A DNA stretch of 33,961 bases from Tannerellaceae bacterium (GTDB taxonomy: Bacteria; Bacteroidota; Bacteroidia; Bacteroidales; Tannerellaceae), in NCBI GenBank assembly GCA_031269535.1, contig JAISZA010000050.1:1-33961 (forward strand), written 5' to 3'. The position numbers and the translations under genes are program-made. Below are positions 1-33,961 of this stretch, piece by piece (position 1 is the first letter of the stretch; every line of letters begins with the position of its first letter). The notes under the pieces were generated by a model. That model had not been told where the DNA came from and made no database searches. It saw only the letters and a program-made list of their open reading frames with translations.

Positions 1-22
1 TTCCCCCCAAATCTATATATAT

Positions 23-110
23 TTTACTCCCGTCCGGTTTATTCCCGGACAGGAACAAATTTATCCCGGACGGGAGCGAATTTATTCCGGACGGGAGCAG
101 GACGACACAC
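23..110. repeat. 21-bp-period array of CCGGACGGGAG motifs
   Basis: Three direct units contain CCGGAC at 45-50, 66-71 and 87-92, exactly 21 bp apart, each followed by a GGGAG-like tail and an AT-rich spacer (AATTTAT). An inverted copy of the core (CTCCCGTCCGG, 27-37) stands before the first unit and can pair with it as a hairpin. A single-unit, diverged copy of the same arrangement lies at about 472-510, on the other side of the inverted-repeat element. The role is unknown: it could be an array of protein-binding sites or an expanded intergenic palindrome. The unit is the same throughout and no variable spacers are seen, so it is not a CRISPR. Confidence 0.6.
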
Positions 111-114
111 AATC

Positions 115-462
115 CCCCATAGACTTTTAACGAAAAATCCTTCACTCCTTCACAGAGGATATAAACATTTGATTGATATATAATTAAGGTGTGAAGGACG
201 GGGGGTTCATCCTTCACCTTTCCCCCGCTCCTCCCTTGCGGGGAGGGGCGGGGAAGAGGTACGTCTCAGCTATACGAGTGAGACTTCCGGATATAAACCC
301 GGACAGCTGTTTCAGACAAAAACCCTCAGCGGATTTCAGGGCAAATCACGTGTAGGAGTGTGAAGGATGCGGCCCCCATCCTTCACACCTTAATAAAGTG
401 TCAACCAAAGGCTTATACCCTCTGTGAAGGAGTGAAGGATTTTTCGTCAAAAGTCTATGGGG
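115..462. mobile_element. 348-bp palindromic element, copy 1, with 52-bp terminal inverted repeats
   Basis: The ends 115-166 and 411-462 are inverted repeats of 52 bp that differ at three positions, starting CCCCATAGACTTTT and ending near TATAAAC or TATAAGC. Two internal hairpins built on GTGAAGGA / TCCTTCAC lie next to the ends (about 191-217 and 360-389). The centre holds further hairpins: a 13-bp C-rich/G-rich stem at 223-235/241-253 with one mismatch, and GTCTCA/TGAGAC at 263-268/279-284. No coding sequence is present. A second copy (23276-23453) shares the ends and one internal hairpin. The form fits a MITE-like non-autonomous element or a large REP-type palindrome. No convincing target-site duplication is visible, so transposition is an inference. 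Confidence 0.65.
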
Positions 463-471
463 AATTGTATA

Positions 472-510
472 AATTTACTCTCATCCGGTTTTTTTCGGAC
501 GGGAGCAAAT
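472..510. repeat. Single-unit copy of the CCGGACGGGAG repeat
   Basis: The sequence CTCATCCGG, a T-rich loop and CGGACGGGAG, followed by CAAATT, repeats the arrangement seen at 27-60 in the same orientation. The two arms can pair as a short hairpin. It flanks the right side of the inverted-repeat element, so the element appears to sit between two related repeat blocks. Confidence 0.5.
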
Positions 511-826
511 TGTCATGATATCCCTCAGGCTTCTCCGCCTTTGTGGTCAAAATAAACGACCGTTTAAATTATACAAGATTGGGAGGTGTTTGGGCAAACT
601 TGCATTTGCACACTAACTGCGTGTAAAAAAAACATCCACGTATATACAAAAATCAAATTTATTTATACATTTGCCGCGAAAATTAAACGTCGTTTTTTTG
701 TACATTTCCCAGTGTATATATTTCTGATTACAAGTGATTTTTGTTCATTATACCCAGGTCGTTTCCACAGAGCCGGGGAGACCGCCCCTGAGATGAGCCA
801 TTTCCCTGACGTCAGGCATTTGTCCT
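511..826. other. Intergenic stretch with no supported gene
   Basis: About 316 bp, AT-rich in the first two thirds. One TAnnTTTG-like box (TACATTTG near 665) is present, but no matching TTTG about 20 bases upstream and no credible reading frame follow. The open frame that could be drawn from 586 has low-complexity composition, a TTG-like start and no recognisable motif. I see no RNA gene. Confidence 0.5.
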
Positions 827-1047
827 TGCGAGGTACGGAAAAAGTATAAAGATCGCTGGGTAATAGAGATGCGTGAAAAAGAGGGAATCATTCCGTCGGA
901 GCTGACAGGTTTTTCGATGATATTGTATTTGACGGCTACGCCACCCCGGTTGAAACATTGAGCTACAGTTTTGTATGCAAGCCGATATGGTTGAAACTGT
1001 ATCGTCGTCGTTACGGAAGAGCGGAGGTGTGCCGGCAGGGCAGTTAA
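827..1047 (+). pseudogene. Frameshifted remnant of a small protein gene, family not recognised
   Basis: Two adjoining plus-strand frames read as one protein-like sequence. The first frame (from about 827) gives RWVIEMREKEGIIPSELTG. The second frame (about 901-1047) gives FFDDIVFDGYATPVETLSYS, then a basic stretch with KPIWLKLYRRRYGRAE, ending at TAA 1045-1047. A single-base indel near 880-905 would join them. The composition is far more protein-like than the random frames around it, and there is no start codon with a leader in the first frame beyond an ATG at 869. It may be the truncated end of a transposase or other accessory gene. That identity is a guess; what is seen is only the broken frame. 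Confidence 0.4.
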
Positions 1048-1053
1048 ACATAA

Positions 1054-1091
1054 ATTAGGCTGCCCAGTGGCAACACCCTGGGCAGCCTAAT
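1054..1091. terminator. Perfect 14-bp stem hairpin, terminator-like without a T tract
   Basis: The arms ATTAGGCTGCCCAG (1054-1067) and its exact reverse complement (1078-1091) enclose a 10-base loop. It lies 6 bases after the stop of the broken frame at 1047, as a terminator would, but no run of T follows. It could end transcription of the former gene, or be another member of the intergenic palindromes in this region. Confidence 0.5.
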
Positions 1092-1097
1092 GATGTC

Positions 1098-1475
1098 CGC
1101 AGATAATCTCCGGCTACCTATGCTGCCTCCGGCACGGGACTACTAACGCTAAAGCAGAATGTCTTAACGGGAAAATACAACGATTCATAACTACCAACTA
1201 CGGACTCAGGGACAAAGACTTCTTCCTCTTCCCTATGGCCGGTTATTTTTCCTGATAGAACCTCAAAAAAAGAGTTAGCCTCTTTTCCGCTACCGGATAC
1301 TTTCATTTGTCCGACCCGGGTCAAACAGCTGTCCGACCTGGGTCGAACACGTATCCGACCTGGGTCGGACAGCTGTTTGACCTGGGTCGGACAAATAAAA
1401 GCTTCAGAGGCAGGCTCTCTGTATCTTCCTCTGATTATAAGCGTAACGACCATTAGGGGCCGGAGATTATCTGCG
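1098..1475. mobile_element. 378-bp segment bounded by 17-bp perfect inverted repeats
   Basis: The 17-mer CGCAGATAATCTCCGGC at 1098-1114 occurs as its exact reverse complement at 1459-1475. The segment between carries the 92-bp palindrome at 1305-1396. The geometry resembles a MITE or a small insertion, but no target-site duplication is evident on either side. A 111-codon minus-strand frame spans most of the interior, yet it reads through the palindrome and has no recognisable motif, so I do not call it a gene. Confidence 0.45.
1305..1396. repeat. 92-bp near-perfect palindrome made of four 22-bp GACCYGGGTC units
   Basis: The decamer GACCYGGGTC, itself palindromic, starts at 1313, 1335, 1357 and 1379, exactly 22 bp apart. 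Each unit extends to a TGTCCGACC...GGTCGGACA-like dyad. The whole array is also a palindrome centred at 1350/1351: of 46 opposed pairs I count 41 Watson-Crick, 3 G-T and 2 mismatches. Each 22-bp step places sites on nearly the same DNA face. Possible roles are a cluster of binding sites for a dimeric protein, a very stable RNA hairpin, or a cruciform. No protein that would bind it can be named. Confidence 0.7.
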
Positions 1476-1591
1476 TCCGGGTATTATATACGATATTCAT
1501 TCATAATTCTTAATCCCCTTAATCCTCACTCCATTCGTTACAGAGCCAGGTAAATTATCTGATAAATACATAACATATCAGGAAATTTCCG

Positions 1592-1599
1592 TATTTTTG
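1592..1599 (+). promoter_or_regulatory. Possible -7 box (TATTTTTG) for the gene at 1620
   Basis: TATTTTTG fits the Bacteroidetes -7 consensus TAnnTTTG and lies 20 bases before the start codon. No TTTG is seen at the expected distance upstream, so only half the promoter is supported. Confidence 0.35.
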
Positions 1600-1619
1600 C
1601 GCTAATTTAATGAGATTTA

Positions 1620-2222
1620 ATGATGACGAACAAAGAAAAAATAGATGGCCTGCTCTCCGATATATCGGAACTGGAAGGTCTGGTATCCGGCATACGGGAG
1701 ATGGAGATTTGTCCGCTGGCTTTTTTCAGCCAGACATTTGACCTGGCATATAAAATAATACGGGATTTGCATATCCTGGAAGGGCTTCAGATTGATGTGT
1801 TCCAGAGACAGATGGAAGAATATCAGCGGGTGCTCGAAGCCACCTTGCTTCTGCAGGAAACGAGCCGGGCAGATGCCCTTGAATCGGCGGCCGCCATACA
1901 GGAACTGCTCGCAGAACCTCCGGCAGTAAAGGCCGCCCCTGCCGCATCACCCGAAGAAAAACCCCTTATCTCCCTGAACGAGGCGCTGGAGAAAAAAAAA
2001 CTCTCGGATTTCCGTAAAGCCTTCAGTCTGAACGATCGTTTCTATTTCCGCAAAGAACTGTTCGGAGGAGACGAGGCAAAGATGAATAAGGTCATCACCG
2101 ATCTGAATGATATTCACTCGTATGAAGCCTCCCTCGACTACCTGAATGAGAAACAAAACTGGGATACGGAAAACACAACGGTAGCCGCATTTCTCAAGTT
2201 GTTGGAGAAACGTTTTCGTTAG
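1620..2222 (+). CDS. Conserved hypothetical protein, 200 aa
   Basis: The function is unknown. The protein has no signal peptide or membrane segment and looks cytoplasmic. Residues 1-100 are helical and rich in Leu and Glu. Residues about 100-118 form an Ala/Pro linker. The C-terminal half (about 119-200) has a distinct pattern with FRKAFSLNDRFYFRKELFGG near its middle. I recall this C-terminal pattern from conserved Bacteroidales hypothetical proteins found near rsmI; that is memory, not a search. The start could be either of two adjacent ATG codons (1620 or 1623). The gene lies 15 bp before rsmI on the same strand, so the two are probably co-transcribed. Confidence 0.8.
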   Translation: MMTNKEKIDGLLSDISELEGLVSGIREMEICPLAFFSQTFDLAYKIIRDLHILEGLQIDVFQRQMEEYQRVLEATLLLQETSRADALESAAAIQELLAEPPAVKAAPAASPEEKPLISLNEALEKKKLSDFRKAFSLNDRFYFRKELFGGDEAKMNKVITDLNDIHSYEASLDYLNEKQNWDTENTTVAAFLKLLEKRFR

Positions 2223-2237
2223 CCAATCCGCGCTGCA

Positions 2238-2924
2238 ATGGCTAAATTGATGATCGTACCTACACCGGTAGGAAATCTGGAAGATATGAGCTTCCGGGCT
2301 GTCCGTGTTTTAAAGGAAGCCGACCTGATCTTAGCCGAAGATACCCGAACCACCGGCATCTTGCTGAAACATTATGCTATCAGCAACAAGATGCAATCTC
2401 ACCATAAATTCAATGAACATCAGCGCGTCGTGCAACTGGCAGCCCGCATACAGGGCGGCGAGACTATCGCACTGGTATCGGATGCCGGCACTCCCTCGAT
2501 ATCCGATCCCGGCTTTTTACTGATACGCGAATGTGTGAGGCAGGGAGTAGAAGTAGAATGTCTGCCGGGGGCTACGGCCTTTGTGCCTGCCCTGGTGGTT
2601 TCGGGCTTACCCGCCGATCGCTTCTGCTTTGAAGGCTTCCTGCCGCAAAAAAAAGGCAGACAAACCCGTCTGAAAGAACTGGCCTCGGAGAACCGGACGC
2701 TGATCTTCTACGAATCGCCTCACCGCCTGATAAAAACACTGGAACAGATGGCAGAATACTTCGGCGCCGGACGCCCGGCTTCGGTGTCGCGCGAACTATC
2801 CAAACTGCATGAACAAACGCTGAGAGGAACCTTGCAGGAGCTCCTGATTCATTTTACCGTGAACAAACCCAGGGGTGAATTTGTTATTATAATAGCCGGG
2901 CAGAATGAAAAACCGGAAAAATAA
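2238..2924 (+). CDS. rsmI: 16S rRNA (cytidine-1402-2'-O)-methyltransferase
   Basis: RsmI transfers a methyl group from S-adenosylmethionine to the 2'-OH of C1402 in the decoding centre of 16S rRNA. The tetrapyrrole-methylase fold is evident from PTPVGNL (residues 8-14), the glycine-rich segment SDAGTPSISDPG (81-92) and LPGATA (109-114). At 228 residues it lacks the C-terminal extension of the E. coli enzyme (286 aa), which is normal for Bacteroidales. ATG 2238 follows the previous stop by 15 bases. The next gene begins 25 bases downstream, consistent with an operon with the lipoprotein and HAD genes. Confidence 0.95.
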   Translation: MAKLMIVPTPVGNLEDMSFRAVRVLKEADLILAEDTRTTGILLKHYAISNKMQSHHKFNEHQRVVQLAARIQGGETIALVSDAGTPSISDPGFLLIRECVRQGVEVECLPGATAFVPALVVSGLPADRFCFEGFLPQKKGRQTRLKELASENRTLIFYESPHRLIKTLEQMAEYFGAGRPASVSRELSKLHEQTLRGTLQELLIHFTVNKPRGEFVIIIAGQNEKPEK

Positions 2925-2949
2925 AAGAAAAGAATCTATTTTAAATTAA

Positions 2950-3828
2950 ATGAGTATGAAAAAAGTAGTATTGGTCTGTATCGGTATAAGTATGCTGACA
3001 GCCTGTGTGCAAAATTCGTCTGAGTATAAACAATTGAAAGCTGAAAACGATTCGCTTAAATTGGAGAATACCCGCTATGTCTCGGAAATAAACGATATGT
3101 TATCAACCCTGAACGATATTGAGGCGGATATTCAATCCATCCGTGATGCCGAAAACTACCTCCAGATGCAGCAACAGAAAGAGGGCGAACCGGCCCCGGA
3201 TGTCCGCCGGCATATCAGGGATAATATGCAATTGATCAGCGAGACGCTGAAAAAGAACCGGCAACAGCTCAGCCAACTGGAAGAAAAGCTGAAAAACAGT
3301 CATATCCGCTCGGAGGCTCTGAAGAAAACACTCAGCCGCCTGACATCGGAGCTTGACCAGAAAACAACGATGATTGTAGCCCTGCAGGAAGACCTGGCGA
3401 AGAAAAATATACGCATCGAGGAGTTAGACCAGCAAGTGGCCTCGCTCAGGGAAGATGTCGAAGACCTGTCGCTTACGGCTACCTCACAGGCCGAAACCCT
3501 GAAATCGCAGGATAAGGCGCTCAATACGGCCTTTTACTGCTTCGGCACGGCCAAGGAACTGAAAAGCCAGAAAATACTCACCGGAGGAGGATTATTCTCC
3601 AAATCCAAAGTCCTGCAAGGTGACTTCAACCGCGACTATTTCATCTCGATAGACATACGCGAAGTGACCGAAATATCCTTGTTTGCCGAAAAAGCCGGCC
3701 TGAAATCGAACCATCCCGCCGGCTCGTATGAGTTTGTAAAAGACGAAGACGGAAACCTGATATTTAAAATTACCGACGTGAAAGCTTTCTGGAGCTTAGG
3801 GAAATACTTAGTGATTGAAGTGGGATAA
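2950..3828 (+). CDS. Coiled-coil lipoprotein, function unknown
   Basis: The N-terminus is a lipoprotein signal with lipobox LTAC and Cys19 as the acylated residue, so the protein is probably anchored in a membrane facing the periplasm. Residues about 24-195 are strongly charged and heptad-like (many Leu, Glu, Lys), predicted as a long coiled coil. The C-terminal part (about 196-292) looks like a compact beta-rich domain, including TAFYCFGTAKELKSQKILT and a closing segment near FWSLGKYLVIEV. ATG 2956 is an alternative start two codons in. The stop overlaps the next start by one base (TAATG), indicating translational coupling with the HAD gene. I do not recognise the C-terminal domain with certainty. 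Confidence 0.85.
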   Translation: MSMKKVVLVCIGISMLTACVQNSSEYKQLKAENDSLKLENTRYVSEINDMLSTLNDIEADIQSIRDAENYLQMQQQKEGEPAPDVRRHIRDNMQLISETLKKNRQQLSQLEEKLKNSHIRSEALKKTLSRLTSELDQKTTMIVALQEDLAKKNIRIEELDQQVASLREDVEDLSLTATSQAETLKSQDKALNTAFYCFGTAKELKSQKILTGGGLFSKSKVLQGDFNRDYFISIDIREVTEISLFAEKAGLKSNHPAGSYEFVKDEDGNLIFKITDVKAFWSLGKYLVIEVG

Positions 3829-4523
3829 TGTCGTATAAAAGTCTTTTTTTCGACTTCGACGACACCCTCTGGGATACGCGCACGAACAACAGAGAATGCC
3901 TCCGGGATATCTATGCCGACTATCGTTTCGACCGGTATTACCCCTCCTTCGAGGCATTCTACCATTATTATATGCCGCATAACCTGGAGCTGTGGAGGCA
4001 ATACCATAAGCATGAAATAGACCGGCAGACCTTGATTGTCGAGCGTTTCCGCCACGTACTTATCCCCACAGGGCTCAGCGATGCGGAATCGGCTTTGCGG
4101 CTCAACCATGATTTTCTGGAACGGACCACCCAGAAAACCATCCTGGTTCCGGGAGTGATTGATTTACTGACTTATCTCAGGCCCTCGTACAAGATGTATA
4201 TCCTCTCCAACGGTTTCAGGGAGGTGCAATTTAAAAAGCTGAACCATTCCGGATTAGCTTCTTATTTCGACCGTGTCATTCTCTCGGAAGACGCCGGCAT
4301 ACAAAAACCGCATAAAGGGATATTCGACTTTGCCTTGAAAAACACTAATTCGCGCCGGTGCGAAGCGCTGATGATTGGCGACAGTTGGGAGACCGATATC
4401 ACAGGAGCCTACCAGTCGGAAATAGACCAGCTATGGTTCAACCCTCAGAACCTCTCCCCCTCAGCCGGATTTACCCCTACCTATACCGTCGGTTCACTGG
4501 CCGGAATAAAAGACATACTGTAA
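3828..4523 (+). CDS. HAD-superfamily hydrolase, YjjG-type nucleotidase
   Basis: This is a predicted cytoplasmic phosphatase acting on nucleoside monophosphates; YjjG-type enzymes remove phosphate from non-canonical pyrimidine nucleotides. HAD motifs are complete: DFDDT with nucleophile Asp9 and Asp11 (motif I), LSNG with Ser127 (motif II), a lysine in QKPHKG at 160-163 (motif III), and GDSWETD at 184-190 (motif IV). The helical cap lies between motifs I and II, and 231 residues is the usual length. Its start overlaps the lipoprotein stop by one base. Substrate cannot be fixed from sequence. Confidence 0.88.
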   Translation: MSYKSLFFDFDDTLWDTRTNNRECLRDIYADYRFDRYYPSFEAFYHYYMPHNLELWRQYHKHEIDRQTLIVERFRHVLIPTGLSDAESALRLNHDFLERTTQKTILVPGVIDLLTYLRPSYKMYILSNGFREVQFKKLNHSGLASYFDRVILSEDAGIQKPHKGIFDFALKNTNSRRCEALMIGDSWETDITGAYQSEIDQLWFNPQNLSPSAGFTPTYTVGSLAGIKDIL

Positions 4524-4557
4524 ACTACGTTTCCATCACCGAAAACCGGCAGAAATA

Positions 4558-4589
4558 TTTGGTGTATAATGATAAATTCTTTACCTTTG
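4558..4589 (+). promoter_or_regulatory. Promoter of the rpsF-rpsR-rplI operon
   Basis: TTTG at 4558-4561, a 20-base spacer and TACCTTTG at 4582-4589 match the Bacteroidetes sigma-ABfr promoter form. The rpsF start follows 50 bases later after an AT-rich leader, as is common for highly expressed genes in this group. Confidence 0.7.
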
Positions 4590-4639
4590 CACCTCAAATT
4601 AAATAAATAATTAAATTATTAACAGAGAAACAGATATTT

Positions 4640-4999
4640 ATGAACAATTACGAGACCGTTTTCATTTTAACTCCCGTTTTATCTGAAGCTCAGATGAAGG
4701 AAGCGGTAGAAAAATTCACCAACCTTCTGAAAGCAGAAGGAGCTGAAATTGTGAATGAAGAGAACTGGGGATTGCGCAAATTAGCTTATCCTATCGACAA
4801 GAAAACAACCGGCTTTTATCAGTTGATTGAGTTTAAAGCCCGGCCTGAAACCATTGCCACCCTGGAGGTGAACTTCCGGCGCGATGAGCGGGTGATCCGC
4901 TTCCTGACTTTCCGCCAGGATAAATTTGCTGCTGAATATGCGGCTAAGAGAAGAAGTCTGAAATCCTCAAAAGAAACAGTAACAGTAAAAGAAATTTAA
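4640..4999 (+). CDS. rpsF: 30S ribosomal protein S6
   Basis: S6 binds 16S rRNA with S18 in the platform of the small subunit. The sequence begins [14 protein letters not shown], the typical first strand, and carries the conserved [19 protein letters not shown] block and the [11 protein letters not shown] segment. At 119 residues it is within the normal range, with a short basic C-terminal tail. It is first in the classic S6-S18-L9 order, two bases before rpsR, under a clear promoter. Confidence 0.97.
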
Positions 5000-5001
5000 T
5001 T

Positions 5002-5268
5002 ATGGCAACACCGTCTGAAATCAGATATTTAACTCCCCCATCGGTTGATGTTAAAAAGAAAAAATATTGCCGTTTCAAAAAGAGCGGTATAAAGTATATC
5101 GATTACAAAGACCCTGAGTTTCTGAAGAAATTCCTGAACGAACAGGGAAAATTACTGCCCCGCCGTATCACCGGTACTTCGCTGAAGTTTCAGCGCCGCG
5201 TATCCCAGGCGGTTAAGAGAGCCCGTCACCTGGCGTTGCTTCCCTATGTAACCGATTTAATGAAATAA
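5002..5268 (+). CDS. rpsR: 30S ribosomal protein S18
   Basis: S18 partners with S6 on the 30S platform. The 88-residue protein has the expected core: [19 protein letters not shown], then [17 protein letters not shown] and [11 protein letters not shown] near the end. The single cysteine in the KYCRF segment is of the type that can bind zinc with other ligands, but no further cysteines are present. It lies two bases after rpsF and 20 before rplI. Confidence 0.97.
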
Positions 5269-5288
5269 TAAAAAAGAGGAGACAGCAT

Positions 5289-5732
5289 ATGCAAATTATT
5301 TTGAAAGAAGATGTAGCAAACTTAGGCTACAAAGACGATATCGTAACCGTAAAGGATGGTTATGGACGTAACTTCCTGATCCCGCAGAGAAAAGCAGTAA
5401 TTGCTTCCGAATCGGCTAAAAAAGTATTGGCGGAGAACCAGAGACAACGTGCTCATAAACTGGCAAAAGTCAAAGAAGATATGCAAGCGCTGGCCGCTAA
5501 GATGGAAGGGCTGTCGCTGACCATCGGAGCAAAGACCAGCTCGTCGGGTACTATTTTTGGTTCCGTTTCGAATATTCAGATTGCCGCAGCCCTGGCGAAG
5601 GAAGGAATTGAAGTCGACCGCAAAATAATCTACCTCAAAGACCCTGTAAAAGAAGTAGGTAGCTATAATGCGCTGGTTAAACTGCATAAGGATATTGCCG
5701 TGGAAATCCCCTTTGTTGTTGTTTCTGAATAA
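5289..5732 (+). CDS. rplI: 50S ribosomal protein L9
   Basis: L9 is a two-domain protein at the base of the L1 stalk that bears on reading-frame fidelity. The N-terminal rRNA-binding domain is evident in [17 protein letters not shown] and [13 protein letters not shown] long connecting helix follows, then the C-terminal domain with the typical GTIFGSV segment. At 147 residues it has the standard length. It ends the operon and is followed by a strong terminator. Confidence 0.97.
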
Positions 5733-5758
5733 GATGACAAACCGATACATTCCCTTAT

Positions 5759-5793
5759 AAACGGGTAATTCTGAAATGAATTACCCGTTTTTT
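5759..5793 (+). terminator. Rho-independent terminator after rplI
   Basis: A perfect 12-bp stem (AAACGGGTAATT, 5759-5770, with its complement at 5779-5790) encloses an 8-base loop and runs into a T tract. It sits 27 bases after the rplI stop. Confidence 0.88.
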
Positions 5794-5816
5794 CTTTATT
5801 TATCAGCAAAAAGCAT

Positions 5817-5824
5817 TACATTTG
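5817..5824 (+). promoter_or_regulatory. -7 box (TACATTTG) for the amidase gene
   Basis: TACATTTG matches TAnnTTTG exactly, 25 bases before GTG 5850. The expected TTTG upstream is not clear because the region overlaps the T tract of the rplI terminator. The arrangement indicates a new transcript for the amidase. Confidence 0.5.
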
Positions 5825-5849
5825 CTTCAGAATTACGAATATAAGCAAA

Positions 5850-6986
5850 GTGAAAAGGATGTTGCGGCATATGAGTCTGATGGTAATTTTGCTTTTGCTG
5901 CTGCCCGCCTTACGGGCAGAGGAGAAGGATTTTATCCTTGTGATTGATGCCGGACATGGAGGAAAAGACCCTGGAGCCAGGGGAAGCCTGATTAATGAAA
6001 AAGTGATCAACCTTTCGGTAGCCCTGAAATTAGGCAATCTGATATCGGAAAACCATGACAATATAAAAGTAATCTATACCCGTAAGACAGACCGCTTTAT
6101 CGGATTAGATGAGCGGGCAAACATCGCTAACCGCAGTAAAGCCGACCTGTTTATCTCTATCCATGCCAATGCCATAGAAAAAGCGAGGCATATCTCCGGG
6201 ACAGAAACATTCATTCTGGGGCTGGCAAGCAGCGATGAAAATCTGGAAGTGGCTAAGCGCGAAAACTCGGCTATCTTGCTGGAAGAGAATTACCAGCAGA
6301 AATACGAAAACTTCGACCCTAATTCTTCTGAGTCGTATATCATATTTGGTTTTATGCAGAATGGTCACATGGAACAGAGTATCCAATTCGCTTCCGAGAT
6401 ACAGAAATCTTTTAAAGGAGCCAAACGGAACGACCGTGGCGTGAAACAGGCCGGACTGCTGGTGCTCCGCAAAACCGGTATGCCGGGCGTTTTGATAGAG
6501 CTGGGCTTTATCACAAACGGGGAGGAAGAGCGTTATATGAAATCGGTCGATGGGCAAAACAAATTGGCCAAAGCCATCTATGAGGCTTTTCGGGTGTATA
6601 TACATAAATATTATGTAAAACAAAATGCAGCTACCGACAGCTCAAAAACCCCTTCGAAGAAGAATGAGACAAAGGCGGAGACTACCCGGAAGCCATCTGC
6701 TGCTGCCTCCTCCGCTCCGGAAACAACTTCACCGGCAGCAGAACCATCGAAGAAAGCGGTGATATATAAAATACAAATTCTTACCTCGAAAAAAAAGCTC
6801 CCGGCCAACTCCAGACAGTTTAAGGGATATAAAAACGTAGGTTTTTACGAAGAAAACGGACTCTATAAATATACTTATGGTGAATCGTCTGACCTGGCAT
6901 CCATAAAAGCTACATGTAAAAAAATACAGAAAGATTTTAAAGACGCTTTTATCATAGCCTTTAAAGACGGAAAAAAGATGAAATAA
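5850..6986 (+). CDS. N-acetylmuramoyl-L-alanine amidase with C-terminal SPOR domain
   Basis: The enzyme cleaves the amide bond between N-acetylmuramic acid and the stem peptide in peptidoglycan, in the periplasm, typically at septation. A signal peptide covers about residues 1-23. The Amidase_3 domain (about 28-250) shows the zinc and catalytic set: DAGHGGKDPG with His36, Glu50 in INEKV, His105 in SIHAN, and Glu217 in VLIELGF. A Ser/Ala/Pro/Lys-rich linker (about 256-300) leads to a SPOR-like domain (about 302-376), which in this family targets denuded septal glycan. Starts at GTG 5850 or ATG 5859 are both possible; the second gives a cleaner signal peptide. The next gene follows within about 25 bases. 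Confidence 0.93.
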   Translation: MKRMLRHMSLMVILLLLLPALRAEEKDFILVIDAGHGGKDPGARGSLINEKVINLSVALKLGNLISENHDNIKVIYTRKTDRFIGLDERANIANRSKADLFISIHANAIEKARHISGTETFILGLASSDENLEVAKRENSAILLEENYQQKYENFDPNSSESYIIFGFMQNGHMEQSIQFASEIQKSFKGAKRNDRGVKQAGLLVLRKTGMPGVLIELGFITNGEEERYMKSVDGQNKLAKAIYEAFRVYIHKYYVKQNAATDSSKTPSKKNETKAETTRKPSAAASSAPETTSPAAEPSKKAVIYKIQILTSKKKLPANSRQFKGYKNVGFYEENGLYKYTYGESSDLASIKATCKKIQKDFKDAFIIAFKDGKKMK

Positions 6987-7010
6987 AATGTGCAAAAAAA
7001 AACAATCAAG

Positions 7011-7895
7011 ATGAAAAAAAGATTTACCAAAGAAGCTAAAATAGGAATTATTACCATTGCCGCTCTCTCTCTCTTGTATATGGGCATAAATTACCTGAAA
7101 GGGATTAACCTGTTTAAACCCTCTAACCTGTACTTCGTTTCATTCGATAATGTGAAAGATGTGACAATCTCAAGCCCTGTGTTTGTGGAAGGTTTCAAAG
7201 TAGGGCTTGTAAGGAGCATCCGCTATGATTACAGCACTATGGATAAAATAAAGGTAGAGATAAGCCTGGATGAGGAGATGAGAATAAATAAGGGAAGCTA
7301 TGTGGTGATAGTCAGGAGCTTTCTGGGAGGAGCCGAATTGCATCTCCACCTGAATAAGTACACCGCTGAGTATATGAAATCAGGCGAAATACTGGAAGGA
7401 CGAATGGGAGAAGATATGATAGGCGCAGTACAAGACAACATCCTGCCGGCCCTGGAAGGCCTGTTGCCTAAGATAGATTCGATATTGAGCGGGCTACAGA
7501 CATTGGTCAACCACCCCGCCCTTTCGCAGTCGCTGGAGCATATTGAAAAAACAACCGGCAGCCTGGAAACATCCAGCCGCCAGCTCAACCGGTTGTTGAA
7601 CGAAGACGTCCCACTGATTATTTCCGACCTGAAAACAGTAAGCCATAACTTCTCCGGGCTTAGCGAAGACCTGAAAAGTTTAGACCTGCAAACCACTGTC
7701 AGAAGTGTGAATGAAACCCTTGCAAACCTGAAACTTGCTACCGATAAATTCGGTTCCAGAGATAATAGCTTAGGGCTGTTGCTGAATGATAACTCGCTCT
7801 ATTACAACATAAATGGCACGATGGATCATGCTTCGAAACTCCTCCTGGACCTCAGGGAAAACCCCAAACGCTACGTTCATTTTTCGTTGTTCTGA
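7011..7895 (+). CDS. MCE/MlaD-family lipid-transport substrate-binding protein
   Basis: MCE proteins form rings that pass phospholipids between membranes. One N-terminal membrane segment (about residues 10-28) anchors the protein. A single MCE domain follows (about 38-115: YFVSFDNVKDVTISSPVFVEG... with GFKVG and the LGG turn), then a long helical tail. ATG 7011 (MKKRFTKEAKIGI) is preferred to GTG 6990, because the MKK-FTKE-KIG beginning is the form I know from Bacteroidales homologues. Length from 7011 is 294 residues. It follows the amidase closely, probably in one transcript. The permease and ATPase partners are not in this window, so the lipid-transport role rests on family membership. Confidence 0.87.
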   Translation: MKKRFTKEAKIGIITIAALSLLYMGINYLKGINLFKPSNLYFVSFDNVKDVTISSPVFVEGFKVGLVRSIRYDYSTMDKIKVEISLDEEMRINKGSYVVIVRSFLGGAELHLHLNKYTAEYMKSGEILEGRMGEDMIGAVQDNILPALEGLLPKIDSILSGLQTLVNHPALSQSLEHIEKTTGSLETSSRQLNRLLNEDVPLIISDLKTVSHNFSGLSEDLKSLDLQTTVRSVNETLANLKLATDKFGSRDNSLGLLLNDNSLYYNINGTMDHASKLLLDLRENPKRYVHFSLF

Positions 7896-8227
7896 AAAAT
7901 TTTCAGTGTAGAGAACTCCTATTTATTTAGAATCATTCCATCTTAAGGCCCGGAGAGAATAATTTTTTTGTCGTCCTTAATCCCTTTAGAGTAAACGACT
8001 AAAAAAGGCATAAAAAAAAGTTGATTTTTCTCCCCCTTGAGAGAGAGGGGCAGGAAATGCCTTGTAATAAGGATTTTTCTCCCCTGGCAATACCAAGCCG
8101 GGAAGGGCCTATCAATAGATTGATTCTTAAACAAATAATCAAATTCGTAATTTCCAAATTAATCTTGTGTTTTTTTATTTGGATATAATTTCAACCTTTG
8201 TAGGGACAAAATATAGGAGTTTATACT
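7896..8227. other. Intergenic region before dnaA
   Basis: These 332 bases hold no supported gene. An AT-rich inverted repeat (7963-7974 with 7995-8006, one mismatch) and two weak CTCCCC-rich repeats (about 8030 and 8083) are visible. A partial -7 box, AACCTTTG at 8193-8200, stands 27 bases before dnaA but has no TTTG at proper spacing. I looked for DnaA boxes (TTATCCACA and close forms) and saw none, so I do not call an origin. Confidence 0.5.
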
Positions 8228-9625
8228 ATGCAGACGAATTATCAAATATTGTGGAATCAGTGCCTGGACGTTATCAAAGATATCGTCCCCGAAGCTGCTT
8301 TTAAAACATGGTTCAAACCAATTATTCCCTTGTCCTATGAAAACAGTAAATTTACGATTCAGGTACCCAGCCAGTTTTTTTACGAATATCTGGAAGAAAA
8401 ATACGTCAACGTTCTTAAAGTTACCATCGATCGGATAATGGGGGGCGGTACGGTGCTCAATTACCGGGTCATGGTGGACAAAACAACCGGCGGTACGGTT
8501 GATTATCCTGCCGAAAGCGGATCGGTTACCGTAAAAAAGATTGTCCCGAAGGATGCGAACAAAGCTCCGGGCCCTTTTGTTCAGCCGGTTGCGCAAGACC
8601 TGGATTCCCAGTTAAACCCCAAATACAATTTTGATAATTATTTTGAGGGCAAAAGCAACCGCTTTGTACGTGTTGCGGGCGAATCCGTAACACAGAACCC
8701 GGGGAGGACAACATTTAATCCTTTGTTTATCTACGGACCTTCGGGAGTTGGTAAGACCCATCTCTGCCATGCCATAGGGACACGGATACGGGAACTGTAT
8801 CCGGAAAAGAAAGTATTATATGTATCGTCTCACCTGTTTCGCGTCCAGTTCACAGATGCCATTCGTAAAAATGCAATCAATGACTTTCTTTATTTTTACC
8901 AGAATCTGGATGTGCTGATATTGGATGATATCCAGGAAATGATAGGGATGGATAAAACGCAGATGACCTTTTTTCATATTTTCAATCACCTGCACCATTT
9001 GAATAAACAGTTGATATTAACCTGCGACAAGCCGCCGGTGGATATGCAGGGAATGGAAGAACGTCTGATTACAAGGCTGAAGTGGGGGCTGATAGCCGAA
9101 TTGTCACGCCCGGATCCGGAGCTTCGGAAGAAGATATTAAAGAGCAAGGTCAGCCATGACGGTATTTCTATTTCAGATGAAGTCATTGATTTTATTGCAG
9201 ATAATGTGACGGAAAATATACGCGACCTGGAAGGGGTTCTTGTCTCCCTGATGGCTAATTCCGTAATTAATAACCGCGAGATAGATATGGCTTTGGCCAA
9301 ACGGGTCATTAGCCAGGCGATACGGCTGGAGAAAAAGCAGATATCCATACAGATGATTCTGGAAGTAGTTTGCACCTGCCTGAACCTGGAACTATCGGCT
9401 GTTCAGACACATTCGCGTAAACGGGAGATTGTACAAGCCCGCCAGCTGACAATGTATCTGTCAAAAAAATACACCAATTGTTCTCTTTCACATATCGGGA
9501 AAGTAGTAGGGAAAAGAGATCATTCTACCGTGTTACACGCTTGCCGGACGATAAAAGACCAACTCGAAATCGACAGAGCGCTTCATGCGATTGTAGAAGA
9601 AATCGAGACTAAATTAAAAAACTGA
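8228..9625 (+). CDS. dnaA: Chromosomal replication initiator protein DnaA
   Basis: DnaA binds DnaA boxes at oriC and, as an ATP-bound oligomer, opens the duplex. Domain I is at residues about 1-85 (LWNQCLDVIKDIVPEAAFKTWFKPI). A linker covers about 86-130. The AAA+ core (about 131-350) has Walker A GPSGVGKT at 170-177 and Walker B LILDDIQ with Asp233-Asp234. Domain IV, the helix-turn-helix, carries the DnaA signature GKRDHSTVLHACRTI near 430-445. At 465 residues it has normal length. It stands alone, without dnaN, and is followed by a terminator. Local DnaA boxes were not seen, as expected when the origin is elsewhere. Confidence 0.97.
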   Translation: MQTNYQILWNQCLDVIKDIVPEAAFKTWFKPIIPLSYENSKFTIQVPSQFFYEYLEEKYVNVLKVTIDRIMGGGTVLNYRVMVDKTTGGTVDYPAESGSVTVKKIVPKDANKAPGPFVQPVAQDLDSQLNPKYNFDNYFEGKSNRFVRVAGESVTQNPGRTTFNPLFIYGPSGVGKTHLCHAIGTRIRELYPEKKVLYVSSHLFRVQFTDAIRKNAINDFLYFYQNLDVLILDDIQEMIGMDKTQMTFFHIFNHLHHLNKQLILTCDKPPVDMQGMEERLITRLKWGLIAELSRPDPELRKKILKSKVSHDGISISDEVIDFIADNVTENIRDLEGVLVSLMANSVINNREIDMALAKRVISQAIRLEKKQISIQMILEVVCTCLNLELSAVQTHSRKREIVQARQLTMYLSKKYTNCSLSHIGKVVGKRDHSTVLHACRTIKDQLEIDRALHAIVEEIETKLKN

Positions 9626-9645
9626 ATATTCTATTCTTTTTGTTG

Positions 9646-9680
9646 AAAAGGGCGACTTCGTATGGGGGTTGCCCTTTTTG
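9646..9680 (+). terminator. Rho-independent terminator after dnaA
   Basis: The stem AAAAGGGCGAC (9646-9656) pairs with GTTGCCCTTTT (9668-9678) through one G-T pair, with an 11-base loop and a short T run. It lies 20 bases after the dnaA stop. Confidence 0.8.
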
Positions 9681-9697
9681 TTATTTCTGTTTTTCTG

Positions 9698-9719
9698 AAG
9701 TTTTCCAAAATGGAAACTT
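9698..9719. promoter_or_regulatory. Small inverted repeat upstream of nrdJ
   Basis: AAGTTTTCCA and TGGAAACTT flank AAA, pairing with one bulged base. It lies about 115 bases before the promoter of the ribonucleotide reductase gene. It does not resemble the NrdR box consensus. A regulatory role is only possible. Confidence 0.25.
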
Positions 9720-9814
9720 TATATATTTCACAAATCAATAACTTTATGAGTATCAAATATTATTTGCCATATTTCGGAAAACTTTTCACTAAGTCGAATT
9801 TTATCATTATATAA

Positions 9815-9846
9815 TTTGGATAATAAATAAACTATTACTAAACTTG
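9815..9846 (+). promoter_or_regulatory. Promoter of nrdJ
   Basis: TTTG at 9815-9818, a 20-base spacer and TAAACTTG at 9839-9846 (one mismatch to TAnnTTTG) form a plausible Bacteroidetes promoter, 24 bases before the GTG start. Confidence 0.55.
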
Positions 9847-9870
9847 CAGTATAATTAAAAACAACACATA

Positions 9871-12405
9871 GTGGATCAGAAAAATTATACCTTCGATGAA
9901 GCCTTCAGCGCTTCATTAGACTATTTTACCGGTGACGAATTGGCCGCAAAAGTATGGGTTAATAAATATGCACTGAAGGACGCATTTGGTAATATATACG
10001 AAAAATCTCCCAAAGACATGCATCACCGTTTGGCAAAAGAAATTGCACGTATTGAGAAAAAGTATCCGAACCCCTTGTCGGAAAAGGAACTTTTCAACCT
10101 GTTTGACCATTTCAGGTATATCGTTCCTCAGGGGAGCCCTATGACCGGAATCGGGAATAACTTTCAGATTGCTTCTTTATCCAACTGTTTTGTGATCGGG
10201 CTTGAGGGGAATGCCGATTCCTATGGAGCCATTATCCGCATAGATGAAGAGCAGGTTCAATTGATGAAGCGCCGTGGAGGGGTCGGGCACGATTTATCGC
10301 ATATACGGCCCAAAGGCTCTCCCGTAAAGAACTCAGCGCTTACCTCGACCGGACTGGTGCCTTTCATGGAGCGTTATTCCAATTCGACGCGAGAGGTTGC
10401 ACAAGATGGCCGGAGGGGCGCCCTGATGCTGAGTGTCTCTGTTAAGCATCCTGACTCGGAATCGTTTATCAATGCCAAGATGCAGGAAGGGAAAGTCACC
10501 GGCGCCAATGTGTCGGTGAGAATTGACGACGAATTTATGAATGCTGTGATAAACGGCACAAGTTATACACAGCAATACCCGATAGATTCCCCCAATCCGA
10601 CAACCGTAAAACAAATAGAGGCCACCGCCCTCTGGAAAAAAATCATCCACAATGCCTGGCAGTCAGCCGAGCCCGGTGTTCTTTTCTGGGATACCATCAT
10701 CAAAGAATCCGTTCCCGATTCGTATGCCGACTTGGGATTCCATACCGTTTCGACTAACCCTTGCGGGGAAATCCCACTTTGCCCCTACGATAGCTGCCGC
10801 CTGCTGGCAATCAACCTCTATTCGTATGTTGTCAAGCCTTTTACCCCGGAAGCTTCTTTCGACTACGAACTATTCAGAAAACACGCTGCCCTGGCACAAC
10901 GCATCATGGACGATATCATCGACCTCGAATCCGAAAAAATAGAAAAAATACTGGAAAAGATAGATTCCGACCCGGAGTCAATAGAAGTGAGAAAAACAGA
11001 ACGATACCTCTGGGAAAAAATACAAAAAAAGACATTGATGGGACGGCGTACCGGCGTAGGTATTACAGCGGAAGGGGATATGCTGGCAGCTCTGAACCTG
11101 CGTTATGGAACGGATGAAGCCACAGCCTGCGCAGAGAATGTTCAGAAAACATTGGCCCTGGCCGCTTATCGCTCCTCGGTTACAATGGCAAAAGAGCGGG
11201 GCGCATTCGAAGTGTATGATGCCGGACGAGAGGAGACGAATCCGTTTATCAACCGCCTGAAAGAAGCCGACCCCGAACTGTATAACGATATGGTCGCTTA
11301 CGGGCGTCGCAACATTGCCTGTCTGACTATTGCCCCTACGGGTACAACCAGCCTGATGACACAAACCACTTCCGGCATCGAACCGGTCTTTCTGCCTGTA
11401 TATAAGCGCCGGAGGAAAGTAAATCCCAACGACGCCTCTGCACGGGTTGATTTTGTCGATGAAACAGGCGACGCTTTCGAAGAATACATCGTTTTCCATC
11501 ATAAATTCGTAACATGGATGCTGGCCAACGGCCATTCGACTTCCAAAAGATATACGCAGGAAGAAGTCGATGCCTTAGTAGCAAGTTCGCCCTATTACAA
11601 AGCTACTTCCAATGATGTGGACTGGCTCCGGAAGGTAAGGATGCAGGGACGTATCCAGAAATGGGTGGATCATTCCATCAGCGTAACCATCAATCTGCCT
11701 AATGATGTTTCGGAAGAATTGGTAAACAAACTTTATATAGAGGCCTGGAAATGTGGATGCAAAGGCTGTACGGTCTATCGCGAAGGCTGCCGCTCAGGGA
11801 TCTTACTGCCGACCGAAAAGAAAAAAGACGACCGTATCTGTCTGGAACCTCCCGTGATTGTTGCCAAACGTCCGCGTGAACTGGAGGCGGAGGTCGTGAA
11901 ATTCCAGAATAACCGCGAAAAATGGATTGCCTTTGTCGGACTGCTCAACGGACGCCCTTACGAAATATTTACCGGTCTGGCCGACGACGACGAGGGGCTG
12001 ATGCTCCCCAAGAATGTGTCCAAAGGGACAATTATAAAAAGCTACGACGACGACGGGAACAAGCATTACGATTTCCAGTTCAAAAACAAGCGCGGATTCA
12101 AAATGACTATCGAAGGGTTGGACGGTAAATTCAACCCGGAGTTCTGGAACTATGCCAAATTGATTTCCGGCGTGCTCCGTTATGCCATGCCGATCGACCA
12201 GGTGATTAAATTAGTACAAGGCATGGAATTGGATAATGAATCCATCAATACCTGGAAAAACGGTGTGGAACGCGCCCTGAAGAAATACCTTCCCAACGGG
12301 ACGACTGTCAAAGGCGATAAATGTACGAATTGCGGAAACGAATCGCTGACCTACCAGGAAGGCTGTCTGATTTGCACAAATTGTGGCGCCTCCAAATGTG
12401 GATAA
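9871..12405 (+). CDS. nrdJ: Cobalamin-dependent (class II) ribonucleotide reductase
   Basis: Class II enzymes reduce ribonucleotides to deoxyribonucleotides using adenosylcobalamin as radical source, with or without oxygen. The catalytic set is visible: Cys106 in SLSNC, the thiyl Cys298 with Asn296 and Glu300 in NPCGEIPL, and Cys309 as the likely redox partner of Cys106. A later PTGTTSLMTQTTSGIEPVF segment is typical of the barrel. The C-terminus ends in a zinc-ribbon-like region (CTNCG...CLICTNCGASKCG) supplying redox cysteines. At 844 residues it is normal. The start is GTG 9871, supported by position and promoter; no upstream ATG is in frame. I see no cobalamin riboswitch in the leader, but could not test folding. 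Confidence 0.94.
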   Translation: MDQKNYTFDEAFSASLDYFTGDELAAKVWVNKYALKDAFGNIYEKSPKDMHHRLAKEIARIEKKYPNPLSEKELFNLFDHFRYIVPQGSPMTGIGNNFQIASLSNCFVIGLEGNADSYGAIIRIDEEQVQLMKRRGGVGHDLSHIRPKGSPVKNSALTSTGLVPFMERYSNSTREVAQDGRRGALMLSVSVKHPDSESFINAKMQEGKVTGANVSVRIDDEFMNAVINGTSYTQQYPIDSPNPTTVKQIEATALWKKIIHNAWQSAEPGVLFWDTIIKESVPDSYADLGFHTVSTNPCGEIPLCPYDSCRLLAINLYSYVVKPFTPEASFDYELFRKHAALAQRIMDDIIDLESEKIEKILEKIDSDPESIEVRKTERYLWEKIQKKTLMGRRTGVGITAEGDMLAALNLRYGTDEATACAENVQKTLALAAYRSSVTMAKERGAFEVYDAGREETNPFINRLKEADPELYNDMVAYGRRNIACLTIAPTGTTSLMTQTTSGIEPVFLPVYKRRRKVNPNDASARVDFVDETGDAFEEYIVFHHKFVTWMLANGHSTSKRYTQEEVDALVASSPYYKATSNDVDWLRKVRMQGRIQKWVDHSISVTINLPNDVSEELVNKLYIEAWKCGCKGCTVYREGCRSGILLPTEKKKDDRICLEPPVIVAKRPRELEAEVVKFQNNREKWIAFVGLLNGRPYEIFTGLADDDEGLMLPKNVSKGTIIKSYDDDGNKHYDFQFKNKRGFKMTIEGLDGKFNPEFWNYAKLISGVLRYAMPIDQVIKLVQGMELDNESINTWKNGVERALKKYLPNGTTVKGDKCTNCGNESLTYQEGCLICTNCGASKCG

Positions 12406-12427
12406 TAAATGAAATACAGCATACCGG

Positions 12428-12460
12428 AAAGGCTGAACTTGCAAAAGTTCAGCCTTTTTT
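12428..12460 (+). terminator. Rho-independent terminator after nrdJ
   Basis: A perfect 13-bp stem (12428-12440 with 12445-12457) around loop GCAA ends in a T tract. It begins 22 bases after the nrdJ stop. Confidence 0.9.
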
Positions 12461-12470
12461 AATACATTTG
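12438..12470 (+). promoter_or_regulatory. Promoter of malQ inside the nrdJ terminator
   Basis: CTTG at 12438-12441, a 21-base spacer and TACATTTG at 12463-12470 give a near-consensus Bacteroidetes promoter 23 bases before the malQ start. The -33 part lies in the loop side of the preceding terminator stem, so the two signals share DNA. Confidence 0.55.
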
Positions 12471-12493
12471 CAGTGTAACTAAATCAGATAAAA

Positions 12494-15205
12494 ATGAAGC
12501 TTTCTTTTCATATAAATTTTCATACCATCTGGGGGCAAAAAATATGTATCGTCGGCTCAATCCCTGAGCTTGGCATGTGGGAAACAGCGCTTGCCAAAGA
12601 AATGGATTATGCCGGCGAAGGAAACTGGATACTCTCTATCGGGGTGGCGCCAGACACAGAGCTTGTCGAATATCGTTACTTTCTCAGAGTAAACGACCAG
12701 CAGGTATTTGAAGAATGGGAAAAGAATCATCGGATTACACTGGAAAAACAATCCCATACCTATACATTATATGATTACTGGCAGACACGTCCCGCAAACA
12801 TCGCTTTTTATTCTTCCGCTTTTACTAAAAGCTTGTTTGCCCACCCGTGTAACACTTATGAGCGGGCCATCCGAAGCGGGAAAAAACTGTCGGTTAAAAT
12901 ATCGGCGCCCCGCGTGGAAAAAAATCAATGCCTGGCCATAACAGGAAATCAGGAATGTATTGGCAACTGGAACCCTGGAAAAGCCTTGATCCTTAGCTGT
13001 GATACATTTCCCGAATGGCATATCGACCTGGATGCCGGAGAAATCCGTTATCCGCTGGAATATAAGTTCATTGTATGGGATACCGATACCCGTGAACCGG
13101 TATATTGGGAATCCGGGGAAAACCGTACATTGGATCTCCCCGCTCAGGAAAAAGGAGAAACAACGTATGTCTCAGGCCTTTATTTCCGGGAGAATCTGCC
13201 GCCCTGGAGATGCGCCGGTTCGGTTATTCCTGTCTTTTCTCTGCGTTCGGAAAATAGTTTCGGAGTAGGCGATCTGGCTGACTTGCGTTTGTTTATCGAC
13301 TGGGTAAAAAAAACCGGCCAGCGGCTGATACAAGTATTGCCGGTGAACGATACGACTGCCACCTGTACATGGACCGATTCGTATCCTTACAGCGCCATTT
13401 CCATTTACGCCCTGCATCCGATGTATATCAGCCTCCCGTGGATGGGAGTCCTGAAAGATGTGCGGCTGGCAGCTGTCTTCGCTGAAAAGCAAAACGAACT
13501 CAATAGCCTCGGAGAGATTGATTACGAGAGAGTAGTAGCCTGCAAAACCGCATATTGCCGCGCCTTCTTTGAGCAGGAAGGAGAGCAGTGGCTGGAAACG
13601 GATGAGTTCAGGGAGTTCTTTTCCGGAAACGAAGAATGGTTGGTTCCATACGCTGCGTACGCTTACTTCCGCGATAAGTACCAGACAACTGATTTCCCGA
13701 AATGGGGAAGCGATGCCGTGTACAACAAGGCGCGCGTTCAGAAGCTCTGTAGCCGCGGGAGCGAAGCATGGCCTGGAATAGCCTTCTCTTTCTTTTTGCA
13801 GTTTGTCCTGCATAAGCAGTTTAAGGCTGTTTCCGATTACGCGCGTAAAAACGGAATCGTGCTGAAAGGTGATTTACCCATTGGAGTCAATCGCAACAGC
13901 GTAGAGGTATGGACTGCTCCTCAGTGTTTTAATATGAATGGACAGGCCGGAGCTCCGCCCGATGATTTCTCCGTCAGCGGGCAGAACTGGATGTTTCCTA
14001 CTTATAACTGGGAGGTGATGGAAAAAGACCGGTATAGGTGGTGGAAAAAGCGGTTTGCCAAATTGAGCGATTATTTCGACTGCTTTCGTATCGACCATAT
14101 CCTGGGCTTTTTCCGTATCTGGGAAATCCCCCTGGATTATACCGAAGGTCTGTGCGGGCATTTTAACCCGGCCCTTCCCTTGTCGAAAGAAGAAATTGAG
14201 CAGTATGGACTTTCTTTCAACGAGAGTCGTTTTACCACGCCCCATATCCACTGTCAGCACTTTCCCGGACTGTTTGGCGAATATGCTCATGAGGCCGAAG
14301 ACACTTACCTGCTGCAATCCTCTTCCCGTCATTTTGTTTTAAAGCCTTTCTGTGATACGCAGGCAAAGATCGGAACGGTTTTTGCCGGAAGAACCGACAA
14401 GGCCTCACAGCAGATAAAGAGCGGCCTGCTCTATATAGCCAATGAGGTCTTATTCGTGCGCGATCCCTATCAGAAGAAACGCTTTCATCCGCGCATCTCG
14501 GCATCTCAATCGTTTCTATACCGCGAATTGAGTAATGCCGACCGTTATGCGTTCGACTATCTGTATTGGGACTTCTTTTACCGGAGGCATAATGATTTCT
14601 GGAAAGAGCAGGCTTATAAACGGTTGGCTCCCCTGATTGTCTCTACACAGATGCTGGTATGTGGCGAAGATTTGGGCATGATACCGGACTCCGTACCCGA
14701 AGTGATGAACAAATTACAGATTCTCAGTCTTGAAATAGAGCGCATGTCGAAGACGCCTGAGCGCGAGTTTGCTTATCTGCCTCATTTACCCTACCTTTCC
14801 GTTTGTACTACCTCTACACACGATATGCCGCCCCTCAGGAACTGGTGGAAAGAAGACCGCGAAAAGACCGAGCGGTATTATAACCAGGTATTGCAACTGC
14901 CCGGTGAGGCACCTGCCGAATGTACGGCCCGCATAGCTGAGCAAATCATTGCAAACCACCTGGGTTCGCCCGCCATGCTGGTGATCATTCCGCTGCAGGA
15001 CTGGCTTGCCACAGACGAGGCGCTGAAACGGGAAGATTACAGCGCCGAGCGAATCAATATCCCTGCCCATGCGGCTCATTATTGGCGTTATCGCATGCAC
15101 ATAACAATTGAAGAATTGCTGAAAGCGGATACGTTTAATGATAGAATAATTTGTTTAATAAAAAACAACGGACGTGCGCCTGCCCACCTTCCTGTTATTC
15201 TTTAA
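12494..15205 (+). CDS. malQ: 4-alpha-glucanotransferase (amylomaltase) with two N-terminal CBM20 domains
   Basis: The enzyme transfers alpha-1,4-glucan segments between maltodextrins and releases glucose, in glycogen and starch metabolism. Residues about 1-105 and 125-230 are two starch-binding CBM20-type domains (each with an IVGSIPELGMW- or ITGNQECIGNW-like motif). The GH77 catalytic barrel follows from about 240. Nucleophile Asp534 stands in FRIDHILGF and the acid/base Glu725 in CGEDLG; STHDMPPLRNWW carries the third conserved acid. There is no signal peptide, so it is cytoplasmic. The 903-residue, CBM20-bearing form is like plant DPE2 and known Bacteroidales enzymes. Its stop overlaps the convergent bactofilin gene by 11 bases. 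Confidence 0.94.
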   Translation: MKLSFHINFHTIWGQKICIVGSIPELGMWETALAKEMDYAGEGNWILSIGVAPDTELVEYRYFLRVNDQQVFEEWEKNHRITLEKQSHTYTLYDYWQTRPANIAFYSSAFTKSLFAHPCNTYERAIRSGKKLSVKISAPRVEKNQCLAITGNQECIGNWNPGKALILSCDTFPEWHIDLDAGEIRYPLEYKFIVWDTDTREPVYWESGENRTLDLPAQEKGETTYVSGLYFRENLPPWRCAGSVIPVFSLRSENSFGVGDLADLRLFIDWVKKTGQRLIQVLPVNDTTATCTWTDSYPYSAISIYALHPMYISLPWMGVLKDVRLAAVFAEKQNELNSLGEIDYERVVACKTAYCRAFFEQEGEQWLETDEFREFFSGNEEWLVPYAAYAYFRDKYQTTDFPKWGSDAVYNKARVQKLCSRGSEAWPGIAFSFFLQFVLHKQFKAVSDYARKNGIVLKGDLPIGVNRNSVEVWTAPQCFNMNGQAGAPPDDFSVSGQNWMFPTYNWEVMEKDRYRWWKKRFAKLSDYFDCFRIDHILGFFRIWEIPLDYTEGLCGHFNPALPLSKEEIEQYGLSFNESRFTTPHIHCQHFPGLFGEYAHEAEDTYLLQSSSRHFVLKPFCDTQAKIGTVFAGRTDKASQQIKSGLLYIANEVLFVRDPYQKKRFHPRISASQSFLYRELSNADRYAFDYLYWDFFYRRHNDFWKEQAYKRLAPLIVSTQMLVCGEDLGMIPDSVPEVMNKLQILSLEIERMSKTPEREFAYLPHLPYLSVCTTSTHDMPPLRNWWKEDREKTERYYNQVLQLPGEAPAECTARIAEQIIANHLGSPAMLVIIPLQDWLATDEALKREDYSAERINIPAHAAHYWRYRMHITIEELLKADTFNDRIICLIKNNGRAPAHLPVIL

Positions 15206-15557
15206 TATCGGCCGACATATTACAGATACCGCTGAATTTAGCATTCGGCTCTATTTCAAGCGTTGTCGTATAGATGTCGCCGGTAACAATAGACGAAGCC
15301 TTCAATACTAACGCTCCACTGGTACGGATACTCCCGACAACCGTTCCGAATATTTCGGCGTTGACCGATACAATATCCCCGTCGATATGGCCTTTAGGCC
15401 CTATGACTATTTTTGCGGCACAATTAATATTACCTTCCACTCTTCCGTTCAAGCGAAAATCCCCGTCAGTTATAATATCACCCCTTACGGTTGTTCCTAC
15501 AGCCAGTATGTTATGTAATCCGTTAGAAGGAGCTTCTTCTTTAAACTTAATTTTCAT
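15195..15557 (-). CDS. Bactofilin-family cytoskeletal protein
   Basis: Bactofilins self-assemble into filaments that organise cell-envelope enzymes. The 120-residue protein has a short N-terminal tail (KFKEEAPSNGLHNILAVGTTV) and a core of short beta-helical repeats in which hydrophobic and glycine positions recur (GDIITDGDFRLNGRVEGNI, IGPKGHIDGDI, FGTVVGSI, ASSIVTGDIYT). No membrane segment is seen, so membrane association through the tail would be peripheral. It is transcribed alone, divergent from folB, and its stop lies inside the end of malQ. Assignment rests on the characteristic repeat pattern. Confidence 0.9.
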   Translation of the reverse strand: MKIKFKEEAPSNGLHNILAVGTTVRGDIITDGDFRLNGRVEGNINCAAKIVIGPKGHIDGDIVSVNAEIFGTVVGSIRTSGALVLKASSIVTGDIYTTTLEIEPNAKFSGICNMSADIKE

Positions 15558-15594
15558 ATAATTATTATCGTATATATTTTTTTGAGATAGTTTG

Positions 15595-15616
15595 CAAATA
15601 TAAAATTATATTTTTG
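15595..15616. promoter_or_regulatory. Divergent -7 boxes for bactofilin and folB
   Basis: On the minus strand TATATTTG (15595-15602) stands 38 bases before the bactofilin start. On the plus strand TATTTTTG (15609-15616) stands 48 bases before folB. Both match TAnnTTTG, but the -33 boxes are not at ideal spacing. The two promoters would be back-to-back within 25 bases. Confidence 0.4.
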
Positions 15617-15663
15617 CAGTCTAAGTCTCTTTCCTTACTTTTACCTCTTAATTATCCTAAAAT

Positions 15664-16038
15664 ATGATAAGCAAAATAGTGTTGAAAGATATGAAATTTT
15701 ATGCATATCACGGCATATTACCTCAGGAAAAATGTGTCGGAAATAATTTTTTAGTTAATCTCTCTGTCACAGCGCCTTTGGAGGCCGCCCTCCATACCGA
15801 TGACCTGAATGACACAATAAACTATGCGACAGTCTATTCTCTTGTAAAAAAGGAGATGGATATCCCTTCCTGCCTGATAGAACATGTCGCCGGAAGAATC
15901 CTTCGCTCACTGAAAAATCACTTCCCCCGGATAACAGAAACCGAACTATCCCTTTCGAAATTAAATCCTCCCATCACCGGAGACATCCACAGCGCCACGA
16001 TCGTCCTCAGAGAAGTTTATACTATTTCCCCCCGATAG
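15664..16038 (+). CDS. folB: Dihydroneopterin aldolase
   Basis: FolB converts dihydroneopterin to 6-hydroxymethyl-dihydropterin and glycolaldehyde in folate synthesis, in the cytoplasm as an octamer. The typical YAYHGILPQEK motif near residues 13-24, the DTINYATVYSLV segment (about 50-62) and the LIEHVAGRI segment (about 75-83) identify it. A lysine in LSKLNPP is in the expected position of the catalytic lysine region. At 124 residues it has usual length. Its last 17 bases overlap the end of the convergent glycosyltransferase gene. No other folate gene is adjacent. Confidence 0.94.
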   Translation: MISKIVLKDMKFYAYHGILPQEKCVGNNFLVNLSVTAPLEAALHTDDLNDTINYATVYSLVKKEMDIPSCLIEHVAGRILRSLKNHFPRITETELSLSKLNPPITGDIHSATIVLREVYTISPR

Positions 16039-17197
16039 TGAACGTATAATCGCGTTTCCGATGGAAGAAACGGAAGATATGGATATAAAAGTCGGTGAAT
16101 AAATGAGCTATCTCAAGGAAAGGGAGCCAGCCTGTAAAGGGGCGTTGTTGCAGGAGTACGGATAGTTTCTGCAGGACAACCGCTTTCTCTACATATAACA
16201 ATAAGTAGAGCAGGAGAGCGATACCGGCCGTTAAAGGGTTATAACCGGACAGGCCTGTTACGACCGAGGCAGTGACAGCCAGCAGAAAGAACGTCGCGCT
16301 CAGGTTCTCCATCCGGTAGAACGCGAGGCGGTTTCCTTTGAAATGTTTCCGGGTAGCGATGCGTGAGACTTTCATCTCTTTCCAGTCGGCAAAACACTCA
16401 AAAGGTCTCATCTCGGTAAGACTGTCGGGAGCGTATTCCACCCGTGTGTTTTCGCCGGTAGCCGATTCGTTGACGAAGAGGTCGTCGTCGCCGGCATGCA
16501 GATTTAATGAGTGTTTGTATCCTGCCTGTTCGTAGAAAAGGGATTTCCGGTACGAAAGATTCCTGCCGTCGCCACTGTAAGGACGGTTTATCATGGTAGC
16601 CGAAATGTATTGCAGGCCGGAGAGCAGGTTGTCGTACGAAACCAATTTATGGAAAAAGCCTTTCGACGCCCTATACGCGCAGAAACCCAGCACTATCATG
16701 GTCTGAGGAGTATAATTGCCGGCCATAGCAGCCAGCCATTTGTTGGTCAGCGGGCGGCATTTGGCTTCTATGAAAAACAGGATGTCGTATCGGGCGGCTT
16801 TTATGCCTATCATAAGCGAAAGTTTGCGCCGGCTCAGGTATTTGGATTCCTGGGGGATGAACGTATGATACAGATTGGGGTATTCGTTTTCGAATAGCTT
16901 CAGCACATTATCGCTTTCGTCTGTAGAGCCGTCGTTGATAACGATGACTTCGTATGCCGGGTAATCCTGGCTGAGGAGCGGAGGCAGATTTTCCTTTAAG
17001 TTAAAAGACTCATTATTGGCATAGACAATGATTGAAACCGGTGGTTGCTCATCTTGTTTCGGGAGTTTGTTCTGATGCCACATCTTTCTGTACGGACGTA
17101 AATAAGTAATCTGATAATAAAGAAACTGGATAACGAACAGCGCAATAGTAGCCCCCAGCAGGAGCAATTCAGCGATAGTGAACACAAAATATTCCAT
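16022..17197 (-). CDS. Membrane-anchored family 2 glycosyltransferase
   Basis: The protein is an inverting GT2-type glycosyltransferase acting at the inner face of the cytoplasmic membrane. An N-terminal membrane helix (about residues 5-30) precedes a GT-A domain with VSIIVYANNESFNLKENLPP and VIVINDGSTDES, and an acidic AGDDDLFVNE segment corresponding to later catalytic motifs. One or two further membrane segments lie near 305-345. Donor and acceptor cannot be predicted; cell-surface or lipid-linked glycan synthesis is likely. It starts 32 bases after lysA on the same strand and may be its third operon member, although the functions are not related in an obvious way. Confidence 0.88.
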   Translation of the reverse strand: MEYFVFTIAELLLLGATIALFVIQFLYYQITYLRPYRKMWHQNKLPKQDEQPPVSIIVYANNESFNLKENLPPLLSQDYPAYEVIVINDGSTDESDNVLKLFENEYPNLYHTFIPQESKYLSRRKLSLMIGIKAARYDILFFIEAKCRPLTNKWLAAMAGNYTPQTMIVLGFCAYRASKGFFHKLVSYDNLLSGLQYISATMINRPYSGDGRNLSYRKSLFYEQAGYKHSLNLHAGDDDLFVNESATGENTRVEYAPDSLTEMRPFECFADWKEMKVSRIATRKHFKGNRLAFYRMENLSATFFLLAVTASVVTGLSGYNPLTAGIALLLYLLLYVEKAVVLQKLSVLLQQRPFTGWLPFLEIAHLFTDFYIHIFRFFHRKRDYTFTIGGK

Positions 17198-17229
17198 ACT
17201 ACTTTGGTATTTTACCGTGTCTTAATTTA

Positions 17230-18387
17230 TTAGATAGTGTCTGAAAAGCAGGAGGCGGGTAATTTCCGGCAGTTATACTGCGATGCCATCACCTCGCCGT
17301 AAGCGCCGGCAGAGCGCAGTGCCAGAAGGTCGCCCCGCCGGGTCCGGTTCAGTTCCACTTCTTTACCGAATACGTCTGAGGATTCACAGATGGGGCCTAC
17401 TACGTCATATACCTCTACGGCTTCGTCGCTCGACAGATTCTCAATCCGGTGGTAGGCGTCGTACATGGCAGGGCGGATCAGTTCCGTAAAGCCTGCGTCT
17501 AAAATAACGAACTGCTTCGTTTCGCCTTCTTTTACATACAAGACTTTCGACAGAAGGCTTCCGCATTGCGCCACGATGGAGCGTCCCGGCTCGAAATGTA
17601 CCTGCTGTCCTTCGCGTAGTTTCAGTAAGCGGTGGATGACGGCGAAGTAATTGTCGAATGTTGCGACAGGCAAATGATTGGGGTGGTAATAGTCGATGCC
17701 CAGACCTCCTCCGAAGTTCAGATTCTCCACACGGATGCCCCGCGCTTCCAGTTCTTCCTGTATCTCATTCGAGCGGATAGCCAGCGCCTGAAACGACGAG
17801 AGGTCGGTAATCTGTGATCCGATATGAAAATGAATCCCTGTCAGCCTGACATGACTCATCTGCAACAGAATGTCGAGCACCTGACTGAGTTGCCCCAGAT
17901 TAATACCAAACTTGTTCTCCTTCATACCGGTCGTAATCTTGGCATGGGTATGTGCATCTACTTCCGGATTGATACGGAGGGCAATGGGGGCCACCTTTCC
18001 TTTGGCCACTGCTATCTCATTGATTATACGCAACTCGGCAGCCGATTCGACATTGAAACAGGAGATATCGTTATCCAGGCCCGTTTCTATCTCCCAATCG
18101 GCTTTTCCTACTCCGGCAAAGACAATCTTATCTGCCGGGAAGCCTGCTTTCAGCGAGGCCTCTATCTCGCCTCCGCTTACGCAGTCCGCTCCCAGTCCGC
18201 TTCCGGCGATGACCGAGAGGATGCGGGGATTGGCATTTGCTTTTACAGCATAATGTACCTGGTAGTTGTATTTTCCGGCCTCCGTCTTGACTATATTTAA
18301 TGTCTCTTTCAGTAGTTCAATGTTATAGTAATAAAAAGGCGTTGGGAGCGCCTTTAATTTTTCCAGGGGGAATGTTCCTTTCAGCAT
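17230..18387 (-). CDS. lysA: Diaminopimelate decarboxylase
   Basis: LysA decarboxylates meso-diaminopimelate to L-lysine, the last step of lysine synthesis, with pyridoxal phosphate. Lys49 in HYAVKANANP is the cofactor lysine. The glycine-rich GGGLGIDY segment, EPGRSIVA, and CESSDVFG with the catalytic cysteine are all present. The length of 385 residues is at the short end of the family but complete. ATG 18387 overlaps the lysC stop (ATGCTGA), so translation is coupled with aspartate kinase. Confidence 0.96.
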   Translation of the reverse strand: MLKGTFPLEKLKALPTPFYYYNIELLKETLNIVKTEAGKYNYQVHYAVKANANPRILSVIAGSGLGADCVSGGEIEASLKAGFPADKIVFAGVGKADWEIETGLDNDISCFNVESAAELRIINEIAVAKGKVAPIALRINPEVDAHTHAKITTGMKENKFGINLGQLSQVLDILLQMSHVRLTGIHFHIGSQITDLSSFQALAIRSNEIQEELEARGIRVENLNFGGGLGIDYYHPNHLPVATFDNYFAVIHRLLKLREGQQVHFEPGRSIVAQCGSLLSKVLYVKEGETKQFVILDAGFTELIRPAMYDAYHRIENLSSDEAVEVYDVVGPICESSDVFGKEVELNRTRRGDLLALRSAGAYGEVMASQYNCRKLPASCFSDTI

Positions 18388-19709
18388 ACGGATTCGTTAT
18401 TGAACAAATAATTACTCAAAGCCTGCAAGGCTCTTTTTTTGTCGGCTGCTTTCACCAGCAGGGATACGTTGTAATTGCTTCCGCCATAGGAGATCATCCG
18501 TACGGGAATGTCTTTCAGCGCACTGATGATGCGGGCTTCGAATCCGATGTTTTCCCATTCCATATCACCTACGACGCAGATAATCACCATATCGCTATCG
18601 ACGCTTACGGTACCGAACTTCTTCAGGTCATCTACGATCTCGTCTAAGCGTTTGCGGTTATCTATCGTACACGACAGGCCTACTTCGGAAGTGGTCACCA
18701 TGTCGATGGGTGTCTGGTAGTTTTCAAATATCTCGAATACTTTGCGGAGGAATCCCGTAGCCAGGAGCATACGCCCGCTTTTAATTTTGATAGCGGTGAT
18801 ATGGTCTTTAGCAGCTACGGCTTTTATTTTTCCTTTCTCGGTCGTGTTGGATATGAGGGTTCCCCGGGCGTCGGGCTGCAAGGTATTGAGCAGGCGGACC
18901 GGGATATTATTCAGTTTGGCCGGCAAGATGCAGGTAGGATGCAGTATCTTCGCTCCGAAATAGGCCAGCTCGGCAGCTTCTTCGAAATGTAGATGGCGTA
19001 CGGGCGAAGTGTTTTCCACAAAGCGGGGATCGTTATTGTGCATCCCGTCGATGTCTGTCCATATCTGTACTTCTTCGGCATGTATGGCAGCTCCGATCAG
19101 GGAGGCCGTATAATCACTGCCGCCTCTCTGGAGGTTGTCTGTTTCGCCGTACGCATTCCGGCAGATATATCCCTGAGTGATATACAAGGCGGCATCCTTG
19201 TATTCGTTCAGCAGGTGATGTAGTTTCTCCTTGATATAGGCAGGGTCGGGTTCTGCGTTCTTATCGGTGCGCATATAATCGAGAGCGGGCAGTATCACGG
19301 AGTGAATCCCCTGTTCATTCAGGTAAAGATTCATCATTCCGGTGGATATCAGTTCTCCCTGTGCAAGCACCACCCGTTCTTCAAACAAGGTGAAGAGGTC
19401 TTTGGTGAATGTCCGGATATAATCGAAATGATAAGCTATCAGTTCTTTGGCTCTCTGTTTGTATTCAGAGGTCTGATAGAGTTCTTCTACGTGTTCGTAA
19501 TACTTAATGGCGAGTTTATTGATTATTTCGCTGGCTCCGTCGGGATTTCTTTTGTATAAGTATTCCGTGATCTCGACTAATGAATTCGTGGTTCCCGACA
19601 TGGCTGATAAAACAACGATATTGCGGTCGCCTCCCGTAATCAGTTTCGCAACGTCTTTCATTCGCTGTGCCGAACCTACCGAAGTACCGCCAAACTTTAA
19701 GACTTTCAT
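18381..19709 (-). CDS. lysC: Aspartate kinase
   Basis: The enzyme phosphorylates L-aspartate, the first committed step toward lysine, threonine, methionine and diaminopimelate. KFGGTSVGSAQRM at residues 4-16 is the signature. The kinase domain extends to about 280 (with a GGSDYTASLIGAA segment near 210-222), and two ACT-type regulatory domains follow in the last 150 residues, indicating feedback control by an amino acid. It is monofunctional (442 residues), with no homoserine dehydrogenase part. It is first in the lysC-lysA pair and overlaps lysA by 7 bases. Confidence 0.96.
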   Translation of the reverse strand: MKVLKFGGTSVGSAQRMKDVAKLITGGDRNIVVLSAMSGTTNSLVEITEYLYKRNPDGASEIINKLAIKYYEHVEELYQTSEYKQRAKELIAYHFDYIRTFTKDLFTLFEERVVLAQGELISTGMMNLYLNEQGIHSVILPALDYMRTDKNAEPDPAYIKEKLHHLLNEYKDAALYITQGYICRNAYGETDNLQRGGSDYTASLIGAAIHAEEVQIWTDIDGMHNNDPRFVENTSPVRHLHFEEAAELAYFGAKILHPTCILPAKLNNIPVRLLNTLQPDARGTLISNTTEKGKIKAVAAKDHITAIKIKSGRMLLATGFLRKVFEIFENYQTPIDMVTTSEVGLSCTIDNRKRLDEIVDDLKKFGTVSVDSDMVIICVVGDMEWENIGFEARIISALKDIPVRMISYGGSNYNVSLLVKAADKKRALQALSNYLFNNESVC

Positions 19710-19752
19710 TTTCTTTTTTTATTAATAGTTCCTTATTACATCAAAAGCATTG

Positions 19753-19760
19753 CAAAGTTA
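19753..19760 (-). promoter_or_regulatory. -7 box (TAACTTTG) for the lysC operon
   Basis: On the minus strand TAACTTTG matches TAnnTTTG and lies 43 bases before the lysC start, after the end of the FtsE-type gene. No clear TTTG is found 19-21 bases upstream, so this is a half-supported promoter. Confidence 0.45.
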
Positions 19761-19784
19761 CATAAAAAAATCAGTTCTATGCGC

Positions 19785-20465
19785 TTATTCCTGTATGTCG
19801 CTTAAATATCCGTTTTCGCATTTGACTACGCGGGCGGGGAAGTCGCGTACCATATTATAGTTGTGGGTTGCCATGATGACGGCTGTTCCGCTGTGGCAGA
19901 TGTCATGCAGGAGTTGTACGATCTGAGCGCCGGTCTCCGGGTCTAAATGTCCGGTCGGTTCATCGGCCAGTATCAGCTGGGGTTCGTTCAGCAGGGCGCG
20001 GGCGATGACGATGCGTTGCTGTTCGCCTCCCGATAATTCGTGAGGTCTTTTATAGCCTTTCTTCTGCATCCCTACCTGGGTGAGCACATCGGCTATACGC
20101 ATCTCTATCTTGTCTTTTTCGGTCCAGCCGGTAGCCCGCAGGACAAACTCCAGATTGTTATCCACCGTGCGGTCGGTCAGTAACTGGAAATCCTGGAAAA
20201 CGATACCCAGTTTCCTGCGCAGAAACGGGATATCTTTGCATTTTATCCGGCGGAGATCATAATCCATCAGGCGTGCCTTGCCATACTGGATGGGTATTTC
20301 GCAATACAGGGATTTCAGCAGGCTGCTTTTCCCTGAGCCCACCTTACCGATCACGTACACAAACTCCCCGTTATGGAGCCTCAGTGAGGCCTCGCGTAGG
20401 ACGACATTCTCGTCTCGGCTGATTTCGATATTCTCCAATCGGAGTAGCAGAGGTTTGTTTTCCAT
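19785..20465 (-). CDS. ftsE: FtsE-type ABC transporter ATP-binding protein
   Basis: FtsE is the cytoplasmic ATPase that with the membrane protein FtsX regulates peptidoglycan hydrolases at the division site. All ABC motifs are intact: Walker A GKVGSGKS (40-47), Q-loop VFQDFQL near 89-95, signature LSGGEQQR (144-151), Walker B LILADEP with Asp168-Glu169, and the H-loop His201. The 226-residue length is that of FtsE. It begins 4 bases after hisIE, so it is probably the last cistron of the his operon. No ftsX is in this window, and LolD/MacB-type ATPases are close relatives, so the symbol is likely rather than certain. Confidence 0.82.
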
Positions 20466-20469
20466 ACGT

Positions 20470-21069
20470 TTATCCTTTATGCCTTTTCATTAATTCGCGG
20501 CAGAGGTCTTCGATGCGGAGTCCTTTGCTGGTAAGCAGTACGATAAGATGATACATCAGGTCGGAGGCTTCGTAGATGAAGCCTTCTTCTGTCCCGTTTG
20601 TTGCTTCTATCACCGTCTCTACGGCTTCTTCTCCTACTTTCTGCGCCATACGGTTGACGCCTTTCAAAAATAAAGTCGTGGTATAGGAGCCTTCCGGCAT
20701 TTCCTGCCGGCGTTTCTCAATCACATTCTGCAGGTGTTTCAGGAAACAGATATCGTCGGGCCTGTTTGTCTCGCCGAAACAGGTATCGTCTCCTGTATGA
20801 CAGACGGGGCCGGCGGGGCGGGCTTTGATCAGCAGTGTATCGCTATCGCAGTCGACCAGTATATTGACTACCTGCAGGGTATTCCCGCTTGTTTCTCCTT
20901 TCATCCATAGCCGGTTCTTCGAGCGGCTGAAGAACGTTACGTTCCCGCTCTCTTTCGTTTTCCCGAACGCTTCTTCGTTCATAAAGCCCAGCATCAGTAC
21001 CTTTCCGGTTTTATCATCCTGGATAATGGCGGGAAGCAATCCGCCCGTCTTTTCAAAATCTAATTTCAT
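20470..21069 (-). CDS. hisIE: Bifunctional phosphoribosyl-AMP cyclohydrolase / phosphoribosyl-ATP pyrophosphatase
   Basis: This enzyme carries out steps two and three of histidine synthesis. The N-terminal HisI half (about 1-105) has the zinc site in DCDSDT and GPVCHTGDDTCF. The C-terminal HisE half (about 112-199) has the pyrophosphatase pattern KVGEEAVETVIEA and YEASDLMYHL. At 199 residues the fusion is complete. It lies 7 bases downstream of hisF and 4 bases upstream of the FtsE-type gene. Confidence 0.96.
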   Translation of the reverse strand: MKLDFEKTGGLLPAIIQDDKTGKVLMLGFMNEEAFGKTKESGNVTFFSRSKNRLWMKGETSGNTLQVVNILVDCDSDTLLIKARPAGPVCHTGDDTCFGETNRPDDICFLKHLQNVIEKRRQEMPEGSYTTTLFLKGVNRMAQKVGEEAVETVIEATNGTEEGFIYEASDLMYHLIVLLTSKGLRIEDLCRELMKRHKG

Positions 21070-21076
21070 ATCCTTA

Positions 21077-21877
21077 TCAATTGGTCTCCCCTCCTCCCTG
21101 AGTCATCCGCTCAGGAGGGGGGATACGTATATTAATTCCTTCATTTGCCAGATACGTTTTTAAGCCGGCAATGCTGATTTCTCCGAAATGGAATACGCTG
21201 GCGGCCAATGCAGCATCGGCTTTTCCCTGCAGGAAGGTATCCCTGAAATGCTCTTTCTTCCCTGCTCCTCCCGAGGCAATGACGGGGATGTGCAGCCTTT
21301 CGGCCAGGGCCGAAAGGGCTTCATTGGCGTATCCGTCTTTTACACCGTCGTGCGTCATACTGGTAAAAAGAATTTCACCGGCGCCTCGTTCTTCGGCCTC
21401 CGCTGCCCACTGAAACAGGTGTTTATCCGCAGGAATCCGTCCTCCGTTCAGATAGCAGAGCCAGTCGTTGTTTTCGTAATTGGCGTCGATAGCGACCACA
21501 CATACCTGGCTGCCGAAGTGAAGCGCTATCTCTTCGATCAGCCGGGGATTGCGCAGGGCTGCCGAATTGACGGAGACTTTATCCGCCCCGGCGCTGAGCA
21601 ACCTGTCCACATCTCTCAATTCATGGATACCTCCGCCTACCGTAAAGGGAATACTGAGCCTGGCCGCTACTTTTCCGACCAGATCGGTAAACGTTTTACG
21701 TCCTTCGTGCGAAGCGGTGATATCCAGATACACCAATTCGTCGGCTCCTTCGCGGCTGTATCGCGCTCCCAGCTCTACCGGGTCGCCGGCATCGCGGAAG
21801 TTGACAAAGTTCACCCCTTTGACGGTCATGCCGTCTTTGATATCCAGACAGGGAACGATTCGTTTAGCCAGCATCAT
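21077..21877 (-). CDS. hisF: Imidazole glycerol phosphate synthase, cyclase subunit
   Basis: HisF combines ammonia delivered by HisH with PRFAR to give imidazole glycerol phosphate and AICAR. CLDIKDG near the N-terminus and AIDAN in the middle carry the two catalytic aspartates. Phosphate-binding loops FTVGGGI and VIASGGAG are present. Two successive ATG codons (21877, 21874) follow the hisA stop directly; the second gives the usual MLAKRI start. At 266 residues the C-terminus has a short Pro- and Gly-rich tail beyond the usual 251-256. Confidence 0.96.
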
Positions 21878-22609
21878 TCAATCTTGTTTATCCGTGAAAC
21901 GAAGTAAATCTCTCAGCCGGATGCGTCCTTCGTAGAATGCTTTTCCGAAGATGACCGCCTGCACGGCTGCTTCTTCCAGTTGTTCAATATCTCCGACCGA
22001 CGACACGCCTCCGCTTGCTATAATATATATGTAGGGAATAGCCTTGCGTATCTCCCGGTACAGGGCTGTGGAGGGGCCTTGCAGCATCCCGTCGCGCCCG
22101 ATATCGGTACTGATTACTTTCGTGATCCCCTTCTCGTGATACGCCTGTATAAAAGGTATCAGCTCCTGTTCCGTCGTCTCTTCCCAGCCGTTTACGGCTA
22201 TCTTCCCGGCTTTCGCATCTGCTCCGAGAATGATTCGTTCGCTTCCGAATTTAGTGATCCAGGAGGCAAACGTATCGGGTTCTTTCACGGCGATGCTTCC
22301 TCCGGTCACCATCTGTGCCCCGCTTCCGAAAGCAATCGTCAGGTCTTCTTCCCTTTTCAGGCCTCCGCCGAAGTCTATTTTCAGCGATGTTCTCGTGGCC
22401 AGGCGTTCCAGCACCCGGTAGTGGATGATGCGCCCGGCACGCGCGCCGTCGAGATCGACCAGATGGAGGCGCCGTATGCCGTAGTCTTCGAATTGCTTAG
22501 CTACTTCCAGCGGGTCTTCGTTGTATATTTTTTTTGTATCGTAATCGCCCTGGGTCAGGCGTACACATTTACCGTCGATCAGGTCAATAGCAGGAATCAG
22601 TTCGATCAT
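21878..22609 (-). CDS. hisA: ProFAR isomerase
   Basis: HisA isomerises ProFAR to PRFAR in histidine synthesis through an Amadori rearrangement. It is a half-barrel-duplicated TIM barrel like HisF. Asp9 in PAIDLIDG and the aspartate in GADAKAG are the catalytic pair, and the phosphate loops DFGGGL and ASGGVSS are clear. The length of 243 residues is normal. It ends on the base before the hisF start and begins 6 bases after the hisH stop. Confidence 0.96.
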   Translation of the reverse strand: MIELIPAIDLIDGKCVRLTQGDYDTKKIYNEDPLEVAKQFEDYGIRRLHLVDLDGARAGRIIHYRVLERLATRTSLKIDFGGGLKREEDLTIAFGSGAQMVTGGSIAVKEPDTFASWITKFGSERIILGADAKAGKIAVNGWEETTEQELIPFIQAYHEKGITKVISTDIGRDGMLQGPSTALYREIRKAIPYIYIIASGGVSSVGDIEQLEEAAVQAVIFGKAFYEGRIRLRDLLRFTDKQD

Positions 22610-22615
22610 ACCCCG

Positions 22616-23224
22616 TTACAGAGTTAAGAAGTTTCTCAATACCATCTCTCCCACGCTTCCGCTCTTTTCGGGATGAAACTGTGTCGCATAGAAATTATCT
22701 TTTTGCAAAGCCGCGCTGAAAGGGAGGATATAGTCTGTCGTAGCGACCGTACAATGATTAACCGGTACGTAGTAACTATGGACAAAATACACAAACTGCG
22801 TCTCCAGCTCGCCGGCAAAAAGAGGCCCCTTTACCTCCCTCAGGGTATTCCATCCGATATGCGGCACTTTGTCTTCGTGTTTCTGTGGACAGAACCGCTT
22901 CACATCACTATCGAAGATATTCAGGCAATCTACGGCTCCTTCTTCGGAGAAGCGGCACATCAGCTGCATCCCCAGACAAATACCCAGAACCGGTTGCCGG
23001 AGTCCGCATATAATCCGGTCTAACCCCTGCGCTTTCAGATGTTTCATAGTCGTATGCGCTTCTCCCACTCCGGGGAAAATCACCTTACCGGCCTGCTTCA
23101 GCACTTCCTCATCCGCCGTAACGACAGGTGTAACTCCCAGACGCTTCAAGGCATAATCCACCGAGCCTATATTCCCTGCATTGTATTTTACAATGGCGAC
23201 ATTCTTTTTCATCACTTTCATCAC
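22616..23224 (-). CDS. hisH: Imidazole glycerol phosphate synthase, glutaminase subunit
   Basis: HisH hydrolyses glutamine and channels the ammonia to HisF. The class I amidotransferase triad is visible: Cys83 in GICLGMQ, His184 and Glu186 in QFHPEKSG (numbered from 23224). VFPGVGEA is the oxyanion-region loop. The start is uncertain among GTG 23224, ATG 23221 and ATG 23212; the last gives MKKNVAIVKYNAGN, the usual beginning, and is my preference. It is first in the visible his operon and lies just after a good promoter. Confidence 0.95.
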   Translation of the reverse strand: MMKVMKKNVAIVKYNAGNIGSVDYALKRLGVTPVVTADEEVLKQAGKVIFPGVGEAHTTMKHLKAQGLDRIICGLRQPVLGICLGMQLMCRFSEEGAVDCLNIFDSDVKRFCPQKHEDKVPHIGWNTLREVKGPLFAGELETQFVYFVHSYYVPVNHCTVATTDYILPFSAALQKDNFYATQFHPEKSGSVGEMVLRNFLTL

Positions 23225-23237
23225 TTATTTTATCAGA

Positions 23238-23269
23238 CAAAGGTAGGTCTTTCCTGTTAACAAAGCAAT
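23238..23269 (-). promoter_or_regulatory. Promoter of the hisH-hisA-hisF-hisIE operon
   Basis: On the minus strand ATTG (23266-23269), a 20-base spacer and TACCTTTG (23238-23245) match the Bacteroidetes promoter form. The -33 box begins about 6 bases from the inverted-repeat element. The leader is only about 10-20 bases long, so there is no room for a leader-peptide attenuator. Confidence 0.62.
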
Positions 23270-23275
23270 CTTTTC

Positions 23276-23453
23276 CCCCATAGACTTTTAACGAAAAATC
23301 CTTCACTCCCTCACAAAGGGTATAAGCCTTTGGGTGACAAATTATTAATGCGTGAAGGACGGGAGTTTTATCCTTCACACCTTAACTTTATGTCGTTCAG
23401 CTGCTTATACCCTCCGTGAGGGAGTGAAGGATTTTTCGTCGAAAGTCTATGGG
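23276..23453. mobile_element. 178-bp palindromic element, copy 2, with about 52-bp terminal inverted repeats
   Basis: The ends 23276-23327 and 23403-23453 are inverted repeats that begin CCCCATAGACTTT and share ATCCTTCACTCCC. One internal hairpin (GTGAAGGA near 23352 with TCCTTCAC near 23371) lies between. The left end matches the reverse of the right end of copy 1 over about 65 bases, including CCAAAGGCTTATACCC. It fills the space between the stop codon of the permease gene and the his promoter. Both neighbours are read on the minus strand, and no other terminator is seen, so a transcript of the element may fold and end the upstream operon. Confidence 0.68.
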
Positions 23454-24707
23454 CTAAAAAAGGAAAAGAAGTTGGTATCCTGAAAAGGTAAGCATAGCAA
23501 GCACGGCGCCTATCAGGGATTCGTATCCTATTAATCTCAGCCGTTCTTTCAGTTTCATATCTACCGCGCCTGCTGTGGCGTGGAAGAATGAACCATGAGG
23601 GAGGTGGTCTAAAATCGTAGCCCCCGAATTGACCATCGCCGCTCCCCATACGGCAGGAATCCCGGCCGCCAGGATGACGTCGGCAAACGAAGCGGAAGCC
23701 AGGGTGGCACCGGCCGTAGTAGAAGCCGTTACGGCCGACATCAATGCTCCGGCAACCGGCGCAATAAACGACTCATCTAACGACAGACCGTTTAATGCGA
23801 CCAACAACCCATCTTTCAGCGTAGAATGTTTGATGATTCCGGCGATCGTACCGGTTCCTATCAGCAAGACGGCAACAAGCAACATTTTCTCCAATCCGTA
23901 GGCCAAGCTGATTCGAAGCTGTCGGCAGCGCCGCATTAGAAGAATCCCTGTCAAGCCACCGGCGGGCAAGGCTATCAAAGGGTCTATCACAATCCCACAA
24001 ACAGGACGAAGCGCCAGCAGGAGGATAGCGACCAGCGGCCCGGCCATGCTGCCTGCAAAGGACGGGAGCGGACCGGCCTCTTCTGCCTCATCCAACGATT
24101 CCGTAACCCATTCTCCTTTAAAAGGAAATCGCTTGACTAACCAAACAGAAAACAGCAGCCCTATCAGTGCCGGAATGAGATTGACATACATCACCGACGA
24201 CAAAGCGGCATTGAAATTCTCGGCAGCAATAATGGTATTCGGATTCGGAGAAATGATATTCCCGCATTTCCCTCCTCCAATCATGGCTAAGAGTAAGGTC
24301 ATCCTGGAATAATTCATCTTTTTGCCGATAGCCAGAGTAATGGGAGCCACAGTGATGACGGCTACGTCAATGAAAACGCCGATTGCCGTCAACAAGAAGG
24401 TAGATAATACCAAAGCGATCGTTGATTTACGCTCGCCCAGTGTCTGTATAATGGTAAGCGCGATACGTGAAGCCGCCCCTGTTTTTATCAACACTCCCGA
24501 CAATACGCCGGCAGTAAGGATACGAAGAATCGCCGGACTGATGTCTTTCGCCCCTTCAATCATAAAGGAGACCGTTTCGGACAAAGAGAGTCCTCCCGCC
24601 AAGCCTCCGGCGACGGCTCCCAATATGAGGCTGTAAGCGGCATTGTACTTTCTGAGAATCAGAATGATTGCCACTAATAAGCCAATCATCGCACCGATAG
24701 CTGTCAT
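23454..24707 (-). CDS. GntP-family acid:H+ symporter
   Basis: GntP-family permeases import gluconate, related aldonates or D-glycerate with protons across the inner membrane. The 417 residues are almost wholly hydrophobic, with about 12 membrane segments. The conserved GKCGNIISPNPNTIIAAENF region lies near residues 150-170, and TGIL- and GTIAGIIKHS-like segments follow in the second half. It starts 10 bases after the glycerate kinase stop, which points to glycerate or a related hydroxy acid as substrate; gluconate remains possible. Its TAG stop (23454-23456) abuts the inverted-repeat element. Confidence 0.88.
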   Translation of the reverse strand: MTAIGAMIGLLVAIILILRKYNAAYSLILGAVAGGLAGGLSLSETVSFMIEGAKDISPAILRILTAGVLSGVLIKTGAASRIALTIIQTLGERKSTIALVLSTFLLTAIGVFIDVAVITVAPITLAIGKKMNYSRMTLLLAMIGGGKCGNIISPNPNTIIAAENFNAALSSVMYVNLIPALIGLLFSVWLVKRFPFKGEWVTESLDEAEEAGPLPSFAGSMAGPLVAILLLALRPVCGIVIDPLIALPAGGLTGILLMRRCRQLRISLAYGLEKMLLVAVLLIGTGTIAGIIKHSTLKDGLLVALNGLSLDESFIAPVAGALMSAVTASTTAGATLASASFADVILAAGIPAVWGAAMVNSGATILDHLPHGSFFHATAGAVDMKLKERLRLIGYESLIGAVLAMLTFSGYQLLFLF

Positions 24708-24717
24708 TAGTTATTAA

Positions 24718-25863
24718 TTATGTGGATTTGAATGTATATATAATGTAGCATAGCTGGCTAACCAATCTTTTTATGTTCGCTTTTGCAAATCCAGGCTCCA
24801 TAGCCTTTTCCGGAGAAACGGGACCGGGGGTGATGGTAAAAACGCTCCGAAACCCGGCCTCATTCAACCATGTTACATCCTCTATGCTTCCAGCTATGAC
24901 CACAACAGGAATATGCTGTTTCTCTGCTTCTTTCAATATACCGAAAGGCAGTTTACCCATAGCCGTTTGCCTATCTGCTCTTCCTTCTCCGGTAATAATC
25001 AAGTCTGCATTCCTTATTTTCTCTTCAAAACAAAGTGTATCGAGCAAAAGTTTTATTCCCGGTTTTAAGGTTGCGTTCAGGAAAGCGAGGCAACCTCCTC
25101 CCATACCTCCGGCAGCTCCGGTTCCGGGATAAGTGGCTATATCTTTTCCTGTTGTTTGCCGTATTATATTGGCCAAAGAGCGCATTCCGGCATCCAATTC
25201 CTCTATCATATTATCGTCGGCTCCCTTCTGACGGGCATAAATATGAGCCGCTCCATTGGGGCCATAAAACGGGTTATGCACATCGCAGGCAACTATAAAC
25301 CAGGCTTCTTTCAAAGCCGGATATGCAGAGGAAGTATCGATCGAGGCTACTTCTATCAGTATTTTTCCTCCCACTCCCAAAGCATTCCCGTTTTTATCAA
25401 GGAAACGAAAACCTAAGGCCTGGAGCATGCCCAGGCCTGCGTCGTTTGTCGCGCTGCCTCCTATTCCAATAATAAAATCACGGCATCCTCGTTTCAAGGC
25501 ATCTTTAATCAATTCGCCTGTTCCAAAAGAAGTAGTCAGCATCGGGTTTCTCTTGTTGGCAGGCACTAAAGGTAGTCCACTGACAGAGGCCATTTCAATC
25601 AATGCTGTTTTGGCACCACCAGATATACCATATATCGCCTGTACCGGATTCATCAGCGGATCGTGTGCCGTTACCTGTATATATTTCCCCTTCATAGTAG
25701 ACAAAAGGGCATCTAAAATTCCCTCTCCTCCATCAGCAACAGGAAGTAAGAATATTTCACAGTCCGGGAAAACACATGCCACCCCTTCTTTTGCCGCCTG
25801 TCCTGCTTCTATAGAGGTCAAGCATCCTTTAAAAGAATCTATTGCAATAATTACTTTTCTCAT
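24718..25863 (-). CDS. Glycerate kinase, GarK/GlxK type
   Basis: The enzyme phosphorylates D-glycerate, giving 2-phosphoglycerate in the GarK class, which enters lower glycolysis. The N-terminal segment IIAIDSFKGCLTSIEAGQAA and PVADGGEG are signature blocks, followed by IGIGGSATNDAGLGMLQALG near residues 132-151 and a late TGEGRADRQTAMGK segment. At 381 residues it is full length. Its start overlaps the amidohydrolase stop by 4 bases (ATGA), so the two are translationally coupled. The product position (2- or 3-phosphoglycerate) is from family knowledge. Confidence 0.93.
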   Translation of the reverse strand: MRKVIIAIDSFKGCLTSIEAGQAAKEGVACVFPDCEIFLLPVADGGEGILDALLSTMKGKYIQVTAHDPLMNPVQAIYGISGGAKTALIEMASVSGLPLVPANKRNPMLTTSFGTGELIKDALKRGCRDFIIGIGGSATNDAGLGMLQALGFRFLDKNGNALGVGGKILIEVASIDTSSAYPALKEAWFIVACDVHNPFYGPNGAAHIYARQKGADDNMIEELDAGMRSLANIIRQTTGKDIATYPGTGAAGGMGGGCLAFLNATLKPGIKLLLDTLCFEEKIRNADLIITGEGRADRQTAMGKLPFGILKEAEKQHIPVVVIAGSIEDVTWLNEAGFRSVFTITPGPVSPEKAMEPGFAKANIKRLVSQLCYIIYTFKST

Positions 25864-26954
25864 ATATCTTTAAACATATTCATTATTCCAAGTGCATTTT
25901 TATTGTATATTTTTTCAAGCACCTCGTCGGGTAAATGCAATCCGTGAATCATCCACCGACCTTGAAATTTATGAGCCGGGGCAGGGTCGAAGTATTCGTC
26001 GTCGGTTTCCAGGAAGCGGTAATGCATCCGATATGCTTCAGCATTGGGATAAGTATCCGTACCGAAGAGTATCCGATCCTGATGCTGTATCATAAATTTT
26101 CTTGCTGTATAGGGCTGTCGTCCTAATTCGGCAATCCGGGCGTCTATATCCACATACAAATTGGGATATTTTTCCAGCCACAGGGATACGCGCCCAAGGT
26201 CTTCTGAAAGATTAGCCATATGAGCTCCTATGAAAATGGTATTCGGATGCCTCGCTATGACTCTGTTTCTTTGCTCCAGCAGTTCTTCTTTGAGAGGGAC
26301 ATCCGTACCAAAATATGCCCACGCAGGATTTTGCGTTAATTCCTCGTACCGTTCATTGTAACGGTCCACCGCTCCATCATGAAAAGCTTTGGGGTCTGAC
26401 GAATGGATCATGACAGGGATGCCCAATTCTCCACATTTGGCCCATACCGGGTCAATCCGAGGGTCATCAATGGATATCAGTTTACCGCTTTTGTCTCTTA
26501 GAGTCAATCCCAATGCTTTGTATATTTGTAAGCCTCGGATACCTATTTTCACGGCTTCCTCCAGTTTTTCCGCTTCCTTCCTTCCAAAGTCCGGTTCATC
26601 TATCCGGCTGAAATCCGGTGCGAAATAGATATGAAACCTTTCTTTGGAAAGTCCGTGTGACACCTTCAGATGTTCCTTATAAGCGTCCTTTTCCGATAGT
26701 CCATCCAATCCGACACATATCCATACGCCGGCCTTATCCATCTCTTCCAGATAATAAGCTGCCCTGCTGAGGTCTCTTAAGTGATTGTGGATGTCTATCA
26801 CCGGATATTTCGGTTTGATTATCTTCGTTTCCTTTACAACCAACCGGGCTTTCGGCTCCCAGTCAAGGAGCCGAAGATCGCCCGTTTGAGCACTCACGAA
26901 CATCGTAGTTGTGAGAAAGAAGACAAACAATCCATTTATTTTTCCCCTATACAT
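25860..26954 (-). CDS. Exported amidohydrolase (amidohydrolase 2 type)
   Basis: This is a metal-dependent TIM-barrel enzyme of the amidohydrolase superfamily. Members hydrolyse lactones and amides, or decarboxylate acids. Metal-site motifs are in order: D-I-H-N-H with His56 and His58, His184 in MIHSSD, His245 in IGAHM, and Asp300 in FGTDT. A signal peptide (about residues 1-22, ending VSAQ) places it in the periplasm. Most of the characterised lactonases and decarboxylases of this group are cytoplasmic, so export is notable. It lies 14 bases after the putative glycosidase and overlaps glycerate kinase. A sugar-lactone or ester-like substrate is a guess from context. Confidence 0.85.
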   Translation of the reverse strand: MYRGKINGLFVFFLTTTMFVSAQTGDLRLLDWEPKARLVVKETKIIKPKYPVIDIHNHLRDLSRAAYYLEEMDKAGVWICVGLDGLSEKDAYKEHLKVSHGLSKERFHIYFAPDFSRIDEPDFGRKEAEKLEEAVKIGIRGLQIYKALGLTLRDKSGKLISIDDPRIDPVWAKCGELGIPVMIHSSDPKAFHDGAVDRYNERYEELTQNPAWAYFGTDVPLKEELLEQRNRVIARHPNTIFIGAHMANLSEDLGRVSLWLEKYPNLYVDIDARIAELGRQPYTARKFMIQHQDRILFGTDTYPNAEAYRMHYRFLETDDEYFDPAPAHKFQGRWMIHGLHLPDEVLEKIYNKNALGIMNMFKDI

Positions 26955-26968
26955 GGTGTCATCCTGTA

Positions 26969-29275
26969 TTAAGTAAGTACCACCACTTCGTGATTTAAGA
27001 CGGAAGCCAGTTGGAATTTACACCATCCCCCTTCCGTTTCTGCAACGATTCTTTGCCCGCTAACTAAGAGGCTGGGGAAGTCGCCTCTCACGTCTTGGGG
27101 CAGTCTGACTTTTACGGTGATAGGGCCAACCGGGATGAATTCATCCAGCGACGCCCTCCAGGTAGCCGCACTTGTGAGATTAACAAGGTGGAGAATGACC
27201 TTCCCCGGTTGCCTGTACATATTGCAATCTATCAATCCGGGGCCGGCGACCGACAGCGGGAAGTCATCTTTCGCCGCCCACCGTATGATATTGGAGAGCA
27301 GATTCCCGTGATCCGGCAAATTATGGCGTCCGAACTGTCTGTCTATATCTGCTGGCATAAAGACAATCCGACTACCATTGGGGCGCGTATGCACGACAAG
27401 TCCGGGAATATCCGTCTTTGGTTCCCGCATCCACGCTGTTTCCGGAGGATAGATGGGGAACTCCGGGATAAAAGTCATCAAGACCTTGGCATTCGGTTCT
27501 GTTTTTAATGGTGTAAGCATACCACCAAAAGGGTAAATATCGGTTAGTTCAAAGCCTTTTAATATCGCATGACGTTCATCCGCTATCGCAGGTTCGGTAC
27601 CTGTTTGCGGCCCATACACCATACTGCGCATTTCGGGATTCAGTCTCAGGTACGTATGATACGTACGGGACAGATTATACACATTTTCCTTTTTATCTTT
27701 TGCGATGGCATGCGTTATGAACAGATCACTTAAGGCGTAATCCTTCAGTGATTCTCCGTCTTCGTTATACAAGGATGTTTCGCCTGTGGCAAATAAATTT
27801 CCTCCTTTTTCCACAAATCGTTTCACGCCGGCCGCCTGTTCGCTCGTCATACTTCCCACGTTTGGGAGTATTAACAAATTAAATATTGAAGCATCACGGC
27901 CTACATGATCTATATGAACCGGTTGATAAGGAATCCTGGCCCGGATAAGCGCCTGGATAATGCCCCGCCATGGCAGATTAACTTTCATTTCGGCTTCGTC
28001 ACGTCCGTAGAAATCCGTATTATCCTGCGACCATACCACCCCGACGGTTCCGATAGGTTCCCTATTAATTAAAAACTCTTCATTCGCTTTATACCACTTG
28101 AATATGGGTTCCGCTGTATGATACATCCGGCGGTCTTCATGGTAAGCCGCTATATGATGCCACCAGGGCTGAATCCCGCCGGCGAAGCCCTCCAGCATCC
28201 ACAGATGCGCTTCCTGTTCGGGTTTGGAAGAAACACGAAATGTAGGTCTTCCTGCCTGATACATGGCCATGCTATTGGGGATTAGTTTATTCCATCCAAG
28301 CAATCCATGGATGATTTTGCCTGTATCCGACAAGTTCTGGAATCCGGAAGCGTCATTTCTCGACTGGTGGTCGAGCATAATGATATCTGCTCTTTTACAT
28401 ATTTCTTTGAAGTCACGAAAACTATTCGACTGCCCGCTGATGGAGCCGCTGTTCATTCCCGACCAGATACAATCCGGGCCTCCCGCCGCTTGGGTTGTTT
28501 TGTTATTCAAATCCCATATTTCCAATCGCTGATCATAATTCCATCTTATCCATTGACGATAGACCGGGTCGTCCCAGTTTTTTTTCCCAGGAAGTTCTTT
28601 TCCTGTTTTCTCCCGGAAACTTTTTCTGCAATTTTCGCAATAACAGATGGAATTGCGTCCCAGTCCGCTCCAGCTATTGTCCGTGAAACCTTCGGGATGG
28701 TAAAGGTTTGATATTTCGGTAAGGATAGCCGGAATATGCTCTTTGTAATACGGGCTGTTGACACAAGTAATATACAGGTCTTCTGTCCGGTATGGTTTTT
28801 TGTTCGCGTCGATAGCAAACCAATCGGGGTGAGCTTTATAGAAATCTTCATTGGCCCGATTGGAGTCCATCCGGGCAAAAACGACTAAGCCATCTTCATG
28901 AGCCGCACGGCATAAATCTCCAAAAAGATCACGCCCTTGCAGATACTTAGCCTGATAATGAAGAGGTATTTTAGTTGGATAATAAGCCACAATACCTCCT
29001 GCATTAATAATAACGCCCTGCACATGTGTCTTTCTCCAATGATTACGCCACCAGTTAATATCATAAATGACCGGATCTTTTTCAGTTATATTTGTTTGTC
29101 CCCAACGAGTAATCCTGCGATACCAGGGAGTTTCCTCCTCTACCGGCTGAGAGGAAGTATCGTTCGCCATAGCCGCAACAATCCGGTTGCTACCGGCCAG
29201 CGACAAAGTTGCTGCGGTAGCTCTTTTTAAAAAACTTCTGCGGCTCTTATCTGAATTTGTTTTTTCAATTCCCAT
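26969..29275 (-). CDS. Tat-exported putative glycoside hydrolase (hypothetical glycosyl hydrolase 6-like)
   Basis: The 768-residue protein starts with a twin-arginine signal (SRRSFLK, Arg12-Arg13, then an Ala-rich hydrophobic stretch), so it is probably folded before export. Residues about 60-330 look like a TIM-barrel domain. The segment HPEGFTDNSWSGLG with Asp199, followed by CYCENCRKSFREKTG (Cys211, Cys213, Cys216), is the pattern I associate with Pfam hypothetical glycosyl hydrolase 6. Residues about 405-560 resemble a GH42-type trimerisation (glutamine-amidotransferase-like) domain, including LILPNVGSMTSEQ. The C-terminal 150 residues are beta-rich. Catalytic acids cannot be fixed; Asp199 is a candidate. 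Substrate is unknown. Confidence 0.78.
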   Translation of the reverse strand: MGIEKTNSDKSRRSFLKRATAATLSLAGSNRIVAAMANDTSSQPVEEETPWYRRITRWGQTNITEKDPVIYDINWWRNHWRKTHVQGVIINAGGIVAYYPTKIPLHYQAKYLQGRDLFGDLCRAAHEDGLVVFARMDSNRANEDFYKAHPDWFAIDANKKPYRTEDLYITCVNSPYYKEHIPAILTEISNLYHPEGFTDNSWSGLGRNSICYCENCRKSFREKTGKELPGKKNWDDPVYRQWIRWNYDQRLEIWDLNNKTTQAAGGPDCIWSGMNSGSISGQSNSFRDFKEICKRADIIMLDHQSRNDASGFQNLSDTGKIIHGLLGWNKLIPNSMAMYQAGRPTFRVSSKPEQEAHLWMLEGFAGGIQPWWHHIAAYHEDRRMYHTAEPIFKWYKANEEFLINREPIGTVGVVWSQDNTDFYGRDEAEMKVNLPWRGIIQALIRARIPYQPVHIDHVGRDASIFNLLILPNVGSMTSEQAAGVKRFVEKGGNLFATGETSLYNEDGESLKDYALSDLFITHAIAKDKKENVYNLSRTYHTYLRLNPEMRSMVYGPQTGTEPAIADERHAILKGFELTDIYPFGGMLTPLKTEPNAKVLMTFIPEFPIYPPETAWMREPKTDIPGLVVHTRPNGSRIVFMPADIDRQFGRHNLPDHGNLLSNIIRWAAKDDFPLSVAGPGLIDCNMYRQPGKVILHLVNLTSAATWRASLDEFIPVGPITVKVRLPQDVRGDFPSLLVSGQRIVAETEGGWCKFQLASVLNHEVVVLT

Positions 29276-29335
29276 TGTTTTTGATGTTATGAACTTTATA
29301 ATGATTTATTGTGTTAGGATAAGTTGATGACAATA

Positions 29336-30781
29336 TTAATCATATCCAGGATTTTGCGCTAATATTGCCGGATCATTTATTAGTTGAACCTGACTTAACG
29401 GGATTGGGAAAACAGTCATATAGGGCATCATCCCAACATCTTTCATTACATTATACGCCTGCCCCGTTCTTATCAGGTCAAACCACCTGACTCCCTCAAA
29501 CGATAATTCCAACCTCCTCTCAAGAAAAATGGCATCTCGTGTTTCCGATTGGGTCATCGTCGCAGGATAAGCTTCTAATCCTGCTCTGGTACGTACTTCA
29601 TTCAAAAAAGGAATGGCTTCATGAGGTTTTCCGTTTTCATTTAATGATTCCGCATACATCAGCAATACATCGGCATAGCGAATCACCTTCCAGTTCGCCT
29701 TACTGTCGCTCCGAACCGGAGAACTGACAATATATTTTTTTGTATAGGTCTGGTTCGTACTGGTCGGTAATGGGCGAAAAACTGAATCTGAGATGTAATA
29801 ACCACCCGGAATACCTATGGTTATTTCTTTTCTTAAATCATTGGGAGCAAATAAATCCACCAAAGATTGGGTGGGATTATTATGCTCTTCTCCTGCTCCG
29901 ACGATTCCGAAAGATTGAGACATTTCAGTAGAATTAGGTAAAAAGGCGATCGTATAACTACTCCCTTCTCCCATTCCCGATTCGTATTCAATATCGAATA
30001 TGTATTCGCTATGATGTTCGGATTTAGAATAGTCAAACAAATCTGCATAGTCAGGGAGTAAGCTATAGCCCATTGTTGTTAGCTCTTTCAGTTTACTTTC
30101 CGCATTGTGGAAATCGCCTTTCGTCAGATACACTCGTCCCAGCAGAGCTTTTGCAGCTCCATTAGTTGGCCTTCCTGCATCTCTTCCCGAATAATTCTCA
30201 GGTAATGCGTTTTCCGCAGCCGAAAAATCCGGTATGATTATATTTGTATAAATATTCTCGACAGGCTCTCTCGGTATGTGATATGATTCCTGAATTGTAA
30301 CCGGAGTAGTAACAGCTGGTACATCTCCAAAAATCCGCACCAAGTCAAAATAAGCCAAAGCTCTCAGAAAACGTGTTTCTCCTATATAGCGTTTTTTATT
30401 GGGAACCGTTGCCTCATCCACATTTTCAATTTTAGATAATACAGTATTGGCACGGAAAATCGCCTGATAATAGTTCTGCCAGGTAGAATTCATCAATCCA
30501 TCACTACTTGTTGTAGTAAATAGGTCGGAATAGGATTGGCTGTTGTTTTTATATATCTGTTCCCATGAATCATCGGCCCTGATATCTCCAAAGATATAAA
30601 AACTTTGATACTGACTTTGAATCGTGTTGTAAGTAGCCGTTATAGCATCGGCAAAATCTTTATCTGTTTTGTACAAAATATCCACACTTACCGTAGATGT
30701 CGGGATCAAATCAATAAAATCATTTGAACAGGATGGCATTAACAAATATATGGATATTATTATATTTACTATTTTTTTCAT
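29336..30781 (-). CDS. SusD-family surface glycan-binding lipoprotein
   Basis: SusD-like lipoproteins sit on the outer face of the outer membrane as lids over their SusC partner and capture the nutrient. A lipoprotein signal ends in LMPSC with Cys18, followed by SNDFIDLIPTS. The TPR-like half has YIGETRFLRALAYFDLVRIFG (about 130-152, split here only for description), and the C-terminal half has WKVIRYADVLLMYAESLNE and LERRLELSFEGVRWFDLIR, all hallmark SusD motifs. The length of 481 residues is typical. It starts 12 bases after susC. The ligand cannot be inferred from the sequence. Confidence 0.95.
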   Translation of the reverse strand: MKKIVNIIISIYLLMPSCSNDFIDLIPTSTVSVDILYKTDKDFADAITATYNTIQSQYQSFYIFGDIRADDSWEQIYKNNSQSYSDLFTTTSSDGLMNSTWQNYYQAIFRANTVLSKIENVDEATVPNKKRYIGETRFLRALAYFDLVRIFGDVPAVTTPVTIQESYHIPREPVENIYTNIIIPDFSAAENALPENYSGRDAGRPTNGAAKALLGRVYLTKGDFHNAESKLKELTTMGYSLLPDYADLFDYSKSEHHSEYIFDIEYESGMGEGSSYTIAFLPNSTEMSQSFGIVGAGEEHNNPTQSLVDLFAPNDLRKEITIGIPGGYYISDSVFRPLPTSTNQTYTKKYIVSSPVRSDSKANWKVIRYADVLLMYAESLNENGKPHEAIPFLNEVRTRAGLEAYPATMTQSETRDAIFLERRLELSFEGVRWFDLIRTGQAYNVMKDVGMMPYMTVFPIPLSQVQLINDPAILAQNPGYD

Positions 30782-30793
30782 AACAATACAGTA

Positions 30794-33700
30794 TTAAAAT
30801 GATACATTTATCCCCATAATTAAACTCTTTGCAATCGGATAGTTATAATTCATCTGTCCGGGTGTCAATGGATTTGTACTACTACTGACCTCCGGATTAA
30901 AATCTCTGAATTTTGTAATTATAAATGGATTCGTGGCTGTCAGGTATATCCTCAACGAACTCAAACTTAACTTTTCAATCATTCGAGTGGGGAATGTATA
31001 ACTAAGATTGATATTATTTATTTTCAGATACGACCCATCATCCAGGTACCGGGTTGATTTTTGTCTCACCCCTCCTGTCGGAAGATTATTCGGACGTGGA
31101 CTTTCACCATCGCCCGGTTCCGATTCCGACTTCCAATAATTTTTTACGACAGCGTATTGTTTATAGCGGGCTCTCGTGTACATTTGAGTATCGCTGGTGT
31201 TAAACACTTTATTTCCATAGGAACCTTGAATAGAAAAACTCAATCCAATATTTTTATAAGAAAAGCTATTAATCATTCCATAATAAAAATCGGGATAAGG
31301 ACTTCCCATAATAGCCCGGTCATACGTATTGATAATGCCGTCAGGGATGCCTTCCGGACCACTGACGTCTTTGAATCTTACGTCACCAACATGCGATCTG
31401 TCTGAGGTACCTGGCGCCCAGATAGGCCCGGCATCCAGTTCCACCTGATTCATAAAGATGCCATCTGTTATATACCCGTAAAACATACCCATCGGCTGAC
31501 CAATTTGAGTGATATGATTCGTGCTTATAATAGGAGCTCCCTCCGGTCCTAATTTCAGGACTTTATTTTTAAAAGCGGAGATGTTAAAATCAGTATTCCA
31601 TTCAAATACACCGGAAAAATTTAGCGTATTTAAAGTAAACTCCCAACCGCTATTTTCAACTTCTCCAATATTTTGAAGCGAAGTATTAAATCCGGTAATT
31701 TGCGGGACATAAACATTGAGTAGTAATTCGTAGTTTTTTGTTCTGAAATAATCAACTGTCAGATTAATCCGGTTATCGAACAAGCTGGCATCTAATCCGA
31801 AATTTAATGAACTTTGTTTTTCCCAGGTTAGCAATGCATTTTCAATATTGGATGGGGAAACTCCTCCAATCGCAGTATTACCAAAGACATAAGATTCGTA
31901 TCCTACAGTTGCCAAATGTGCGTAATTACCAATATTATTATTCCCTGTTTCACCATAACTGGCACGAATTTTCAGATTACTGATCAGGCTTATTTCTTTT
32001 ATGAATTCTTCTTCCGACACTCTCCATGCTAATGCGGCTGAGGGGAAATATCCATATTTCTTTTCCCTCCCAAAGCGGGAAGAACCATCCGACCGGATAG
32101 AAGTAGTAATATAATATTTGGAATTATAATTATAATTTATCCTTGCCAGATAAGAGATTAACGACCACTCGCTTTCATCAGAATTTCCCTGATAAATATC
32201 ATTACTTACCGCATTCAATGTATAAACCAGATTATTGGGATAGCTTCGACTTCGGATATAATTAGAATTATTTTCTTGCTTCTGTGTTGTATATCCAATC
32301 AAGCCTGAAACATTATGTATATTATTAATACTTTTCTGGTAATTTAAAGTTGATTCGGTTATCCAATTTAAATTGTTCGACCGTTCGTCGGTTCCATCTG
32401 CCGTATTATTAAAAACATCCAACTTAGGTATAAATGAATAATAGTGTCGATTAGATGTACTAATTCCTGCCATTATATTCAATTTGATATTATTTGTTAT
32501 TTCAAACTCTGTATTCAAATTTGCCAACGTTCTATATTGCTCATTTCTTCTTATTATTTCATAGGCTTGCGCCACAGGATTCCATACATTATTTGTTGCA
32601 TCCTGTCCGAATCCACTGTAATAAGTTCCGTCTTCGTTGTACAAGGGATACCATTTTAACCATGTAGTCGCGGCTCCAAGAATACCTTCGGATTCAGCAG
32701 CTCCACCCGAAGCCAAAATATTCTTACCGGTGGAATAAACAGAGTTAATATTAAATTTAACAGCTATTCTTTCCGATAATTGCGAGTCTAAATTTGCTCT
32801 TAATGAATATCTCCTGAAATTATTCGTTATGATAATCCCATCCTGTGCCATATACTCGCCGCTCACAGCATATCTTAATTTATTCGTACCTCCCAGAGTT
32901 GACAGGTTATAACTTTGCTGTGGCGCAGTCTGAAATATTTCATCATACGCATCGGTATTGTACTTGTTTGTACCGTTAATTACATCCATGATTGTTTGCG
33001 GAACCTGGTAAAACCAATCCACTAACGGATTTCCGTTAATGTCTCTGTTAGCATCCAGATTCTGGTTTTTTATTCCATCATAATAATACCATGCTTGTTC
33101 TTCTTTAGTTAGAAATTCCGGAGTTTTCAAAACTTTTTGCCAGCCGTAATATACGTTCAAATTAATTTTGTTTTTCCCTTCTTTGCCTCTTTTAGTAGTG
33201 ATTATCACAACTCCATTTGCTCCTCTTGAGCCATAAATTGCTGTTGCAGAAGCATCTTTTAAGATGTCTATGGTTTCAATATCGTTGGGGTTTATCATTT
33301 GAATATTATCTCCCGGAAATCCATCTATCACATACAAGGGTTCTGTTCCTGCGGATATACTTCCTACTCCTCTGATTCTAATCAATGGAGCAGCCCCCGG
33401 CTCTCCGGTAGTTGATACAACTTGTACCCCAGCTAATTTTCCACTCAAAGCCTGATCAACTCTTGAGATGGCAAGATTCTGTAAATCATCCGACTGTACT
33501 TGCGAGATAGAGCCTGTCAGGTCTTTCTTCTGTGCTATTCCATATCCTACTACTACGATTTCATCCAGAGTCTGCAAATTTTCTTTCAATACAATCCGCA
33601 CATTTGTTTGATTCCGTACGGGTATTTCTTGTCCCAGATATCCGATATAAGAGATTTGTAATACACTATTCTGCAATATGTTTAAAGAAAATTTACCATC

Positions 33701-33961
33701 TATATCGGTAATGGTTCCATTGTTGGTTCCTTTTTCTATCACATTTGCACCAATAATAGGTTCAGCATTCGCGTCAGTCACTATTCCGGTGATTATTCTT
33801 CCGGTTTGTTGGCTTACCTGCGGAACAAGATTTGAATCGTCACTTTTATACAATATAATATGTTTATCATCTATCGTATATCCGATGTTTTCACCTGCAA
33901 ACACTTTATCCAATACCTCCACTACCATCTTATTTTTTATATTGACGGAAACTTTTCGTGT
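30794..33961 (-). CDS. SusC-family TonB-dependent outer-membrane transporter, 5' end beyond the window
   Basis: This is the outer-membrane pore that imports the substrate using TonB energy. An STN-type domain at the N-terminus (through about GENIGYTIDDKHIILY) is followed by a carboxypeptidase-like beta-sandwich (ITGIVTDANAEPIIGANVIE...), the plug (DEIVVVGYGIAQKKDLTGSI onward), and a 22-strand-type barrel to the C-terminal NVSF. The frame stays open past the internal ATG at 33926-33928 to the window end, adding VSVNIKNK and other STN-like residues. The true start and signal peptide are therefore outside, and the ATG is not the start. An STN domain in SusC proteins usually goes with an anti-sigma/ECF sigma pair. 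Confidence 0.94.
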   Translation of the reverse strand, partial: TRKVSVNIKNKMVVEVLDKVFAGENIGYTIDDKHIILYKSDDSNLVPQVSQQTGRIITGIVTDANAEPIIGANVIEKGTNNGTITDIDGKFSLNILQNSVLQISYIGYLGQEIPVRNQTNVRIVLKENLQTLDEIVVVGYGIAQKKDLTGSISQVQSDDLQNLAISRVDQALSGKLAGVQVVSTTGEPGAAPLIRIRGVGSISAGTEPLYVIDGFPGDNIQMINPNDIETIDILKDASATAIYGSRGANGVVIITTKRGKEGKNKINLNVYYGWQKVLKTPEFLTKEEQAWYYYDGIKNQNLDANRDINGNPLVDWFYQVPQTIMDVINGTNKYNTDAYDEIFQTAPQQSYNLSTLGGTNKLRYAVSGEYMAQDGIIITNNFRRYSLRANLDSQLSERIAVKFNINSVYSTGKNILASGGAAESEGILGAATTWLKWYPLYNEDGTYYSGFGQDATNNVWNPVAQAYEIIRRNEQYRTLANLNTEFEITNNIKLNIMAGISTSNRHYYSFIPKLDVFNNTADGTDERSNNLNWITESTLNYQKSINNIHNVSGLIGYTTQKQENNSNYIRSRSYPNNLVYTLNAVSNDIYQGNSDESEWSLISYLARINYNYNSKYYITTSIRSDGSSRFGREKKYGYFPSAALAWRVSEEEFIKEISLISNLKIRASYGETGNNNIGNYAHLATVGYESYVFGNTAIGGVSPSNIENALLTWEKQSSLNFGLDASLFDNRINLTVDYFRTKNYELLLNVYVPQITGFNTSLQNIGEVENSGWEFTLNTLNFSGVFEWNTDFNISAFKNKVLKLGPEGAPIISTNHITQIGQPMGMFYGYITDGIFMNQVELDAGPIWAPGTSDRSHVGDVRFKDVSGPEGIPDGIINTYDRAIMGSPYPDFYYGMINSFSYKNIGLSFSIQGSYGNKVFNTSDTQMYTRARYKQYAVVKNYWKSESEPGDGESPRPNNLPTGGVRQKSTRYLDDGSYLKINNINLSYTFPTRMIEKLSLSSLRIYLTATNPFIITKFRDFNPEVSSSTNPLTPGQMNYNYPIAKSLIMGINVSF

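Follow-up and report, generated by a model that had tools for sequence, protein, structure and literature searches.

The window (the whole stretch of 33,961 nucleotides that was analysed, corresponding to contig C249) carries six open reading frames on its minus strand, which follow one another in the order SusC, SusD, a GHL6-family enzyme, an Amidohydro_2 enzyme, a glycerate kinase and a GntP permease (Table 1; domains assigned by Pfam and NCBIfam profile scans). The rechecked coordinates exactly reproduced the intergenic distances reported in the first-pass annotation (12, 60, 14, -4 and 10 bases), and the ORF positions together with the profile matches bear out its view of a single transcription-unit-like cluster of six genes. 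As the order of the core genes was found again in two relatives (see below), we consider that the gene set reflects more than chance. At one end the cluster is truncated by the contig edge (position 33961), inside the STN domain of SusC, whose 5' end is missing and of whose N-terminal domain a remnant is left; at the other end, 229 bases lead up to hisH and contain a large dispersed palindrome (RNA fold -113 kcal/mol, z -18) with 114 matches in the genome. In comparison to shuffled sequence, terminator-like sites showed a slight excess and promoter-like sites none.

Table 1. Features of the operon and its downstream flank
Feature	Coordinates	Strand	Evidence
susC-like TonB-dependent outer-membrane transporter	30794..33961	-	TIGR04056 942 bits; Plug, CarbopepD_reg_2, STN
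susD-like surface lipoprotein	29336..30781	-	PF07980, PF14322
GHL6-family glycoside-hydrolase-like enzyme, 768 aa	26969..29275	-	PF14871 1.7e-19
Amidohydro_2-family metal-dependent hydrolase, exported	25860..26954	-	PF04909 1.1e-24
Glycerate kinase, GarK/GlxK family	24718..25863	-	TIGR00045 488 bits, PF02595 480 bits; 3cwc 7e-87
GntP-family permease, inner membrane	23454..24707	-	PF02447 82.8 bits (gathering score 22.5)
Dispersed palindromic repeat, operon-end hairpin	23270..23459	.	between gntP and hisH; inverted arms read

Transporters, amidohydrolase and kinase of the operon

The susC and susD genes lie next to each other on one strand (12-base gap) and match the profiles that define the SusC/SusD pair of a polysaccharide utilization locus (PUL), which supports the uptake role previously assigned to them. 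SusD carries a lipobox-like motif (...LMPSC) and is 67-72% identical to its counterparts in loci L025 and L026, while SusC has homologues in L025 (69%), L029 (54%) and L043 (65%). In L043, genes for an ECF sigma factor and FecR are situated upstream of susC, and contig C7 has, at its end, a susC paralogue preceded by the same two genes. A susC/susD tandem with genes for exported enzymes behind it on the same strand (and, in L043, the ECF sigma and FecR genes) is typical for the SusC/SusD PULs of Bacteroidota; unlike these, the window operon is devoid of enzymes from characterised CAZy families (as judged by the Pfam scan), and its last two genes encode a glycerate kinase and a permease of hydroxy-acid type.

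The exported amidohydrolase has a Sec-type signal, and its residues H56/H58, H184, H245 and D300 are conserved in the alignment of three orthologues; an AlphaFold model built on these three rows was poor (pLDDT 48) and was set aside. An amidohydrolase in rhizobial loci was considered as a shared partner and rejected, since it is no close relative of the window's enzyme, and its co-occurrence was left uncounted.

The kinase is a full-length member of its family (TIGR00045, 488.3 bits against a cut-off of 168.45; residues 3-374 aligned to profile positions 1-371 of 375). As a second GarK exists elsewhere in the genome, the operon copy is not simply the only one, a point for the explanation favoured below; within the bacterial family of the window, GarK is common and usually single and free-standing (59/125 genomes), which we counted against that explanation. 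The permease scored 74.9 bits against the gluconate-symporter model TIGR00791 (cut-off 292.75) and thus falls outside the GntP gluconate:H+ symporter subfamily.

The GHL6 enzyme

To our knowledge, no enzyme activity has been assigned to the GHL6 group. The window protein bears a twin-arginine export signal (SRRSFLKRA) and is composed of a TIM barrel, a Rossmann-like and a beta domain (AlphaFold model, pLDDT 88). Over its whole length the predicted fold matches glycosidases, with GH151 (6tvk) ranking best (Z 28.6, 15% identity) and GH42 reaching a Z of about 25; in line with this, the GHL6 family profile recovered 6tvk at 2.4e-16 (identity 15%), while a PDB search with the single sequence yielded weak matches. 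A Pfam GH42 match (25.1 bits, cut-off 21) covers profile positions 76-164 of 376, and the protein contains a cysteine cluster (Cys171/211/213/216) resembling the GH42 zinc site.

Conservation was judged on a 43-row alignment of subfamily A. Asp199 is retained in all 43 rows and lies just after the DSSP strand 196-198, at the end of beta-4; it is a putative nucleophile that, judging from the profile match to 6tvk, probably corresponds to D154 of the GH151 alpha-L-fucosidase (6TVK), where the nucleophile occupies the end of strand beta-4 and Glu235 is used at the end of beta-6 (PMC10154630). The likeness extends to the fold and to the aspartate at the end of beta-4; the GHL6 enzyme differs from GH151 and GH42 in sequence (at most 15% identity) and apparently in having an invariant Asp302 directly after strand 299-301, where GH151 has Glu235 (a placement read from alignment and model). 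In the GHL6(b) proteins Ser often replaces Asp199, which was likewise counted against the favoured explanation. The predicted fold supports the earlier proposal that this protein is the sole glycosidase candidate of the operon, and we regard it as a putative glycosidase of the GH151/GH42 fold kind.

Partners of GHL6 in related loci

The operon core is preserved in L025 (= L033) and in L026 (= L074), the latter having no adjacent susC. The kinase tree rejected a single clade for the kinases of the window and of L025/L026 (p-AU 1e-71), a division that recurs in the permease tree; the trees show that the kinase-permease tail is of different source in the two lineages, having been replaced or recruited separately. 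Elsewhere, a MOFRL-type glycerate kinase and a lactate/glycolate-type permease stand beside GHL6 (in Prolixibacteraceae and another member of Bacteroidia), with L043 and L044 showing the order SusC-SusD-GHL6-GHL6-YhcH-MOFRL glycerate kinase-LctP; within Rhizobiales a MOFRL kinase lies near GHL6 in L112 and as a remnant in L108. Altogether, seven kinases (one of them the remnant) were seen in related loci versus a rough chance expectation of 0.5 to 1.5, a figure that ignores the kinship of the loci. GHL6 genes are thus found time and again next to or near glycerate kinases from two families unrelated to each other, and in the company of hydroxy-acid-type permeases from two families.

Other Bacteroidota harbour a tartronate-semialdehyde reductase, a D-2-hydroxyacid dehydrogenase or a distant GarK as GHL6 partners. 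L121 has the order GHL6(b)-LctP-D-2-hydroxyacid dehydrogenase-GarK, and L029 the order SusC-SusD-GHL6(b)-LctP-tartronate semialdehyde reductase (above cut-off)-AP_endonuc_2, with the start of a dehydrogenase at the contig end; L027 is similar, with two GHL6 genes. In Kribbella, GHL6 adjoins a true malate synthase A (762 bits against a cut-off of 594.5), and a divergent relative occurs in L041 and L043; in those lineages this points to glyoxylate rather than glycerate, which we also counted against the favoured explanation. Many GHL6 loci lack a glycerate gene in the stretch compared, a further count against the favoured explanation.

The first-pass annotation had proposed that finding the genes apart in related genomes would speak against a functional unit. 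This is partly the case: several genomes have SusC/SusD and GHL6 without GarK and GntP, and within this bacterial family GarK is mostly a solitary gene, but functional equivalents often stand in. Its suggestion of glycerate as the end point gains good support from the comparison, given the separate gene partnerships with non-homologous kinases and permeases.

A proposed route to glycerate and its alternatives

We argue that the six genes constitute a PUL-like catabolic operon for the uptake and periplasmic cleavage of a glycoconjugate, followed by GntP import and phosphorylation, most likely of D-glycerate (a reading to which we assign a probability of roughly 0.6). SusC/SusD would carry a small glycoconjugate across the outer membrane. 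In the periplasm it would be cut by the GHL6 enzyme, exported by the Tat pathway and built on a GH151/GH42-like TIM barrel that resembles those of retaining glycosidases, and the exported amidohydrolase may open or remove a further bond, be it a lactone, an ester or an amide. The freed small hydroxy acid, most likely D-glycerate, would then be taken across the inner membrane by the GntP permease and be converted by the GarK-type kinase to phosphoglycerate, which would enter glycolysis. The locus is accordingly best read as a PUL variant in which periplasmic cleavage yields a C3 (or C2) hydroxy acid that is then imported by GntP and phosphorylated; besides glycerate released directly, the kinase may also use glycerate formed from glyoxylate or hydroxypyruvate.

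The same product would result from glucosylglycerate hydrolase (PMC6608630) and the GH13_18 glucosylglycerate phosphorylase (PMC11009771), which yield D-glycerate from a glycerate glycoside. The full Pfam lists of the six operon proteins contain neither GH63 nor GH13 (GH13_18) domains, and the comparison supports no specific substrate: the previously suggested glucosylglycerate and mannosylglycerate fit, as does anything yielding glyoxylate or hydroxypyruvate. D-apiose/apionate was also considered, for its possible C2 and C3 products, and no specific gene was found in its support.

In E. coli, glyoxylate/allantoin is processed by gcl-hyi-glxR-glxK and galactarate by garR-garK. The window operon shares with these routes the GarK/GlxK-family kinase (and its relatives also the tartronate semialdehyde reductase); unlike them, it joins the kinase with SusC/SusD and a glycosidase-like enzyme that is exported, and contains no reductase. 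A rather unlikely alternative is that the released compound is either glycolate or a keto acid of two or three carbons (glyoxylate, hydroxypyruvate, tartronate semialdehyde), which other lineages turn into glycerate or malate, while the window operon performs the last step only, the earlier ones being encoded elsewhere in the genome. It is favoured by the reductases above cut-off in L027 and L029, the AP_endonuc_2 proteins (the fold family of hydroxypyruvate isomerase), the D-2-hydroxyacid dehydrogenase of glyoxylate-reductase kind, the LctP permeases, the glycolate-oxidase-like proteins of L027 and the Kribbella malate synthase. However, the window's genome (assembly about 88% complete) has no tartronate semialdehyde reductase above cut-off, and in the window, L025, L026, L043 and L112 a kinase is found near GHL6 with no such reductase in the stretch compared.

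It is improbable that kinase and permease form an independent cassette, serving free glycerate or some other hydroxy acid and read through from a SusC/SusD operon of unrelated substrate, even though GarK-GntP pairs lacking SusC/SusD exist in L135, L136 and L159 and the tails of the window and L025/L026 differ in origin: two lineages have each gained the tail behind this core or swapped it there, it overlaps that core by 4 bases in the window, and non-homologous kinases and permeases accompany GHL6 in other bacteria, with the kinase count exceeding its rough, kinship-blind expectation. We consider a uronic- or aldonic-acid-containing glycan, with glycerate arising from downstream sugar-acid cleavage, highly improbable, for although GntP transporters often carry aldonates and rhizobial GHL6 loci hold oligopeptide/oligosaccharide-type ABC importers and a protein weakly similar to alpha-D-galacturonidase, this similarity is far under the cut-off (52 bits against 1300) and the window operon has no sugar-acid dehydratase, aldolase or isomerase.

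PUL substrates are usually deduced from known CAZyme families; here the gene context indicates a non-sugar product, glycerate. In the literature collection that was searched, no paper connected SusC/SusD loci to glycerate metabolism, none dealt with PULs and tartronate semialdehyde, with PF14871, with glucosylglycerate and glycerate kinase or with apionate, glycerate and glycolate, and the papers on glycoside hydrolases and amidohydrolases made no mention of GHL6. The linkage of GHL6 in this gut-type bacterium to genes for glycerate import and use, also in distant bacteria with unrelated parts, points to an undescribed route for a glycerate-yielding compound. If true, this would give the GHL6 group a testable activity and add a new route of carbon use, which might serve osmolyte-type glycosides.

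The group occurs in Bacteroidota, Acidobacteria, Planctomycetes, Actinobacteria and Rhizobiales, and we tentatively suggest that it could be a glycosidase family for hydroxy-acid glycosides (of glycerate, perhaps of glycolate/glyoxylate) within a widespread catabolic module, into which different phyla might repeatedly have built importers of their own (SusC/SusD or ABC), a GntP or LctP permease and a glycerate kinase from either of two unrelated families.

Operon content and its recurrence in relatives

The window's genome is fragmented (251 contigs, estimated 88% complete). In the window, which covers the whole 33,961-base contig C249, the stretch 23454-33961 is filled by six minus-strand ORFs, whose recomputed spacings (12, 60, 14, -4 and 10 bases) agree exactly with the six-gene run described in the first-pass annotation. 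By Pfam and NCBIfam the products are SusC (incomplete, truncated at the contig end), SusD, GHL6 (768 aa), Amidohydro_2, a glycerate kinase (TIGR00045 score far over cut-off) and a GntP-type permease (over the Pfam GntP cut-off, under the NCBIfam gluconate-symporter one), and the operon is best read as a PUL variant. Judged from its sequence, the amidohydrolase has a signal of the Sec type and metal ligands that follow the pattern HxH/H/H/D. Elsewhere in the window (8228-15205, plus strand) dnaA, ribonucleotide reductase and GH77/CBM20 4-alpha-glucanotransferase genes follow in ordinary succession.

Gene order in relatives bears out only in part the single unit that had been proposed: the core (SusC/SusD, GHL6, amidohydrolase) and the tail (kinase, permease) occur together in locus L025, with an inserted second GHL6 gene, and in L026, with a shorter SusD and no adjoining SusC, and the tail is absent beside SusC/SusD and GHL6 in L030, L035 and L041-L044. 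The L026 operon, whose SusD lacks its start, looks decayed or misassembled (see table). GarK is frequent in the family (59/125 genomes) and usually free-standing; GntP adjoins it in only six of the inspected family loci, three of which are this operon. A second GarK of the window's genome lies on another contig (L116:1-2471, at the edge of C3), tail to tail with a homologue of the LarA-type nickel-dependent hydroxyacid racemase that scores under the LarA cut-off.

In the kinase tree the window kinase clusters with those of other genera, nearly all free-standing, and the L025 and L026 kinases fall in a different clade; constraining the three to one group is 115 log-likelihood units worse (p-AU 1e-71). 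The permease tree (six rows only) shows the same split, which indicates that in two lineages the same core gained its tail or had it replaced, as would be expected if the core yields glycerate.

The GHL6 enzyme

A twin-arginine motif, SRRSFLKRA, stands at the start of the GHL6 protein, and the consensus of 43 relatives includes RRxFxK. Its confident AlphaFold model (pLDDT 88) finds as top whole-length match 6tvk, an alpha-L-fucosidase of GH151, with Z 28.6 at 15% identity (rmsd 3.2, 626 residues), which the family profile also reaches by sequence (2.4e-16); GH42 beta-galactosidases are also among the best (Z ~25). In GH151 the nucleophile Asp ends strand beta-4 and the acid/base ends beta-6 (PMC10154630), and Asp199 and Asp302, present in 43/43 aligned rows of subfamily A, to which the window enzyme belongs, would correspond to these places. 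In subfamily b (15 rows) Ser often replaces Asp199, and Arg135, Asp137, Arg306 and Asp381 are conserved in 15/15. A glycosidase-like fold is thus well supported, with putative catalytic residues. The enzyme is rare: 9/125 family genomes have it at E 0.001, and in wider samples of ~395 genomes 3 or 4 have it at 1e-60.

Proposed route and the released product

We propose that SusC/SusD would take up a substrate, that the exported GHL6 enzyme and amidohydrolase would cleave it, and that a small hydroxy acid would be imported by the GntP permease and phosphorylated by GarK. As glycerate kinase is the sole intracellular enzyme of the operon, the simplest product would be glycerate.

Comparison with relatives places the inference that the operon leads to glycerate on a better footing than the sequence alone could give. 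In loci L043 and L044 the genes after GHL6 encode a YhcH protein, a glycerate kinase of the DUF4147/MOFRL type, which is unrelated to GarK, and a lactate/glycolate permease of the LctP type; in L043 a divergent malate synthase relative comes next. Rhizobiales loci with ABC importers in place of SusC/SusD hold a MOFRL kinase near GHL6 (L112) or the remnant of one (L108). Within subfamily b, L121 reads GHL6-LctP-D-2-hydroxyacid dehydrogenase-GarK, and L122 has no kinase in the stretch covered; the order in L029 is SusC-SusD-GHL6-LctP-tartronate semialdehyde reductase-AP_endonuc_2, after which the contig breaks off in the start of a dehydrogenase, and L027 resembles it in content, with GHL6 present twice. 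Outside the window, 7 kinases (one a remnant) were counted in related loci, versus 0.5 to 1.5 expected by a rough Poisson estimate that ignores relatedness and serves as a guide only.

The main rival is that a keto acid or glycolate is released rather than glycerate, since reductases and a true malate synthase occur with GHL6 in other lineages. In Kribbella (L077, L078, L080, L081, L086, L096, L102, L103) a malate synthase A gene lies directly 3' of GHL6, over cut-off in L080, the one locus tested. Rhizobiales, Planctomycetes and Bacteroidota also share, close to GHL6, a protein of ~860 aa that matched no family in the Pfam scan and weakly resembles alpha-D-galacturonidase (24 loci, among them L107:4044-6605).

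As to the substrate, glucosylglycerate and mannosylglycerate, named in the first-pass annotation, are possible candidates; enzymes cleaving the former are known (PMC6608630, PMC11009771), and the Pfam scan found no such family among the six proteins. Glycerate release would, if this reading holds, be a testable activity for the uncharacterised GHL6 group.

Flanking sequences

Over its first 179 bases the window SusC is ~98% identical to the start of a second SusC gene, which lies at the end of contig C7; beyond them the two diverge, and this near-identical segment may account for the contig break. On C7 an ECF sigma factor and a FecR-like protein (homologues named in L043) precede SusC, which by analogy makes sigma/anti-sigma regulation of the window operon plausible.

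Coordinates of the apparently decayed or misassembled operon of a relative and of repeated segments
Feature	Location	Remarks
Relative's operon L026 (= L074)	7317-13154	GHL6 minus ~residues 460-643, GntP minus ~163-297, frame kept in both
Near-identical STN segment of two different SusC genes	window 33783-33961; L117:10698-10876 (contig C7)	the genes diverge beyond it
Palindromic repeat, ~105-190 bases	window 23270-23459, 113-217, 358-462	hairpin -113 kcal/mol, z -18

The 229-base spacer between gntP and hisH holds a very stable palindrome, a MITE- or BIME-like repeat with 114 matches across the genome, many of them as close inverted pairs.
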